This document shows, piece after piece, positions 1 to 64,000 of a DNA stretch of 64,000 bases (position 1 is its first letter; each line of letters opens with the position of its first letter). The notes beneath the pieces were generated by a model, which was given only the letters and a program-made list of their open reading frames with translations, had not been told where the DNA came from and ran no database searches. The stretch covers positions 248,001 through 312,000 of the forward strand of contig NZ_JADEYR010000001.1 in the NCBI RefSeq assembly GCF_015209585.1, read 5' to 3'. A program made the position numbers and the translations under genes. The DNA comes from Brachybacterium epidermidis. Lineage in GTDB: Bacteria; Actinomycetota; Actinomycetes; Actinomycetales; Dermabacteraceae.

Positions 1-3559
<3,559 letters not shown>

Positions 3560-3672
3560 ACTGTCACTGATTGTGTTGTTTGCGTGTGTGTTCGCGTCCA
3601 CTGTGTGGTTCTTGAGGAACAACCGCTGCGTCCCTGTGTTTGGGGGTGTGGGGGCTGGTTGGGTCTCGTTGT
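3560..3672 (+). other. 23S-5S spacer
   Basis: This short spacer carries the 3' arm of the 23S processing stem at 3593-3602, which pairs with 446-455. It is followed by a small hairpin (GTTC...GAAC) at 3608-3620. There is no tRNA gene. Confidence 0.75.
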
Positions 3673-3791
3673 GTTACGGCGGTCATAGCGTCGAGGAAAC
3701 GCCCGGTTCCATTCCGAACCCGGAAGCTAAGCTCGATTGCGCCGATGGTACTGCACTCGGGAGGGTGTGGGAGAGTAGGTCGCCGCCGGAC
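3673..3791 (+). rRNA. rrf: 5S ribosomal RNA
   Basis: A 5S rRNA of about 119 nt is recognised from the GGCGGTCATAGCG start, the internal CGAACCCGGAAGCTAAG block and the closing GGTCGCCGCC. Its termini pair in the expected way. It ends the rRNA operon just before the terminator. Confidence 0.95.
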
Positions 3792-3801
3792 ATCTTCATT
3801 C

Positions 3802-3874
3802 GGGAAGGGATGAAGGGGTTGTAGCATCGCTCGTGATGGGTGTGTGCTCCTCCTTCATCCCTTCCCCTTTTTTT
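3802..3874 (+). terminator. Rho-independent terminator of the rRNA operon
   Basis: A perfect 15-bp stem (GGGAAGGGATGAAGG at 3802-3816 with its complement at 3852-3866) is followed by seven consecutive T residues at 3868-3874. The loop is long, about 35 nt. It is the only terminator in the window with a clear U tract. Confidence 0.9.
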
Positions 3875-4016
3875 ATGCCGGCGCGCGCTGGCGAAGCAGG
3901 TGCCCTTCCCGCGGTGCGGGGAGGTGCGGGTGCGAGACGGACGGCGCGGGCTGTCTCGGGGGCCGGGTGCGTCGGGTTCCACAGGTGCAGGGGGCAGCCA
4001 GTGCACAGCGGAGCGG

Positions 4017-4022
4017 TAGACT
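4017..4022 (+). promoter_or_regulatory. Candidate -10 element for the polyprenyl synthase gene
   Basis: The 3875-4142 spacer holds no gene. TAGACT at 4017-4022 fits the actinobacterial TANNNT -10 pattern, and the same hexamer precedes two other genes in this window. No clear -35 element is visible. The implied leader is about 110 nt, and AGGAGAG sits just before the start codon at 4143. Confidence 0.4.
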
Positions 4023-4142
4023 CAATTCTTGCGGTGAACGTCCGTTCGGGCTCCGGGCCCGTTACTCGGATCCACTGCGTGACAGTCGTCCCCCGTCGGC
4101 AGCGGTGCTCAGCACAAGCCGACTGCGCCCCCCAGGAGAGCA

Positions 4143-5147
4143 ATGCCGTCCAGCCTGTCGGCCGTGCCCGACATCGATGAGCAGCTGGCCCAGACCATGC
4201 TGGAGCGGCTCGCCGTCATCGAGGATCGCCTGCGGGAGTCGGTGAGCACCAACGATCACCTGGCACGGTGGACCGCGCGCCACCTGCTGGACGCCGGCGG
4301 CAAGCGCGTGCGCCCGATGCTCGTGCTTCTCGCGGCGTCCCTGGGGGACGCCCAGCGGGATGAGGTCATCGATGCAGCAGTCCTGGTCGAGCTCACGCAC
4401 CTGGCGAGCCTGTACCACGACGATGTGATGGACTCGGCCAGCACGCGGCGGGGCACCCGCAGCGCCCATGCGATCTGGGGCAACAACGTGGCGATCCTGA
4501 CCGGGGACTTCCTCTTCGCCAGAGCGAGCGGTTTGAGCTCGCGGCTCGGCACCGAAGCAGTGCAGCTGCACTCGCTGACCTTCGAACGTCTGTGCCTGGG
4601 CCAGCTTCATGAGACGGTCGGCCCTCAGGACGACGAGGATCCTTTCGAGCACTACATCTCCGTGCTGTCGGACAAGACCGCTTCGCTGCTCGCGATGGCC
4701 GGCCAGCTCGGCGCGCTGCAGGCCGGGGCGCCCGAGGGCAGCGCTGAGGTGATGCGTCGCTACGGCGAGAAGATCGGGGTGGCGTTCCAGCTCGCCGACG
4801 ATGTGCTGGACCTCGAGAGCGATCCTGGCACCAGCGGGAAGACACCGGGTACGGACCTGCGCGAAGGCGTCCCCACCATGCCCACCTTGCTCGTTCGTCG
4901 GCGCGCTGCCGCCGGCGAGCGCCGGGCCGCTGCGATCGTGGAGCGGCTCGAGGGGGACCTGAGCAATGACGCCGCACTGGAGGAGGTCGTCGCGATGCTC
5001 CGGGAAGATCCGGCGCTCGAGGAGACGCGCGCTCTTGCCCAGCGCACTGCAGACGAAGCGATCGGCGTGCTGTCAGAGCTGCCGGCCGGTGCGGTGCGGG
5101 ACTCGCTGGCGGGCTTCGCCCGTTCGCTGGTCCAGCGGAGCCGGTGA
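4143..5147 (+). CDS. Polyprenyl diphosphate synthase (trans-isoprenyl chain elongation)
   Basis: The 334-residue protein is a trans-isoprenyl diphosphate synthase of the heptaprenyl/octaprenyl type (IspB/HepT/GrcC family). It condenses isopentenyl diphosphate onto an allylic primer, most likely to make the menaquinone side chain. Visible motifs are GGKR at 52-55, the first aspartate-rich motif HDDVMD (D93, D94, D97), RRGT just after it, DKTA near 177, and the second aspartate-rich motif DDVLD (D219, D220, D223). Length is typical. The ATG at 4143 is preceded by AGGAGAG with short spacing. It stands alone between the rRNA operon and the giant Ig/FN3 gene, so product chain length cannot be read from context. 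Assignment to the family is secure; the menaquinone role is inferred. Confidence 0.9.
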   Translation: MPSSLSAVPDIDEQLAQTMLERLAVIEDRLRESVSTNDHLARWTARHLLDAGGKRVRPMLVLLAASLGDAQRDEVIDAAVLVELTHLASLYHDDVMDSASTRRGTRSAHAIWGNNVAILTGDFLFARASGLSSRLGTEAVQLHSLTFERLCLGQLHETVGPQDDEDPFEHYISVLSDKTASLLAMAGQLGALQAGAPEGSAEVMRRYGEKIGVAFQLADDVLDLESDPGTSGKTPGTDLREGVPTMPTLLVRRRAAAGERRAAAIVERLEGDLSNDAALEEVVAMLREDPALEETRALAQRTADEAIGVLSELPAGAVRDSLAGFARSLVQRSR

Positions 5148-5226
5148 ACGTCTCCGCTTCAGAGGCGGCGCGGTGAACTCCTGGTGAACCGCCTACGAGA
5201 GTGGAACCGTGACCAGGACGTTCACC
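5143..5226. repeat. Cluster of GGTGAAC/GTTCACC heptamers upstream of the giant gene
   Basis: GGTGAAC occurs at 5143-5149 (overlapping the stop codon of the previous gene), 5172-5178 and 5183-5189, and its complement GTTCACC at 5220-5226. The outer copies extend to an exact 10-bp inverted repeat (5143-5152 and 5217-5226). Two copies are spaced by 11 bp, about one helical turn. This resembles half-sites for a dimeric regulator, but no regulator is known for it. Confidence 0.4.
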
Positions 5227-5269
5227 AGATGGTGATCTGCACCGCGTAGCTCCGGAGTGCTCCGCACAG

Positions 5270-5275
5270 TACCCT
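5270..5275 (+). promoter_or_regulatory. Candidate -10 element for the giant Ig/FN3 gene
   Basis: TACCCT matches the TANNNT pattern and lies about 100 nt upstream of the ATG at 5381, just downstream of the GGTGAAC cluster. There is no recognisable -35 hexamer at the expected spacing. This is a weak prediction. Confidence 0.3.
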
Positions 5276-5380
5276 GGGGGCGCGTGCGCACCGCCCGGTC
5301 AGGCTCGGGGGTCCGGTCGCCGACGACGGAGGCCTCTGGCGTGCGCACCGCTGGTCATTGGTGCTTCGTAGGGGGTTCGG

Positions 5381-8300
5381 ATGTCGGTCACTCACGGGGT
5401 GAAGCGGCGGCGCCGCCGCTCCGGTGCGATCTCCGGGGCGGTGCTGGCGATCCTGGCCCTGGTGGTCACCGGCTTCGCGATCAAGTACCCCGGGCTCACC
5501 TCCTCCGAGGTCGACGTCACCAACGGCGGCGTCTGGGTGATGAACGAGCAGAAGCGGCTGATGGGCCGACTGAACGTCGACGCCCAGGAGCTCGACGCCC
5601 GCCTCGCCATGAACGGCGAGGACCTCGATCTGCTGCAGTCCGGGTACACGGTCATCGAGACCGGCCCGCGCGGCATGACCCCGATCAACACCGCAGCCGT
5701 GAGCCGCAACGCCCTGGTCGAGCTCCCGCCCGGGTCGGAGGTGCGACTGGGGGGCGACCGCGTCGCCGTTGCAGCCCCCGATGGCCGGATGTGGATCCTG
5801 TCCCCGGAGGAGGCTGCCGCCTTCAACCCGAGCGCTGTCGACCCCACCTACGAGGGAAGCAGCAAGGCGCCGCAGATCGCCGTGTCCAGCCAGGGCACCG
5901 TCCACCTGCTGGAGGGCGACAAGCTGCTGGTGTTCCCCTACACCGAGGACACCCGCAAGGCCAAGCCGAACGATCCGATCGTGGTCGGGGGGCTCTCCAC
6001 CGGTGAGGGGATGGTGGAACTCACCGTCGTCGGCGAACAGCCCGTGATCCTGGACCGCGAGAATCGCATGCTGCGCCTGGGCACCGAGGTGAAGGAGTAC
6101 CAGCTCACCGAGTACGGGGTCTCCGATCTGGCCACGGCGCGTCTGCAGCAGCCCAGCCCCGCATCGAAGGACGTCGTCCTGGCCACCCAGGACACGCTGT
6201 TCCTGATCCCCCTGAACGGCGGTGAAGCCGAGGCCCATGCTGCCCGTGGCACGGGACGTCCGGTCGCTCCCGCGCAGGCGCGAGGATGTGCCTACGGGGC
6301 ATGGAACGACTCCTCCGCGTACGTGCGTGCCTGCGGGGACGACGTCATCAGCGAGACGGTTCCGGATGCGAACAGCGACGGTGACCTGGTCCTGCGTGTC
6401 AACCACGACCTGGTGGTGCTCAACGACCAGAAGTTCGGGCTGTCCTGGATGATCACCGACGACATGCAGCTGGTCGACGAGTGGAAGATCCGGCAGGACA
6501 TCCAGACCAGTGACGCCGAGGAGCGCGAGGAGGAGACCCTCACCACCACGATCACCAACGTGGCGGCGGAGCGCGACGAGAAGAACCGGCCGCCGGTGGC
6601 CAATGACGACGAGTTCGGTGTGCGGGCAGGCAAGAGCGTCGTCCTACCCGTGACGCGCAACGACACCGACCCCGACGGCGACATACTCACGGTGTCCGTT
6701 CAGGGCGAGCAGCCCTCCATCGGAACGGTCACCCCGATCAGGGGCGGCACCCAGCTGCAGATCGAGGTGGACGAGGATGCCACCGGGACGGCGAGCTTCA
6801 CGTACGTCGCGGATGATGGTCGGGGCGAGAGCGATACCGCGACCGTCACGCTCGATGTCACCGGCCCCGCGGACAACCGGGCCCCCGCCCCCACGGCCGA
6901 GAACATCACCAAGGTGCAGGTGCGCTCGGGACAGGAGGTCTCCTTCAACATCCTCCCCTACTGGGAGGACCCCGACGGCGACGCCTTCTACCTCGCCAAT
7001 GCCACCGTGCAACCTGAGGACGTCGTCACCTTCCGCCCCGATGGCCTGATCACCTTCACCGACGCCGGTCTGACCACGGGTGAGAAGAAGGTCCAGCTCA
7101 CCTTCCGCGACGAGCGCGGCATGCAGGGAGAGGGCACCCTCGAGATCGAGGCGGTCTCCGAGAACGATCTGGCACCGATCACCACCGCGGACCACGTCCG
7201 GATCGTGGCTGGACGCACCGCGACGATCAAACCACTGGTCAATGACCTCAACCCCAACGGCGGCCAGCTCGAACTGACCAACGTCTCCGAGAACGATGCC
7301 CTCGAGGTGGACCCCGCCCTGGAGGCCGGTACCGTCAACGTCTCCGGCGCCGAGCCCGGAACCTACTACCTCGACTACACGGTGGCCGCCAGCAGCTCCA
7401 GCTCGGCCTCGCTGGGACTGATCCGCGTTGACGTGGTCGAGGCGAGCTCCGAGCAGCTGATCCCCGTGGCCGTGGACGACATGGGAACGGTCACCGCCGG
7501 TACCGAGACCCTGATCGACCCGCTGGAGAACGACGTGGACCCCACCGGCGGGGTCCTGGTGGTCAACTCCGTCTCCGTCCCTGAGGGCAGCGGGTTGAAG
7601 GCCACAGTGATCGCCCACGGGCTGGTCCGGGTGGAAGCCGAACCGGGAGCCGTGGCCGGCGCGGAACCAGTGCCCCTGACCTACCAGGTCGGCAATGCTG
7701 CAGGGACCGCCGAAGGAACGATCCGGGTGATGGTCGCGCAGACCGACACCCAGTTCGCCAACCCGATCGCAGTGCCCGACCGGGCCACGGTGCGCGCCGG
7801 AGACATGGTGCTCGTCGACGTGGTCGGCAATGACATCTCACCCACAGGATCGAAGCTCACCCTGGGCCAGATCCTCGACGGATCTCGCGCCGAGGACAAG
7901 GGACGCGTGGAGACCCTCCAGAACCAGATCCGCTTCATCGCGAACGATGACGCCAGCGGGGAGGCCGTCATCAAGTACGAGGTGCTCGACGAGACCGGGC
8001 GCGACGGGTCGGCGAACCTCACGGTGCGGATCGTGCCCGCCGATGCCTCCAACGCTCCACCCAGGCCTGAGAACCTCACTGCGCGGACCGTGGCCGGCAC
8101 GTCCGTCCGGATCCCCGTGCCCACCACCGGCATCGACCCCGACGGCGACTCCGTGATGCTGATGGGCATCACCAGCCCGGCCCCCCAGCTGGGTGAGGTG
8201 GTTTCGGCCACCGGTGAATGGATCGAGTACGTACCCCACGAGGGATCCGTGGGCACCGAGCGGTTCCGGTACCAGGTGATGGACCGGCAGGGCGCGCTGG

Positions 8301-11300
8301 GCACCGCCGAGGTGCTGGTGGGCATCGCGGAGCCCAACGACACCAACCAGCCGCCCTACGCCGTCGACGACGTCGTCGAGGTGCGCCCCGACCGCGAGGT
8401 CCAGGTGCAGGTACTGGACAACGACACCGACCCCGAGGGCACTCCGCTGAGCGTGGTCGCCGCCGACACCGAGGCACTCACCGACATCCACGTGCACAGC
8501 GGGGAGGATGCGGCCGAGAACCTGGTCACGGTGACCACGCCGCCAGAGAACGGCACGCACCAGGTGCTGTACAGCGCCTCGGACGGTCAGCTGAAGAGCT
8601 CGGCCACGGCCACCATCAAGGTGGACGAGAACGCCCCGTACCGCTCCCCGATCGCACGGGACGACTTCGTCGAGGCGCAGGACGTGCTGGATCCGCAGGC
8701 CGAGCACGTCGACGTCGATGTGCTGGCCAACGACTCCGACCCCGACGGCAGCGTCACCGATCTGACAGTCACCCTCGACGGCGCGCCGGAGGGAGTGGAG
8801 CTGCGGGAGAACGGCGTCGTCCGCATCGCGCCCCAGGACGAGCAGCAACGGTACCGGTACCAGATCGAGGACGTCGACGGCCGCACCGCCGCCGGCTACA
8901 TCTGGGTGCCGGGCCGGGCGAAGCAGGCACCGGTCTGGGTGGGCGGGACCGTGCAGGTGCAGGCAGGTGCGGAGACCACGATCGACCTGTCCGATCCGAA
9001 CAACATCCGCGTCCGCCCCGGTGCCGAGGCGGCCACCGTGACCGATCCTTCCTTGGTCACGGCGGCGCACACCGACGGCACCCAGCTGGTGCAGGACGAG
9101 TCCACGCTGCTGTACCGCGCCGCTGAGGGCTTCTCCGGCAACGACACCATCTCCGTCGAGGTCACCGATGGCGAGGTGGGGGACCCGATGGCTGCCACTG
9201 CCATCCTCGCCATCCCCGTGGAGATCACCGCCGAGGACGAGAACCTGCCGCCCACGCTGCAGGGCGCTCTGCTGGAGGTGGAGCAGGGTGGCACCCAGGC
9301 CTCCGTCGATCTCGCCGCGAGTGCCGCGGACCCGGAGGGGGACGACCTCACCTTCGCGCTGGGGGAGTTCTCCGAGCCCGAGGGGGTGACGATCGGGCTG
9401 GACGGGTCCTCCGTCACGGCCCAGGCGACGCCACGGGCCGCCAAGGGCTCGATCGTCAGTGTTCCCGTCACCGTCACGGACGGCACGAACGATCCCGTCG
9501 AGGCCACGGTGCAGGTGACGGTCACCGGCTCCAACCGCCCTCGCCTGGCTGCGGTGCTGGACACCGCGGTGATCGATGCAGGCACCACGCAGTCCATCGA
9601 CGTGCTGGCCAACGACTCGAACCCCTTCCCCGGGGGCAACCGCACCGTCATGACCCCCGTGGTCACCAGCGGCAGGGGGAGCCTCGACGTGGAGGGAGAC
9701 CAGGTCGCCATCACCCCGGACGAGGACTTCCACGGGATCCTCACCGCGACCTACACGGTGCGCGATGACACCGAGGATCCGGCTCGTGATGCCACCGGGG
9801 AGATCCGGGTGACCGTGCGCGGCAAGCCGGAGGCGCCGTCGGCCCCGCGCGTCGCGGAGGTCGGGGACGGCATCGTCGATCTGAACTTCACGGCGGGTGT
9901 GGACAACGGCGCTCGGATCACCGGCTACCGCGTCACCTCCGCCTCCGGCCCCCCGGTCAGCCAGGAGTGCGCCTCCACCTCGTGCACGATCACGGGCCTC
10001 ACGAACGATGTGGAGTACACCTTCCAGGTCATCGCCATCAACGAGGTGGGGGAGTCGGAGCCGTCGGCCCCCTCGGCCACCGCGCGCCCGGACGTGCGCC
10101 CGGAAACCCCGGGGGCGCCGTCCGCGCAGCGCGGGGACAGCCGTCTCACCGTCGCCTGGAATGCTCCGGTCAACCGTGGCTCCGCCATCCAGAGCTACGA
10201 CCTGCAGATGCAGGACACCGCCACCGGCGAGCTGGTGGAGAAGGAGATGGGAGGCGGCACCACCCAGCACGTGTGGGAGGGACTGACCAACGGCACCGAC
10301 TACCGGTTCCGGGTGCGGGCCCGCAACCTCGCCCCCGAGCCCTCGGAATGGTCCGCGTGGTCGGTGGCCGAGCACCCCGCAGGGCCCCCGGCCAAGCCCA
10401 GCGGCGCCATGACCGCAGAACGGGTCAACGACCCCAAGGGCGGTGGAGTGAAGGTCACCTGGCCGGCGATGACCAGGGCCGAGGCCAACGGCGAGCCCAT
10501 CTCCAGCTACATCGTCCGCTCGTCGTCCGGGCAGTCCGCCACGGTGGGAGGCGATGCCCGTACGCACACGTTCTACGACCTCGACCAGGACTCCGCCCAC
10601 ACGTTCACCTACACGGGCGTGAACTCGGTGGGGGAGGGTGTGGCTCCGTCCGCCCCCTCCAACGAGGTGACGCCCTGGGCGATGCCTGCGCCGCCCACCT
10701 CCGTCTCGGCGTCGATGCCGAGTGAGGGCACAGGTGATGGTCCCAACAAACGGGCCACCGTCACATGGTCGGGCGCCTCGGGCAACGGCACCACGATCAA
10801 GGACTATGTGGTCCGTTGGGAGGGAGGCTCCACGGTGGTGAACGCTCCCGCGGAGTCCGCGGCCATCACCGGGCTGGACAACGGGAAGTCGTACACCTTC
10901 ACCGTTCAGGCCAGGAACCGTTTCAAGGGCGGCGAGAGCGCGCTGTCGAAGGCCTCCAACTCGGTGACCCCGTACACCAGACCGGCTGGCCCCGCGATCA
11001 GTGCCAGCAATGGGAAGTGCTCGGACGGGACCACATGCCCCGTGTCCTTCTCCATCACCGCGAACGGCAGTGATGGGGGTGCCGGGGGCAAGACCCTCCA
11101 GTACCGCGTGGACGGCGGCAGCTGGAAGAACGCCTCCGGGACCTCGTACACCCACAAGGCGAATCTGAAGTCCGGCGGATCGATGACGGTCGAGGCGCGG
11201 GTGACCAACGCCAAGGGCCTGGTCAGTGATGTTCGCTCCGCCACCCAGAAGGCGCGGACCTACACCCCACCGGTGCCGACCGTCGCTGGTGGCGGCCCTG

Positions 11301-11605
11301 ACTGGGGAGGGAAGGTGCCGCCGGGCGCTGACGGTTGCAGTTCGAACAACTGCTACTACTTCACGATCACGTTCGAGAACCTGGAACCCGGTGAGACGTA
11401 CCAGGTCGTCTACAAGAGTGTGGATACAGACGGTGTATTCAAGGAATGGGCCAGCTTCTCGTTGACCGCAGATTCGCGGGGGCGGGTGACCACGCCGCAA
11501 CGCTTCTACGGCCACTGGCAGAGCACCGGGAATCCCAATGTGGTGTACATCGGCAGTAAGTCGATCGAGCAGAGGGAAGTCGGACGTTACTACAGCCCGG
11601 ACTGA
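5381..11605 (+). CDS. Giant membrane-anchored surface protein with Ig-like and fibronectin type III repeats
   Basis: The 2074-residue protein starts with a basic stretch (five consecutive Arg/Lys) and one hydrophobic helix at about 16-36, suggesting a type II anchor with an extracellular body. Residues about 40-400 form a beta-rich region without a named motif, possibly a propeller. From about 405 to 1480 there are about ten Ig/cadherin-like modules marked by a repeated N-D-x-D-P-x-G signature (for example NDTDPDGD, NDVDPTGG, NDSDPDGS), a pattern linked to calcium binding. From about 1482 to 1960 five fibronectin type III modules follow, beginning KPEAPSAPRV. The last roughly 110 residues contain a Cys pair (CSSNNC). 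Its position before MoxR, DUF58 and transglutaminase genes matches the FN3 protein of the bifidobacterial PFNA cluster. The function is unknown; adhesion, sensing or envelope scaffolding are inferences. Confidence 0.85.
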   Translation: MSVTHGVKRRRRRSGAISGAVLAILALVVTGFAIKYPGLTSSEVDVTNGGVWVMNEQKRLMGRLNVDAQELDARLAMNGEDLDLLQSGYTVIETGPRGMTPINTAAVSRNALVELPPGSEVRLGGDRVAVAAPDGRMWILSPEEAAAFNPSAVDPTYEGSSKAPQIAVSSQGTVHLLEGDKLLVFPYTEDTRKAKPNDPIVVGGLSTGEGMVELTVVGEQPVILDRENRMLRLGTEVKEYQLTEYGVSDLATARLQQPSPASKDVVLATQDTLFLIPLNGGEAEAHAARGTGRPVAPAQARGCAYGAWNDSSAYVRACGDDVISETVPDANSDGDLVLRVNHDLVVLNDQKFGLSWMITDDMQLVDEWKIRQDIQTSDAEEREEETLTTTITNVAAERDEKNRPPVANDDEFGVRAGKSVVLPVTRNDTDPDGDILTVSVQGEQPSIGTVTPIRGGTQLQIEVDEDATGTASFTYVADDGRGESDTATVTLDVTGPADNRAPAPTAENITKVQVRSGQEVSFNILPYWEDPDGDAFYLANATVQPEDVVTFRPDGLITFTDAGLTTGEKKVQLTFRDERGMQGEGTLEIEAVSENDLAPITTADHVRIVAGRTATIKPLVNDLNPNGGQLELTNVSENDALEVDPALEAGTVNVSGAEPGTYYLDYTVAASSSSSASLGLIRVDVVEASSEQLIPVAVDDMGTVTAGTETLIDPLENDVDPTGGVLVVNSVSVPEGSGLKATVIAHGLVRVEAEPGAVAGAEPVPLTYQVGNAAGTAEGTIRVMVAQTDTQFANPIAVPDRATVRAGDMVLVDVVGNDISPTGSKLTLGQILDGSRAEDKGRVETLQNQIRFIANDDASGEAVIKYEVLDETGRDGSANLTVRIVPADASNAPPRPENLTARTVAGTSVRIPVPTTGIDPDGDSVMLMGITSPAPQLGEVVSATGEWIEYVPHEGSVGTERFRYQVMDRQGALGTAEVLVGIAEPNDTNQPPYAVDDVVEVRPDREVQVQVLDNDTDPEGTPLSVVAADTEALTDIHVHSGEDAAENLVTVTTPPENGTHQVLYSASDGQLKSSATATIKVDENAPYRSPIARDDFVEAQDVLDPQAEHVDVDVLANDSDPDGSVTDLTVTLDGAPEGVELRENGVVRIAPQDEQQRYRYQIEDVDGRTAAGYIWVPGRAKQAPVWVGGTVQVQAGAETTIDLSDPNNIRVRPGAEAATVTDPSLVTAAHTDGTQLVQDESTLLYRAAEGFSGNDTISVEVTDGEVGDPMAATAILAIPVEITAEDENLPPTLQGALLEVEQGGTQASVDLAASAADPEGDDLTFALGEFSEPEGVTIGLDGSSVTAQATPRAAKGSIVSVPVTVTDGTNDPVEATVQVTVTGSNRPRLAAVLDTAVIDAGTTQSIDVLANDSNPFPGGNRTVMTPVVTSGRGSLDVEGDQVAITPDEDFHGILTATYTVRDDTEDPARDATGEIRVTVRGKPEAPSAPRVAEVGDGIVDLNFTAGVDNGARITGYRVTSASGPPVSQECASTSCTITGLTNDVEYTFQVIAINEVGESEPSAPSATARPDVRPETPGAPSAQRGDSRLTVAWNAPVNRGSAIQSYDLQMQDTATGELVEKEMGGGTTQHVWEGLTNGTDYRFRVRARNLAPEPSEWSAWSVAEHPAGPPAKPSGAMTAERVNDPKGGGVKVTWPAMTRAEANGEPISSYIVRSSSGQSATVGGDARTHTFYDLDQDSAHTFTYTGVNSVGEGVAPSAPSNEVTPWAMPAPPTSVSASMPSEGTGDGPNKRATVTWSGASGNGTTIKDYVVRWEGGSTVVNAPAESAAITGLDNGKSYTFTVQARNRFKGGESALSKASNSVTPYTRPAGPAISASNGKCSDGTTCPVSFSITANGSDGGAGGKTLQYRVDGGSWKNASGTSYTHKANLKSGGSMTVEARVTNAKGLVSDVRSATQKARTYTPPVPTVAGGGPDWGGKVPPGADGCSSNNCYYFTITFENLEPGETYQVVYKSVDTDGVFKEWASFSLTADSRGRVTTPQRFYGHWQSTGNPNVVYIGSKSIEQREVGRYYSPD

Positions 11606-11632
11606 TCATCGCGCTGCGATACCTACTATTGC

Positions 11633-11657
11633 CACGCCGTTGAACGTATACGGCGTG
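11633..11657 (+). other. Stem-loop between the giant gene and moxR
   Basis: CACGCCGT at 11633-11640 pairs with ACGGCGTG at 11650-11657 around a 9-nt loop. There is no U tract, so it may be a partial terminator, an operator or an mRNA-stability element separating the giant gene from the ATPase operon. The whole gap is 84 nt. Confidence 0.35.
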
Positions 11658-11689
11658 CCCCGCTACCACTTCCAGGAGAGACCCCGCCC

Positions 11690-12664
11690 ATGAGCATGAC
11701 CCCCGAACAGGCACGCTGGTTCGCCGACACCTTCGACAAGCTGGTCCAGAGCGTCGGTCAGGCCGTGCTCGGCAAGAACAACGTGGTGCGCCTGGTGCTC
11801 ACCGCGATGATGTCGCCGGGCCACGTGCTTCTGGAGGACGCCCCCGGCACGGGGAAGACCTCGCTGGCACGTTCGATCGCGGCGACCGTGCAGGGCACCA
11901 GCACCCGCATCCAGTTCACCCCGGACCTGCTGCCCTCGGACGTCACCGGTGTGACGATCTACGACCAGAACACCAAGGCCTTCGAGTTCCACAAGGGACC
12001 CGTGTTCGCCAACGTGGTGCTGGCCGATGAGATCAACCGCGCCTCGCCGAAGACCCAGTCCGCCATGCTCGAGGTGATGGAGGAGGGTCGCGTCACCGTC
12101 GACGGCGTCACCCACGAGGTGGGCAATCCGTTCATGGTGATCGCCACCCAGAACCCCATCGAGCAGGCCGGCACGTACCGCCTGCCCGAGGCGCAGCTGG
12201 ACCGCTTCTTGATGAAGACCTCCCTGGGCTACCCCGATCACGCCTCCAGCGTGCAGATCCTGCAGGGCTCCGCCGTGCGCGACCGCAGCCGCCAGCTCGC
12301 CCCGCGCATCTCCCTGCAGGCCGTCAACGACATGACCCAGCTCGCCTCCACCGTGCACGTGGATCCGGCCGTGCTGGAGTACGTCTCGCGCCTGATGGAG
12401 GAGACCCGCCTCGCGCCCGAGGTGCGCGTCGGCGTCTCGATCCGCGGAGCGCTCGCCCTGATGCGCGCTGTGAAGGCGTGGGCAGCGGTCCACGGCCGCC
12501 ACTACGTCATCCCCGATGACGTCAAGGAGCTGGTGGACGTGGTGTGGCTGCACCGCTTCGTGCTGGACCCGGAGGCAGAGTTCTCCGGGACCACGGCGAA
12601 GTCCGTGATGCACAAGATCCTCAGCGAGGTGGCGCCGCCCCAGGCTCGACAGCGGACGGCATGA
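11690..12664 (+). CDS. MoxR-family AAA+ ATPase
   Basis: This 324-residue AAA+ ATPase of the MoxR/RavA clade probably acts as a chaperone that activates or assembles envelope or secreted partners encoded beside it. Walker A is APGTGKT (G53-T57) and Walker B is LADE (D113, E114). A conserved NRA segment follows Walker B, and the sensor region reads ATQNPIEQAGTY. Length is typical of the family. AGGAGAG lies about 11 nt before the ATG. Its stop codon overlaps the DUF58 start (ATGA), so the two are translationally coupled; MoxR-DUF58 pairs are a recurring module in bacteria. It is the first gene of an operon that runs to the secretion ATPase at 28,875. The substrate is not known. Confidence 0.93.
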   Translation: MSMTPEQARWFADTFDKLVQSVGQAVLGKNNVVRLVLTAMMSPGHVLLEDAPGTGKTSLARSIAATVQGTSTRIQFTPDLLPSDVTGVTIYDQNTKAFEFHKGPVFANVVLADEINRASPKTQSAMLEVMEEGRVTVDGVTHEVGNPFMVIATQNPIEQAGTYRLPEAQLDRFLMKTSLGYPDHASSVQILQGSAVRDRSRQLAPRISLQAVNDMTQLASTVHVDPAVLEYVSRLMEETRLAPEVRVGVSIRGALALMRAVKAWAAVHGRHYVIPDDVKELVDVVWLHRFVLDPEAEFSGTTAKSVMHKILSEVAPPQARQRTA

Positions 12665-14067
12665 ACGTCGATACCCCCCTTCCCAGCAACACGGCCGACG
12701 CCAAGGCCGCTCGCCGGGCCGCCAAGGCCGCACGCAAGCGCGAGCGCACCGCGGCCCGCGCCGCTGCTCGGCGTGCCAAGCGGCGCGGTGGCGTCTCGGA
12801 GTCACAGGCCCCTGCGGGCAGCTCCGACGCGACCTCCGGTCCGGGCACTGCCGCAGGCGAGGAGCCCCTCGGGCTGCGAGAGCGCCTCGGGGGGTTCTGG
12901 ATGCGCCGGATCCACCCGGTCCTGGACGTGATCTCACCGATCGGCTGGGCGGTGCTCGGGGTCGCGGTGGCGTGCTGGATCCTGGGGCTCCTGCTCCGCA
13001 TCACCGAGCTGAACGTGATCGCGCTGACGCTCACCGTGCCCCTGGTGCTGGCAGCACTGTTCGTGCTGGGACGCACGTCCTACAAAGTGAACCTGGACCT
13101 GCAGTCCCACCGCGTGGTCGTGGGTACGCGGGCCGTGGGCCGGGTCGAGGTCGCCAATCCCACGCAGCGCGTCATCCTGCCGTCCCGGATCGAGCTGGCC
13201 GTCGGTCAGGCCACGGCGCAGTTCATGGTGCCGCGCCTGGCGGCGGAGCAGTCGCACGAGGAGCTGTTCGCGGTGCCCACCAAGCGTCGGGCCGTGCTGG
13301 TGGTGGGTCCCGTGCGCTCGGTGCGGGACGACCCCCTGTCGCTGATGCGCCGACAAGTCACCTGGGCCCGATCGCAGGAGCTGTACGTGCACCCCCGCAC
13401 CGTGCGCCTGGACGGGGCCGCCAGCGGATTCCTGCGCGACCTGGAAGGCACGCCGTCCTCGGACCTGTCCAGCTCCGACATCGCCTTCCACGCGCTGCGG
13501 GACTACACACCGGGGGACGACCGCCGCCACGTGCACTGGCGCACCACCGCGCGCACCGGCAAGCTGATGGTCCGCCAGTTCGAGGAGACCCGCCGTTCCC
13601 ACGTGGTGGTGGCGCTGGACAACCTCGCCGACCACTACGCGAGCGAGGACGAGTTCGAGCTGGCCGTCTCCGCCGCCGCCTCGATCTCCGCCCAGACGAT
13701 GCGCGAGGAGAAGGAGCTGACCCCGTTCAGCTTCGACGCCCTCCAGCGCACCGCCACCTTCCGCGTACTGATGGACGACTACACCGTGCTCGAGCAGCTC
13801 CGCGACCGCCACTCCCTGCACGAGCTCGGGCAGCAGGCGGCCGACCTGGCTCCCAACGCGTCTGCGGTGATGATGGTGGTGGGCTCCCACACCACGGCGC
13901 GAGAGCTCAACTCCGCGGCCAACCAGCTGCCCATCGGGGTGCTCGCCGTGGCGATCCGCTGCGTGGACGACGCGGAGGTGCGGCGCAGCTCCATCGGAGG
14001 CCTGGACGTGGTGACCCTCGGCGACCTCGATGCGCTGCCCAAGGCACTGCGGGCGGTGGGCCGATGA
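12661..14067 (+). CDS. DUF58 domain-containing membrane protein
   Basis: The 468-residue protein starts at the ATG that overlaps the moxR stop codon; a longer upstream extension in the same frame would lie inside moxR and is rejected. The first 60 residues are rich in Ala, Arg and Lys and look disordered. Two adjacent hydrophobic segments at about 85-125 probably form a hairpin in the membrane. The C-terminal half carries the DUF58 signature around residues 285-310 (GDDRRHVHWR followed by a KLMVR segment). DUF58 proteins act with MoxR ATPases and resemble von Willebrand A-type folds, but their biochemical role is not established. It overlaps the next gene by ATGA, continuing the coupled operon. 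Confidence 0.9.
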   Translation: MNVDTPLPSNTADAKAARRAAKAARKRERTAARAAARRAKRRGGVSESQAPAGSSDATSGPGTAAGEEPLGLRERLGGFWMRRIHPVLDVISPIGWAVLGVAVACWILGLLLRITELNVIALTLTVPLVLAALFVLGRTSYKVNLDLQSHRVVVGTRAVGRVEVANPTQRVILPSRIELAVGQATAQFMVPRLAAEQSHEELFAVPTKRRAVLVVGPVRSVRDDPLSLMRRQVTWARSQELYVHPRTVRLDGAASGFLRDLEGTPSSDLSSSDIAFHALRDYTPGDDRRHVHWRTTARTGKLMVRQFEETRRSHVVVALDNLADHYASEDEFELAVSAAASISAQTMREEKELTPFSFDALQRTATFRVLMDDYTVLEQLRDRHSLHELGQQAADLAPNASAVMMVVGSHTTARELNSAANQLPIGVLAVAIRCVDDAEVRRSSIGGLDVVTLGDLDALPKALRAVGR

Positions 14068-16571
14068 ACGCGCGCGCCACGTACTTCGCCTCGGTCAGCA
14101 ATGGTCGGCGAGCCGTCGACGTGCTGGTGCTGGGCTCGCTGTTCGTGATCGCACTGCTGGGCTTCCAGACGGTCTACGGCGGCATCCAGTACCTGCTCAC
14201 CGGGTTGATGGCCCTGGTCCTGGCCACGCTGGTGGCGCTGATCGCGGCCCGCTTCCGGTGGGGCCCGCTGCGCACCGCACCGGTCATGCTGCTGGTGTAC
14301 TTCCTGTTCGGCAGCATGTTCGCGGCTCCCACCCATGCGCTGTGGGGCATCGTCCCCACCCTGGGCTCGCTGAAGGAGCTGCTGTTCGCACCGGTCACGA
14401 GCTGGAAGGCAGCCCTGACCATCGCACCACCGGTGGGCACCGCTCAAGGGGTGCTGGTCGTGGTGTGGATCAGCATGCTGCTGCTGGCGCTGTTCTCGAT
14501 GACCATCGTGATGCGCACCCGGCTCTACGCGGTCGCGTGGCTGTTCCCCCTGGCCCTGCTGCTGGTGAGCGTGGTCTTCGGCACCACCGAGGCCACCTGG
14601 CCGGTGGTGCGCGGCGTGCTGTTCGCCGTGATCTCGGTGGCCTGGCTGACCTGGCGGTTCGAGAGCGGACGGCTCGACAGTGCCCGGTCCACGATCATCT
14701 CCGACACGGTGCGGCCGGGATCCTGGAAGAACCCCGTGCTGCGTCGCCGGGTGATCGGTGGGGCCGTGATCATGGCGATCGCCGCCGGCGCTGCCGTGGG
14801 TGCCCAGTCCCTGCTGGACCCGCCCTCGGGGACCATCCGGCATGCCGTCCGTGACTACGTCACCCCGCCCTTCGATCCCCGGCAGTACGTGTCGCCCCTG
14901 ACCGAGTTCCGCGGATACCTCAAGAACCAGCGCGATGCCGAGCTGTTCACCATCACCGGTGTCACCGAGGGCGAGAAGGTGCGCCTTGCCACCATGGACC
15001 AGTACGACCTGCACGTGTACAACGTGGCGGGGGGCCGTGACAAGGACGCGCCCGAGGGTGCATTCCTGCGGACGGCAGGGGGAGTGGACCTGCACGAGGC
15101 CAGCGGCTCCCAGCGCACCTCCACCGTGACCATCGGGGCGTACAGCGGCGTGTGGATGCCCACGCTGGGGGAGCGCACCAATCGCATCGATCTGGGGGAT
15201 CTGCCGCCCGAGCGCAGCGGTGCCCTCGCCGAGAACCTGTACCTCAACGAGAAGTCCCAGACCGCGGTGAACTCCAGCGGGCTCCGAGCGGGCGACAGCT
15301 ACGAGGTCGGCTACGAGCCCTACTCCGACCTCACTGTCGAGCAGCGACGCACCGCCAAGTTCGCTGACATCGACCTGCCGCCCAACGCCCGTCTCGACCC
15401 CGAGTTCGCGCAGCTGGCCGACGAATGGGTGGGAGGCGCCGACACGGACTACGACCGCTCCCAGACCCTCCCCCGCCACATCAAGCAGGACGCCTTCTAC
15501 TCCAACGGCATCGATGAGGACGACACGGCGTCCCTGTCCGGACACGGGTACAGCCGCCTATGGTCGATGCTGCAGGACGTCGGATTCGACAAGGAGAAGT
15601 CCGACGCCGCCCCGACCGGGCGCATCGGCGATGAGGAGCAGTTCGCTGTGCTCACCGCGGTGATGGCCCGGGAGATCGGCATCCCCGCCCGGGTGGTGAT
15701 GGGCTTCGAGGTGCCCGAGGGCGCCGAGGGCACGGTGGCGATCACCGGGGATGACGTCACCGCGTGGGTCGAGGTCGCGTTCGAGGGCCTCGGATGGGTG
15801 CGGTTCGATCCGGCACCCGATGACGATCAGGACCCGACCCAGCCGAAGCCCAAGGAGGTGGAGGAGCCCATGCCGCAGGTGGCCCAGCCTCCGCCCCCAC
15901 CGGCGGAACCGCCCTCCCCACCGCCCGGCGCGACGAGCGAGGACAAGCCCCAGGACGAGGACCAGCCCGAGGAGACCCGCAGCTGGGTGGTGTACGCCGC
16001 CTTCGCGGCCGTCCCGGTGCTGCTGCTGTTCCTGGCGCTCACGGGCATCGTCGTGGCGAAGGTGGTGCGGCGCGGACGGCGCCGGGCCCGGGGTGCGCTT
16101 CCGGAGCGTATCGATGGCGGTTGGCAGGAGATCCTGGACCTGTTGACCGACATGGGGCGCCGACCCGACCCGTTCCGTACCCGCTCCGAGACCGCGGCGA
16201 TGCTGGAGGGTGAGGTACCGGGAGCTGGAGCGGCCCTGCTCGCCAGTCGCGCTGATCGAGCGGTGTTCGGGCCCGACGATCTTCCTCCGGTGGTGGTGGA
16301 GGAGTACTGGGAGCAGGTGGCCGCCGCGCGGCGTACCATGACCGCCTCCGTACCGTGGCACAAGCGGATGCGCGCACTGTTCTCCTTGCGTTCGTTCCGC
16401 CGTCGCAGTGCGGAGCGGCGAGCTCACAGGCGCCGTGAGCGCGCGGCGGCTCGGGAGCGATCGCAGGCCGAGCGCCGTGCACACGCGATGCGTCGTCGTC
16501 GTGCACCCGTCTCGGGGGTGAGCGGCACGGGCTCGTCCCGAGGCAGCAGCAAGAGGAAGGGCAGATCGTGA
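14064..16571 (+). CDS. Membrane transglutaminase-like protein lacking the catalytic Cys and His
   Basis: The 835-residue protein has about seven N-terminal transmembrane helices (residues 15-260), an extracellular region with a transglutaminase-core fold, a Pro/Glu-rich linker, one more transmembrane helix at about 640-665 and a very basic cytoplasmic tail. This is the DUF3488/TgpA-like layout found beside MoxR and DUF58. The core is easy to align through GIPARVV and AWVEV...GWVRFDP, but the usual catalytic Cys is Glu524 (GDEEQFA) and the catalytic His is Thr566 (VTAWVEV); Asp582 remains. It should therefore be inactive as a thiol transferase or protease and may act as a binding module. The start overlaps the DUF58 stop codon (ATGA). 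Whether the loss is shared by close relatives cannot be told from this sequence alone. Confidence 0.88.
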   Translation: MNARATYFASVSNGRRAVDVLVLGSLFVIALLGFQTVYGGIQYLLTGLMALVLATLVALIAARFRWGPLRTAPVMLLVYFLFGSMFAAPTHALWGIVPTLGSLKELLFAPVTSWKAALTIAPPVGTAQGVLVVVWISMLLLALFSMTIVMRTRLYAVAWLFPLALLLVSVVFGTTEATWPVVRGVLFAVISVAWLTWRFESGRLDSARSTIISDTVRPGSWKNPVLRRRVIGGAVIMAIAAGAAVGAQSLLDPPSGTIRHAVRDYVTPPFDPRQYVSPLTEFRGYLKNQRDAELFTITGVTEGEKVRLATMDQYDLHVYNVAGGRDKDAPEGAFLRTAGGVDLHEASGSQRTSTVTIGAYSGVWMPTLGERTNRIDLGDLPPERSGALAENLYLNEKSQTAVNSSGLRAGDSYEVGYEPYSDLTVEQRRTAKFADIDLPPNARLDPEFAQLADEWVGGADTDYDRSQTLPRHIKQDAFYSNGIDEDDTASLSGHGYSRLWSMLQDVGFDKEKSDAAPTGRIGDEEQFAVLTAVMAREIGIPARVVMGFEVPEGAEGTVAITGDDVTAWVEVAFEGLGWVRFDPAPDDDQDPTQPKPKEVEEPMPQVAQPPPPPAEPPSPPPGATSEDKPQDEDQPEETRSWVVYAAFAAVPVLLLFLALTGIVVAKVVRRGRRRARGALPERIDGGWQEILDLLTDMGRRPDPFRTRSETAAMLEGEVPGAGAALLASRADRAVFGPDDLPPVVVEEYWEQVAAARRTMTASVPWHKRMRALFSLRSFRRRSAERRAHRRRERAAARERSQAERRAHAMRRRRAPVSGVSGTGSSRGSSKRKGRS

Positions 16572-18382
16572 TGAGCCAGACGCGGTACTGCAGCACGTGC
16601 GGGACTCTGCTGTCGCAGGGGGCTGCCATCTGCGGGGAATGCGGGGCCCGCTATCAGGAGTCCCCGTACGAGCGCCGCGCCACCGATGCGCCGGGGGCAT
16701 GGGCCCAGGCCCCCCGTTCGCGCTCTCGCGATCTCGGCGAGGAACCGGAGACCGCCTCTGAGGACGACGGCATCCAGCTCATCTCGCGGGAATCGCTCCA
16801 GCCGAAGGCCCCGGGCGCGACAACCCTGCGGCCGCCGGAACAGTACGATCAGCTGATGGTCACTCAGCAGCCTTCGAACGCCCCTGCGACGGGGTCAGCC
16901 TCCGGAGCGCCTGCCCCGGGCGGTTCCCACGCCGCGGGGGGCGCCTCCGGTGCGCCCGACGGCGCTGTGCCGGCGATGGAATCGCCGCTGGACGGCTGTG
17001 TCCCCGCCAGCCCGCTCAAGCGCTTCCTCGCCGCGCTGCTGGACGGCGTGATCGCGACGCTGGTGATGATCCCGTTGACGATCGGCCTGATCCTGGTGCT
17101 CACCCAGGAGACCGTAAGCCTGCTCGCAACGATCCTGGTGGGAGTGGGCGCTGCCCTGCCTGCGGCGTACACCGTGCTGATGATCTGGCTGCACGGAGCC
17201 AAGGGCTTCACCCTCGGCAAGCTGATCATGGGGCTGCGCACCACCCGCCTCTCGCAGGCCGGCCCCATCGGCCTGCTGCGCTCCCTGGGCCGCTGGTTCC
17301 TGTACGGCATCGCCTCGCTGATCATGGCGCTGTCGATCTTCCTGGATCCGAAGAAGTTGCTGCGCGGCTTCCACGACCGCGCTGTCGATTCGGTCGTGGT
17401 GGACATCAAGACCGGTCGCAACCCGATGAAGCCGCGCCCCGACGATTTCGAGCGACAGGACGCCGAGCACTACCTCGGTGCGCCGTCGGTGGCGGTCACC
17501 ACGCACGAGAACCTCCTGGCGACCCCCGGCTCGGCCTGGGCCGGGCAGGGTGATGCCAGTGCCGCTTCCGCGTCGTCCCAGGACCCCCGACAGACCAGCG
17601 GGTGGGGTTCCGGCATCGGAGAGGCCAGCCCTTACGCCCCTCCGCCGCAGGATGCGCAGCAGACTGCAGGGGACTCCTGGGCACCTCCGGAGGTCCCCGC
17701 TCTGGCGTCCCCGGCACCGCAGCCACAGCAGCCTCAGGAGCAGCAGTGGGGTGTGCCGTCGCAGCCGCAGCAGGCACCCGCCCAGCAGTGGGCCGCCCCG
17801 TCACAGCCGCAGCAGGCGCCCGAGCAGCCGTGGGGCGGCACGGCCTCACAGGAGCCCGCCGTCCAGCAGCGGCAGGCACCGGCGGCGGCACCCCCCGGTG
17901 CGCCGCAGGGCCCTCCGTCGCAGCACGTCCCGGCCGAGCACACCACCGACGCCTGGGACGACGGCGACGTCGACGAGGAGACTCGCGCGGTGATCGGGGC
18001 GGATCAGGACCTCGGCGACCTCGAGCAGACCCGCGTCTCGGTCGCGGCTCCAAGGCTCCCCGCCGTCACGCTGCGCGCGGATGACGGCACCGAGAGGGTG
18101 GTGACGGGTCCGGTCGTGATCGGCCGCAATCCTGCTGCTGGGCAGGGCGAGGTGCAGTTCGTGCTCAAGGACGAGACACGCTCGATGTCCAAGACCCACC
18201 TGCGGCTGGACGGAACCGGAAGCGACATCACCGTCACCGACCTGGGTTCGACGAACGGCTCGGCCATCGTCAGGGCCGACGGATCCCGTGAGAGCCTGGT
18301 GCCGAACACCCCGACCGTCCTGCCCGAGGGGGCCGCCCTGGCCCTCGGCGATCGCACCCTGACCGTGGAGAGGGACACGTGA
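16571..18382 (+). CDS. Zinc-ribbon / RDD membrane / FHA domain protein
   Basis: The 603-residue protein joins three modules. Residues 1-30 form a short zinc ribbon (C7, C10, C21, C24). Residues about 145-275 form an RDD domain with three hydrophobic helices. After a long Gln/Pro/Ala-rich linker with QPQQAP repeats, residues about 500-603 form an FHA domain with the expected GR, SKTH and STNG motifs for binding phosphothreonine. It probably docks phosphorylated partners at the membrane, and the kinase encoded 3.6 kb downstream is the likely source of phosphate. The ATG shares a base with the previous stop codon (TGATG); a GTG three bases earlier at 16568 is equally well spaced from the GAGGAAG ribosome-binding site. 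Confidence 0.88.
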   Translation: MSQTRYCSTCGTLLSQGAAICGECGARYQESPYERRATDAPGAWAQAPRSRSRDLGEEPETASEDDGIQLISRESLQPKAPGATTLRPPEQYDQLMVTQQPSNAPATGSASGAPAPGGSHAAGGASGAPDGAVPAMESPLDGCVPASPLKRFLAALLDGVIATLVMIPLTIGLILVLTQETVSLLATILVGVGAALPAAYTVLMIWLHGAKGFTLGKLIMGLRTTRLSQAGPIGLLRSLGRWFLYGIASLIMALSIFLDPKKLLRGFHDRAVDSVVVDIKTGRNPMKPRPDDFERQDAEHYLGAPSVAVTTHENLLATPGSAWAGQGDASAASASSQDPRQTSGWGSGIGEASPYAPPPQDAQQTAGDSWAPPEVPALASPAPQPQQPQEQQWGVPSQPQQAPAQQWAAPSQPQQAPEQPWGGTASQEPAVQQRQAPAAAPPGAPQGPPSQHVPAEHTTDAWDDGDVDEETRAVIGADQDLGDLEQTRVSVAAPRLPAVTLRADDGTERVVTGPVVIGRNPAAGQGEVQFVLKDETRSMSKTHLRLDGTGSDITVTDLGSTNGSAIVRADGSRESLVPNTPTVLPEGAALALGDRTLTVERDT

Positions 18383-19254
18383 TCGACCGCTCCCTCTCCG
18401 ACCCGGACATCCCCGGGACCATTCGCGCGGTCTCTGCGGCGGCCACCCATGTCGGCCATGTGCGGGCGACCAATGAGGACAGCCTGCTGAACGCACCTCC
18501 CGTCTACCTCGTCGCCGATGGCATGGGCGGGCACAACGCCGGTGAGGTCGCCAGTGCGATCGCGGTCGAGGAGTTCGAGAAGCTCACGATTCAGGAGAAC
18601 GTCACCGTCGAGCAGCTCGGCCAGGCCCTGCGGGCGGCTGCGGAGCGGATCGCGGAGCTGGGAGGCGAGGCGCAGCTCGGCGCCGGCACCACGGTCGCGG
18701 TCGTGGCGACCATGGTGCTGGACGGGGTGGGCTACTGGGTGGTGCTCAACCTCGGCGACTCGCGGGTGTACCGCTTGTCGGGCGAGATCTTCGAGCAGGT
18801 CAGCGTCGATCACTCGGTGGTCCAGGAGCTCATGGACCGCGGGGAGCTCAGTCGCGAGGAGGCGAAGGTCCATCCGTACCGGCACATGGTCACCCGCGCA
18901 CTGGGTGCCGGGCCGGAGTCCGATCCGGACTACTGGCTGATCCCGGCCGAGACGAACGACCGCATGCTGGTGTGCTCCGACGGACTCACGGGCGAGGTCG
19001 ACGACGCCACCATCGAGAGGGTGCTGCGGGGACCGCAGGACGTGCGAACGATCTGCGAGAGCTTGGTCCAGCTGGCGCTGGACGCCGGCGGTCGCGACAA
19101 CGTCTCGGTGGTGGTGGTCGAGGCGGTCGAGGTGGTCGGCCTGGGAATCGCTGCAGAGACCACCGGTGGCCGGGAGCCGCAGGGCGAGGGTTTCGAGGTG
19201 GATGAGGACACCCTGCCGCGCGGGCTCGGTTCCGGGGGAGGCGCCGGGGCATGA
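18379..19254 (+). CDS. PP2C-family serine/threonine protein phosphatase
   Basis: The 291-residue soluble phosphatase has the metal-dependent PP2C motifs in order: TNEDS near 31, VADGMGGH (D47), GDSRVYR, a DGLTGEV segment and GGRDNVSVV near the end. It should reverse phosphorylation by the kinase of this operon, the usual PstP/PrpC arrangement. The N-terminus begins with a GTG that overlaps the RDD/FHA stop codon (GTGA). The family core ends at about 255 and is followed by an acidic, Gly-rich tail. The pairing with this kinase is inferred from operon position. Confidence 0.93.
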   Translation: MIDRSLSDPDIPGTIRAVSAAATHVGHVRATNEDSLLNAPPVYLVADGMGGHNAGEVASAIAVEEFEKLTIQENVTVEQLGQALRAAAERIAELGGEAQLGAGTTVAVVATMVLDGVGYWVVLNLGDSRVYRLSGEIFEQVSVDHSVVQELMDRGELSREEAKVHPYRHMVTRALGAGPESDPDYWLIPAETNDRMLVCSDGLTGEVDDATIERVLRGPQDVRTICESLVQLALDAGGRDNVSVVVVEAVEVVGLGIAAETTGGREPQGEGFEVDEDTLPRGLGSGGGAGA

Positions 19255-21990
19255 GCGAGGGGGCGCCGCTGCTCGGGCGGGGAACGTGGATCCAACCGGG
19301 ACCGGCCACGCTGGTCGTGCGCGAGTCGGGCTGGGCTCTGATGGTCCCCGGGCTGAAGAAGGAGGTCGTCGAGGCCGCCTGGACCGCCCTGGGGGACGAG
19401 CCCACCGCAGACGGCTTCCTGGACGACCTGGTCCAGGCCGCTGGGCTCGAGAGCCTCGACAAGCTTCCCGCGATCCTGTACGCACTGGTGGACGGCACGA
19501 CCGCGCACGTGGGCGTGAAGGGCAAGACCCCTTTGGCGGTCTACACGGCGCAGGGGGCCCGGCAGATCGCAGGCACAGAGGACGAGCCGCTCGCGCAAGA
19601 GACGATCGAAGGGGTGCGCCGCATCGCCTTCGGCGACCTGCCGCCGGAGGAGCCCACCGGCGGGCTGCGCCTGGAGGTCGGCATCTCCCGCGTCCGCGGG
19701 TTCGTGCAGGCCACCATCGACCCGTCCGAGCTGGACGACGAGGCGCGCGCTGCACTCGCCGAGCAGGTGGAGAAGGACGGGCGCTCGATCGAGGATCCGG
19801 AGGCGAAGAAGCGGAAGGCCGAGAAGCCCAAGCCTCCGCCGCCGAAGGCGCCTGCGGCACCGAGCACCCCGGTGCGCAAGCCCATGCTGGCCACCCGGCC
19901 TCCCGGAGCCATGCCACCCTCGCGATCGTCCAGTGCTCCAGCCCAGGCGGCAGCGCCAGCTGGTCCCAGCGTGTTCGACGACCTGTTCGGTGACAAGAAG
20001 GACGACAAGCACAGCGACGCTGCTCCGGCACCGGCGGCCTCCAACGCCCCCGCTCCAGCACCCGAACCCGCTCCGTCTCCCGAGCCCGTCCCAGATCCGG
20101 AGCCCACCCCAGCTCCCGGGCCCGAGGCCAAGCCGTCCGTGGCCCCCGCGCCCGAGGCCGCATCGTCGAACGCCGCACCAGCGGGCCCCACCCCGTCGGA
20201 GCCTGCGTCGGAGCCGGATCAGCCTGCCACTGCCGAGCCCGCACCTGCTCCCGACGCGCCTGCCGCAGCTGCCCCGGGGAAGCGGCGACTCGTGAGCACC
20301 TCGCTCTTCGATCGGAAGCGACGCGCGCCGACGCCGGACCCGACCCCGGCCGCGCCGACTCCCGCGCCGGCCCCTGAGCCCGCCGCGACACCGCAGCCGA
20401 CTTCTCCTCCTGAGCAGGTGGCGGCGCCCGAGCCTGCGCCTGAACCTGCCGCGGCCCCTGAGCCTGCGGCGACGCCACAGGCGGAACCGGCCGCTGCTCC
20501 GGGGAGCGCGTCCCCGCCGGAACCGGCCACCCCCGCCGACGCAGCTCCGGCATCATCCACCAGCCCGGACGTGCGGCGGCCTGCATCCCCAGCACCGCAG
20601 GAGCCACCGACCTCATCGATCCCGACCCCACCGGAACCGGATGACGACGAATCCCCGGTGACGCTCATCGCCCCGATCGAGGACGAGCACGCGACCGGAG
20701 ACCCCGAGGACACGGGGACGGGCAAGGAGACGGACGAGAGGGGCAGCACCAGCGCGGACGCGCCCGCCGGCACCACCTCCGGTGGCACGGCCTCCTCACT
20801 CGGGTTCGGCAACGACCTCGACGCCACCGGCGCCTACGACGACCTCTTCGGCAAGACCGTGTTCCGCCGCATCGAGGACGCCGCAATACGACGCACCGAC
20901 GAGGACGAGGACTCCGAGGAGGCGGGCTCGAGCTCCGAGACGGCACCGACCGAGCCCGACCAGGACGACGATGCGGCGCCCGCGGACGACGACACCCCCG
21001 AGACCCTGGCTCAGCCCGCCCGGCCGACGGCAGACGAGGCATCCTCCGCCATCGGGGGCGACTTCATCGACTGGGTGCCCGGCGTGGGGAGGGCTGCTCC
21101 CGAGATCGCACAGACCGCCGCCCGTCGTGCCTCGCAGCCGCCCCGGTCCAGCCCGCATACCCACAGGTCCACATGGCGGAGAGGCCCCCGCCCCCGTCAC
21201 CGGTCCGCCCCGGGCAGTGGCACCCTCGTACGGCTCCGCACCCGTGCCCCAGGAGGGGATCGGCTTCCCCCAGCAGGGCGCCCCGCAGCCTGCGGGGCCG
21301 GCGGCGGCAGGGCCTGGACCGGCTCGACCTCACGCCGGAACCGGGCGGCAGGGCCACCCCTCGGCCCCAGGGCACACTGCCCGGGCGGCCAGTGCTCCGC
21401 ACCCGGTGGCCCCCTCCGGGCCCCCTCCGATGCCTGCACCCTCTCCCGCACCTGCGGTGGGCGCCGGCCCCCGTCCGGCAGCGCCCGCGCACGCCGGATC
21501 CGCGGCCCCGGGTGGACAGCAGGCCGCCCGAGCCGTCGTGATCCCGGGCCTGCTCTGCCCCCACGGGCACCCCAACTGCCCCGAGCGAACCCTGTGCCGC
21601 ACCTGCGGAGGACCGCTCGAGCAGAAGACCCGTCCGGTCCACCGACCGCCCCTGGGGACGGTCGACATCTCCACCGGTGGCGGATTCGTGCTCGACCGCT
21701 CCGCCGTCATCGGCCGTCGCCCCCGGGCCTCACGGGTCAGTGCCGACGACGTCCCCCAGCTGGTGACGGTCCCCAGCCCGCAGCAGGACATCTCCCGATC
21801 GCACCTGGAGCTGCGCCTCGAGGGATGGCGAGTCATCGCACTGGACATGGGCACCACCAACGGCACCACTCTCGAGCGACCGGGGATGGAGCCGGTGCGC
21901 CTGCGCGCAGGGGAGGGCGTGGTCCTCGGCGAGGGCGACCGACTCGACCTGGGAGATGGGGTCCGACTGACGATGAGGGGGATGGCATGA
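19251..21990 (+). pseudogene. Zinc-ribbon/FHA protein gene, frameshifted as sequenced
   Basis: The gene starts at an ATG overlapping the phosphatase stop codon and would encode about 912 residues. The first 180 residues form an unnamed alpha/beta domain. A very long Pro/Ala/Glu-rich linker follows. The C-terminal part has a four-Cys zinc ribbon (CPHGHPNC...CRTC) and an FHA domain (GR, SRSH, TNG). Between about 21,141 and 21,147 the frame moves by +1: removing one G from CCCCGGTCC restores QPPRPARIPTG and joins the two halves. As written, the first frame has no stop and reads on, in frame, through nonsense and into the kinase, giving a 1463-codon fusion. The restored stop overlaps the kinase start (ATGA), the junction style used throughout this operon, so the intact gene probably ended there. 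A sequence error or a true lesion is possible. Confidence 0.75.
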
Positions 21991-23642
21991 GCTCCCGTGC
22001 ACCATCGCAGCCGCCCCAGCTGCCCGGCTACGAGTTCGAGAAGCTGCTGGGGTCCGGCGGATTCGCCGACGTCTTCCTGTACCGGCAGTTCCGCCCCCAA
22101 CGACGGGTCGCCATCAAGGTGCTCCTGTCCAGCGTGCTCGACGACACCGTGCGTCGCCAGTTCGACGCCGAGGCCAACGTGATGGCCACGATGTCGACCC
22201 ACCCCTCCATCGTCACCATCCACACCGCCGACGCCTCCAGCGACCACCGGCCCTTCATCGTGATGGAGTACTGCCCCCGCCCCAACTACGGGGTCCGGTT
22301 CCGCAAGGAGCGGATCACGGTGGCGGAGGCGCTGCGCGTGGGCGTGCAGATCGCCGGTGCTGTGGAGACAGCTCACAGGGCCGGGATCCTGCATAGGGAC
22401 ATCAAGCCGGCCAACATCCTGGTCACCGAGTACAACCGGCCCGCCCTCACCGATTTCGGCATCTCGATCGTCGCCGGGCAGAGCAGCGACCTGGAGGATT
22501 CCCAGGGGATGTCGATCCCATGGTCGCCCCCGGAGTTCTTCGCGGATCCCCCGCGCGCCGATGTTCGCAGCGATGTGTTCTCCCTGGCCGCGACCGTGTA
22601 CTCACTGCTGGCCGGGCACACCCCGTTCGAGCGGGTCGGTCAGCGCAACACGGCCTCCGACCTGATCCACCGGATCACGAGCGAACCGCTGCGGCCCCTG
22701 AACAGGCCGGACGTCCCCGCCGAGCTGAACCGAGTGCTGTCCATCGCCATGGCGAAGGATCCGGCGGGCCGCTATGACACCGCCTTGGCGTTCGGGCGGA
22801 GCCTGCAGCAGGTGGAGATGGCGCTCTCGCTGCCGGTCACGCAGATGGACGTGCTGGATGACCGGGGCGCCCCGGCGGTACCCGCCGCCGATGACGACGA
22901 GCTGGACAGCCACACCCGGATCCGGAAGGTCGCCACGGTCGACCCCGAGACCGGGGGAGCAGCCTCGGGTGGGCCTCGCCGCCTCGACCCGTACGCCGGG
23001 GTGGCCCCGGCACTGGGCTCGCCCGCGCCGGAGGGATACGGATCACCGGCCTCCGCTGCCGCGGGGCCGGAGGAGTCCACGATGCTGCGGCCCGCCGGGA
23101 CTGCGCTGTCCACGATGTCCGGCGCCTCACCGGCACCTGCTGGGCCCGCTGCCGTGGCGGCCCCGGAGCTCGCAGACGTGCGCAGGACCCCGGCCTGGCC
23201 GTTCGTGACACTGGCGGCCGTGCTGGTGATCCTGCTGGGCGTGGGTGCCACGCTCGCGGTGCGCCACTACTTCGTGGACAAGCCCGGCCCCATCGAGACC
23301 TCCGAGATCAACGTGCCCGAGCCCCCCGCCGAGCCACCGCCGCCGCCGGTGGACCCGCAGATCGTGGTGGTGGTCGCCGGAGAGCTCGGAGGGGAGACGG
23401 GGCGTGCACGGGTGGAGTGGGGGTTGCCCGAGGGCATCGAGGAGGACCAGCACTTCCTGGTGGAGTGGGTGGACCTTCCCGAGAACTACGAGGATTTCCA
23501 GGTCCCCCACGAGGTGCACGGCCGCTCCTCCGTCACGCTGGAGATCCCGCCCGGACAGACCGAGCTGTGCGTGCAGGTGCGCACGGTGGATCCTTCCGGG
23601 CCCTCCAGTGACCCGCAGCAGGCATGCATCGATGGCGGATGA
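21987..23642 (+). CDS. Transmembrane serine/threonine protein kinase with extracellular fibronectin-like domain
   Basis: The 551-residue kinase is of the Hanks type. All key residues are present: glycine loop GSGGF (22-26), Lys44 in VAIK, Glu62, HRDIKPAN with D138, K140 and N143, DFG at 156-158 and SPPEF in place of APE. A juxtamembrane linker rich in Pro and Ala leads to one transmembrane helix at about 405-427. The outside part, about 440-551, is a single beta-sandwich resembling a fibronectin type III fold and not the PASTA repeats of PknB. Likely partners are the four FHA proteins of the operon, with the PP2C enzyme as antagonist. The ATG at 21987 is chosen because it overlaps the FHA stop codon and directly precedes the kinase fold. 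Confidence 0.93.
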   Translation: MSSRAPSQPPQLPGYEFEKLLGSGGFADVFLYRQFRPQRRVAIKVLLSSVLDDTVRRQFDAEANVMATMSTHPSIVTIHTADASSDHRPFIVMEYCPRPNYGVRFRKERITVAEALRVGVQIAGAVETAHRAGILHRDIKPANILVTEYNRPALTDFGISIVAGQSSDLEDSQGMSIPWSPPEFFADPPRADVRSDVFSLAATVYSLLAGHTPFERVGQRNTASDLIHRITSEPLRPLNRPDVPAELNRVLSIAMAKDPAGRYDTALAFGRSLQQVEMALSLPVTQMDVLDDRGAPAVPAADDDELDSHTRIRKVATVDPETGGAASGGPRRLDPYAGVAPALGSPAPEGYGSPASAAAGPEESTMLRPAGTALSTMSGASPAPAGPAAVAAPELADVRRTPAWPFVTLAAVLVILLGVGATLAVRHYFVDKPGPIETSEINVPEPPAEPPPPPVDPQIVVVVAGELGGETGRARVEWGLPEGIEEDQHFLVEWVDLPENYEDFQVPHEVHGRSSVTLEIPPGQTELCVQVRTVDPSGPSSDPQQACIDGG

Positions 23643-23697
23643 CCGGGACCGTGCGGGGACGATGGCAGGCAGGACCAAGAACGAGGGAGGACGGACG

Positions 23698-24408
23698 GTG
23701 ACGTCGACGATATCTGTGGAGTTCTGCGGGGAGTGGTTCCGCGTCGCGGAGGGAGAGGAGCTGACGATCGGCCGGGACGCCGATCTCAACGTCGACGACG
23801 ACAACCCCTACCTGCATCGCCGTTTCCTGTCCATCGTGCAGGTGGAGACGATGTGGTGGCTGGTCAACATCGGATCGCGCCTGTCCGCTACCATCACCGA
23901 CGGCACCGGGACCATGCAGGCATGGCTGGCCCCGGGTGCGCGGATCCCGCTCGTGTTCGACGTGACCAAGGTGGTGTTCACCGCGGGGCCCACCACGTAC
24001 GATCTCGAGATCCACGCCGACTCCCCGCAGTTCGAGCGCAGCCCCAGCCTGGATGACCCGGTGGGGGAGACCACCGTGGGCTCCGTGCAGCTCACCGCCA
24101 GCCAGAAGCTGCTGATCCTCGCCCTCGCAGAGCCGATGCTCACCCGGGAGAGCAGCGGGATGAGCGCGGTGCCCACCTCGGCTCAGGCCGCCGAGCGGCT
24201 GGGCTGGCCGCTGACGAAGTTCAACCGCAAGCTCGACAACGTGTGCGACAAGCTGGACCGCATGGGGGTGCGGGGCCTGCGCGGCGGCCCCGGCAAGCTC
24301 GCGAGCAACCGTCGAGCCCGCCTGGTGGAGCACTCGGTGTTCTCACGACTGGTGAGCTCCGAGGATCTGCCTCTGCTGGACCAGGCCCACGACGTCGACG
24401 AGGACTGA
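23698..24408 (+). CDS. FHA-like protein with C-terminal helix-turn-helix domain
   Basis: The start is the GTG at 23698, because AGGGAGGAC precedes it at good spacing and the FHA fold begins at once; ATGs at 23632 and 23662 are possible but lack such a site. The 236-residue product has an N-terminal FHA-like domain (residues 1-105) that keeps the GR motif but has lost the Ser-x-x-His and Asn-Gly motifs, so phosphopeptide binding is doubtful. The C-terminal part (about 125-215) is helical, with a segment (AAERLGWPLTKFNRKLDNV) that looks like a winged or sigma4-like helix-turn-helix. It is the only candidate DNA-binding protein in the secretion locus. It lies 3 nt before the secretion ATPase gene. 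Confidence 0.75.
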   Translation: MTSTISVEFCGEWFRVAEGEELTIGRDADLNVDDDNPYLHRRFLSIVQVETMWWLVNIGSRLSATITDGTGTMQAWLAPGARIPLVFDVTKVVFTAGPTTYDLEIHADSPQFERSPSLDDPVGETTVGSVQLTASQKLLILALAEPMLTRESSGMSAVPTSAQAAERLGWPLTKFNRKLDNVCDKLDRMGVRGLRGGPGKLASNRRARLVEHSVFSRLVSSEDLPLLDQAHDVDED

Positions 24409-24411
24409 TAG

Positions 24412-27400
24412 ATGCGCATCAAGCTCACGCTGCGCAGGCCCGAGGACCGCCTGACGGACCTGGAGGTGACCGCGGACGCGACGGCCTCGGTCGCGGACGT
24501 CGCCAATGCGCTGTACCTTGCCGATCCGCTTCGCTCGGAGCTGGAGCCCCCGGAGGGGCTCACGCTGCAGGTGCAGGACCCGGGAGCCGGGCCCGGTGCG
24601 GGGGGTGTGCGCTCGCTGGACCGCGAGATCGACCTGATCCAGGCCGGGCTCCGCTCCGGCAGCGTGGTCTCCATCGCGCGCTCCTCCACCGAGTACGCCA
24701 CCCGATCGGAGTCCCGCGGTGCGGCGGTGGCCCTGATGCGGGTGCTCTCGGGCCCGGAGGCAGGACGCGAGTTCCCCCTGCCCTCCGGTTCCAGCGTGGT
24801 GGGCCGTGAGGGAGACCTCGACATCCGCATCGCCGATCCGATGCTCTCCAAGCGGCACGCCCGCATCAACGTCGGGGACTCGATCGAGATCGTGGACATG
24901 CACTCGTCCAACGGCGTGGTCATCGGCGGTGAGCAGGTCCAGCGTGCCGTGATCGGCCCGGCCGACACCGTGCTGATCGGCCAGACCACCTTCTCCGTGA
25001 TCGCCCTGCACCGCCTGGGCGGCACTGCCCCCAGCTCCCCGGTGGTGGAGTTCAACCGGTCCCCGCGCGTGGTGCCCCGCTTCCCCTACCGGCCGTTGAA
25101 GGCACCCACACCGCCCAAGGAGCCGGCCCCGCAGTTCTTCCCCATCTTCATGCTGTTCGCGCCCATCCTCATGGGCGGGTTCATGTTCTCCCTGACCCGC
25201 AGCCCGTTCTCGCTCATGTTCGTGTTCATGATGCCGATGATGGCCACGGCCGGGTACCTCAACCGCAAGTTCCAGCAGAAGAAGGTGCTCGAGCGGCAGA
25301 TCCAGAACTTCGAGGAGGGGCTGGCCTCCCTCAAGCGCCGGGTCACCGCCGCACAGGACCTCGAACGCGCAGTGCGCCTGGTGGAGACCCCGTCGGCCGC
25401 CGACACGGTGGACGCCGCCTTCCGACTGGGCCGCCTGCTGTGGACCCACCGTCCCGAGCACAACGCCTTCGCCACGGTGAGGCTGGGCCTGGGGATCGCC
25501 GAGTCCCGGGTGGGCATCGAGATGCCCGGGGAGAACGACGCCATCCCCAAGTACTACGACATGCTCGACGACATGAACGAGGAGTACAAGCTGATCGCCG
25601 GCGTGCCGGTGGTCGCCGAGCTCCGCTACGCCGGCAACATCGGCGTCGCCGGTGGAGGTGACGAGGCCGATGGTGTGGCCAGGGGCATCGTCACCCAGCT
25701 GTTCTCCCTGCACTCACCGGCCGAGATGGCGATCGCTGCGATCACCTCGCGCTCCAGCCGGGACACGTGGCAGTGGCTGAAGTGGCTGCCGCACACCTCC
25801 AGTCCCCACTCGCCCCTGCCGGGTGATCATCTCGCCGACACCCCGGGGCGGGGCACCGCCCTGATGTCCCGGATCGAGGAGCTGATCGAGCAGCGCAGCG
25901 GCGGCGAGGCGGCACAGCTGCGCACCCCGATGACGCCGGACATCACCTCCGAGCCCGAGATCCCGCCCGAGCCGGTCACCCCCAACCTGGTGGTGATCAT
26001 CGAGGACGACGCCCCTGTGGACCGCGCGCGGCTGGTGCGCATCGCGGAGCGCGGGCCCGACGTCGGCGTGCACGTGATCTGGTCGGCCTCCAACGTCGCC
26101 GCCCTGCCGGCTGCCTGCCGCACCTACGTGTCGGTCGAGGAGTCCGTGGAAGGTGCCAGCGCCGGGCACGTGCGGCTGGGGGAGCGGTACTACCCGGTCA
26201 CCGTCGAGACCGTCTCGGTGGAGGTCGCCGCCGGCGTCGCCCGGCATCTGTCCCCCGTGGTGGATGCGGGCGTGCCCGTCGATGACGATTCCGACCTGCC
26301 GCGAGCCATCTCCTACCTCAAGCTCGGCGGCATGGCGCTGGCCGAGGACCCGGGGCACATCATCGAGCGGTGGAAGGAGAACAACTCCTTGACCCCGCGC
26401 GACGGATCGCCGCCCCAGCGCCGCAAGCACGACGCCAACCTGCGCGGGCTGATCGGCCACAACGGCCAGGACGCCTTCCACCTGGACCTGCGCACCCAGG
26501 GCCCCCACGCCCTGGTGGGCGGAACCACGGGTGCAGGCAAGTCGGAGTTCCTGCAGGCATGGGTGATGGGCATGGCCACTGCGCACAGCCCCGACCGCGT
26601 CACGTTCCTGTTCGTGGACTACAAGGGCGGTGCCGCGTTCGCCGATGCCATCACGCTGCCACACGCGGTGGGGCTGGTGACGGACCTGTCCCCGCACCTG
26701 GTGCGTCGTGCCCTGACCTCCCTGCGCGCCGAGCTGCACCACCGCGAGCACCTGCTGAACCGCAAGAAGGCCAAGGACCTGGTGTCCCTGGAGCGCACGG
26801 GGGACCCCGAGGCGCCTCCCAGCCTGATCATCATCGTCGACGAGTTCGCGGCTCTGGCCAAGGAGATCCCCGAGTTCGTGGACGGCGTGGTGGACGTGGC
26901 CGCCCGTGGTCGATCGCTGGGCCTGCACCTGATCCTGGCCACGCAGCGACCCGCCGGTGTCATCAAGGACAATCTGCGCGCCAACACCAACCTGCGGATC
27001 GCCCTGCGCATGGCCGACGAGGCCGATTCGAAGGACATCCTGGGCGATGCGATGGCTGCGCACTTCGACCCCGGGATCCCGGGCCGTGCTGCCGCCAAGA
27101 CCGGGCCAGGGCGCATCGCCACCTTCCAGACGGGGTACGCCGGCGGGTGGACCACCCACGAGCCCGAGCGCGCCCGCATCGACATCGTGGAGATGGACTT
27201 CGGCACCGGTGAGCAGTGGGACATCCCCGCTCCACCCGCGAAGGAGGTCAAGGACCCCGGTCCCAATGACATCAGCCGCATGGTCCGGACCATCACCGCG
27301 GCCGCGGAGCAGGCGGGCGTGCCGACGCCGCGCAAACCGTGGCTGTCCGAGCTCGCCGAGGCGTACGACCTGGCCCGTCTGCCCAGTCGGCGCACCGACG

Positions 27401-28875
27401 AGGACCTCCTGATGGGCGTGATGGACGTCCCGGAGAACCAGGCACAGCCCACCGTGTCGTACTACCCAGACCGTGACGGCAACATGGCGATCTACGGCAC
27501 CGGCGGCTCGGGCAAGTCCACGACGCTGCGCACCATCGCGATCTCGGCCGCCTCCACCGTGCGCGGTGGCCCGGTCCACGTGTACGGGCTCGACTTCGGC
27601 GCCTCCGGCCTGACGATGCTGGAGGAGCTGCCGCACGTGGGCGCCATCGTCTCCGGGGACGACGAGGAGCGGGTGATCCGACTGCTGCGCACCCTGCGCG
27701 AACTCATCGACGAGCGCGCCCGCGCCTTCTCGGCGATCCGCGCCGGGTCCGTGTCCGAGTACCGGGAGCTGGCGAACGCACCGGAGACCCCGCGCATCCT
27801 GCTGCTGGTCGACGGCATGGCCGCGTTCCGCGAGGCCTACGACTTCTCCAACCTGACGAAGTGGTTCACCACCTTCGTCCAGATCGCCACCGATGGCCGT
27901 CAGGTGGGCGTGCACGTGATCGTCACCGGTGATCGCCCCAACGCGATCCCCACCTCCCTGGGCTCGTCCATCCAGAGGCGGCTCATCCACCGCATGGCAT
28001 CGGTGGACGACTACATGGCCTTCGGCGCACCCAAGGACGTGCTCGACGGCACCTCCCCGCCCGGGCGCGCGATCCTGGACAGTCACGAGATGCAGGTCGC
28101 AGTCCATGGCGGCGACTCCAACGTGGCCATCCAGTCGCGCGAGGTCAGCAAGCTCGCCCAGGCCATGAGGCGTGCCGGGGTCCCGGAGGCACCAGGGGTG
28201 AAGAGACTCCCCGAGCGCGTGGAGCTCTCGGAGCTGCGCCCCGTGGTCGACGGCCAGCCGGTGCTGGGCCTGGGGGACGAGACGCTCGCGGAAGTCACCT
28301 ACGAGCCCCGTGGAGCCTTCATGGTCACCGGACCGATGGGATCGGGACGCACCACCGCGATGCTCACCATCGCGACCGGCCTCAAGGCGCTGCCCGCGCC
28401 CATGCGCCTGGTGCGCTTCTCCGCTCGCCGCACCCCGCTCACCGGCCTGCCGATCTGGGATGTGGAGGGGTCGGATCCGGAGACCGTCAAGGACCTGGCT
28501 GCCCAGCTGCGCCAGACCGTCGAGTCCGGCTCGGTCGCCGAGGGCAGGCTGGCCCTGTTCATCGACGGGGTCGCCGACTTCACCGGTACGGGGGTGGAGA
28601 ACGACCTGGACAAGCTGATCCGTGCCTGCACCCGCGAGGGGCAGTTCGTGGTCGGTGAGAACGAGTCCGCCTCCTGGTCACAGGCCTACGTGCTGGCCCA
28701 GCCCTTCAAGGCGGGGCGGCGCGGTCTCCTGCTGCAGCCCGGGGAGATGGACGGCGACACGCTGCTGGGCACCGGTCTGGGCCGGGTGCGCCGGGCGGAC
28801 TTCCCCACCGGCCGCGGGTTCCTGGTGTTCAGCGGCAGGGCGGTCAAGCTGCAGGTCGCCCAGATCACGACCTGA
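24412..28875 (+). CDS. EccC/EssC-type FtsK/SpoIIIE ATPase of a type VII-like secretion system
   Basis: The 1487-residue protein should be the motor that recognises and exports the WXG100 proteins encoded downstream. It begins with a ubiquitin-like region (1-95) and a full FHA domain (about 110-205, with GR, SKRH and SNG), followed by two transmembrane helices at about 242-285, a linker domain and three FtsK-type ATPase domains. Walker A motifs are GTTGAGKS (704-711), GTGGSGKS (1029-1036) and GPMGSGRT (1307-1314), so the third has Arg1313 in place of Lys. Walker B is VDEF in domain 1 but Asp-Gly (D1134, D1385) in domains 2 and 3, as expected if only the first hydrolyses ATP efficiently. The N-terminal FHA and ubiquitin-like parts resemble EssC of Firmicutes more than mycobacterial EccC. 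It ends the long operon. Confidence 0.92.
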   Translation: MRIKLTLRRPEDRLTDLEVTADATASVADVANALYLADPLRSELEPPEGLTLQVQDPGAGPGAGGVRSLDREIDLIQAGLRSGSVVSIARSSTEYATRSESRGAAVALMRVLSGPEAGREFPLPSGSSVVGREGDLDIRIADPMLSKRHARINVGDSIEIVDMHSSNGVVIGGEQVQRAVIGPADTVLIGQTTFSVIALHRLGGTAPSSPVVEFNRSPRVVPRFPYRPLKAPTPPKEPAPQFFPIFMLFAPILMGGFMFSLTRSPFSLMFVFMMPMMATAGYLNRKFQQKKVLERQIQNFEEGLASLKRRVTAAQDLERAVRLVETPSAADTVDAAFRLGRLLWTHRPEHNAFATVRLGLGIAESRVGIEMPGENDAIPKYYDMLDDMNEEYKLIAGVPVVAELRYAGNIGVAGGGDEADGVARGIVTQLFSLHSPAEMAIAAITSRSSRDTWQWLKWLPHTSSPHSPLPGDHLADTPGRGTALMSRIEELIEQRSGGEAAQLRTPMTPDITSEPEIPPEPVTPNLVVIIEDDAPVDRARLVRIAERGPDVGVHVIWSASNVAALPAACRTYVSVEESVEGASAGHVRLGERYYPVTVETVSVEVAAGVARHLSPVVDAGVPVDDDSDLPRAISYLKLGGMALAEDPGHIIERWKENNSLTPRDGSPPQRRKHDANLRGLIGHNGQDAFHLDLRTQGPHALVGGTTGAGKSEFLQAWVMGMATAHSPDRVTFLFVDYKGGAAFADAITLPHAVGLVTDLSPHLVRRALTSLRAELHHREHLLNRKKAKDLVSLERTGDPEAPPSLIIIVDEFAALAKEIPEFVDGVVDVAARGRSLGLHLILATQRPAGVIKDNLRANTNLRIALRMADEADSKDILGDAMAAHFDPGIPGRAAAKTGPGRIATFQTGYAGGWTTHEPERARIDIVEMDFGTGEQWDIPAPPAKEVKDPGPNDISRMVRTITAAAEQAGVPTPRKPWLSELAEAYDLARLPSRRTDEDLLMGVMDVPENQAQPTVSYYPDRDGNMAIYGTGGSGKSTTLRTIAISAASTVRGGPVHVYGLDFGASGLTMLEELPHVGAIVSGDDEERVIRLLRTLRELIDERARAFSAIRAGSVSEYRELANAPETPRILLLVDGMAAFREAYDFSNLTKWFTTFVQIATDGRQVGVHVIVTGDRPNAIPTSLGSSIQRRLIHRMASVDDYMAFGAPKDVLDGTSPPGRAILDSHEMQVAVHGGDSNVAIQSREVSKLAQAMRRAGVPEAPGVKRLPERVELSELRPVVDGQPVLGLGDETLAEVTYEPRGAFMVTGPMGSGRTTAMLTIATGLKALPAPMRLVRFSARRTPLTGLPIWDVEGSDPETVKDLAAQLRQTVESGSVAEGRLALFIDGVADFTGTGVENDLDKLIRACTREGQFVVGENESASWSQAYVLAQPFKAGRRGLLLQPGEMDGDTLLGTGLGRVRRADFPTGRGFLVFSGRAVKLQVAQITT

Positions 28876-28919
28876 GGCGGCGCGGGGGACCGCACGGGGT
28901 TCCTCCCCAAGCCGTCCCC

Positions 28920-28965
28920 ATGGGGACTCCTCCCCATGGCCGCGTGTCGCGGCCCGCTCTACAGT
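28920..28965 (+). promoter_or_regulatory. Palindromic box 1 and -10 element for the first WXG100 gene
   Basis: ATGGGGACTCCTCCCCAT at 28920-28937 is an inverted repeat (ATGGGGA and TCCCCAT around four bases). It is followed after 22 nt by TACAGT at 28960-28965, a TANNNT -10 element. The box centre would fall about 43 nt upstream of transcription start, a typical class II activator position. Boxes of the same form and spacing precede the other two WXG100 units. A weaker relative (CGGGGTTCCTCCCC) lies at 28895-28908. Confidence 0.65.
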
Positions 28966-29052
28966 GGGACCGTCGAACAGTCGGCAGCAGGCGGTGCACG
29001 GGATTCGGGCGCGGCCGCGAGGCACCAGTAACTGAGGAAGGGGAACCCGACG

Positions 29053-29322
29053 GTGAACGCCTTGAAGGGTATGAATGTCGAAGAGGTCCGGGGCATGGCG
29101 CGCCAGCTGCGCGAGGCCGCGGAGGAGATCACCCGCATCGAGCAGGAGCTCACCAGCGGCCTCGAGGAAGTGGACTGGACGGGTCCTGATGCCGACCGTT
29201 TCCGCGGGCAGTGGTCCGGGGAGATGATCCCGGCCCTCCAGCAGATCATGAACTCGGTGAACGAGCTCGGCGAGACCGCTGATCGCAACGCTGCCGAGCA
29301 GGAGGCCACCTCCGGCTCCTGA
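29053..29322 (+). CDS. WXG100-family protein (first, unpaired copy)
   Basis: The 89-residue helical-hairpin protein has a WTG turn at W42-G44, between two amphipathic helices. This fits the ESAT-6/CFP-10 superfamily exported by type VII systems. The GTG start follows GAGGAAGGGG. It begins 177 nt after the secretion ATPase gene, behind its own promoter with a palindromic box, and ends before a strong hairpin, so it is probably a single-gene unit. It has no partner beside it and may form a homodimer. No C-terminal YxxxD/E signal is seen; the tail ends in Ala, Glu, Thr and Ser. Confidence 0.88.
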   Translation: MNALKGMNVEEVRGMARQLREAAEEITRIEQELTSGLEEVDWTGPDADRFRGQWSGEMIPALQQIMNSVNELGETADRNAAEQEATSGS

Positions 29323-29349
29323 CCCGCAGGTGAGCACGAGCGGTACCAC

Positions 29350-29387
29350 GTGAGGGGCCGGGATGGAACACCATCCCGGCCCCTCAC
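29350..29387 (+). terminator. Hairpin terminator after the first WXG100 gene
   Basis: A perfect 17-bp stem (29350-29366 with 29371-29387) closes on an AACA tetraloop. There is no T tract after it. It separates the WXG100 gene from the next gene, whose start is 50 nt downstream. Confidence 0.7.
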
Positions 29388-29437
29388 CGTACTGATATGT
29401 TGACGGCGTCATCGGTGGGAGAAATCGGAGCCAGTTC

Positions 29438-29920
29438 ATGTCCAAGACCATCCTGTTCCCGAGCGCAGATTTCCCGGGTCCGCCGCAGATCCGCCTCGAC
29501 GTCCCCGATGAGTGGGAGACCCTCACCGTCCCCGGCGTCCAGATGGCGGTCGCACAGCCCCGAGTCGAGGGCAGGTTCCGCGCCAACGTGGTGGTGACGG
29601 TCCAACGTTTCGGTCCGGACTTCAGCCTGGAGGCGGCAAAGGCCGGCCTCGAGCAGCGCAAGGCGGTGCTGCCCGAGCTCGAGGAGATCGGGACCGGGGA
29701 GATCACCCTGGACGAGATCACCTGGATCGCGAGCGAGTACGGGTACACGCAGCCGGGCCGTCCCACCGTCGTGCAGGCCGCACGGTATGCGGTGGTGGAC
29801 CGGGCCGGCGTCGCCACGGACGTGGTGGAGATCGTCGGAAGCTGCGGTGCCGAGCACGCGGAGGACGAGATCGAGGTGGTGCGCTCGATCCAGGACTCCG
29901 TGCACCTGGTGCTGGACTGA
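29438..29920 (+). CDS. LpqN/DUF1795-like protein of the secretion locus
   Basis: The 160-residue protein is alpha/beta and has no signal peptide or transmembrane helix. Its layout (short N-terminal strand, LDVPDEWETL near 20, a long amphipathic helix around 65-90, then strands) resembles the LpqN/LpqT and DUF1795 fold, which in mycobacteria is mostly lipoproteins. Here it would be cytoplasmic. It sits between two WXG100 units of the type VII-like locus, so a role as chaperone, adaptor or cargo is possible, but nothing in the sequence proves it. The start ATG has a GGAG about 8 nt upstream. Family assignment is tentative; existence of the gene is well supported by codon pattern and context. 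Confidence 0.65.
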   Translation: MSKTILFPSADFPGPPQIRLDVPDEWETLTVPGVQMAVAQPRVEGRFRANVVVTVQRFGPDFSLEAAKAGLEQRKAVLPELEEIGTGEITLDEITWIASEYGYTQPGRPTVVQAARYAVVDRAGVATDVVEIVGSCGAEHAEDEIEVVRSIQDSVHLVLD

Positions 29921-30259
29921 CCATCCGCCGACCCGGAGGGCTGCCCCGAGGTCGGGAACCGCGGTGCAGACGACGATTGTGGATAGTCCGCCTCTGACAA
30001 GGAGGTGGGCGGTCCACAGTCTGTGAGCCCCAGGGGTGGCTGTGACCTGGACCGATGGCGCTTGGCGCCGCCCTCGGCGCGGGCGGGGCGCCCCGGTAGG
30101 GGAGGGGAGAGGTGCCTGGGGAGTTCTCCCCATCGACGGGTGACGTGGCATGTCCGTACAGTGATGGCATCACAACGGGAACGATCGAGGAAGCGGCACG
30201 GAGCTGCGGAGGTCACCCCCGAGCTGATGCCACGGAATCACCGAGAAAAGGGGAACACC
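29921..30259 (+). other. Intergenic region upstream of the second WXG100 unit
   Basis: No gene is seen in these 339 nt. An imperfect 16-bp stem at 29979-30017 may terminate the preceding gene. Box 2 and its -10 element lie at 30116-30162. The remaining leader of about 90 nt is similar in length to the leaders of the other two units and ends in AAAGGGGAACACC before the ATG. Confidence 0.6.
30116..30162 (+). promoter_or_regulatory. Palindromic box 2 and -10 element for the second WXG100 unit
   Basis: CTGGGGAGTTCTCCCCAT at 30116-30133 is an inverted repeat with the same GGGGA-N4-TCCCC core as boxes 1 and 3. TACAGT at 30157-30162 follows after 23 nt. The start codon of the first gene lies about 90 nt after the expected transcription start. 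Confidence 0.65.
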
Positions 30260-30523
30260 ATGAAGAAGGGCATGAATCCGGAGGCCGTCGACCAGCTCGC
30301 CGGCCAGGTCGACTCGCTGATCGAGAACATGGAGACCATCTACTCCGGTCGCCTGGGCTACGTCACCGACCTGGACTGGACCGGTGAGGACCGCGATCGC
30401 TACGTGCCGGAGTTCGAGGAGCAGGTTGGCACCGCCAACAAGACCGTCGTCCAGAAGCTCACCGAGCTCGCCGAGAAGCTTCGCGCCAACGCTCAGCACC
30501 AGCGCGAGACCTCCAGCTCCTGA
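30260..30523 (+). CDS. WXG100-family protein, pair A member 1
   Basis: The 87-residue protein has the WXG100 hairpin with W40-T41-G42. The ATG at 30260 is chosen because GGGGAAC precedes it and the product starts MKKGMNPEAV, closely matching the copy at 31306. It is followed 47 nt later by a WXG100 gene of a different type (MAFKGM start), the usual two-gene arrangement for a heterodimeric substrate pair such as EsxB/EsxA. No classic C-terminal YxxxD/E motif is evident; a YVPEF segment directly follows the turn. Export by the upstream EccC-type ATPase is inferred. Confidence 0.9.
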   Translation: MKKGMNPEAVDQLAGQVDSLIENMETIYSGRLGYVTDLDWTGEDRDRYVPEFEEQVGTANKTVVQKLTELAEKLRANAQHQRETSSS

Positions 30524-30570
30524 TCCGCACCTGAACTCACCGCACACATACGTCACAGAGGGGAAACACC

Positions 30571-30840
30571 ATGGCTTTCAAGGGTATGAATCCGGACGAG
30601 GGTCGCGAGACCGCATCGCTCGTCACCGAGGCTGCCACCGTCGTCAACGACACCACCGACAACGTCACCTCGCAGGTGATGGGCGTGGAGTGGGTCGGCC
30701 CTGACTACGACGCCTTCACCGAGGAGTGGAACTCGTTCCTCGCCGGCCCGCTGCAGGCCCTCTCCGAGGCCTACCGCAACAAGGGCGACGAGCTCACCAA
30801 GCACGCCGATCAGCAGGACGAGACCTCGAACGCTGTCTGA
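30571..30840 (+). CDS. WXG100-family protein, pair A member 2
   Basis: The 89-residue protein has W41-V42-G43 at the helical turn, followed by PDYDAF. It begins MAFKGMNPDEG and ends ADQQDETSNAV, both nearly shared with the copy at 31642. The start follows AGAGGGGAAAC. It probably forms a heterodimer with the preceding gene product. A strong hairpin 40 nt after its stop codon closes the unit. Confidence 0.9.
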   Translation: MAFKGMNPDEGRETASLVTEAATVVNDTTDNVTSQVMGVEWVGPDYDAFTEEWNSFLAGPLQALSEAYRNKGDELTKHADQQDETSNAV

Positions 30841-30879
30841 TCCGGTCCTTGCGCCTCACATCGGGCGCATCGGATCTCT

Positions 30880-30915
30880 CGAATGCCCCATCTCCTACGG
30901 GAGGTGGGGCATTCG
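30880..30915 (+). terminator. Hairpin terminator after WXG100 pair A
   Basis: A 16-bp stem with one G-T wobble (30880-30895 with 30900-30915) closes on a TACG tetraloop. No U tract follows, like the other hairpins in this locus. Confidence 0.7.
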
Positions 30916-31166
30916 GCGTTGCCGGCCGGCCATGGGGCAGCCCTCCCAGGGGTCATGACGCCTGCACCAGTGCTTGTCGGCGCCGTTCCCGATGCCACCC
31001 GTGGGAGCCGCCGCGCTGCCGGCTCGAGGCCCGTCGTCGGTGCCGCGCCGCTGCAGTGCACCGGGGGGCGAGACGCCGGCGCAGAGCGCCCGTTATCCAC
31101 AAGGGCAGGCCGTGCACAATCCGCCCTTGCCTGCGAGAATGCGCCGCTGAACGGGTGGGGAGGAAC

Positions 31167-31212
31167 ATGGGGACTAGTCCCCATCGCCTCAACGACCGGT
31201 CCCGTCTAATCT
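31167..31212 (+). promoter_or_regulatory. Palindromic box 3 and -10 element for the third WXG100 unit
   Basis: ATGGGGACTAGTCCCCAT at 31167-31184 is a perfect 18-bp palindrome. TAATCT at 31207-31212 follows after 22 nt and fits a TANNNT -10 element. This is the most symmetric of the three boxes and probably closest to the binding-site consensus. Confidence 0.7.
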
Positions 31213-31305
31213 GAGGACATCACCCGGGGGACCTCGATCGATGAAGCCGGAGGCGGAGATCGATCTCAGGGGTGCACACCCGACACCATGACTGGGAGGA
31301 ACACC

Positions 31306-31566
31306 ATGAAGAAGGGCATGACCCCGGAGGCCGTCGAGCAGATGGCCGAGCAGATCCGCGGCGCCGGCGACGACACCAACGCCGCCTACACCACCGTCCA
31401 GGGGCGGGTCACCGATTTCGACTGGACCGGTGAGGACCGCGACCGCTACGTCTCCGATTTCGACAGCAGCATCGGGCAGCTCGTGCAGCAGGTCCGTCAG
31501 CAGGCCCAGGACTTCGCCGAGCGGGCCCAGCGCAACGCTCAGGAGCAGCGCGACGCCTCCGCCTGA
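31306..31566 (+). CDS. WXG100-family protein, pair B member 1
   Basis: The 86-residue protein has W40-T41-G42 and shares the start MKKGM and the segment DWTGEDRDRYV with the protein at 30260. An in-frame ATG 18 bases earlier (31288) would give an extra six residues, but GGGAGGAAC lies between the two and favours 31306. With the next gene it duplicates pair A. Confidence 0.9.
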   Translation: MKKGMTPEAVEQMAEQIRGAGDDTNAAYTTVQGRVTDFDWTGEDRDRYVSDFDSSIGQLVQQVRQQAQDFAERAQRNAQEQRDASA

Positions 31567-31641
31567 TCCCCAGACACCGACCAGCAGGGGCGCTGAGGGG
31601 CGCCGCATCAGCACTCACGACATCTTCAGAAGGGGAGCATC

Positions 31642-31911
31642 ATGGCTTTCAAGGGAATGGACCCGGAGGAGGGGCGCGAGGTCGCCTCGGAGATCACTCG
31701 GACCGGCGAGCAGATCCTGGAGTACTTCGACTCCGTCACCTCGGTGGTGAGCTCGGTCGACTGGATCGGGCCCGACTACGACGCATACCTCGATGACTGG
31801 AACAGCTTCGTGTCCGGTTCGATCGCTGGTCTCGTCGAGGCTCTCAACGCCAAGAGCGAAGAGCTGACGCGTCACGCCGATCAGCAGGACGACACCTCGA
31901 ACGCGGTCTGA
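31642..31911 (+). CDS. WXG100-family protein, pair B member 2
   Basis: The 89-residue protein has W41-I42-G43 followed by PDYDAY, and shares MAFKGM, the WNSF segment and the tail ADQQDDTSNAV with the protein at 30571. AAGGGGAGC precedes the start. Its gene is followed by a bidirectional hairpin shared with the convergent yajQ gene. Confidence 0.9.
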   Translation: MAFKGMDPEEGREVASEITRTGEQILEYFDSVTSVVSSVDWIGPDYDAYLDDWNSFVSGSIAGLVEALNAKSEELTRHADQQDDTSNAV

Positions 31912-31967
31912 TCGCTGGGCGCGGCTGCGTCGGCTCCGCCCACGCACCGCCGTCGCCTCGCGCATGG

Positions 31968-32010
31968 GCAGGAGGCCCCGATCCCCTTCTCAGGGATCGG
32001 GGCCTCCTGC
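31968..32010. terminator. Bidirectional terminator between WXG100 pair B and yajQ
   Basis: A perfect 18-bp stem (31968-31985 with 31993-32010) encloses a 7-nt loop between two convergent genes. It lacks a U tract on either side but is very stable and can serve both strands. Confidence 0.75.
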
Positions 32011-32028
32011 TGCACAGATCGGAGGGCG

Positions 32029-32517
32029 TCAGCGGTAGTTGATGAACTGCAGTGCGACGTCGAGGTCCTTGCCCTTGAGCAGTGCGATCACGGCCTGCAG
32101 GTCGTCCCTGCTCTTGGAGGAGACCCGCAGCTCGTCGCCCTGGATCTGCGCCTTGACGCCCTTGGGGCCCTCGTCGCGGATGATCTTGGAGATCTTCTTG
32201 GCCTCGTCCGAGGCGATGCCCTCCTTGAGGCCGGCGGCCAGGCGCACCTCCTTGCCGGATTGCTTGGGCTCGCCCACCTCGAGGGCCTTCAGCGAGATCC
32301 CGCGGCGCACCAGCTTGGACTGCAGGACGTCGAGCACGGCGAGCACGCGCTCCTCCGCGTTGGCGGTCATCACGATCTCGTCGCCGTTGAGACTGATCGA
32401 GGCGCCCGTGTTGCGGAAGTCGTAGCGCTGCCCCACTTCCTTGATCGCCTGGTTCACGGCGTTGTCGATCTCCTGGCGATCGAGCTTGCTGACGATGTCG
32501 AACGACGAGTCGGCCAT
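32029..32517 (-). CDS. YajQ-family nucleotide-binding protein
   Basis: The 162-residue protein matches YajQ closely in length and sequence, with the start [16 protein letters not shown], the segment [11 protein letters not shown] and the end ALQFINYR. YajQ proteins have two ferredoxin-like halves and bind nucleotides; some bind cyclic di-GMP. The start at 32517 is chosen because GGAGGAG lies just upstream and the family begins there; an upstream in-frame extension of 22 codons is not conserved. It is convergent with the WXG100 genes and divergent from the tRNA genes, so it is probably a single-gene unit unrelated to secretion. Confidence 0.93.
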
Positions 32518-32698
32518 GAGGCTCCTCCCTCTGCTTCCACGGGTTCCACCGGGACCGGCGCCCGGCTCCACAGTGCAACCCACTGTAGACGGCGTCGACT
32601 GTGACCACCTTCATGCACCCCGGGGCCGCCTCGGGTTCGCACGGTCGGCCGCGCCCCGGTATGCTGGTCCAGGTCCGCTCCACGGCGGATGCAAGCCC

Positions 32699-32780
32699 GG
32701 CAGGTTACCCGAGGGGCCAAAGGGAGCTGACTGTAAATCAGCTGGCATCGCCTACGGGGGTTCGAATCCCTCACCTGCCA
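32699..32780 (+). tRNA. tRNA-Tyr (anticodon GTA)
   Basis: A class II tRNA of 82 nt with a long variable arm. The acceptor stem is GGCAGGT/ACCTGCC, the anticodon stem GCTGA/TCAGC and the anticodon GTA at 32733-32735. The T arm reads GTTCGAATCC. CCA is not encoded. Confidence 0.96.
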
Positions 32781-32865
32781 CTGCGGAGGGTCCGTGTGAT
32801 CCGACGCACCGGGGCTCGCACGTGAATTGCCGCTGCGGCAAGGAATGTGTAGAGTCCACCGGGTT

Positions 32866-32938
32866 GCCCTGATAGCTCAGTCGGCAGAGCATCTCCATGG
32901 TAAGGAGAAGGTCAAGGGTTCGATTCCCTTTCAGGGCT
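32866..32938 (+). tRNA. tRNA-Thr (anticodon GGT)
   Basis: A 73-nt tRNA with acceptor stem GCCCTGA/TCAGGGC, anticodon stem TCTCC/GGAGA and anticodon GGT at 32899-32901. The T arm reads GGTTCGATTCC. CCA is not encoded. Confidence 0.96.
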
Positions 32939-32992
32939 CTGATGGATGTGCCGGCCCGATCTCGTACGAGGTCGGGCCGTCGCGTCGATCAT

Positions 32993-33069
32993 GCCGGGGT
33001 AGCTCAGACGGTCAGAGCGCACGACTCATAATCGTGAGGTCGCGGGTTCGATCCCCGCCCTCGGTACCA
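32993..33069 (+). tRNA. tRNA-Met (anticodon CAT), elongator type
   Basis: The cloverleaf has anticodon stem CACGA/TCGTG and anticodon CAT at 33027-33029. It lacks the three G-C pairs of initiator tRNA, so it is an elongator tRNA-Met. The acceptor stem includes two G-T pairs (GCCGGGG/CCTCGGT). CCA is encoded at 33067-33069. A lysidine-modified tRNA-Ile cannot be fully excluded. It sits directly upstream of rpmG, a common actinobacterial order. Confidence 0.93.
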
Positions 33070-33119
33070 CACCGGTCATGCCGGTAGTGCAGATCCATCC
33101 CGCATACGGGAACCCACGC

Positions 33120-33142
33120 GGCGCGCGGGATAACAGCGCGCC
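33120..33142 (+). other. Hairpin in the rpmG leader
   Basis: GGCGCGC at 33120-33126 pairs with GCGCGCC at 33136-33142 around GGGATAACA. It ends about 24 nt before the rpmG start codon. It may influence translation or simply be part of the tRNA-rpmG processing region; its function is unknown. Confidence 0.3.
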
Positions 33143-33165
33143 ACCCGGAACGAAAGAGGCGAACC

Positions 33166-33336
33166 GTGGCGAGCAAGAGCTCTGACGTGCGTCCCAAGAT
33201 CACCATGGCCTGCACCGAGTGCAAGGCACGCAACTACATCACCAAGAAGAACCGCCGCAACACCCCGGACCGTCTGGAGCTCTCGAAGTTCTGTCCCACC
33301 TGCGGCAAGCAGACCGCCCACCGCGAGACCCGCTGA
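33166..33336 (+). CDS. rpmG: 50S ribosomal protein L33
   Basis: This 56-residue ribosomal protein has the zinc-binding form of L33, with CTEC near residue 16 and CPTC near 44. It starts with GTG after AAAGAGG and ends in HRETR. It lies directly after tRNA-Met and before the MaoC-like pair, the same order as rpmG2-hadA-hadB in mycobacteria. The presence of all four Cys suggests the zinc-dependent version, which in some actinobacteria has a zinc-independent paralogue elsewhere. Confidence 0.96.
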
Positions 33337-33356
33337 CCGGGCCGAGCGCACCCACC

Positions 33357-33389
33357 AGAGGCCATTCGGGTTCACCCCGGGTGGCCTCT
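33357..33389 (+). terminator. Hairpin terminator after rpmG
   Basis: A 14-bp stem with two G-T pairs (33357-33370 with 33376-33389) closes on five bases, 20 nt after the rpmG stop codon. There is no U tract. Confidence 0.6.
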
Positions 33390-33473
33390 CGTGCATCCTG
33401 ATGGGTGACGCAGGCAGCGCCTGCCCTTCCCGTGCTGTACCAGCCCGCCCCCCGCCTGATCCAGGGAGACGCC

Positions 33474-33926
33474 ATGACCGCCACTGCCCCTGACCCCTCC
33501 TTCGCCGGCCGCACCTACCCGCCCGGCCCGGTGCACACGGTCTCCGCCCAGAAGATCGCCGAGTTCGCACGCGCCACCGGCGCCGCCTCCGCCCTGCACA
33601 CCGACCCCGCGGCCGCGCGCGCGGCCGGCCACGCCGACGTCATCGCCCCGCCCACCTTCCTGGTCTCGCTGGCGCAGGCGACTGAGGCGCAGTACATCGA
33701 GGACCCGGCGGCAGGCATCGACTTCACCAGGGTGGTGCACGGGGAGGAGTCCTTCGACCTGCACCGCCCCGTGGTGGCCGGTGACCGCCTGGTGCCCACG
33801 CTCACCGTCGAGTCGATCCGTTCCGCGGGCGGGCACAGCATGGTCGCCACCCGGGTGGACGTGACCGATGAGACCGGGCAGGGCGTGGCCAGCGTGCGCA
33901 GCATGCTCGTGGTCCGCGGCGAGTGA
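33474..33926 (+). CDS. MaoC-like dehydratase N-terminal-type subunit (HadA-like)
   Basis: The 150-residue protein is a hot-dog-fold FAS1/HadA-like subunit. In mycobacteria, HadA pairs with HadB to make the beta-hydroxyacyl-ACP dehydratase of FAS-II. The visible pattern is YPPGPVHTVSAQKIAEFARATG at the start, split here as YPPG and FARATG, then AAGHADVIAPPTF and a VVHGEESF segment. It lacks the catalytic D-x-x-P-x-H motif, as expected for the non-catalytic half. The ATG at 33474 is chosen for its CAGGGAGA site; the frame is open further upstream. It ends 14 nt before the HadB-like gene. In a genus without mycolic acids its substrate is uncertain. Confidence 0.85.
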   Translation: MTATAPDPSFAGRTYPPGPVHTVSAQKIAEFARATGAASALHTDPAAARAAGHADVIAPPTFLVSLAQATEAQYIEDPAAGIDFTRVVHGEESFDLHRPVVAGDRLVPTLTVESIRSAGGHSMVATRVDVTDETGQGVASVRSMLVVRGE

Positions 33927-33940
33927 CACCAGGAGGAACC

Positions 33941-34462
33941 ATGAACACCGATGCACACACCCCCGCGCAGCCCGTCGCGAAGGAGCCGATGGGCGCCGTG
34001 CACCCCTCGATCGACCTCACCTCCCTCACCAAGGGGCAGCAGATCGCCCGGACCACGCACCCCCTCTCCCGGGACACCCTGGTGCGGTACGCCGGGGCCT
34101 CCGGCGACTTCAACCCCATCCACTACAACGACACCGCCGCCACCGAGGCCGGGCTGCCGGGCGTCATCGCCCACGGCATGCTCACGATGGGTGTGGCGAT
34201 CAACGGTGTCATCGAGGCCATCGGCGACCCCACCGCCGTGCGCTCCTACTCGGTGCGCTTCACCAGTCCCGTCGAGGTCCCCGCCACCGGTGAGGTGCTG
34301 CTCGAGGTGGTCGCCGTGGTCGGCGCCGTCGACGAGGAGGCCGGTACCGCCCGGATCGACCTCACCGCCCAGGTGGGGGAGACGAAGGTGCTGGGACGCG
34401 CCCGTGCCACCGTCGCGCTGCCTACTGGCAGGGCAGACGCGCCCGTGGGCGGTGCCGCATGA
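33941..34462 (+). CDS. MaoC-like (R)-hydroxyacyl dehydratase catalytic subunit (HadB-like)
   Basis: The 173-residue hot-dog-fold protein carries the hydratase-2 motif YAGASGDFNPIHYND, whose Asp and His are catalytic, followed by AHGMLTMG. It should act with the HadA-like protein encoded just upstream. AGGAGGAACC precedes the ATG; an earlier in-frame ATG at 33923 has no such site. The stop codon overlaps the murB start (ATGA). The enzyme could serve fatty acid elongation, polyhydroxyalkanoate or other acyl-thioester metabolism. Confidence 0.88.
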   Translation: MNTDAHTPAQPVAKEPMGAVHPSIDLTSLTKGQQIARTTHPLSRDTLVRYAGASGDFNPIHYNDTAATEAGLPGVIAHGMLTMGVAINGVIEAIGDPTAVRSYSVRFTSPVEVPATGEVLLEVVAVVGAVDEEAGTARIDLTAQVGETKVLGRARATVALPTGRADAPVGGAA

Positions 34463-35592
34463 GGCTGGCGGACCTGACCACCCTGCGCATCGGCGGGCAG
34501 ATCCGCACGCTGGTCGAGGCCCGCACCGAGTCCGAGGTGATCGAGGCAGTCCGCGCCGCTGACGAGGCCGGCGAGCCGCTGCTCGTCCTCGGCGGGGGCT
34601 CCAACCTGGTCGCCTCCGATGCGCCCTTCGAGGGGACCGTGGTGCTGTTGCGGGACCCGGAAGACGCCCCGCTGCTCGATGCGACCTGCGAGATCAGCCC
34701 CTCCGGGGAGCCGGACGGGATCGCCGTGGATCCCTCCGAGCTCAGTCCGCTGGACCCCACCTGCGGTGGCGCTATCGTCGAGTACTTCGCCGGGGTGAAC
34801 TGGGATCGCGCCGTGCGGTACGCGATCGCTCGTGAGATGGTCGGCATCGAGGCCCTCTCCGGGATCCCCGGCACTGTGGGGGCCACCCCGATCCAGAACG
34901 TCGGCGCCTACGGTCAGGAGGTCGCCACCACCATCACCCGGGTGCGCACCTGGGACCGCCACGAGCAGAAGGTGCGCACGTTCTTCGCTGCCGACTGCGG
35001 ATTCGCGTACCGAGACAGCGTCTTCAAGCGCACGCCCTACGAGGGAGCGGCGGGCTCCGCCACCGGTCGGTACGTGGTGCTGGCGGTGACGTTCCAGCAC
35101 ACCATCGGCAGCCTCTCCGCCCCGATCCGCTACGCGCAGCTGGCCGGCGAGCTCGGTGTGGACGTCGGCGCCAGGGTGCCGATGGCGCAGGTGCGGGAGG
35201 CGGTGCTGCGGATCCGCGGCGCGAAGGGGATGATGCTGGACGCCGCCGACCACGACACCTGGAGCGCGGGCTCCTTCTTCACCAATCCGATCCTCGAGCG
35301 CTCCACCGCGGAGCGCCTGCCCGACGGCGCTCCCCGCTATGCGGCAGGGGCGGAGCAGGTCAAGACCAGCGCCGCCTGGCTCATCAGCAGCGCGGGGATC
35401 GAACTGGGTCACCGGATCGCGCCCGAGGCCCCGGCCTCCGTGTCCACCAAGCACTCCTTGGCACTGACCAACCGGGGCGGGGCCGGCAGCGACGACCTGG
35501 TCGCCCTCGCTCGTGACGTGCAGGAGCGCGTGCGGGACGCCTTCGGGATCGATCTCGTCCCGGAACCCGTACGCCTCGGCCTGGATCTGTGA
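34459..35592 (+). CDS. murB: UDP-N-acetylenolpyruvoylglucosamine reductase
   Basis: The 377-residue flavoenzyme reduces UDP-GlcNAc-enolpyruvate to UDP-MurNAc, the second committed step of peptidoglycan synthesis. Motifs are LTTLRIGG near the N-terminus, LVLGGGSNLVASD for FAD binding, GIPGTVGATPIQNVGAYGQE, the proton-donor serine in AGSFFTNP and the closing PEPVRLG. It is the type I form. The ATG overlaps the HadB stop codon, giving a three-gene operon. An rpmG-hadAB-murB order is seen in other actinobacteria. Confidence 0.95.
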   Translation: MRLADLTTLRIGGQIRTLVEARTESEVIEAVRAADEAGEPLLVLGGGSNLVASDAPFEGTVVLLRDPEDAPLLDATCEISPSGEPDGIAVDPSELSPLDPTCGGAIVEYFAGVNWDRAVRYAIAREMVGIEALSGIPGTVGATPIQNVGAYGQEVATTITRVRTWDRHEQKVRTFFAADCGFAYRDSVFKRTPYEGAAGSATGRYVVLAVTFQHTIGSLSAPIRYAQLAGELGVDVGARVPMAQVREAVLRIRGAKGMMLDAADHDTWSAGSFFTNPILERSTAERLPDGAPRYAAGAEQVKTSAAWLISSAGIELGHRIAPEAPASVSTKHSLALTNRGGAGSDDLVALARDVQERVRDAFGIDLVPEPVRLGLDL

Positions 35593-35600
35593 GCGGGCTC

Positions 35601-35606
35601 TAGGAT
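35601..35606 (+). promoter_or_regulatory. Candidate -10 element for glyA
   Basis: TAGGAT lies directly after the murB stop codon and about 50 nt before the glyA GTG. It fits TANNNT. The -35 region would fall inside murB and shows no clear match. Confidence 0.35.
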
Positions 35607-35658
35607 GGGGGCGGCGACGATGCCCCCGCTCCTCACCTCGATGCCCGCAGGAGGCCCT

Positions 35659-36927
35659 GTGAACGTCCTCGACCAGTCCATCGCCGAGCTCGACCCGGAC
35701 ATCGCCCGGGTGCTCGATGCCGAGCTCGCCCGTCAGCAGCGCACGCTGGAGATGATCGCCAGCGAGAACTTCGTGCCGCGCGCTGTGCTGCAGGCCCAGG
35801 GCTCCGTGCTCACCAACAAGTACGCCGAGGGCTACCCGGGCAGGCGCTACTACGGGGGCTGCGAAGAGGTCGACGTCGCCGAGCAGATCGCGATCGACCG
35901 CGCGAAGGCACTGTTCGGGGCCGAGCACGCCAACGTCCAGCCCCATTCCGGCGCCACCGCCAACGCCGCGGTCATGCACGCACTGGCGCGCGCCGGCGAC
36001 AAGCTGATGGGCCTCTCCCTCGCCCACGGCGGTCACCTCACCCACGGCATGAAGATCAACTTCTCCGGCCGCCTGTACGACATCGTCGCGTACGAGACCG
36101 AGCCGGGCACCGGCCTGATCGACATGGCCAAGGTGCGCGAGCTCGCCGTGGCCGAGCAGCCCAAGGTGATCGTCGCCGGCTGGTCCGCCTACACGCGTCA
36201 CCTCGACTTCGCTGCCTTCCGCGAGATCGCCGACGAGGTGGGCGCGGCCCTGTGGGTGGACATGGCCCACTTCGCGGGCCTGGTCGCCGCCGGCCTGCAC
36301 CCCAGCCCCGTCCCGTACGCGGACGTCGTCTCCACCACGATCCACAAGACGATCGGCGGTCCGCGCTCCGGCATGATCCTGTGCAAGCAGGAGTGGGCCA
36401 AGAAGATCGACTCCGCCGTGTTTCCCGGCCAGCAGGGCGGGCCGCTCATGCACGTCATCGCGGCCAAGGCAGTGGCGCTCAAGATCGCGGCCTCTGAGGA
36501 CTTCAAGGACCGCCAGGCGCGCACCCTCGAGGGCGCCCGGATCCTCGCCGACCGGCTGCAGGCCGAGGATGTGAAGTCCGCCGGCGTCAAGGTGATCTCC
36601 GGGGGCACCGATGTGCACCTGGTCCTGGTGGACCTGGTGGACAGCGAGCTGGATGGCCAGCAGGCCGAGGACCGCCTGCACGAGGTGGGCATCACCGTGA
36701 ACCGCAACGCGGTCCCCAACGATCCGCGCCCGCCGCGGGTCACCTCCGGTCTGCGCATCGGCACCCCGGCCCTGGCCACCCGCGGCTTCGGTGCAGAGGA
36801 GTTCACCGAGGTGGCTGACGTGATCGCCCAGGCACTGCTGCCGGAGGCCGACCTGGAATCCCTGCGCCGCCGCACCGCCGTGCTCGCCGACTCCACGCCG
36901 CTGTACGCGGACCTCCAGCAGTACTGA
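35659..36927 (+). CDS. glyA: Serine hydroxymethyltransferase
   Basis: The 422-residue PLP enzyme converts serine and tetrahydrofolate to glycine and methylene-tetrahydrofolate. Clear motifs are [32 protein letters not shown], the PLP-binding lysine K230 in [13 protein letters not shown], and [11 protein letters not shown]. The GTG start is chosen because AGGAGG lies 5 nt upstream and the family begins near [13 protein letters not shown]; an in-frame ATG at 35605 would overlap the likely promoter. It is followed by folD, so the two supply one-carbon units together. Confidence 0.96.
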
Positions 36928-36933
36928 GGCGCC

Positions 36934-36962
36934 GTGCCCGGGCTCGCCCCGAGCCCGGGCAC
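36934..36962 (+). terminator. Hairpin after glyA
   Basis: A perfect 13-bp stem (36934-36946 with 36950-36962) has a CCC loop and lies 6 nt after the glyA stop codon. No U tract follows. It may terminate transcription or attenuate folD expression. Confidence 0.6.
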
Positions 36963-37089
36963 GAGCACCCACCTCGCACCATCGACCGGTGAGCAGGCCC
37001 CACCGACCCGAGGGCCAGGCTCATCGACGCGGGGGCACGCCCCACCGACCCCGTGGGATGCCCCATCACCAAGGAGACGAACCAGTTCC

Positions 37090-37995
37090 ATGACTGCACA
37101 GATCCTCGACGGCAAGGCCACCGCCAAGGCCATCAAGTCCGAGCTCGCCGAGCGGGTCGCCGCTCTGATCGACGCCGGCCACCCCCAGCCCGGGCTGGCC
37201 ACCGTGCTGGTGGGGGACGACCCCGGCAGCGCCGCCTACGTGCGCGGAAAGCACCGCGACAGCCAGCAGGTGGGCATGAACTCCATCCAGAAGCACCTGC
37301 CCGCCGATGCCGACCAGGAGCAGATCGAAGCCGTCGTGGACGAGCTGAACGCCGATCCGGCCTGCACCGGTTACATCGTCCAGCTGCCCCTGCCCGGGCA
37401 CATCGACACCGACGCGGTGCTCGAGCGGATGGACCCTGCCAAGGACGCCGATGGGCTGCACCCGATGAACCTGGGGCGCCTGGTGCTCAACGCCAAGGGG
37501 GACATCCACACCCCGCTGCCCTGCACCCCGCGCGCGGTCATCGAGCTGCTGGAACGCCATGGGATCGACCTGGACGGAAAGGACGTGGTGGTGGTGGGGC
37601 GCGGCGTCACCGTGGGCCGCTCCATCGGGGCACTCATGACCCGCCGGGCGATCAACGCGACCGTCACCCTCACCCACACAGGGACCCGCGACCTGCCCTC
37701 CCATCTGCGTCGGGCAGACGTCATCGTGGCCGCGGCCGGCACCGCGCACCTGGTGCGGCCAGAGGACGTCAAGCCGGGCGCGGTCGTGCTGGATGTGGGC
37801 GTGTCCCGTCAGGAGGACGAGGACACCGGCAAGGCCCGCCTGGTGGGCGATGTCGATCCCGGCGTGGCCGAGGTGGCCTCCTGGATCTCACCGAACCCCG
37901 GCGGCGTGGGCCCGATGACACGAGCCCTGCTGGTCAAGAACGTGGTGGAGATGGCCGAGCACGCAGCCGGGATCGAGCACAGCGCACAGGACTGA
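37090..37995 (+). CDS. folD: Bifunctional methylenetetrahydrofolate dehydrogenase / cyclohydrolase
   Basis: The 301-residue FolD interconverts methylene-, methenyl- and formyl-tetrahydrofolate with NADP. Motifs are [13 protein letters not shown], which contains the catalytic lysine, [17 protein letters not shown] in the form [17 protein letters not shown], and the nucleotide-binding [18 protein letters not shown] lies about 12 nt before the ATG, slightly far. The 162-nt gap from glyA includes repeated CCCCACCGACCC segments of unknown meaning. The product works on the same folate pool as GlyA. Confidence 0.96.
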
Positions 37996-38049
37996 GCGGC
38001 CCGCTGCCGCCCGGTGAGCTCCCCTGCCACCGAGCGGGCCGAGCACGGT

Positions 38050-38081
38050 CCGACCCGGCCCCAGGGGCGTCGCCGGGTCGG
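38050..38081 (+). terminator. Hairpin after folD
   Basis: A 10-bp perfect stem (38050-38059 with 38072-38081) has a 12-nt loop. It lies about 55 nt after folD and before the exonuclease promoter. No U tract is present. Confidence 0.45.
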
Positions 38082-38122
38082 CTCCGGTGCCTCTCGGTTC
38101 GACCGGGGGCGCGCCGCACAGT

Positions 38123-38128
38123 GATACT
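38123..38128 (+). promoter_or_regulatory. Candidate -10 element, leaderless exonuclease III mRNA
   Basis: GATACT is followed by six bases (GGGGCC) and then the ATG at 38135. No ribosome-binding site exists. Transcription would start at or very near the A of the start codon, so the mRNA is probably leaderless. Confidence 0.5.
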
Positions 38129-38134
38129 GGGGCC

Positions 38135-38956
38135 ATGACCTTCACCCTCGCCACCGTCAACGTCAACGGCCTGCGAGCGGCCGCCCGCAAGGGCATGGCC
38201 GACTGGCTCGCCGACACCACCGCCGATGTGATCACCCTGCAGGAGGTGCGTGCACCCGACGAACTGATCGCCGATCTCGTCGGTGAGGGCTGGAGCATCG
38301 TGGGGGAGGCCTCCCAGCTCAAGGGACGCGCCGGCGTCGCGATCGCTGCGCGCACGGAGCTGGAGCGGATCGACCTCGACGACGTTCGCCGCGGGCTCCC
38401 GGGTCTTGAGGGCGACTCCCACACGGGGCGCTGGCTCGAGGCGGACCTCGAGGATCCGCTCGACGACGGCAGGGAGCTCACCGTGATCTCCTGCTACATG
38501 CACTCGGGCAACACCGAGAAGCCGCAGACCATGACGGACAAGTACGCGTTCCTGGACGGCATGCTCGAGCGACTCGACCAGCTGCGGGCCGACGGGCGTC
38601 ACGTCGTGCTCACCGGGGACATCAACATCGCCCACCGCGAGGTGGACATCAAGAACTGGAAGGGCAACGTGAAGTCCGCGGGCTTCCTGCCCGAGGAGCG
38701 CGCCTATCTGGACCGGCTGCTGGTCGAAGGCGACTGGGTGGACGTGCATCGCGCCCTCGCCGGTGAGGGGCCCGGCCCCTACACCTGGTGGTCCCAGCGC
38801 GGGAAGGCCTACGACAACGACTCCGGCTGGCGCATCGACTACCAGATCGCCACTGCGGACCTCGCAGCACGCGCCACCTCCGCCCAGGTGGATCGAGCAC
38901 CCAGCTACGACACTCGCTGGTCCGATCATGCCCCGCTGGTGGTCACCTACTCCTGA
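38135..38956 (+). CDS. Exodeoxyribonuclease III (AP endonuclease family)
   Basis: The 273-residue protein belongs to the endonuclease/exonuclease/phosphatase family of ExoIII/XthA, which cuts DNA at abasic sites and trims 3' ends. Motifs in order are ATVNVNGLRAA, LQEVRA with the metal-binding Glu, GDINIAH, WRIDYQ and SDHAPLV at the end, all intact. Length is typical. The start is the ATG at 38135, supported by the leaderless promoter just before it; an ATG at 38087 would lie upstream of that promoter. It is convergent with sdhB, sharing a terminator. Confidence 0.94.
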   Translation: MTFTLATVNVNGLRAAARKGMADWLADTTADVITLQEVRAPDELIADLVGEGWSIVGEASQLKGRAGVAIAARTELERIDLDDVRRGLPGLEGDSHTGRWLEADLEDPLDDGRELTVISCYMHSGNTEKPQTMTDKYAFLDGMLERLDQLRADGRHVVLTGDINIAHREVDIKNWKGNVKSAGFLPEERAYLDRLLVEGDWVDVHRALAGEGPGPYTWWSQRGKAYDNDSGWRIDYQIATADLAARATSAQVDRAPSYDTRWSDHAPLVVTYS

Positions 38957-38975
38957 GGCCCTCGGCCCCACGCAG

Positions 38976-39015
38976 AACGCCCCTCACGGTCCGGCAGCGG
39001 ACCATGAGGGGCGTT
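38976..39015. terminator. Bidirectional terminator between exonuclease III and sdhB
   Basis: An 18-bp stem with one mismatch (38976-38993 with 38998-39015) closes on GCAG. Short T and A runs flank it on both sides, so it can end both the rightward exonuclease and leftward sdh transcripts. Confidence 0.8.
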
Positions 39016-39033
39016 TCGCTCAGTGCTGGGAGT

Positions 39034-39804
39034 TCAGATGCGCCCGCGGATCACGGCCTGCTTGACCTCCGCGATGGCCTTGGTGACCTCGATGCCGCGC
39101 GGGCAGGCCTCCGAGCAGTTGAAGGTGGTGCGGCAGCGCCACACACCCTCGCGCGAGTTCAGGATCTCCAGCCGCTGCTCGCCGGCATCGTCACGCGAGT
39201 CGAAGATGAACCGGTGCGCGTTGACGATCGCGGCGGGGCCGAAGTACTGGCCGTCGGTCCAGAACACCGGGCACGAGGAGGTGCAGGCGGCACACAGGAT
39301 GCACTTGGTGGTGTCGTCGAACCGCTCGCGCTGCTCAGCGGACTGCAGGCGCTCGCGACTGGGCTCCTGCCCCTTGGCGACCAGGAACGGCATCACCTCG
39401 CGGTAGGAGTCGAAGAACGGCTCCATGTCCACGATGAGGTCCTTCTCCACCGGCAGGCCCTTGATGGGCTCGATGGTGATGGGCTTGTCGATGTCCAGGT
39501 CCTTCAGCAGGGTCTTGCAGGCCAGGCGATTGCGGCCGTTGATCCGCATGGCGTCGGACCCGCAGATCCCGTGCGCGCAGGAGCGACGGAAGGACAGGGA
39601 GCCGTCCAGGTGCCACTTGATCTCGTGCAGGGCGTCCAGCACGCGATCGGTGCCGTGCATGGTGACGGTGAAGTCCTGCCAGTGAGTACCCTTCTCGCCC
39701 TCGGGATCGAAACGGGCGATCCGCAGGGTGACCTCGAAGGAAGGGATCTCGCTGGCGCTGGACTCGGGCGAGGTGGCCTGGGGCTTGTCGGCGACGACTG
39801 ACAT
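39034..39804 (-). CDS. sdhB: Succinate dehydrogenase iron-sulfur subunit
   Basis: The 256-residue subunit carries electrons from FAD to quinone. All three clusters are visible: 2Fe-2S (CAHGICGSDAM then C), 4Fe-4S (CILCAACTSSCP) and 3Fe-4S (CRTTFNCSEACPRG). It is the last gene of the leftward sdhCDAB operon and overlaps sdhA (TGATG). The first 20 residues are a Ser/Pro-rich extension. Confidence 0.97.
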   Translation of the reverse strand: MSVVADKPQATSPESSASEIPSFEVTLRIARFDPEGEKGTHWQDFTVTMHGTDRVLDALHEIKWHLDGSLSFRRSCAHGICGSDAMRINGRNRLACKTLLKDLDIDKPITIEPIKGLPVEKDLIVDMEPFFDSYREVMPFLVAKGQEPSRERLQSAEQRERFDDTTKCILCAACTSSCPVFWTDGQYFGPAAIVNAHRFIFDSRDDAGEQRLEILNSREGVWRCRTTFNCSEACPRGIEVTKAIAEVKQAVIRGRI

Positions 39805-41579
39805 CAGAACGTGCGCTCCTTCGGCTCGTAGCGGGTGATCACGACGGGCTTGGTGCCCAGACGGATCTGGGTGCCCTCGGTGCCCTCCTCACCCTCCAGG
39901 GTGCGGTAGGCCATCGTGTGGTGCAGGAAGTTGACGTCGTCGCGCTTCTCGAAGTCCTCGCGGAAGTGACCGCCGCGGGACTCCCTGCGGTACAGGGCGC
40001 CGAGCGCGACGACCTCGGCGAGGTCCAGCAGGAAGCCGAGCTCGACGGCCTCCAGCAGGTCCAGGTTGTAGCGCTTGCCCTTGTCCTGCACGGCGACGGT
40101 CGCGTAACGCTCCTTCAGCACGGCGATGTCGGCCAGGGCCTTGCGGCAGGTCTCGTCGGTGCGGAACACCTGGACGTTGGCGTCCATGGTCTCCTGCAGG
40201 TCGCGGCGGATGTCGGCGATGCGATCCTCCGTGGCGGGTCGATCCCGCAGCCGCTCCAGCAGCTCCACCGTGGGGGCCTCCACGCCCTCGGCCAGCTCGG
40301 GCAGCTCCACCGTGGCGGCGTGCTCGGCGGCAGCGATGCCGGCGCGGCGGCCGAACACGTTGATGTCCAGCAGGGAGTTGGTGCCCAGGCGGTTGCCGCC
40401 GTGGACGGACACGCACGCCACCTCGCCGGCTGCGTACAGGCCGGGGATGGTGTCCACCTCGTTGCGCAGCACCTCGCCGCGGATGTTGGTGGGAATGCCG
40501 CCCATCGCGTAGTGCGCGGTGGGGTACACCGGGACGGGTTCGGTGTACGGCTCCACCCCCAGGTAGGTGCGGGCGAACTCGGTGATGTCCGGGAGCTTCG
40601 CGTCGATGTGCGCGGGCTCGAGGTGGGTCAGGTCCAGGTACACGTAGTCCTTGTTGGGGCCGGCACCGCGGCCCTCGCGCACCTCGTTGGCCATGGCACG
40701 GGCCACCACGTCGCGCGGGGCGAGATCCTTCAGGGTGGGAGCGTAGCGCTCCATGAAGCGCTCCATCTCGCTGTTGCGCAGGATGCCGCCCTCGCCGCGG
40801 GCCGCCTCCGAGAGCAGGATGCCCAGACCGGCCAGACCGGTGGGGTGGAACTGGAAGAACTCCATGTCCTCCAGGGGGATGCCCCGGCGCAGCGCCATGG
40901 CCGGGCCGTCACCGGTGAGGGTGTGGGCGTTGGAGGTGGTCTTGAAGATCTTGCCGAAGCCGCCGGAGGCGAACACCACGGACTTCGCGCGGAACACGTG
41001 GATCTCACCGGTGGCCAGTTCATAGGTGACCACGCCGGCGGCGCGCACGCCGTCGTCGGTGCGCGGGTCGCCGGTCATCAGGATGTCCAGCACGTAGTAC
41101 TCGTTGAAGAACTCCACCTGCTGCTTGACGCAGTTCTGGTAGAGGGTCTGCAGGATCATGTGCCCGGTGCGGTCGGCCGCGTAGCAGGCGCGGCGCACAG
41201 GAGCCTCGCCGTGCTCACGCGTGTGACCGCCGAAGCGGCGCTGATCGATGCGGCCCTCGGGGGTGCGGTTGAACGGCAGCCCCATCTTCTCCAGGTCCAG
41301 CACCGCATCGATGGCCTCCTTGGCCATCACCTCGGCGGCGTCCTGGTCGACCAGGTAGTCGCCGCCCTTGACGGTGTCGTAGGTGTGCCACTCCCAGTTG
41401 TCCTCCTCGACGTTGGCGAGAGCGGCGCACATGCCGCCCTGGGCGGCGCCGGTGTGGGACCGGGTGGGGTACAGCTTGGTGACCACGGCGGTGCGGGCGC
41501 GCTTGGAGGACTCCAGGGCGGCGCGCATGCCAGCGCCGCCGGCGCCGACGATCACCACGTCGTAGCTATGGGTCTGCAT
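39804..41579 (-). CDS. sdhA: Succinate dehydrogenase flavoprotein subunit
   Basis: The 591-residue flavoprotein oxidises succinate. It has the FAD-binding VIVGAGGAGMRAAL, the RSHTGAAQGG segment containing the covalent FAD His, FHPTGL, RGEGGILRN, HYAMGGI and HGGNRLGTNSL. The start MQTHSYDVVIVG is preferred; a GGAG lies about 13 nt upstream and the longer open frame is not conserved. The enzyme links the citric acid cycle to the menaquinone pool. Confidence 0.97.
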   Translation of the reverse strand: MQTHSYDVVIVGAGGAGMRAALESSKRARTAVVTKLYPTRSHTGAAQGGMCAALANVEEDNWEWHTYDTVKGGDYLVDQDAAEVMAKEAIDAVLDLEKMGLPFNRTPEGRIDQRRFGGHTREHGEAPVRRACYAADRTGHMILQTLYQNCVKQQVEFFNEYYVLDILMTGDPRTDDGVRAAGVVTYELATGEIHVFRAKSVVFASGGFGKIFKTTSNAHTLTGDGPAMALRRGIPLEDMEFFQFHPTGLAGLGILLSEAARGEGGILRNSEMERFMERYAPTLKDLAPRDVVARAMANEVREGRGAGPNKDYVYLDLTHLEPAHIDAKLPDITEFARTYLGVEPYTEPVPVYPTAHYAMGGIPTNIRGEVLRNEVDTIPGLYAAGEVACVSVHGGNRLGTNSLLDINVFGRRAGIAAAEHAATVELPELAEGVEAPTVELLERLRDRPATEDRIADIRRDLQETMDANVQVFRTDETCRKALADIAVLKERYATVAVQDKGKRYNLDLLEAVELGFLLDLAEVVALGALYRRESRGGHFREDFEKRDDVNFLHHTMAYRTLEGEEGTEGTQIRLGTKPVVITRYEPKERTF

Positions 41580-41649
41580 GGGGGTCAGTGCTCCGTTTCG
41601 ATCACGACAGGAGAAGGAGTGCAGGGGGTGGTGCGCCGGGCGGGCGCGC

Positions 41650-42108
41650 TCAGCCCTCGCAGATGGAGGGAAGCAGGGACGGATCGGCACCCACGGGGCA
41701 CGGATCGAAGGTGAAGACCACCAGGGTTCCCAGCACGATGGTGAGCACCACCGCGAAGTACAGCAGGCCCTTGAGCACCAGGCGCATCGTGGAGCCGCGC
41801 GCGTAGTCGTTGATGATGGTGCGCACGCCGTTGCCGCCGTGGATGAGTCCCAGCCACAGCATCAGCAGGTCCCACACCTGCCAGAACGGGGAGGCCCACT
41901 TGCCGGCGACGAACGCGAAGTCGATGCCCTTGACGCCCTCGCCGAGCCAGAGGTTCACGAACAGGTGACCGAACACCAGGATGACCAGCAACACGCCGGA
42001 GACCCGCATGAACAGCCAGGACAGCATCTCCGTGTTGATCCCGCGCTGGCCGGTGCGGCGGTACCGGGTGGAGGGATCCGGGATCTGGGTGGTGGACTGT
42101 GCGGTCAT
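41650..42108 (-). CDS. sdhD: Succinate dehydrogenase hydrophobic membrane anchor subunit
   Basis: The 152-residue protein has three transmembrane helices (about 28-50, 75-95, 108-132) and histidines in VFGHLFVN and GLIHGGNGVR placed as heme ligands. It anchors SdhAB in the membrane with SdhC and forms the quinone site. It starts one base after the sdhC stop codon. Confidence 0.92.
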   Translation of the reverse strand: MTAQSTTQIPDPSTRYRRTGQRGINTEMLSWLFMRVSGVLLVILVFGHLFVNLWLGEGVKGIDFAFVAGKWASPFWQVWDLLMLWLGLIHGGNGVRTIINDYARGSTMRLVLKGLLYFAVVLTIVLGTLVVFTFDPCPVGADPSLLPSICEG

Positions 42109-42109
42109 C

Positions 42110-42487
42110 TCAGCCTCCGAACATGTGCATCAGGTGGCGGGGGACGAAGCCGATCATCAGCAGCGCCCACACCGCGACGACACCCCAGAACAGTGCGCGC
42201 TGGTGGCGGGTGCCCTGGGACCAGAAGTCCACCAGGATGATCCGCAGGCCGTTGAGCGCGTGGAAAAGCACAGCCGCGACCAGACCGATCTCGCCGAGGC
42301 CGAACACCACGGACTTGTAGTGGCCGATCACCTCGTTGTAGGCCTCGGGGGAGACGCGCACCAGTGCTGTGTCCAGGACGTGCACGAGCAGGAACAGGAA
42401 GATGAGCATTCCCGAGATGCGGTGCGCGACCCAGGACCACATGCCCTCGCGGCCGCGATAGAGCGTCCCGGACTGGGCTGATGCCAC
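42110..42487 (-). CDS. sdhC: Succinate dehydrogenase cytochrome b556 subunit
   Basis: The 125-residue protein has three transmembrane helices and the segments GTLYRGREGMWSWVAHR and LLVHVLDTALVRVSPEAYN typical of actinobacterial SdhC, with His residues for heme. The GTG at 42487 is chosen because GGAGG lies 5 nt upstream and the conserved part starts within ten codons; the longer open frame to 42628 is not credible. It is the first gene of sdhCDAB. Confidence 0.92.
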   Translation of the reverse strand: MASAQSGTLYRGREGMWSWVAHRISGMLIFLFLLVHVLDTALVRVSPEAYNEVIGHYKSVVFGLGEIGLVAAVLFHALNGLRIILVDFWSQGTRHQRALFWGVVAVWALLMIGFVPRHLMHMFGG

Positions 42488-42749
42488 AAGGTCCTCCAGA
42501 AACGACGGGATGGGGCCGAGGGGAAGGATGCACTGCCGCGACGCGAGGCCTCGCGAGAACCGGGTGCCGGAGCGAGTCCGTGACCGGCCCGCGCTGACTG
42601 TGCGCGCCCGAGCGGACGAGCACGTCACGACACGGCGACATCATCATCGCCCCCGACAGGGGCCCGGCCAGCCTAGCACTTGGACGTGCAGGTCCGCGCG
42701 CACCTGCCGGGGTCTGAGAGGTCCGCCGGGGCCTGGGTACGCTGTCGCC
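42488..42749. other. Divergent promoter region between sdhC and the guanylyltransferase gene
   Basis: This 262-nt gap separates divergent genes and encodes nothing recognisable. Rightward, TACGCT at 42738-42743 followed by six bases and the ATG at 42750 suggests a leaderless transcript. Leftward, TAGGCT (complement of 42692-42697) is a possible sdh -10 element that would leave a leader of about 200 nt; that second prediction is weak. Confidence 0.4.
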
Positions 42750-43931
42750 ATGTCCGATATGCCCTTCGTTCCCGTGATCCCCGCCGGTGGCGCCGGAACA
42801 CGGCTGTGGCCGCTGTCGCGCAGCACGCATCCGAAGTTCCTGCTGGACCTCACCGGCAGCGGCTCCTCCCTGCTGCAGCAGACCCTCGCACGGCTGGCGC
42901 CCCTGGCGGACCGACCGCCCGTCATCGTGACCGGGAGTGGGCACGCGCACGCCGTCCAGCAGCAGGTCGCGGAGGCGGGGGCGACGGCCCGGGTGCTGAC
43001 CGAGCCCACCCCGCGCAATTCGATGCCGGCGATAGCGCTGGCCGCAGCCGTGGTGGAGCGCGAGGAGCCGACGGCTGTGATCGGCTCCTTCGCCGCCGAC
43101 CACCTGATCGCGGACACCCAGGGCTTCGCCGAGAGCGTCCGCGCCGCCCGACGAGCCGCTGAGCTGGGCCACCTGGTCACCCTCGGCATCCAGCCCACCC
43201 ATCCCGCCACGGGGTTCGGCTACATCGAACAGGCCCCGGTATCGGATGGCCACGGGGCCGAGGGCGGCGGAGCCGGCGACCCCGCCCAGCGTCAGCTGCG
43301 TGCCGCGGGCGCCCGCCCGGTCGTCCGCTTCGTGGAGAAGCCTGACGCCGCGCTCGCCGAGGAGTTCCTGACCACCGGCAGGTTCCTGTGGAACGCAGGC
43401 ATGTTCGTCGTCGGGGCGGGGGTGCTGCTCGATGCCCTGGCCGAACAGATCCCCCCTCTCGCCGCCGGAGTCCGCTCGATCGCCGCCGCCCGCGGCACCG
43501 CGCAGGAGCGGGAGGTGATGGAGCGCCTCTGGCCCACGCTCACCAGCATCGCCATCGACCACGCGCTGGCCGAGCCCCTCGCGGCGGCCGGCAGGGTCGC
43601 CGTCGTGCCTGCCTCCTTCGACTGGGACGACGTCGGCGACTTCGCCGCCCTCGCCCGTCAGCTGCGTGCCCGCGCGGGCACGAGGGAGGAAGTCGGCGTG
43701 CGCCGCGACGGGTCCGATGTCCAGGTGCTGGGCACCGCACGGGTCGATGCCGTCGACTCCCGGGCCACGGTGTACGGTGCCACCCATCGCCACGTCGCCC
43801 TGGTCGGGCTGGACGGGGTCAGCGTCGTCGACACCGAGGACGTGCTGCTCGTCCTCGCCGACGATCACGCCCAGAATCTGGGCACCCTGGTGGGCCGACT
43901 GCCCCAGGCAGGCCTGGACCATCTGCGCTGA
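42750..43931 (+). CDS. manC: Mannose-1-phosphate guanylyltransferase
   Basis: The 393-residue nucleotidyltransferase makes GDP-mannose from mannose-1-phosphate and GTP, for glycan or lipomannan synthesis. It has the pyrophosphorylase signature GGAGTRLWPLSR followed by PKFLLDL, the ADHLI segment, GFGYIE, VEKPDAA and FLWNAGMFV. It is the short form with no fused isomerase domain. The ATG follows the leaderless -10 element TACGCT. A His/Ala-rich insert near 165-180 lengthens one loop. Symbol is by family. Confidence 0.9.
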   Translation: MSDMPFVPVIPAGGAGTRLWPLSRSTHPKFLLDLTGSGSSLLQQTLARLAPLADRPPVIVTGSGHAHAVQQQVAEAGATARVLTEPTPRNSMPAIALAAAVVEREEPTAVIGSFAADHLIADTQGFAESVRAARRAAELGHLVTLGIQPTHPATGFGYIEQAPVSDGHGAEGGGAGDPAQRQLRAAGARPVVRFVEKPDAALAEEFLTTGRFLWNAGMFVVGAGVLLDALAEQIPPLAAGVRSIAAARGTAQEREVMERLWPTLTSIAIDHALAEPLAAAGRVAVVPASFDWDDVGDFAALARQLRARAGTREEVGVRRDGSDVQVLGTARVDAVDSRATVYGATHRHVALVGLDGVSVVDTEDVLLVLADDHAQNLGTLVGRLPQAGLDHLR

Positions 43932-44027
43932 TCGCCGACGGCGACCCGCCCGGAGCAGCGACTGCATCCCCGATCCGGGACGACATGGCCGGGACATGAC
44001 AGCAGCAACGGACGAAGGACAGCACAG

Positions 44028-45299
44028 GTGGATCAGCCGCTGGTGATCGCAGCCACCGGGACGACAGCATCGGTCGCCCCCGCGCAGGGACGCACGGGGG
44101 AGGGGCTGCTGGGTCCGGACGGCCTGCTCCACCGCACGATCGTCGAACGATCCCGGCAGCTGCGCGACATCCGACGCCATCTGCACCGTCACCCCGAGCT
44201 GTCCCATGAGGAGCACCGCACCACCGACTACGTGGTCCAGCAGCTGCAGGCCCTAGGGCTCGAGCCGAAGCGGATGCCCCGTACCGGTGCGGTGTGCGAC
44301 ATCCCGGGCTCCGATCCCGATCTGAAGCCCGTCGCGCTGCGAGCCGACATGGACGCCCTGGGGATCCCGGAGCTGTCCACCGTGTCCTACCGCTCCACGG
44401 TCGAGGGGGTCTCCCACGCCTGCGGCCATGACGTGCACATGAGCGCCGTGATCGGTGCCGCGCACGCACTGGTCCGGGTCGCCGACGAGGGCGCCCTGCG
44501 GCGCGGGGTGCGCCTGGTGTTCCAGCCGTCGGAGGAGAAGCACCCCTGCGGAGCGCTCGAGCTGATCGGCGAGGGCGTGGTCGATGACGTCGACTCGATC
44601 TTCGCCCTGCACTGCGACCCCGGGGTCGACGTGGGCCACGTCGGCCTGAAGTCGGGACCCATCACCTCCGCCACTGATCCCGTGCGGATCCAGGTGCGCG
44701 GAGCCGGCGGGCACACCTCCCGGCCTCACCTCACCCAGGACCTGGTCTACGCCCTGGGATCGATCGCGACCCAGCTGCCGGCGGCACTGAGCCGGCGCAT
44801 GGACCCCCGTTCCGGGGTCAACCTCACCTGGGGAAGCATCCACGCCGGTTCGGCCTTCAACGCGATCCCGAGCTCGGGCACCCTGGAGGGGACGCTGCGC
44901 TGCCTGGACCACGACGCCTGGGACCGTGCCGAGGACCTGCTCGAGGAGGTCCTGGCCGCTCTGGTGCGTCCCTGGGGGGTCGAGGCCCGGGTGACCCATG
45001 ATCGCGGGGTGCCCCCGGTGTCCAACTCCCCGCACAGCGTCGAGGTGCTCTCCGCCGCCGTGACCGACGTGCTGGGGAGGCAGAACCTCGACCCCACGGC
45101 GCAGTCGCTGGGCGGTGAGGACTTCGCCTGGTACCTGGAGAAGGTGCCCGGGGCCCTGGCACGCCTGGGCACGCGCACCCCCGGCGGCCGCACCTACGAC
45201 CTCCACATGGGCGATCTGATGATCGACGAGCGGGCGATCGACATCGGCGCCGAGGTGCTCGCCGCCGCCTGCCTGCTGCGCGACGCCCACGCCGCCTGA
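44028..45299 (+). CDS. M20-family amidohydrolase / peptidase
   Basis: The 423-residue metal-dependent hydrolase resembles the aminoacylase/IAA-amino acid hydrolase branch of peptidase family M20 (AmiA/AmiB of mycobacteria). Metal ligands are visible in ACGHDVHMS, PSEEKH, FALHCDP and near the C-terminus in GGEDFAWYL. The dimerisation lid lies around residues 215-330. The GTG start is weakly supported (AGGACAG upstream). The true substrate is not predictable; related enzymes remove acyl groups from amino acids. It lies before the nucleoside transporter genes, matching the amiB-deoD neighbourhood of mycobacteria. Confidence 0.88.
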   Translation: MDQPLVIAATGTTASVAPAQGRTGEGLLGPDGLLHRTIVERSRQLRDIRRHLHRHPELSHEEHRTTDYVVQQLQALGLEPKRMPRTGAVCDIPGSDPDLKPVALRADMDALGIPELSTVSYRSTVEGVSHACGHDVHMSAVIGAAHALVRVADEGALRRGVRLVFQPSEEKHPCGALELIGEGVVDDVDSIFALHCDPGVDVGHVGLKSGPITSATDPVRIQVRGAGGHTSRPHLTQDLVYALGSIATQLPAALSRRMDPRSGVNLTWGSIHAGSAFNAIPSSGTLEGTLRCLDHDAWDRAEDLLEEVLAALVRPWGVEARVTHDRGVPPVSNSPHSVEVLSAAVTDVLGRQNLDPTAQSLGGEDFAWYLEKVPGALARLGTRTPGGRTYDLHMGDLMIDERAIDIGAEVLAAACLLRDAHAA

Positions 45300-45615
45300 C
45301 CGCGGAGCGGAGCCCCCCGCACCCCGGCATTCCCGCAAGCCGGGCCCATCGTCCAGCGCACACTGCCGACCTCGCCTGTGATCTGCCTCTCGGCCGTCAT
45401 CGGCGGCGGGCTGCGGATTCGAGTTCGCACGCAGTTAACGTGCCTGTCATGTGCGCGTCGATTTCATAACGGTTCATGTCGATGGGCCGTCGGTCCGTAC
45501 ACGGGACGCCGGTCCCGGATACCCTGCAGGGGACCGCTGACGCTCAGGCCGCCCACCATGCGGACCCGTCCGGTCCCTGTCCACATCCTCCTGCTCGTCA
45601 CACCGGAGATCCTTC
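45300..45615 (+). other. Intergenic regulatory region upstream of the BMP lipoprotein gene
   Basis: No gene is seen in these 316 nt. An inverted repeat GCACG-N7-CGTGC centred on GTTAA lies at 45427-45443 and could be an operator. GTCGAT occurs twice at 45457-45462 and 45479-45484. Possible -10 elements are CATAAC at 45465-45470 and TACCCT at 45520-45525, neither with a good -35. CACCGGAGA lies just before the start codon. This probably controls the nucleoside uptake operon. Confidence 0.4.
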
Positions 45616-46740
45616 ATGAAGAACCTCTCGCGCGCGCTCGCCCTCGGCGGCGCCGGAATCCTCACCCTTGCCGCGTGCGGCACCGCTCCCGAGGCCGGTG
45701 GCGGCAACGGCGATGGCGGCGGCAGCGACGCCGGCGGTGCCGGCAGCGAATACAAGGCCTGCATGGTCTCCGATTCCGGCGGCTGGGACGACAAGTCCTT
45801 CAACGAGTCCAGCTACAACGGTCTGATGGCCGCGGAGGAGGAGCTCGGGATCCAGACCCAGACCGCTGAGTCCACCGCCGTCTCCGAGTTCGAGCCCAAC
45901 ATCAACAACCTCGTCTCCTCGGACTGCAACCTGATCTTCACCGTGGGCTTCCTGCTGGCCCCGGCCACCGGCAACGCCGCCCAGGCCAACGAGGACATCG
46001 ACTTCGCGATCGTGGACTCCACCGCACAGGACGCCGACGGCAACCCGATCGAGCTGGACAACGTCAAGCCCATCGAGTTCAACACCGCCGAGGCCGCGTT
46101 CCTGGCCGGCTATCTTGCCGCCGGCATGACCGAGACCGGCAAGGTCGCCACCTACGGCGGCATGGACATCCCCACCGTCACCATCTTCATGGACGGCTAC
46201 GTGGACGGCGTGGCCCACTACAACGAGACCCACGGCACGAACGTCGAGGTGCTCGGCTGGAACAAGGACTCCCAGTCCGGCTCCATCATCGCCTCCTTCG
46301 AGGACCAGTCCAAGGGCAAGGCCGTCTCCGACGAGTTCTACAACGCCGGCGCGGACATCATCATGCCGGTGGCGGGCCCCGTGGGCGCCGGCACCCTGGC
46401 CTCCGCCAAGGAGGGCGAGGGCCGCATGGTGATCTGGGTCGACGCCGATGGCTACGAGACCAACTCCTCCGACGCCGAGGCACAGAGCGTGATCCTCACC
46501 TCCGTGATGAAGCTGATGGGCGAGGCGGTGCAGGCCGTAACCGCCGAGGGCTCCGAGGGCTCCTTCGACAACTCCCCGTACGTGGGCACCCTGGAGAACG
46601 GTGGTGTGGGCCTGGCCCCGTTCCACGACTTCGAGGACAAGGTCCCCGAGGAGCTGAAGGGTGAGCTGGACACCCTCACGCAGGAGATCATCGACGGCAC
46701 CGTGACCGTCGAGTCCGAGGCTGCTCCCAAGGAGTCCTGA
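45616..46740 (+). CDS. BMP-family nucleoside-binding lipoprotein
   Basis: The 374-residue protein has a lipoprotein signal peptide with lipobox LAAC (Cys21), then a Gly/Asp-rich tether and a BmpA/Med-type periplasmic-binding fold (GGWDDKSFNES, EPNINNLVSSDCNLI, FLAGYLAAGMTETG, WVDADGYE). Such proteins bind purine nucleosides and feed the ABC transporter encoded next. Presence beside salvage genes supports nucleoside uptake. A stable hairpin follows the gene, which often keeps the binding-protein mRNA abundant. Confidence 0.93.
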   Translation: MKNLSRALALGGAGILTLAACGTAPEAGGGNGDGGGSDAGGAGSEYKACMVSDSGGWDDKSFNESSYNGLMAAEEELGIQTQTAESTAVSEFEPNINNLVSSDCNLIFTVGFLLAPATGNAAQANEDIDFAIVDSTAQDADGNPIELDNVKPIEFNTAEAAFLAGYLAAGMTETGKVATYGGMDIPTVTIFMDGYVDGVAHYNETHGTNVEVLGWNKDSQSGSIIASFEDQSKGKAVSDEFYNAGADIIMPVAGPVGAGTLASAKEGEGRMVIWVDADGYETNSSDAEAQSVILTSVMKLMGEAVQAVTAEGSEGSFDNSPYVGTLENGGVGLAPFHDFEDKVPEELKGELDTLTQEIIDGTVTVESEAAPKES

Positions 46741-46751
46741 CCCCTACCCGC

Positions 46752-46787
46752 GTGACGCGGCTCCGCCTCCGGGAGGAGCCGCGTCAC
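46752..46787 (+). other. Stem-loop between the binding protein and ATPase genes
   Basis: A perfect 13-bp stem (46752-46764 with 46775-46787) has a 10-nt loop and lies 12 nt after the lipoprotein stop codon. It could be a partial terminator or a 3' stabiliser that makes the lipoprotein more abundant than the transporter. Confidence 0.6.
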
Positions 46788-46869
46788 CGCGCCGCCCCGG
46801 CACCGGGGTGGTCGCGACCACCCGCCCTCGCCCCTCGCCGGCGGGGCGGCGCTGACGGAAGCGAGTGCT

Positions 46870-48441
46870 GTGAAGCTCGAACTGCGTGAGATCACGAAGA
46901 CCTTCGGGACCTTCGTGGCCAATGACGCCATCGACCTGGTGATCGAGCCCGGGGAGATCCACTCCCTGCTGGGCGAGAACGGGGCCGGCAAGTCCACCCT
47001 GATGAACGTGCTGTACGGCCTGTACCGGCCGGACGGCGGGCAGATCCTCATCGACGACCAGCCGGTGCGGTTCACCGGTCCCGGTGACGCCATGGCGGCG
47101 GGCATCGGCATGGTCCACCAGCACTTCATGTTGGTGCCCGTGTTCACGGTGGCCGAGAACGTGGTGCTGGGCCACGAGCCCACCAAGGGCGGGATGCTCG
47201 ACATCGCCGCGGCCCGGGAGCTGGTGCGAGAGATCTCCGCGCGATTCGGGTTCGACCTGGACCCGGACGCCCTGGTCGAGGACCTCCCGGTGGGCGCACA
47301 GCAGCGCGTCGAGATCGTCAAGGCCCTCAGCCGGCACGCCGAGGTGCTGGTGCTGGACGAGCCCACCGCGGTGCTCACCCCCCACGAGACCGATGAGCTG
47401 ATGAACATCATGCGCCAGCTGCGCAACGAGGGGACCTCGATCGTGTTCATCACCCACAAGCTGCGCGAGGTCAAGGCGGTCTCCGACCGCATCACCGTGA
47501 TCCGCCGCGGCAAGGTGGTGGGCACCGCCGACCCCTCCGCCGACCAGGCCGACCTGGCCTCCCTGATGGTGGGCCGACAGGTGTCCCTGGCTCTGGACAA
47601 GGCCCCCGCCGCACCCGGTGAGGTGGCCCTCCAGGTCTCGGATCTGCGCGTCACCGATGACGCCGGAGTGCGCACCCTGGACGGCGTCAGCTTCGACGTG
47701 CACCGCGGCGAGGTGCTCGCCGTGGCGGGCGTGCAGGGCAACGGCCAGACCGAGCTCACCGAGGCGCTGCTGGGCCTGCAGGACAACGTCCAGGGCTCCG
47801 CGGTGCTCCACGGCGCCGAGCTGGTGGGCCGCTCCACCAAGCAGATCCTCGACGCGGGCATCGGCTTCGTCCCCGAGGACCGCACCCATGACGCCCTGGT
47901 GCCGGACTTCTCCGTGGCCGAGAACCTGGTGCTTGACCAGTTCAACCGCGCCCCGTACGGGTCCGCGCTGTCGATGAACCCCACCGCGGTGCGCACCAAC
48001 GCGGACACCCTGGTCGGGGACTTCGACGTGCGCACGGACTCCCCGCAGAACGCCGTGTCCACCTTGTCCGGAGGCAACCAGCAGAAGGTGGTGATGGCCC
48101 GCGCTCTCAACCGTGAGCTGTCGCTGCTGATCGCCTCGCAGCCCACCCGCGGCGTGGACGTCGGCTCGATCGAGTTCCTGCACCGTCGGATCCTCGGCGA
48201 GCGCGACAAGGGAACGCCCGTGATCATCGTGTCCACCGAGCTGGACGAGGTCACGCAGCTGGCCGACCGCATCGCCGTGATGTACCGCGGCACCATCCTG
48301 GGCATCGTCCCCGGGGACACCGACCGTGACGTGCTGGGCCTGATGATGGCCGGCTACACCGCCGAGGCCGCGCGGGAGGCCGTCGCCTCCGGTGCCCGCA
48401 CCACCGACTCCCAGCTCGCTGATGAAGGAGAGCTCGCATGA
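46870..48441 (+). CDS. Nucleoside ABC transporter ATP-binding protein (two fused ABC domains)
   Basis: The 523-residue protein has two ABC modules, like RbsA/NupO-type transporters. Domain 1 is intact: Walker A GENGAGKST (K41), a signature of the form LPVGAQQRVEI and Walker B VLVLDEPTAVLTP. Domain 2 has GVQGNGQTE (Lys replaced by Gln), a change usual in this family, but keeps the signature LSGGNQQKVVMARAL. The GTG start lies 7 nt after GGAAGCGAG. Its stop overlaps the first permease start (ATGA). Confidence 0.95.
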   Translation: MKLELREITKTFGTFVANDAIDLVIEPGEIHSLLGENGAGKSTLMNVLYGLYRPDGGQILIDDQPVRFTGPGDAMAAGIGMVHQHFMLVPVFTVAENVVLGHEPTKGGMLDIAAARELVREISARFGFDLDPDALVEDLPVGAQQRVEIVKALSRHAEVLVLDEPTAVLTPHETDELMNIMRQLRNEGTSIVFITHKLREVKAVSDRITVIRRGKVVGTADPSADQADLASLMVGRQVSLALDKAPAAPGEVALQVSDLRVTDDAGVRTLDGVSFDVHRGEVLAVAGVQGNGQTELTEALLGLQDNVQGSAVLHGAELVGRSTKQILDAGIGFVPEDRTHDALVPDFSVAENLVLDQFNRAPYGSALSMNPTAVRTNADTLVGDFDVRTDSPQNAVSTLSGGNQQKVVMARALNRELSLLIASQPTRGVDVGSIEFLHRRILGERDKGTPVIIVSTELDEVTQLADRIAVMYRGTILGIVPGDTDRDVLGLMMAGYTAEAAREAVASGARTTDSQLADEGELA

Positions 48442-49976
48442 GCGCCGTGACCCCCTCCGCCGCGGAGCAGGGCAGCGCCCCGGGCGTCGGCTCCGGCGGC
48501 ACCGGCTCCGAGGCCCCGCCGCCTGCGGACCCCTCGCAGGACCGCTGGGGCCGGTTGGTGCAGGACATCGCCCGAGGCAACCTGCTGGTGGTGGTCGCCA
48601 GCTTCGTGTTCGCCTTCATCATCGGTTCGATCCTGATCCTGATCGCCGACACCGAGGTGCGCGAGGCCCTCGGCTACTTCTTCGCGCGTCCGGGGGACAC
48701 CTTCAGTGCCGCCTGGCAGTCGATCAGCCAGGCCTACGCGGCGATGTTCCGCGGAGCCGTGTTCGACTTCCCCGGCTTCACCCGCACCCTGGAGTCGCTG
48801 CGAGCCGACGGCGGCACGGGCACCTACGTGTGGGGTCCCGCGCTGATGCGCGGCCTGCGCCCCCTCACGGAGACCCTCACCATCGCCACCCCCCTGGTGA
48901 TCGCGGCCTGCGGCATGGCGGTGGGCTTCCGCGCCGGCCTGTTCAACATCGGCGGCACCGGCCAGCTGATCGTCGGTGCCATGGTGGCCGGCTATGTGGG
49001 CTTCACCTTCCAGCTCCCGATCGTGATCCACCTGCTGGTGGCCCTGGTCGTGGGTGTCATCGCCGGTGCGTTCTGGGGCGGGATCGCAGGCTTCCTCAAG
49101 GCCCGCTTCGGCGCCAACGAGGTCATCAGCACCATCATGCTGAACTGGATCGCCACCTACCTGCTGTTCTTCGCCCTGAAGACCAGTGCGTTCACCGGCG
49201 CCAACCAGTCCCAGCCCACCTCGCCCTCCGTGAAGGACACCGCCTCCCTGCCGCTGCTGCTGGGCAGCCAGTTCCGCCTCCACGCCGGCATCCTGCTGGC
49301 CATCGCCGTGGTGGTGTTCCTGTGGTGGCTGATGAACCGCTCCACCCTCGGGTTCCAGTTCCGTGCCGTCGGCTCCAACCCGCGCGCCGCCCGCGTGGCC
49401 GGCATCTCCCCGGCCCGCGCCTCCTTCGCCGTGATGGCGGTGGCCGGCGCCCTGGTTGGCCTGGCCGGCGCCGTGCACATCCTGGGCACCGAGAAGCGCC
49501 TCACCGACGGCATCGCCGGCTCGCTCGGCTTCGATGCGATCACCGTCGCCCTGCTGGGCCGCTCCGGGCCGGTGGGCATCGTGCTGGCCGGCCTGCTGTT
49601 CGCGGGCCTGTCCACCGGCGGCCGCTACATGGAGACCCAGCAGGGCGTGCCCCTGGACCTGGTCTCCGTGATCCAGGCCCTGGTGGTGCTGTTCATCGCG
49701 GCGCCGCCGCTGGTGCGCACCCTGATCGGCCTGCGCCGCGTGGACAACCCCGGAGCGGGCGAGCGGCGCCGCCGTGCCCGTGCCACCTCCGGAGCAGGGG
49801 AGGACCGCACGGGGGCCACCCGGAACGGCGGTTCCTCCGTCGTGAGCACCAGCAGCGCTGCGACCAGCCAGGCACCCTCCTTCTCGGGCAGCAGTGCGGC
49901 GCCTGACCCCGCCGAACCACCGGGCAGTGCTGAGCGGTCCGGGGCCCGGACCGAGACGAAGGGAGAGGACCGATGA
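48438..49976 (+). CDS. Nucleoside ABC transporter permease, first subunit
   Basis: The 512-residue permease of the BPD_transp_2 family has about nine to ten transmembrane helices and the family segment FRAGLFNIGGTGQLIVGAM. The first 40 residues and the last 75 (Arg, Thr, Ser and Gly rich) are polar extensions. The ATG overlaps the ATPase stop codon and its own stop overlaps the second permease start. It should form the channel with the next gene product. Confidence 0.93.
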   Translation: MSAVTPSAAEQGSAPGVGSGGTGSEAPPPADPSQDRWGRLVQDIARGNLLVVVASFVFAFIIGSILILIADTEVREALGYFFARPGDTFSAAWQSISQAYAAMFRGAVFDFPGFTRTLESLRADGGTGTYVWGPALMRGLRPLTETLTIATPLVIAACGMAVGFRAGLFNIGGTGQLIVGAMVAGYVGFTFQLPIVIHLLVALVVGVIAGAFWGGIAGFLKARFGANEVISTIMLNWIATYLLFFALKTSAFTGANQSQPTSPSVKDTASLPLLLGSQFRLHAGILLAIAVVVFLWWLMNRSTLGFQFRAVGSNPRAARVAGISPARASFAVMAVAGALVGLAGAVHILGTEKRLTDGIAGSLGFDAITVALLGRSGPVGIVLAGLLFAGLSTGGRYMETQQGVPLDLVSVIQALVVLFIAAPPLVRTLIGLRRVDNPGAGERRRRARATSGAGEDRTGATRNGGSSVVSTSSAATSQAPSFSGSSAAPDPAEPPGSAERSGARTETKGEDR

Positions 49977-51310
49977 GCGCCACCACGCGCCTGGCCTCCG
50001 ATGACGCCGTCGTCCAGAAGGCCGTCGTCGACGAGCGTCCCTCCACGTGGTGGCACCTGCCGCTGACCACCACCATCCTGGGCGTGCTGGGACTGATCTT
50101 CTTCGGGCTGCGCGGCATCCCCGGCGCCTCCAGCACCTACGGCATCGCCCGTGAGAAGGACCTGAACCCGCTGGGGATCCTTCCCGAGCAGGTGACCGTC
50201 CCGTCCATGGCCGCCTCCATCGTGCTCGCGGTGATCGCGCTGCTCGCCTCGGCAGCGCTGTGGGCACTCCAGTCCCGGCCCCACCGCCTGCGCCCTGCGA
50301 TCCGCAACACCCTGGTGGGCATCTTCGCGGTGGCCTGGGTGCTGTCCTTCATGACCTGGGTGATCTCCGAGCGATCCCTCAGCGTCGGGACCCTGCTGCA
50401 GTCCACGGTCATCCTCGCCGTCCCCCTCGCCTTCGGTGCGCTGTCCGGTGTGCTGTCCGAGCGCGCCGGTGTCATCAACATCGCCATCGAGGGTCAGCTG
50501 CTGTTCGGTGCGTTCGGTGCCGCACTGGTGGGCTCCCTGCTCGGCAATGTGTGGGCCGGCCTGATCGCGGCCCCGCTGGTGGCGGTGCTGATGGGTGCCC
50601 TGCTGGCTCTGTTCGCCGTGGGGTACCAGGTACAGCAGATCATCGTCGGCGTGGTGCTGAACGTGTTCGCCGTGGGCATCACCTCGTTCTTCTTCGGCTC
50701 GGTGATGAGCGCGAACCCCGGGATGTTCAACTCCCCCATGCGACTGCCCACCCTGCGGATCCCCCTGCTGGCGGACATCCCGCTGATCGGCTCGGCCCTG
50801 TTCGAGCAGAACATCCTGGTGTACCTGATGTGGGTCATCGTGGTCGTGCTGACCATCGCCCTGTTCCGCACCCGCTGGGGACTGCGGGTCCGCGCGGTCG
50901 GCGAGCACCCGCGGGCCGCTGACACCGTCGGCATCAAGGTCAACCCCACCCGCTGGTCCAACGTGCTGCTGGGTTCGGCCGTGGCCGGCCTGGGAGGCGC
51001 GATGCTCACCATCGGCACCGGTGTGGCCTTCGGCGAGGACATGTCCGCCGGCAAGGGCTACATCGCCCTGGCCGCCATGATCCTGGGCCGCTACCACCCC
51101 GTCGGGGCGCTGCTGGCCGCGCTCACCTTCGCCTTCGCCGACTCGCTGCAGCTGCGCCTGGGCACCATGAGCGCCGCCGAGGGCGGTGTGAGCATCCCCG
51201 GTGACTTCCTGCTGATGCTGCCCTACGTGGTCGCACTGTTCGCGGTCGCCGGCGTGGTGGGCCGCGTGCGCGTTCCCGCCGCGGACGGCATCCCCTACGT
51301 CAAGCAGTGA
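49973..51310 (+). CDS. Nucleoside ABC transporter permease, second subunit
   Basis: The 445-residue permease carries the paired-family segment LSERAGVINIAIEGQLLFGAF and VGYQVQQIIVGVVLN, with about ten transmembrane helices. It is the heterodimer partner of the preceding permease. Coupling by an ATGA overlap ensures equal amounts. It is followed after 13 nt by cdd, so imported nucleosides are handled by the same operon. Confidence 0.93.
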   Translation: MSATTRLASDDAVVQKAVVDERPSTWWHLPLTTTILGVLGLIFFGLRGIPGASSTYGIAREKDLNPLGILPEQVTVPSMAASIVLAVIALLASAALWALQSRPHRLRPAIRNTLVGIFAVAWVLSFMTWVISERSLSVGTLLQSTVILAVPLAFGALSGVLSERAGVINIAIEGQLLFGAFGAALVGSLLGNVWAGLIAAPLVAVLMGALLALFAVGYQVQQIIVGVVLNVFAVGITSFFFGSVMSANPGMFNSPMRLPTLRIPLLADIPLIGSALFEQNILVYLMWVIVVVLTIALFRTRWGLRVRAVGEHPRAADTVGIKVNPTRWSNVLLGSAVAGLGGAMLTIGTGVAFGEDMSAGKGYIALAAMILGRYHPVGALLAALTFAFADSLQLRLGTMSAAEGGVSIPGDFLLMLPYVVALFAVAGVVGRVRVPAADGIPYVKQ

Positions 51311-51323
51311 CCCAGGAGACCCC

Positions 51324-51698
51324 GTGACCACACCCTCCTCCGTCCCCGAGCACGCCCAGGGCGCCGCTGGCGCGCCGTTCGACGAGCTGCTCACCGCCGC
51401 CCGCGACGTGGTGCGTCGCGCCTACGCCCCGTACTCCGGGTACTCGGTGGGTGCCGCCGGTCGCGCGGACGACGGTCGCATCGTCACCGGCTGCAACGTG
51501 GAGAACGCCGGCTACGGCGTCACCCTGTGCGCCGAGTGCGGCATGGTCAGCGAGCTGATCGCCGGGGGCGGCGGAAAGCTCACCGCCTTCGTGTGCGTCA
51601 ACGGCCAGGGAGATGTGATCATGCCCTGCGGCCGCTGCCGCCAGCTGCTGTCCGAGCACGCCGCGGACGACTTCGCCATCCTCACCCCGCAGGGGTGA
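51324..51698 (+). CDS. cdd: Cytidine deaminase, C-terminus altered by apparent frameshifts
   Basis: The enzyme deaminates cytidine and deoxycytidine to uridine forms. The zinc and catalytic motifs are present: NVENAGYG, CAE and PCGRCRQ. As written it stops at ILTPQG after 124 residues. The DNA just beyond encodes the missing tail in two other frames: VRDLEG from 51695, then ILPQAFGPADMGLA from 51712 to a stop at 51756. One extra G in the run at 51692-51695 and one in the run at 51709-51711 would restore a normal 143-144-residue enzyme. Two nearby losses in G runs suggest sequence errors, though a truncated natural allele cannot be excluded. Confidence 0.9.
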   Translation: MTTPSSVPEHAQGAAGAPFDELLTAARDVVRRAYAPYSGYSVGAAGRADDGRIVTGCNVENAGYGVTLCAECGMVSELIAGGGGKLTAFVCVNGQGDVIMPCGRCRQLLSEHAADDFAILTPQG

Positions 51699-51844
51699 GG
51701 GACCTCGAGGGATCCTGCCGCAGGCCTTCGGGCCGGCGGACATGGGGCTGGCCTGACCCCGAACGGACCCCGCCCGCCCCGATCGGCCGGTCGCCCCACA
51801 GCGCCGGCATCACCGATCTCCGCACCACCACCGATGGGACACCT

Positions 51845-53155
51845 GTGAACGAGAACCGCACTTCTGCCGTGGAGCCCTTCGACGCCGTCGAGGTGATCCG
51901 CACCAAGCGCGACGGGGACCGGCTCACGCCGGAGCAGATCGACTGGGTGATCGACGCCTACACCCGTGGCGTCGTGGCCGAGCAGCAGATGTCCGCCCTG
52001 GCGATGGCGATCTTCCTCAACGGCATGGATCGTGAGGAGATCTCCCGCTGGACCGCGGCGATGATCGCCAGCGGCGAGCGGATGGACTTCTCCTCCCTGT
52101 CCAAGCCCACCACCGACAAGCACTCCACCGGCGGGGTGGGGGACAAGATCACCCTTCCCCTGGCCCCCCTGGTGGCCTCCTACGGGGTGGCGGTGCCCCA
52201 GCTGTCCGGACGCGGGCTCGGCCACACCGGCGGCACCCTCGACAAGCTCGAGGCGATCCCCGGCTGGCGCGCCGACCTCAGCAACGAGGAGATGATGCGG
52301 CAGCTCGAGGAGGTGGGTGCGGTGATCTGCGCGGCCGGTTCCGGCCTGGCCCCCGCCGACAAGAAGCTGTACGCCCTGCGCGACGTCACCGCCACCGTCG
52401 AGGCGATCCCGCTGATCGCCAGCTCGATCATGTCCAAGAAGATCGCCGAGGGCACCGCCGCCCTCACCCTCGACGTCAAGACCGGTGCCGGCGCTTTCAT
52501 GCGCGAGGAGTCCGATGCGCGCGAGCTGGCCCGCACCATGGTGGACCTCGGCTCCGATGCCGGAGTGCGCACCGTCGCCCTGCTCACCGACATGTCCGCA
52601 CCGCTGGGCCGCACGGCCGGCAACGGGCTGGAGGTGCGCGAGTCCCTGGAGGTCCTCGCCGGCGGGGGCCCCGCCGACGTGGTGGAGCTGACCTGCGCAC
52701 TGGCCCGCGAGATGCTCGAGGCCTCCGGAGTGAACGACGCCGATGTGGAGACCGCGCTCGCCGACGGCCGTGCGATGGACGCCTGGCGGGCCATGATCAC
52801 CGCCCAGGGCGGCGATGTGGACGCACCGCTGCCCACCGCGAAGCACGTCGAGGAGCTTCGGGCCGATCACGACGGCGTGGTCGAGGGGCTGGACGCCATG
52901 GGTGTGGGCGTGGCCGCCTGGCGCCTGGGAGCCGGACGCTCGCGCCCCGGGGAGTCCGTGCAGGCCGCCGCCGGGGTCGAGATCGTGGCGCACGTGGGCG
53001 ACCAGGTGCGCAGCGGCGACGTCATCGCTCGACTGCACACCGACACCCCGGAGCGGATCGCTCGTGCGACCGAAGCGATCCGGGGTTCGTGGTCCTACGC
53101 CTCCGCCGGCACCGAGCTGCCGCAGCGCCGCATCGTCATCGACCGCATCGCCTGA
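51845..53155 (+). CDS. deoA: Thymidine phosphorylase
   Basis: The 436-residue enzyme splits thymidine or uridine with phosphate to base and (deoxy)ribose-1-phosphate. Signatures are the glycosyltransferase-family segment DKHSTGGVGDK, SGRGLGHTGGTLDKLE, KKLYALRDVT and DVKTGAGAF. The GTG start is weakly supported but lies at the conserved N-terminus. Its sugar-phosphate product can go to phosphopentomutase and deoC downstream. Confidence 0.94.
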   Translation: MNENRTSAVEPFDAVEVIRTKRDGDRLTPEQIDWVIDAYTRGVVAEQQMSALAMAIFLNGMDREEISRWTAAMIASGERMDFSSLSKPTTDKHSTGGVGDKITLPLAPLVASYGVAVPQLSGRGLGHTGGTLDKLEAIPGWRADLSNEEMMRQLEEVGAVICAAGSGLAPADKKLYALRDVTATVEAIPLIASSIMSKKIAEGTAALTLDVKTGAGAFMREESDARELARTMVDLGSDAGVRTVALLTDMSAPLGRTAGNGLEVRESLEVLAGGGPADVVELTCALAREMLEASGVNDADVETALADGRAMDAWRAMITAQGGDVDAPLPTAKHVEELRADHDGVVEGLDAMGVGVAAWRLGAGRSRPGESVQAAAGVEIVAHVGDQVRSGDVIARLHTDTPERIARATEAIRGSWSYASAGTELPQRRIVIDRIA

Positions 53156-53281
53156 CCCCAGCCGGCCCGCGCTGGGCCGCCCTGTCGCCACGGGGGAACG
53201 GCGCCCGGCGGTCGGAATGCCCCGCAACACGCGGCTGCGCGTGTCACCGCGCCCGCAGCGCCGGCAGGCTGCGGCGGACCA

Positions 53282-53956
53282 TCAGCGGTGCCAGTCGTGC
53301 GCCGCCGGATGCTGCCTGCAGGCGGTGATGTTCCGATCGGCCTCGGCCACCCCCGTCAGTCGGCGCAGTCGGGCGATCCCGGCACGCAGCCCCACCGGAC
53401 ACATCCCGGCCCTCCGCCACCGGATCACGTCCGCTCGCTGCTCCCCGGCTAGTGCCCAGCCGCGACGCAGCAGGGTCAGGGGCGGCTTGCGGGCCTCGGA
53501 CAGATCCCGCACCAGACGCAGCCCGAACACCACCGGCACGGGCCGGTCCAGCACCAGGGCGTCGGCCAGCAGACCGGCGGCTGCCAGGGGAGCGACCAGC
53601 TCGGCGGCGAAGATGCCCTCGGCGACGATCAGCGGTGCATCCCCGGCATCGAGGATGCGGCTGCCCTTGCGGCGGGACTCGGAGATCGAGTACACCGGCA
53701 CCTCGGCGGCCCCGTCGTGGGCGAGCGCGGTGAGCGACTCCAGCGCGGCACCGGCGTTCCAGGAGACCGGGTCGTCCCAGTCCACGATCCCGAAGCGGTG
53801 GGGGAGACCCGGATCGTCCTGATCGCGGTAGAACTCGTCCAGCCCCACCGTGGGCAGGCCGCAGCGCCTGGACATCTCCCCCTTCCCGCTGCCCGAGGGA
53901 CCGGCGACCAGCACGATGCGGCGCGGTGCACCGGGACGGGGGCGGGATGTGGTCAC
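53282..53956 (-). CDS. Uridine-kinase-like P-loop NTPase
   Basis: The 224-residue protein has a P-loop GPSGSGKG near residue 18, a DEFY segment and DWDDPVSWN, resembling Udk/PRK-type kinases. It lacks long insertions and could phosphorylate uridine or cytidine, which fits the surrounding salvage genes. The GTG at 53956 is chosen because TAGAAT lies 8 nt before it and no ribosome-binding site is present (leaderless); an upstream open extension is not supported. It is divergent from deoC. Confidence 0.75.
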   Translation of the reverse strand: MTTSRPRPGAPRRIVLVAGPSGSGKGEMSRRCGLPTVGLDEFYRDQDDPGLPHRFGIVDWDDPVSWNAGAALESLTALAHDGAAEVPVYSISESRRKGSRILDAGDAPLIVAEGIFAAELVAPLAAAGLLADALVLDRPVPVVFGLRLVRDLSEARKPPLTLLRRGWALAGEQRADVIRWRRAGMCPVGLRAGIARLRRLTGVAEADRNITACRQHPAAHDWHR

Positions 53957-53964
53957 GGCCGTCC

Positions 53965-53970
53965 ATTCTA
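53965..53970 (-). promoter_or_regulatory. Candidate -10 element, leaderless uridine-kinase-like mRNA
   Basis: On the minus strand TAGAAT is followed by eight bases and the GTG start codon at 53956. It is the best TATAAT match (four or five of six) among the leaderless candidates in the window. Confidence 0.5.
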
Positions 53971-54040
53971 GGCCAGCCCAGGCGCGTCCAGGTGCCCGCC
54001 CGATGAGACAGGAAGCCACCTGGTCTGGGAGGATCTGCCC

Positions 54041-54709
54041 ATGAACTCCATCGCGAACAACGACCTCGCCGCCCTCATCGACCACACCCTGCTGAAGCCC
54101 GAGTCCACCCGGGCCGACGTGGAGTCCCTGCTGCGGGAGGCGGAGGAGCTGGGCACCTACTCGGTGTGCGTCTCACCGTCGATGCTGCCGGTGGACACCA
54201 CGGTCAAGGTCGCCACCGTGTGCGGCTTCCCCTCCGGGCAGCACGCCCCCTCCGTGAAGGCCGCCGAGGCCGCCGACTCGGTCTCCAAGGGGGCCGACGA
54301 GGTGGACATGGTGATCAACGTGGGCCTGGCCCGCGCCGGTGAGTTCGACGCCGTGCGCGAGGAGATCGCGGAGGTGCGCGAGGCCGCGCCGAAGCCCACC
54401 GTGCTCAAGGTGATCATCGAGTCCGCCGCGCTGAGCGACGAGCAGATCGTCGCGGTGTGCGAGGCCGCGGAGCAGGCCGGTGCCGACTTCGTGAAGACCT
54501 CCACCGGCTTCCACCCCGCCGGGGGCGCGAGTGAGCACGCCGTGGCCCTGATGCGTCGCACCGTCGGCGACCGTCTCGGCGTCAAGGCCTCCGGCGGCAT
54601 CCGTGACCGCGCGGCCGCCGAGGCGATGGTTGCCGCCGGTGCCAGCCGGCTGGGCCTGTCCTCCTCGCGGGCGGTGCTCGAGGGCGGTGCCGGCGGGTCC
54701 GGGTACTGA
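54041..54709 (+). CDS. deoC: Deoxyribose-phosphate aldolase
   Basis: The 222-residue TIM-barrel enzyme splits deoxyribose-5-phosphate into glyceraldehyde-3-phosphate and acetaldehyde. Catalytic lysines are K152 (FVKTSTGF, Schiff base) and K182 (GVKASGGIR). IDHTLLKP marks the start and GGGAGGA precedes the ATG. It ends deoxynucleoside sugar breakdown begun by deoA and punA. Confidence 0.96.
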
Positions 54710-54716
54710 GCCCGGC

Positions 54717-56432
54717 TCAGGACTGCCCGAGCACCTGGCGCAGGTCCTCGGTGACGCGCGTGAGCCGCTCGGCCGCGCGACGGCGGGCCTGCCCCAGCGC
54801 CGCCTCGTCGGCCTCCGCAGCGACGGGCTCGACGACCTCCAGGTAGCACTTGAGCTTCGGCTCGGTGCCGGAGGGGCGCACCACCACCCGGGTGTCGTCC
54901 TCGCACAGCAGCAGGATCCCGTCGGTGGGTGGCAGGCCAGTGGTCCCCACCGAGCCCTGGGAGAGGTCCTGGTTCTCGACCACGGGCGAACCGGCCAGCT
55001 CACCGGGCGGTGAGGTGCGGATGGTGCGCATCATGGTGCCGATCAGGGCGAGGTCCTCGACCCGCACCGACAGCTGCGAGGTGGCGTACAGCCCGTCGCG
55101 GCGCGCCAGCGCATCGAGCCGGCCCACCAGTGTGGTGCCCTCGGCCTTCGCCTCCGCGGCCATCTCCGCGACCATGAGGGCGGCAGAGAGCCCGTCCTTG
55201 TCCCGCACCACGTCCGGCAGCACGCAGTAGCCGATGGCCTCCTCGTAGCCGAAGGCGATGCCCGGGGCACGGGAGATCCACTTGAAGCCGGTCAGGGTGG
55301 TGGCGGCCTCGGTACCAGCATCCTGCGCCACCCGGTCCAGCCAGCGACTGGAGACCAGGGAGCGGGCCAAGGTGCCCCGGTAGCCGTGGCGGCGCACCAG
55401 GTGCTCGCCCAGCAGCACGCCCAGCTCGTCGCCGGTGAGCATCCGCCAGCGGCCCAGGTGCGGGTCCAGAACGGCGGCCGCGCAGCGGTCCGCATCGGGA
55501 TCGTTGGCGATCACCACGTCGGCCTCGACGGTGGCGGCCAGCTCGAGCGCCAGGTCGATCGCCCCGGGCTCCTCCGGGTTCGGGAAGGACACGGTGGGGA
55601 AGTCCGGGTCGGGGTCGGCCTGCTTGGCCACCGAGTGCACGTCGGTGAAGCCGGCGCGGTGCAGGGCCGCCAGGGCGATGCGGGTGCCCACGCCGTGCAT
55701 GGCGGTGTGCACGATCCGCACCTCCCGCGGGGAGCCGGGATCCGGCAGCGCGCAGATGGCCTCCAGGTAGTGCTCCTCGACGCGGTCGCCCAGGATCTCC
55801 CAGCCGGACTCGGCCACCTCGATCCCCAGCACGGGCCCCACGGCCGCGATACGGGCCGCGATGTGCGCGTCCGACGGCGGGACGATCTGCACGCCGCGGC
55901 CCTCGGGAGCGGCTGCCCGCCCGCCCAGGTACCCCTGTTGGCCGTTGTCGGCAGGCGGGTTGTGGGAGGCGGTGACCACCACGCCCGCATCGGCCTCCAG
56001 GTGCCGCACGGCGAAGGCCGCCAGGGGGGTGGGCTGGTGGGTGTCGAACAGCTGCACCCGACAGCCCGCCGCGGTCATGATCGCGGCGGAGCGCTCGGCG
56101 AAGGCGCGGGAGTTGTGGCGGGCGTCGTGGCCGATCACCACCTGAGGCCGATCGAGGCCCAGGTCACCGGTGAGGTGATCGGCGAGGCCCCGGGCGGCAC
56201 GGGAGACCACCGCGAGGTTCATCCGGTTCGGTCCCGGCCCCATCCGTCCCCGCAGTCCTGCGGTGCCGAACTGGAGGGTGCCGGTGAAGGCATCGGCGAG
56301 CTCCGCCTGCGCGGCCTCGTCCCCGGAGGCGGCCTGATCCACCAGGGAGGTCAGCGCCGCACGGGTCATGGGATCGGGGTCGTCCTCGCCCCAGGCCTTT
56401 GCGCGGGTCAGGAGGTCCTGGTCCGGGTTCAT
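54717..56432 (-). CDS. Phospho-sugar mutase (PMM/PGM family), candidate phosphopentomutase
   Basis: The 571-residue alpha-D-phosphohexomutase has FGTAGLRG, the phosphoserine loop TASHNPP, the metal-binding DPDADR and GFKWISR. This is the long PgcA/PmmB form. It overlaps punA by ATGA and is convergent with deoC, so its likeliest substrates here are ribose- and deoxyribose-1-phosphate, replacing a classical DeoB, which is not in the window. The punA-pmmB pair is also present in mycobacteria. Phosphoglucomutase or phosphomannomutase activity remains possible. Confidence 0.88.
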   Translation of the reverse strand: MNPDQDLLTRAKAWGEDDPDPMTRAALTSLVDQAASGDEAAQAELADAFTGTLQFGTAGLRGRMGPGPNRMNLAVVSRAARGLADHLTGDLGLDRPQVVIGHDARHNSRAFAERSAAIMTAAGCRVQLFDTHQPTPLAAFAVRHLEADAGVVVTASHNPPADNGQQGYLGGRAAAPEGRGVQIVPPSDAHIAARIAAVGPVLGIEVAESGWEILGDRVEEHYLEAICALPDPGSPREVRIVHTAMHGVGTRIALAALHRAGFTDVHSVAKQADPDPDFPTVSFPNPEEPGAIDLALELAATVEADVVIANDPDADRCAAAVLDPHLGRWRMLTGDELGVLLGEHLVRRHGYRGTLARSLVSSRWLDRVAQDAGTEAATTLTGFKWISRAPGIAFGYEEAIGYCVLPDVVRDKDGLSAALMVAEMAAEAKAEGTTLVGRLDALARRDGLYATSQLSVRVEDLALIGTMMRTIRTSPPGELAGSPVVENQDLSQGSVGTTGLPPTDGILLLCEDDTRVVVRPSGTEPKLKCYLEVVEPVAAEADEAALGQARRRAAERLTRVTEDLRQVLGQS

Positions 56433-57301
56433 CGGGTGGGCTCCTCATCGGTGGTATCCGTGGTGCCGGTGGTGCCGGGGCCGGTGATCCGGCGCACCGT
56501 CTCGGCCAGCAGGCGGGAGATGCGCGGGCCCGCCTCCCGGCCGGCCTCGAGCACCTCCTCGTGGCTGAGGGCTTCGGCGCTGATACCGGCGGCCAGGTTG
56601 GTCACCAGGGAGATGCCCAGGACGTCCATCCCGGCCTCGCGTGCGGCGATCGCCTCCAGCGCCGTGGACATCCCCACCAGGGTGGCTCCCATGGTGCGGG
56701 CCATCCGCACCTCGGCCGGGGTCTCGTACGTCGGGCCGCGGAACTGCATGTACACGCCTTCCTCCAGCGAGGGATCGACCTCCCGCGCCACGTCGCGCAG
56801 CGCCGGGGTGTACACGTCGGTGAGGTCCACGAAGTTCGCACCGGCCAGCGGAGTGGTGCCGGTGAAGTTGATCTGGTCCGCGATCAGCACCGGGGTGCCG
56901 GGCGACCAGGACGGGTCGATCCCGCCGCAGCCGTTGGTCAGCACCATGGTGCGGCAGCCCGCGGCGGCCGCAGTGCGCACACCGTGCACCACGGGCCCCA
57001 CACCGGCGCCCTCGTACAGGTGCGTGCGCGCCCCCAGCACCAGGGCATGCGCGCCGCTGCCCTCGATGCGGATGGAGCGCAGGGTGCCCACGTGGCCCGA
57101 CACGGCGGGCGGCCTGAACCCGGGGATCGTGGTGGCGTCGGCCTGCCACACGGTCTCTCCCAGCAGGTCCGCGGCACCGGACCAACCTGAGCCGAGCACC
57201 AGTGCGAGGTCATGGGCCGCGATGCCGCTGCTGCGCGCGATCGCGGCGGCGGCCTCCTTCGCCAGCGAGTACGGATCCGGGGCAGTGGTGGTCTCGTCCA
57301 T
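56429..57301 (-). CDS. punA: Purine-nucleoside phosphorylase
   Basis: The 290-residue trimeric-type PNP splits (deoxy)inosine and guanosine. Motifs are LVLGSGWSG, SGHVG, HLYEG, TNGCGGI, QFRGPTYETPAE and GMSTALEA. The start at 57301 is chosen because TAGGTT precedes it by seven bases with no ribosome-binding site, indicating a leaderless mRNA. It is first in an operon with the phosphohexomutase and divergent from the lpdA homologue. Confidence 0.95.
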   Translation of the reverse strand: MDETTTAPDPYSLAKEAAAAIARSSGIAAHDLALVLGSGWSGAADLLGETVWQADATTIPGFRPPAVSGHVGTLRSIRIEGSGAHALVLGARTHLYEGAGVGPVVHGVRTAAAAGCRTMVLTNGCGGIDPSWSPGTPVLIADQINFTGTTPLAGANFVDLTDVYTPALRDVAREVDPSLEEGVYMQFRGPTYETPAEVRMARTMGATLVGMSTALEAIAAREAGMDVLGISLVTNLAAGISAEALSHEEVLEAGREAGPRISRLLAETVRRITGPGTTGTTDTTDEEPTR

Positions 57302-57308
57302 GGCACAG

Positions 57309-57314
57309 AACCTA
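57309..57314 (-). promoter_or_regulatory. Candidate -10 element, leaderless punA mRNA
   Basis: On the minus strand TAGGTT is followed by seven bases (CTGTGCC) and the ATG at 57301. The 87-nt divergent region also carries CACAAT at 57377-57382 on the plus strand, six bases before the GTG of the lpdA homologue. Confidence 0.45.
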
Positions 57315-57388
57315 GCGCAGACCCCTGGGCCGAGCGCAGTCGGCGTGACCGTGCACGGGCGAGTCACATTCTGAGACACAATGGGGGC

Positions 57389-58861
57389 GTGAGAGATCCC
57401 AGCACCGCGCTTCCCTCCGATCCCGATCGCGTCACCAAGGCCGGTGAGCACCCCCGGGTGGTGATCATCGGGGGCGGCCCGGGCGGCTAGGAGGCGGCCC
57501 TCCCCGCCGCGCGGCACGGGGTGGAGACCGTGCTCATCGAGGAGCGAGGCATCGGCGGCGCCGCCGTGCTCACCGACGTGGTCCCCTCCAAGACGCTGAT
57601 CGCCACCGCCGATGTGCTGGACCTGGTGGCGGATTCGCAGGACCTGGGCATCCGGGACGCAGACTCCGCCGCGACCCCCACCTCGCGCACGCTGAGCGTG
57701 GACCTCGGGGCCGTCAACGAGCGCGTGCGCCGCCTGGCCGACAAGCAGTCCGCCGACATCCGGGAGAGCCTCGTGGAGGCAGGGGTGACGCTGATCGAGG
57801 GCCGTGGCCGCCTGGCAGGCCCGCACCGGGTGGAGGTGCTGGACGGCGAGGGCGAGGTGATCGACGAGGGCGAGGGGGACGTGCTGCTGGTGGCGGTCGG
57901 TGCCACGCCCCGTGAGCTCGCCGACTCCCCGGCCGATGGGCACCGGATCCTGAACTGGACCCAGCTGTACACCCTCACCGAGCTGCCCGAGCACCTGATC
58001 GTGGTGGGCTCCGGCGTCACCGGTGCCGAGTTCGCCAGCGCCTACCGGGCCCTCGGCAGCGAGGTCACCCTGGTCTCCTCCCGCGACCAGGTGCTGCCCG
58101 GCACCGATGCGGATGCCGCCGACGTGCTCGAGGCGGCTTTCGCCCGCCGCGGTGTCACCCTGCGCTCCCGCTCCCGAGCGGCTTCCGCCCGCGTCGTCGG
58201 CGAGGGGGCTGAGCAGCACGTGGTGGTGGAGCTGACCTCCGGAGAGGAGGTGCACGGCAGCCACGTGCTGATGGCGCTGGGAGGGATCCCCAACACCGCG
58301 GGCCTGGGCCTGGAGGAGGCCGGGGTGCGGATGCGCGACAGCGGCCATGTCGTCACCGACCGCGTCTCCCGCACCTCGGTGCGCGGCATCTACGCGGCCG
58401 GGGACTGCACCGGGGTGTACCCGTTGGCGTCGGTGGCGGCCATGCAGGGACGGATCGCCATGTACCACGCCCTGGGCGATGCGGTCTCCCCGCTGATCTC
58501 CGCGCATGTCTCCTCGGCGGTGTTCACCAGCCCGGAGATCGCCGTGGTCGGGGTGAGCGAGAAGGAGATCCTGGACGGGGAGATCAGCGGCGAGGTGCGG
58601 ATGCTGCCCCTGGCCACGAACCCGAGGGCCAAGATGCAGGGCATCTCCGAGGGCTTCGTGAAGCTGATGGTGCGCCCCGGCTCCCACACCGTGATCGGGG
58701 CCGTGGTGGTGGCGCCGCGGGCCAGCGAACTGATCCTGCCCTACGCCATGGCGGTGACCCATCGGCTCACGGCCGAGCAGGTGGCCGACACCTTCACCGT
58801 GTACCCGTCACTGACAGGGTCGATGGCCGAGGCCGCCCGGCAGCTGCGCGGGGCCGACTGA
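57389..58861 (+). pseudogene. lpdA: LpdA-type NAD(P)H-quinone reductase gene with internal amber codon
   Basis: The frame encodes a two-dinucleotide-binding flavoprotein of 490 codons. It is open except for TAG at 57488-57490 (codon 34), in GGGPGG-stop-EAAL where homologues have Tyr (GGGPxGYEAAL). Otherwise it is intact: IGGAAVLTDVVPSKTLIA, the second nucleotide site VVGSGVTGAEFASAY, the FAD segment YAAGDCTGVYPLASVA, and the dimerisation domain to the end. Both redox Cys of lipoamide dehydrogenases are absent, which points to a quinone reductase like mycobacterial LpdA and not a disulfide reductase. A single base change explains the stop. As read the gene would make a 33-residue peptide; a restart at GTG 57521 would lack the FAD loop. 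Error or real null allele are both possible. Confidence 0.85.
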
Positions 58862-58980
58862 TCCGCTGAGCGGCGCGGGGAGATGCGCTGCGCAGCACCG
58901 ATCGACCCGGCGTGCGCGATCGCGCAACGACTCAGCCCCCGGTCGCGCGGCGACTGCGCGCGACGGATGGGACGGGCCTG
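58862..58980. other. Intergenic region with inverted repeats between convergent genes
   Basis: A 14-bp palindrome TGCGCGATCGCGCA lies at 58913-58926, and a second stem (GTCGCGCG with CGCGCGAC) at about 58942-58964. They lie between the convergent lpdA homologue and carboxylase genes and may act as terminators. There is no U tract. Confidence 0.4.
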
Positions 58981-60762
58981 TCAGTCCTCGATCGTGCACA
59001 GAACGGCGCCGGCCGAGACGGTCGCGCCGATCTCCGCGGTCAGGCCCGTCACCACCCCGGAGCGGTGCGCGGTGATGGGCTGCTCCATCTTCATCGCCTC
59101 GAGCACCAGCAGCAGGTCGCCGTCGGCCACGCTGCGGCCCTCCTCGGCGACGATCTTCACGATGGTGCCCTGCATGGGAGCGGTGACCGTGCCGCCACCA
59201 GCCGCCGTAGCCCCGCCCACGCCGCGGTGGGCGCGCTTGCGGCGCTGGCGCACGGCCGCCTGCGGTGCACGCAGGGAGGCCGGCAGGCTGATCTCCACCC
59301 GGCGACCGTCGACCTCGACCACCACGGCCTCGCGGTCCTCCGGCTCCTCGGGCTGGGCCGGCAGCGGAGCCGGCGCGATCTCGCCGTCGAAGTCCGTCTC
59401 GATCCAGCGGGTGTGCACGCTGAAGGGCTCCGAGGGGTCCTGCGGCGCGAAGGCCGGGTGCTCGACCACCTGTCGGTGGAAGGGCAGCACGGTGGGCACG
59501 CCGTCGATGCGGAACTCCGCCAGGGCCCGCCGTGAGCGCTCGAGCGCCTCCGTGCGGGTGGCCCCGGTGACGATCAGCTTGGCCAGCATCGAGTCGAACG
59601 CCCCGGAGACCTCGTCCCCGGCGCGCACGCCGGTGTCGAGCCGCACCCCCGGGCCGGCCGGGGGATCGAAACGCTGGACCCGTCCCGGGGCCGGCATGAA
59701 CCCGCGCCCGGCGTCCTCGCCGTTGATGCGGAACTCGAAGGAGTGGCCGCGCACCTCCGGATCGGTCTCGCTGACCTGCTCGCCCGCTGCGATCCGCAGC
59801 TGCTCGCGCACCAGGTCGATCCCGGTGACCTCCTCGGAGACCGGGTGCTCGACCTGAAGGCGGGTGTTGACCTCCAGGAAGGAGATGGTGCCGTCGACCC
59901 CCACCAGGAACTCGCAGGTGCCGGCACCCACGTACCCGGCCTCCCGGAGGATCGCCTTGGAGGCGCTCACCAGCTGTGCGTTCTGCTGGGCGGAGAGGAA
60001 CGGTGCCGGGGCCTCCTCCACCAGCTTCTGGTGGCGGCGCTGCAGGGAGCAGTCACGGGTGGAGACCACCTGCACGTTGCCGTGCACGTCCGCCAGGCAC
60101 TGGGTCTCCACGTGGCGGGGCGAGTCCAGGTAGCGCTCCACGAAGCACTCGCCGCGGCCGAACGCCGCGGTGGCCTCCCGCACTGCCGAGTCGAACAGCT
60201 CGCGCACCTCGGACTCCTCGCGGGCCACCTTCAGGCCGCGGCCGCCGCCGCCGAAGGCCGCCTTGATCGCGATCGGCAGGCCGTGCTCGCGGGCGAAGGC
60301 CACCACCTCGTCGCTCGAGCCGACGGGATCCTTGGTGCCGGCCACCAACGGCGCACCGGCCTTCTGGGCGATGTGTCGGGCCGAGACCTTGTCGCCCAGC
60401 TTCTCGATCGCCTCGGGCGGGGGACCGATCCAGGTCAGCCCCGCATCGATCACGGCCTGCGCGAAGTCCGCCCGCTCGGAGAGGAAGCCGTAGCCGGGGT
60501 GGACGGCATCGGCACCCGAGCGCCGCGCGATGTCCAGGATCTTGTCGATCACCAGGTAGGAGCTGGCGGCGGTGGTGCCGCCCAGGGCGTAGGCCTCGTC
60601 CGCGATCACGGTGTGCAGGGCATCGCGGTCAGGATCCGCGTACACGGCCACCGAGCGCAGACCCGCGTCACGGCAGGCCCGGGCCACGCGCACCGCGATC
60701 TCGCCGCGGTTGGCGATCAGCACGGTGGACAGCGGGCGGGTCTTGGAGTGGCGGGAGGCCAT
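58981..60762 (-). CDS. Acyl-CoA carboxylase alpha chain (biotin carboxylase plus biotin carrier)
   Basis: The 593-residue protein joins a biotin carboxylase (residues 1-450: [42 protein letters not shown]) to a C-terminal biotinyl domain whose EAMKMEQ lysine carries biotin. This is the AccA3-type subunit that works with a separate carboxyltransferase to make malonyl-CoA or related products. A linker rich in Arg and Gly separates the domains. AAGGAAA precedes the start. maf lies just upstream on the same strand, as beside accA3 in mycobacteria. Confidence 0.95.
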
Positions 60763-60798
60763 GGGCAGGGGTTTCCTTCCGAGGGCGGACAGGGGTCG

Positions 60799-60804
60799 AG
60801 TCTA
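60799..60804 (-). promoter_or_regulatory. Candidate -10 element for the carboxylase gene
   Basis: TAGACT on the minus strand lies in the 60-nt gap after maf, giving a leader of about 30 nt with a ribosome-binding site. The same hexamer occurs before the DUF885 and polyprenyl synthase genes. The carboxylase may thus be transcribed both alone and with maf. Confidence 0.45.
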
Positions 60805-60822
60805 GTACCGGGGCCGGTGGGC

Positions 60823-61581
60823 TCAGCGTTCGTCGGCCGCGCCCTGGGCGGAGAGATCCTCCCACAGCTCGTGGATCCCGATGCCGATCTCGCCGAGCAT
60901 CTGGCGCAGCAGCGGCAGGGACAGGCCCACCACGGCGTGCGGATCCCCGTTCACACCGGTGATGAACGGTCCTCCCATGCCATCGATGGTGAAGCCGCCG
61001 GCCACGCCGAGGGGCTCCCCGGTGGCGACGTAGGCGTCGATCTCCTCGTCGGAGAGGTCGGCGAAGGTGACCTCGCAGCTGGCGGAGGCGCCGAAGGTGG
61101 CCCCGGTGCCGCCGTCCTCGGGATCGCGGTCGTCGATCAGCCAGTGCCCCGAGTGCAGCACGGCGGTGCGGCCGCGCTGCGTGCGCCAGCGCTCGCCGGC
61201 GACCTCGGCGGTGCGCGGCTTGCCGAGCACCGTGCCGTCCAGCTCGAGCATCGAGTCACCGCCCAGAACCACGTAGCCGCCGTCGCTGAGCTCGGTCGCT
61301 GCCTGCGCCTTCTCCCGCGCCAGCAGCAGCACCTCCTCGGCGGCTGCCAGGGGGGCGCCGGCCTCCTCGGCGGCCGTGCGTGCACGGTCCAGGATCGCGT
61401 CCTCGTCGAGATCCACCGGCAGTGTGTCGTGCTCGATGCGGGCAGCCGTCAGGGTGGCGCGCCTGCCCGCGGAGGCCGAGGCCAGCAGCAGCAGGGGACC
61501 GCCGCCGGTGTCCGGCAGCGGCTCCGTGGCCGGCTCGGTGATGTGCTGGGTGTGCTCGACGGCCGGTGTGCTGTCGCTCAT
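60823..61581 (-). CDS. Maf-family nucleotide pyrophosphatase
   Basis: The 252-residue protein belongs to the Maf family, which hydrolyses nucleoside triphosphates that are modified or in excess. It keeps LLLASASAGRRATL, an acidic VDLDED segment, REKA and GGDSMLELDG with GKP. The N-terminus has about 28 extra polar residues before the core; the start at 61581 is still preferred because it overlaps the DUF885 stop codon (ATGA). A later start cannot be excluded. Confidence 0.88.
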   Translation of the reverse strand: MSDSTPAVEHTQHITEPATEPLPDTGGGPLLLLASASAGRRATLTAARIEHDTLPVDLDEDAILDRARTAAEEAGAPLAAAEEVLLLAREKAQAATELSDGGYVVLGGDSMLELDGTVLGKPRTAEVAGERWRTQRGRTAVLHSGHWLIDDRDPEDGGTGATFGASASCEVTFADLSDEEIDAYVATGEPLGVAGGFTIDGMGGPFITGVNGDPHAVVGLSLPLLRQMLGEIGIGIHELWEDLSAQGAADER

Positions 61582-63332
61582 GCCAGCGCTCCGTCCAGGA
61601 CGGACAGCGGCACGCTGCCCAGTTCGAGGGCCCGGCGGTGGAAGTCGCGCAGCACCGCCGCGGCCTGCTCGGAACCAGGGCCCTCAGCCCCGGAGGCGAC
61701 CTGGGCGGCGGGGGCCAGGGCGCGCTCGCGCAGGCGCTCCCATTCGCGCTGGCCCACCTTGTAGGAGGGAGCCTGACCGGGCCAGCCCAGGTAGCGGTGC
61801 AGCTCGAAGCGCTGCTCGGCCTCGGCCATGCCCCAGTGCTCGCTCATGAAGTCCCATGCCTTCTCATAGCTCCAGGCGCCCCCGGCCGAGCCCGCCAGGC
61901 CCTCCGGCATCGGCAGCTCGCAGTGCAGGCCGATGTCCAGCACCACGCGCCCGGCCCTCATCCTCTGCGCATCCAGCATCCCCAGGCGGTCGCCGTCGTC
62001 GGAGAGGTAGCCCAGCTGGTCCATCAGCCGCTCGGCGTACAGGGCCCAGCCCTCGCCGTGCCCGGAGACCCAGCACAGCAGGGCGCGCCAGCGGTTCAGG
62101 GACGCGGCCTGCATGGTCTGAGTGCCCACCTGCAGATGATGACCGGGAACCCCCTCGTGGTACACGGTGGTGGTCTCGGCCCAGGTGTGGAACTCGGTGG
62201 TACCGGCTGGGACGTCCCACCACATGCGGCCGGGACGGGTGAGGTCCTCACTGGGACCGGTGTAGTAGATGCCGCCGGAGCCGGTCTGCGCGATCCGGCA
62301 CTCCAGGCGCCGCAGGGGAGCGGGCACGTCGAAGTGGGTGCCGGCGAGATCCTCGATCGCCCTGTCGCTGAGCTGCTGCATCCACGCCCGCAGGGCCTCG
62401 GTGCCGTGCAGGACGCGCTCGGGATCGTTGCGCAGGGCCTCCTTGGCCGCGCTGACCGAGCGGCCGCCGCCGGTTCCGTAGCGCTGGTTGATCCGCTCGG
62501 CCACCTGCTCCTGCTCGGCGACGATCGAGCGCAGCTCCTCGATGCCCCAGGCGTAGGTGTCGTCGATGTCGATCTCGGTGCCCAGGAAGGTGCGGGAATG
62601 CAGGGGGTAGGCCTCCCTGCCCACCGCGTCGCGGTCCGGGGCGGCCGACGCCAGTTCCTCCAGCACCTCCGCGATCTGCACGTATCCCTCAGCGGCGGTG
62701 CGGGCCGCCGCCGCGGCGCGCTCGCGCTGGGTCTCATCACCGACCGCCTGCTGGGCGAAGCGGGTGAAGAAGCCGTCCCGCGCCGCGTAGGAGCGGGCCT
62801 GCTCGGCGCCCAGCAGGAGTTGCCGGCGTGCCGAGACGGTGCCCGCCGAGGCGGCCTCGCGCAAGGACTGCGCCCAGGTGTGCAGCGAATGGGGCATCTG
62901 CTCCATCCGGGAGCTGAGCACCTCCCAGTCCTCTGCGGTCTCGGCGGGCATCAGGTCCAGCACGTCCCGCACCTGCAGCGTGGAGGCGAGGTTGTTGACC
63001 GCAGCGATGTCCAGGTGCTGCTCGGCCCGCTCGATCTGCAGGCCCAGTCGCTCGGTCATCGCGGCGCGGGTCACGGCATCGGTGGCGTCCGCATCGGCGA
63101 CCTGTGCGATGCGCTCCAGCATGGTGCGGGCCGCGTCGGTGCGTGCGGCCTCGGCGGCGGGAGAGTAGTCGGTGACCTCGTGGTCGTGCCCGGGCACACC
63201 GATGCTGGTGGCGGTGAAGGGGTCGGCCTGCACCACCTGCTCGACGTAGTCATCGGCCAGGGCGTCCAGCGGGGACGGGGAACGGGTGGGGCGGGAGGGC
63301 GAGGGCTCCGATGCTGACAGGTGTTCGGCCAT
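61578..63332 (-). CDS. DUF885 metallopeptidase-like protein
   Basis: The 584-residue helical protein belongs to the DUF885 family related to M32-like metallopeptidases. The metal site is readable as YHEGVPGHHLQ, with a later Glu in GHGEGWALYAE. No signal peptide is visible, so it is probably cytoplasmic, perhaps degrading peptides. The ATG follows the leaderless element TAGACT by seven bases. It is coupled to maf by an ATGA overlap. Confidence 0.88.
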   Translation of the reverse strand: MAEHLSASEPSPSRPTRSPSPLDALADDYVEQVVQADPFTATSIGVPGHDHEVTDYSPAAEAARTDAARTMLERIAQVADADATDAVTRAAMTERLGLQIERAEQHLDIAAVNNLASTLQVRDVLDLMPAETAEDWEVLSSRMEQMPHSLHTWAQSLREAASAGTVSARRQLLLGAEQARSYAARDGFFTRFAQQAVGDETQRERAAAAARTAAEGYVQIAEVLEELASAAPDRDAVGREAYPLHSRTFLGTEIDIDDTYAWGIEELRSIVAEQEQVAERINQRYGTGGGRSVSAAKEALRNDPERVLHGTEALRAWMQQLSDRAIEDLAGTHFDVPAPLRRLECRIAQTGSGGIYYTGPSEDLTRPGRMWWDVPAGTTEFHTWAETTTVYHEGVPGHHLQVGTQTMQAASLNRWRALLCWVSGHGEGWALYAERLMDQLGYLSDDGDRLGMLDAQRMRAGRVVLDIGLHCELPMPEGLAGSAGGAWSYEKAWDFMSEHWGMAEAEQRFELHRYLGWPGQAPSYKVGQREWERLRERALAPAAQVASGAEGPGSEQAAAVLRDFHRRALELGSVPLSVLDGALA

Positions 63333-63339
63333 GGTCCGC

Positions 63340-63345
63340 AGTCTA
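63340..63345 (-). promoter_or_regulatory. Candidate -10 element, leaderless DUF885-maf mRNA
   Basis: TAGACT on the minus strand is followed by seven bases (GCGGACC) and the ATG at 63332. There is no ribosome-binding site. It lies in the 30-nt gap after thiD. Confidence 0.5.
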
Positions 63346-63362
63346 GGCGGGGCAGGAGCGCG

Positions 63363-64000
63363 TCAGCGCCCGGCCGCGGCCTCCCACAGTTCCCAGAAAT
63401 GCGAGATCGGCCCGTTCCCGGACCCCACCTGGAGGTGCTGACCGTCCTCGATCGCCCGCGCCAGCCACGGCTTGGCGGCGCTCAGAGCGGGCTCCCAGGC
63501 CCCGTGACGGACCCTCAGCGTCGCCATGGCGGCGGACAGCGAGCATCCGGTGCCGTGGGTGCTGGAGGTGCGGATGCGCGGTGAACTGACCACGTGCCGC
63601 ACGCCGTCGGCATCGACCAGCGCATCGCGCACCTCGCGTTCGCTGAGATGGCCGCCCTTGGCGAGCACCAGCACGTCGGCGCTGGCGGCCAGGCGCTGGG
63701 CCTGGGAGACCAGGTGGTCCCAGGTGGCAGCCGGCTCGTCCATGAGCAGTACGGCGAGTTCATCCACGTTGGGGGTGACCAGATGCACCTGCGGGAGCAG
63801 GTCGCGCATGGCGCGTTCGGCGTCCTCCTCCAGCAGGCGGTCGCCGCTGGTGGCCACCATCACCGGGTCCATCACCACCACCGGCGGGCTGGTGCGCCGA
63901 AGCCAGTCCGCGACCACGCCGATGGTGTCGGCGTCGAAGAGCATCCCGGTCTTGACCGCATCGACGGTGACGTCGTCGCTGACGGCCTCAAGCTGTTCTT
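63363..64000 (-). CDS. thiD: Hydroxymethylpyrimidine (phosphate) kinase, 5' end outside the window
   Basis: About 212 residues of the C-terminal part are present. ThiD phosphorylates hydroxymethylpyrimidine twice for thiamine synthesis. The reading frame is open to the window edge and begins there as EQLEAVSDDVTVDAVKTGM, the conserved ThiD segment near residue 70. Further motifs are DPVMVATSGDRLL, TPNVDELAVL, LAKGGH and the catalytic GTGCSLSAA. The normal length is about 265-280, so roughly 60-70 N-terminal residues are missing. Confidence 0.92.
   Translation of the reverse strand, partial: EQLEAVSDDVTVDAVKTGMLFDADTIGVVADWLRRTSPPVVVMDPVMVATSGDRLLEEDAERAMRDLLPQVHLVTPNVDELAVLLMDEPAATWDHLVSQAQRLAASADVLVLAKGGHLSEREVRDALVDADGVRHVVSSPRIRTSSTHGTGCSLSAAMATLRVRHGAWEPALSAAKPWLARAIEDGQHLQVGSGNGPISHFWELWEAAAGR

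Follow-up and report, generated by a model that had tools for sequence, protein, structure and literature searches.

In mycobacteria, ESX-1 genes are regulated via the whiB6 promoter by EspM, a protein of FHA-HTH architecture that represses whiB6-dependent expression (PMC7002343). Its site of action is the whiB6-espM region, and a palindromic site is not mentioned for it (PMC7002343). DosR/DevR of M. tuberculosis is a response regulator of the LuxR family that uses the motif TTSGGGACTWWAGTCCCSAA (PMC2275270). In Bacillus subtilis, the yuk (Ess) type VII system is activated by DegU, a regulator of LuxR/NarL type (PMC3701619). Full-text searches of the open-access literature gave no description of the palindromic box discussed below, and none that assigns the FHA-HTH protein treated here a role in type VII regulation in bacteria other than mycobacteria.

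The locus compared here lies in a 64-kb stretch of Brachybacterium epidermidis DNA, referred to as the window. Small WXG100 proteins are encoded there beside an EccC-type ATPase, as expected of type VII secretion substrate units (Table 1). An FHA-HTH protein of 238 aa is encoded immediately 5' of the EccC gene. An earlier note on this DNA had described a palindromic box ahead of each of the three WXG100 units, 22-23 nt before a TANNNT hexamer, and this was confirmed: TGGGGANNNNTCCCCA occurs three times in the window, always at WXG100 units, against 0.01 expected from shuffles. The leaders, which had been put at 80-90 nt, measure approximately 80-92 nt from a point about 7 nt past the -10 to the starts at 29053 (GTG), 30260 and 31306. 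A 14-mer with one mismatch is found 8 times in the window against 8.0 expected, i.e. without enrichment, and was dropped as a definition of the box; this chance-level count leaves the 16-18 bp form as the informative definition. The reported absence of a box ahead of the ATPase operon also holds in the B. epidermidis genome (14-29 kb scanned, core match with at most one mismatch), as the sole other core match, at position 14344, lies within a coding sequence.

Two other genes of the locus deserve mention. The zinc-ribbon/FHA gene between the PP2C and kinase genes (window 19251-21990) is apparently split by a frame change near 21130-21150. The N-terminal and FHA parts share one frame in 14 of 16 relatives, and the change is either a sequencing error or a real frameshift. 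Immediately ahead of the MoxR gene, window 5381-11605 encodes a 2074-aa protein whose repeats include FN3-like ones, and its homologues are found directly 3' of FHA-HTH where EccC is not adjacent.

Table 1. Boxes, -10 elements and genes of the type VII locus, with positions in the window
Feature	Position	Strand	Remarks
PP2C-type Ser/Thr phosphatase	18379..19254	+	FHA-HTH/EccC operon; NF033484 E=9e-63
Ser/Thr protein kinase	21988..23642	+	FHA-HTH/EccC operon; candidate upstream signal; PF00069 E=4e-26
FHA + C-terminal helix-turn-helix protein (FHA-HTH)	23692..24408	+	candidate box reader; AlphaFold models, Foldseek; co-distribution with box
EccC-type FtsK/SpoIIIE secretion ATPase with FHA domain	24412..28875	+	PF01580 E=8e-51; TIGR03928, TIGR03924, TIGR03925
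Box 1 ATGGGGACTCCTCCCCAT	28920..28937	+	ahead of WXG100 unit 1; most Brachybacterium loci have a box in the equivalent place
-10 element TACAGT	28960..28965	+	gap to box 1 = 22 nt
WXG100 protein 1	29053..29322	+	PF06013 E=1.3e-6, above curated cut-off
160-aa protein between WXG100 units 1 and 2	29438..29920	+	no Pfam family; position kept in Brachybacterium
Box 2 CTGGGGAGTTCTCCCCAT	30116..30133	+	ahead of WXG100 unit 2
-10 element TACAGT	30157..30162	+	gap to box 2 = 23 nt (counted in sequence)
WXG100-like protein 2	30260..30523	+	PF06013 E=1.5e-5, slightly under cut-off
WXG100-like protein 3	30571..30840	+	one unit with protein 2; TIGR03930 E=0.015 (weak); resembles WXG100 proteins of neighbouring species
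Box 3 ATGGGGACTAGTCCCCAT	31167..31184	+	ahead of WXG100 unit 3
-10 element TAATCT	31207..31212	+	gap to box 3 = 22 nt
WXG100-like protein 4	31306..31566	+	PF06013 E=9.8e-4, under cut-off
WXG100-like protein 5	31642..31911	+	one unit with protein 4; resembles protein 3 and its relatives

The regulon extends beyond the three units of the window. The B. epidermidis genome (3.07 Mb) contains 12 exact 16-mer boxes, and 24 copies of the same 16-mer with at most one mismatch compared with 4 for the reversed control. The genome scan that the earlier note had called for, combining the box with a -10 at a gap of 22 (at most three mismatches), returned 32 matches against 0 in the control, many of them being a palindrome matched again on its opposite strand. 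Genes downstream of boxes mostly encode WXG100 proteins or proteins whose N-terminus is WXG100-like, and the latter follow the box at four loci beyond the window units. A box also precedes an LppM-like lipoprotein, proteins with membrane segments (two loci), a 169-aa protein and proteins of about 260 aa. Divergent ~260-aa proteins without a Pfam match are found repeatedly 3' of the box (six loci) and are possible partners or chaperones of WXG100 cargo; a more specific assignment as EspG-like chaperones was dropped, no support having been found. At one locus (L001:1448-1700), an exact box and a good -10 are followed by the 39 aa that remain of a WXG100-like N-terminus (MNFLGQDTEAVRGC...) and then by a lipoprotein-like ORF. 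This is a decayed cargo gene whose promoter is still intact.

The spacing was evaluated with 51 boxes picked by palindrome alone, in order to avoid circularity. TANNNT occurs 21-24 nt past the box on one side in 47 of them (background about 0.5% per orientation), and an offset of 22 is used 38 times compared with a mean of 0.09 for the other offsets. A logo built from 157 box-promoters, a set selected for TANNNT, has the consensus ATGGGGA-S-T-N-S-TCCCCAT with a downstream S-G preference, a gap of 22 (110 promoters) or 23 (40) and TA(G/C)NGT as the -10; no -35 hexamer is visible in it between box and -10. A shared operator is found at a fixed distance from the -10 ahead of many genes, above chance. 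When the start is placed 7 nt past the -10, the box centre is approximately 43-44 bp upstream, and a centre near -43 without a -35 hexamer fits an activator.

The box is kept among relatives, as seen from the comparison of promoters in related genomes that had been proposed. Exact boxes number 378 in 38 Brachybacterium genomes versus 3 reversed controls, with 2-17 per genome in 37 of the 38; EccC of the window is 79-93% identical to that of named Brachybacterium neighbours. A box between EccC and the first WXG100 gene is also present in most examined loci of Arthrobacter, Psychromicrobium, Renibacterium-like bacteria and Sinomonas, as well as in a Propionibacteriaceae genome and a Subtercola genome, often in the form ATGGG[GT]A...T[CA]CCCAT-CGAC. 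We conclude that this promoter class for type VII cargo is real and extends through the order. The proposal of a regulon is strongly supported by one box at one -10 distance, genome-wide and across families, with no -35. The further proposal that substrates are regulated separately from the machinery stands for B. epidermidis but fails as a general rule, as in two other genera (G125, G062) the box heads the operon or cluster leading to FHA-HTH. The latter arrangement suggests autoregulation of FHA-HTH in these two genomes.

Two observations on individual loci may be added. At three Brachybacterium loci, the WXG100 pair unit is tandem-duplicated along with its box promoter. Sequence records under the names Vibrio cholerae strain 35D and Sporosarcina beigongshangi contain a type VII locus of actinobacterial kind, including box and FHA-HTH, and are probably contaminant contigs or misnamed.

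FHA-HTH carries the only recognised DNA-binding fold in the examined part of the operon. Its N-terminal model has an FHA fold, with Foldseek matches to FHA domains at E<=0.001, among them FHA-1 of Rv1747 (E=6.7e-6), while the Pfam FHA match is under the cut-off (E=0.17). Gly27-Arg28 and Asn59 are invariant, whereas NPYLHR shows no apparent counterpart to the Ser of the Ser/His motif. As this canonical pair for phosphothreonine is not evident, the FHA domain may mediate other contacts. The C-terminal domain is helical with an HTH-like model (pLDDT 83), and among its plausible matches the best is to the DNA-binding domain of LiaR (4wul), of NarL/LuxR type (probability 0.90, TM 0.80 on target, rmsd 2.0), at a non-significant E=1.8. 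The GerE sequence model (PF00196) has no match in 19 FHA-HTH orthologues at E<=5, and a PDB sequence search with FHA-HTH gave no useful match. The stretch TKFNRKLDNVCDKLDR in the helix-turn-helix is, like the box, near-invariant from Brachybacterium to Propionibacteriaceae.

Box and FHA-HTH occur in largely the same genomes. Among 297 genomes of the order, FHA-HTH (strong match, E<1e-50) is found in 124 and box-promoters in 82, and the reversed pattern has 0 matches in any; both are present in 80, FHA-HTH only in 44, the box only in 2 and neither in 171. Fisher's test, which ignores phylogenetic non-independence, gives p=2e-37, or 5e-31 without the own genus. WXG100 genes are present in 275 of the 297, and none of the at least 161 genomes with WXG100 but without FHA-HTH has a box-promoter. 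The box was thus rejected as a general WXG100 marker, as it tracks FHA-HTH. The two box-only genomes share one identical site and have no WXG100 match, and are probably chance, as is probably the one site with a gap of 20 in a further genome (G556). In the class (277 genomes), 13 of 14 box genomes fall among the 23 with strong FHA-HTH matches. The only near-complete Brachybacterium genome without boxes (99% complete) also has no FHA-HTH, while another (74% complete) has boxes and no FHA-HTH match. Three full-length named EccC loci without FHA-HTH have no box either. The 44 FHA-HTH genomes without the strict box-promoter pattern include other genera of the same family and G033; of 20 examined, 2 have a box with a divergent -10 and the others have none near the genes fetched. 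EccC was not found in the 20 kb around FHA-HTH in seven genomes (G170, G253, G118, G183, G157, G500, G062), in most of which FHA-HTH is flanked by genes for PP2C or FHA proteins at one end and for an FN3-repeat protein, MoxR and a transglutaminase at the other. In the first four of these, boxes are located elsewhere ahead of WXG100-like or other genes.

These results make it probable that the box is the operator of activator-dependent promoters for type VII substrate genes, read most likely by FHA-HTH with input from the kinase and PP2C. We infer that FHA-HTH binds the box, activates, dimerises and is gated by phosphorylation. In this model, FHA-HTH would sit on the palindrome as a dimer around -44, held there by its C-terminal helix-turn-helix, and make the RNA polymerase contact that a -35 would otherwise provide. 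Its FHA domain would take up the signal coming from the kinase and PP2C encoded in its own operon. FHA-HTH travels with the kinase, the phosphatase and other FHA proteins and so cannot be picked out by co-distribution alone; what favours it as the reader is that no other DNA-binding fold was recognised in the examined part of the operon. A real regulon could instead be read by a factor encoded elsewhere, e.g. a NarL/LuxR response regulator, with FHA-HTH modulating that factor or simply co-travelling with the signalling module. The half-sites GGGGACT/AGTCCCC recall the DosR motif, and strict boxes are few or absent in many of the genomes from other genera that have FHA-HTH. We regard this reading as rather unlikely, however, given that the helix of FHA-HTH's own helix-turn-helix is as near-invariant as the box, that box promoters are almost absent without FHA-HTH, and that the box heads the FHA-HTH operon in two lineages.

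Repression by FHA-HTH or another factor bound to the box is improbable. The end of the box lies 22-23 nt 5' of the -10, outside the -10/-35 core at which repressors usually bind, and the absence of a -35 hexamer fits the need for an activator. The precedent for repression is EspM, which has the FHA-HTH architecture, regulates a type VII system and binds at the whiB6 promoter (PMC7002343). It is very improbable that an alternative sigma factor uses the box as its -35 element: the distance to the -10-like hexamer is fixed and a separate -35 is absent, but the box is a full 18-bp palindrome that ends about 5 bp too far from the -10 for a -35, and the -10 is of the ordinary TANNNT type. It is hardly conceivable that the box is due to chance or serves the preceding gene as an RNA hairpin or terminator. 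The palindrome could form a 7-bp stem with a 4-nt loop, but it has no T-run and lies 5' of the -10, hence untranscribed from its own promoter; the promoter spacing is fixed, and the excess over controls already refutes this reading.

The fixed geometry of the box provides lists of candidate cargo genes for each genome, and these also take in WXG100-domain proteins encoded at a distance from the secretion locus. It also names one testable candidate regulator with its probable kinase and phosphatase. A broader proposal, for which we would put the chances at slightly under even, is that an ancient dedicated circuit of Ser/Thr kinase, PP2C, FHA-HTH and box coordinates scattered type VII cargo genes in a large part of Actinomycetes. 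The gene for the factor would be part of the secretion or signalling operon, and cargo output could then follow a phospho-signal or secretion itself.

Each of the known systems shares part of this arrangement. DegU is a LuxR/NarL-type regulator activating a type VII system, a type and role that the candidate FHA-HTH may share, but it is a two-component response regulator of a Bacillota T7SSb and controls one operon, machinery included; scattered substrate genes with a common box are not described for yuk (PMC3701619). DosR/DevR likewise has a G-rich palindrome, GGGACT...AGTCCC, ahead of many scattered genes (PMC2275270), and FHA-HTH likely has a similar type of DNA-binding fold. The half-sites of the window box are nevertheless 2 bp closer and carry a G4 run, FHA-HTH has no receiver domain, and the gene set behind the box is secretion cargo instead of hypoxia genes. 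With EspM, FHA-HTH shares the order of FHA and DNA-binding helix-turn-helix and a gene beside a type VII locus, its predicted models having the EspM-like architecture of N-terminal FHA and C-terminal helix-turn-helix. FHA-HTH was rejected as an EspM ortholog, as the NCBIfam EspM model NF052403 does not match and no NCBIfam model matches at E<=1. EspM is also longer (over 360 aa versus 238 aa). FHA-HTH shares an operon with kinase, PP2C and EccC genes, and its link is to a box ahead of substrate genes genome-wide. By analogy, EspM is the best functional parallel.

Follow-up and report, generated by a model that had tools for sequence, protein, structure and literature searches.

The lpdA gene of Brachybacterium epidermidis carries a TAG codon inside a coding frame that is otherwise intact. 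Does this organism read TAG as an amino acid, has it recently lost the gene, or is a single base of the assembly wrong? We addressed this question by analysing the window, that is, the whole stretch of 64,000 nucleotides that holds the gene, together with the rest of the genome and with related genomes.

The interrupted frame and its predicted product

The frame starts with GTG, ends with TGA at 58859-58861 and comprises 490 codons plus the TGA (Table 1). No second stop lies within it, which bears out the description in the earlier note of a TAG that interrupts an intact 490-codon frame, and the TAG directly follows the motif GGGPGG. When the product is read with X at the stop, it reaches 678.6 bits against NF005883 (NAD(P)H-quinone dehydrogenase, cut-off 479), while the Pfam models PF00070 (75.3 bits) and PF02852 (85.6 bits), both above their cut-offs, mark the NAD(P)-binding and dimerisation domains of the pyridine nucleotide-disulphide oxidoreductases. 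The closest solved chain is 1xdi (Rv3303c-lpdA; residues 23-488, 428.8 bits). Judged from these matches, the gene is a predicted LpdA-type NAD(P)H-quinone dehydrogenase. The complete FAD-binding loop that belongs to NF005883 membership is absent from the protein as translated.

Table 1 Features of the lpdA locus, in window coordinates
Feature	Position	Strand	Basis or remark
Interrupted frame of lpdA-type NAD(P)H-quinone dehydrogenase (predicted)	57389..58861	+	NF005883, 1xdi
In-frame TAG, codon 34, at the FAD-binding GGGPGG loop/helix start	57488..57490	+	Tyr in relatives
Codon 39, Pro, inside the first helix (predicted)	57503..57505	+	Thr/Ala/Val in every relative read
Short hairpin, base 57490 pairs with base 57503	57482..57508	+	z -0.97
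Downstream in-frame GTG frame, 446 aa	57521..58861	+	641.5 bits to NF005883
CACAAT, likely -10 box, six bases upstream of the initial GTG	57377..57382	+	Alignment by eye; promoter role inferred
Purine-nucleoside phosphorylase, divergent neighbour	56429..57301	-	TIGR01698, 312.1 bits, cut-off 302.6
Biotin carboxylase-type subunit, convergent neighbour	58981..60762	-	Biotin carboxylase models, E down to 3e-179; no single model above its cut-off

A second intact copy of lpdA that might supply the function was considered and rejected: the gene is single-copy in the 3.07 Mb, 30-contig assembly, where two further matches span 43 and 26 bases, and the paralogs of its product in the same genome share at most 32% identity with it. 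A conserved TAG listed inside one of these paralogs (C25:119569-121008) and in several relatives proved to be ordinary, as it falls shortly ahead of where the paralog probably starts.

In an alignment judged by eye, most of the 29 genus sequences retain the CACAAT element. Its position suggests that the lpdA message may be leaderless, with CACAAT as its -10 box.

The earlier note had further stated that the gene lacks both redox cysteines, in line with the quinone-reductase group. The first part stands for the gene and for its genus, in which all 29 sequences read have VVPSK at the redox positions and no cysteine at either. The second part does not, since 76 of 80 wider loci (of at least 523 confirmed) keep the second cysteine; in the sequences compared, the absence of both is a trait of the genus and not of the whole quinone-reductase group.

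The stop is private to the window gene

Codon 34 is a Tyr codon in all 28 genus relatives readable by script; 30 loci were put in, among them the window's own locus and one from G003 (L075) that the motif search missed. It is also Tyr in 80/80 loci kept from the at least 523 confirmed in a GTDB scan, with TAC in 69 and TAT in 11, the two codons that the earlier note had named for the homologues. Full-length orthologs are present in 33 of the 37 other genus genomes, none of them with an internal stop. The ortholog of G026 is cut by a contig end after 435 bases, and the search of the 38 genus genomes gave no match above about 35% identity in G017, G029 and G032. Across 47 genomes of the family, 36 matched at E<=1e-100, and the stop was seen in the window's own gene only; the best named relative among the matches listed in the GTDB scan is the ortholog of Brachybacterium alimentarium, with 76% identity.

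Additionally, we compared 45 open frames with the nearest relative, G016, using a codon-position filter against shadow frames. By eye, the lpdA TAG is the only stop inside a real coding frame; the others fall close to the end of a frame, upstream of a probable start codon or within a shadow frame. Together, the Tyr in relatives, the orthologs free of stops and the solitary position of this stop in a real coding frame show that the TAG is no chance feature of a non-gene.

TAG is seldom used but acts as a stop in this genome

A tRNA family search of the genome returned 48 places, and one further place above the cut-off for tRNA-Sec (C25:73509-73599, L034/L037, 81.5 bits). The anticodon of this tRNA-Sec is TCA, and its gene suggests that the genome makes selenoproteins. 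The earlier note had proposed to look for an amber suppressor tRNA elsewhere in the genome, and none turned up: according to ARAGORN, no CTA anticodon occurs among the 49 tRNAs (48 plus tRNA-Sec) of this draft assembly, which is 99.88% complete and might still hide a tRNA gene in one of its gaps. The frame of release factor RF1 (C11:509096-510175) runs without stops and scores 421.2 bits, just below the cut-off of 423.25. It carries a GGQ motif, and a PIT at the place of the PxT of RF1. The only match to PylS reaches 26.2 bits against a cut-off of 178.

Among 116 genes, taken with a GC-profile gene picker from ten 20 kb stretches plus the window, 112 end in TGA, three in TAG and one in TAA. 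One of the three TAG-ending genes resembles a shadow frame, while the other two resemble real genes and presumably encode a DUF488-like and an SDR-like protein. In the window itself, 26/26 of the genes so picked end in TGA.

UAG-reading tRNA-Sec is known in some actinobacteria, and the rarity of TAG as a terminal stop (3/116) together with the presence of a tRNA-Sec would fit a TAG recoded as an amino acid, be it selenocysteine, pyrrolysine or a reassigned amber codon. However, the tRNA-Sec reads UGA, no CTA anticodon was found, RF1 is present, PylS is unsupported, two plausible genes terminate in TAG, and only one gene among the 45 aligned frames is interrupted, which leaves recoding a negligible chance. 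Amber suppression, selenocysteine and pyrrolysine decoding were each rejected on the tRNA set, RF1 and the PylS score, in agreement with the earlier note, which had seen no selenocysteine or pyrrolysine context. Since none of the tRNAs found reads it, RF1 is present and two real-looking genes end in it, TAG does function as a stop, if rarely, and its decoding as sense is disfavoured.

A separate observation concerns a tRNA called Leu with anticodon TAA (C5:19082-19155; L043:100-174), which is about 75 bases long and is without the usual long variable arm. A similar sequence, with 87-91% identity, is present in 5/5 relatives searched.

Apart from the stop, the frame is undecayed

Between lpdA and its counterpart in G016 (92% identity), dS is 0.376 and dN 0.043, a ratio of 0.115; the same comparison yields 0.055-0.191 for seven further genes from this region. 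The 468 codons compared hold 108 synonymous and 35 amino-acid differences. Polarised with 27 further relatives, six of the 35 fall on the window branch (the stop included) and six on the G016 branch, with 23 assigned to neither. At 215 columns invariant in the other sequences, the window gene differs at one, which is the stop, and the other 28 sequences at 0 to 6. By a rough estimate, 0 to 0.13 of the window's own branch was neutral, or at most 0.20 with 2 SE.

No relaxed constraint after the stop was thus seen, as expected if the change is very recent and equally if the base is wrong. The undecayed frame means that the loss of function would be very recent or that the base is an error; if lpdA is dead, its death would be very recent. 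The word "recent" in the earlier note therefore fits the ratio of 0.115 and the balanced 6/6 changes.

The identity of the window to G016 is itself patchy, with 96.7% at 1-3879, 78.5% at 4129-17713, 92.3% at 58981-63999 and mostly 82-86% between. This patchiness suggests recombined or replaced blocks along the window.

A second private change lies close to the stop

Codon 39 is also private. Where the window gene has Pro, 26 of 28 genus relatives have Thr, one has Ala and one has Val; the wider loci (80/80, of at least 523 confirmed) all have one of these three residues. The change lies 13 bases from that of the TAG. The modelled B. alimentarium ortholog (L083) has a helix from residue 31 to 42 (mean pLDDT of the model 68.7, about 80 to 86 locally), so the Pro would fall in the middle of a helix of the FAD-binding unit. 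Residue 322, which is Asp or Glu in all relatives, carries a third private change.

The two neighbouring private bases face each other in a short hairpin of ordinary stability. A pair at such spacing occurs in 28/1438 windows of the gene, about 2%, and was noticed after the fact. The TAG and the codon-39 Pro might thus have arisen, together or sequentially, by fold-back (quasi-palindrome) copying, as the change extends the hairpin stem, which would be a hairpin-templated mutation caught in the act of killing a gene. A one-step copy of one hairpin arm fails to explain both bases and two steps are needed; we consider this origin very doubtful. Gene conversion from another genomic copy was rejected as a source: in a search with an 18-base pattern, allowing up to three mismatches, only the lpdA site was exact, the next best site had two mismatches, and a reversed control pattern had more hits.

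Null allele or base error

The pair of private changes bears on the possibility that the draft assembly has a wrong consensus base in the TAG, and perhaps another in codon 39, and that the gene is intact in the living strain. The stop is private to one assembly in an undecayed frame, and the second private change stands at a conserved site 13 bases off, which fits a local error cluster. One study links strand-biased Illumina miscalls to GGC, GGT and inverted repeats (PMC3622629). The present sites share these contexts: on the + strand, 57490 is immediately preceded by runs of GGC, the GG-T context of codon 39 is found on the - strand, and the two private bases face each other in the hairpin. 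The undecayed frame, the closeness of the two changes and their contexts also weigh against a null allele, as does the fact that the species is visible as one assembly, with no second strain to confirm the base.

However, such contexts are common: with both strands counted, 21% of the window's bases follow a GGC at a distance of 2-4 bases, and the GG-T context is shared by 16% of A/T bases. No frameshift was seen by eye among the 45 aligned frames. Over 2490 conserved columns of the neighbouring genes (phosphorylase excluded), the changes private to the window are not in excess, with 37 against 34 for G016, and there is consequently no sign of poor assembly. We regard a base error as a serious possibility that falls short of being likely.

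The strain carrying a recent nonsense (null) allele of lpdA is the reading that we prefer, with a probability of about 0.6. It is supported by a TAG that is private, by the lack of a reader among the tRNAs found, by the presence of RF1 and by a level of constraint like that of the neighbouring genes. Both sides of the earlier note's choice between a recent null mutation and an error are left standing by the evidence. The codon-39 change, the repeated loss of the gene in the family and the downstream 446-aa frame had escaped that note.

A restart downstream would not restore the FAD loop

Under a recent null allele, ribosomes that start at GTG 57389, on a probably leaderless message, would halt after 33 residues, and no FAD-binding reductase would be made. 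Alternatively, the stop may be real but leaky, or translation may restart at GTG 57521, so that a useful protein is still produced. The mutated sequence contains AGGAGG, a Shine-Dalgarno-like element, at 57489-57494, an in-frame GTG follows 31 bases after the stop, the frame is undecayed, and the 446-aa remainder still has its NAD and dimer domains and matches NF005883 from profile position 28 with a score above the family cut-off. However, 26 bases separate the AGGAGG from the GTG, more than a Shine-Dalgarno element normally allows, no suppressor tRNA was found, and the undecayed frame is equally expected from a recent change. The remainder also lacks the FAD-holding parts, namely the first strand and the GxGxxG loop, and a restarted 446-residue protein would be expected to be inactive. 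Leaky translation or restart to a useful product is therefore most improbable.

Because the remainder passes the family cut-off, such a lesion can hide from automatic annotation. This is a matter of annotation hygiene: pipelines may list a functional NAD(P)H-quinone dehydrogenase although the FAD loop is missing from it.

lpdA appears dispensable in the family

Returning to the null allele, we looked at the three genus genomes in which no lpdA ortholog was found. In G017 (99% complete), about 300 bases separate the end of the biotin carboxylase gene from the start of the phosphorylase gene, and that interval holds no lpdA match. The sequence of G029 breaks off 83 bases past its carboxylase gene, and no carboxylase match was seen in G032, so both are uninformative. 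Among the family genomes outside the genus, 2/9 have an ortholog, and in 7/9 there is none at E<=1e-100. From its absence between intact neighbours in G017 and from these 7/9 genomes, lpdA is judged to be dispensable in the family.

The loss would be bearable for the cell because the product is one of several flavin disulfide-reductase-like enzymes there and because the gene has probably disappeared repeatedly within the family. Should the base be real, the window gene would be a further case of this repeated loss of lpdA.

Comparison with known systems

The feature is an ordinary one: a redox gene that the family can do without has either recently become a null allele or been hit by a consensus error. 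With systems that decode UAG by tRNA-Sec or pyrrolysine, it shares an in-frame TAG and a tRNA-Sec gene only; unlike in those systems, the tRNA-Sec here reads UGA, and neither a CTA tRNA nor PylS was found in the genome.

According to two reports, LpdA of Mycobacterium tuberculosis is a quinone reductase linked to oxidative stress, the over-expression of which gives more pellicle mass (PMC5694780, PMC9213004). The window gene resembles this protein (Rv3303c, 1xdi) over its full length, with the same domain order and a score that passes the NF005883 cut-off. It differs by the in-frame TAG at the FAD loop and by having no cysteine at either redox position, whereas 1xdi keeps the second.

The window gene also resembles recent bacterial pseudogenes with a single nonsense codon, which have one stop in an intact frame, private to its carrier, in a gene that is dispensable in relatives. 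Provided that the base is right, nothing specific sets the window gene apart from these, but here a second private change stands close by.
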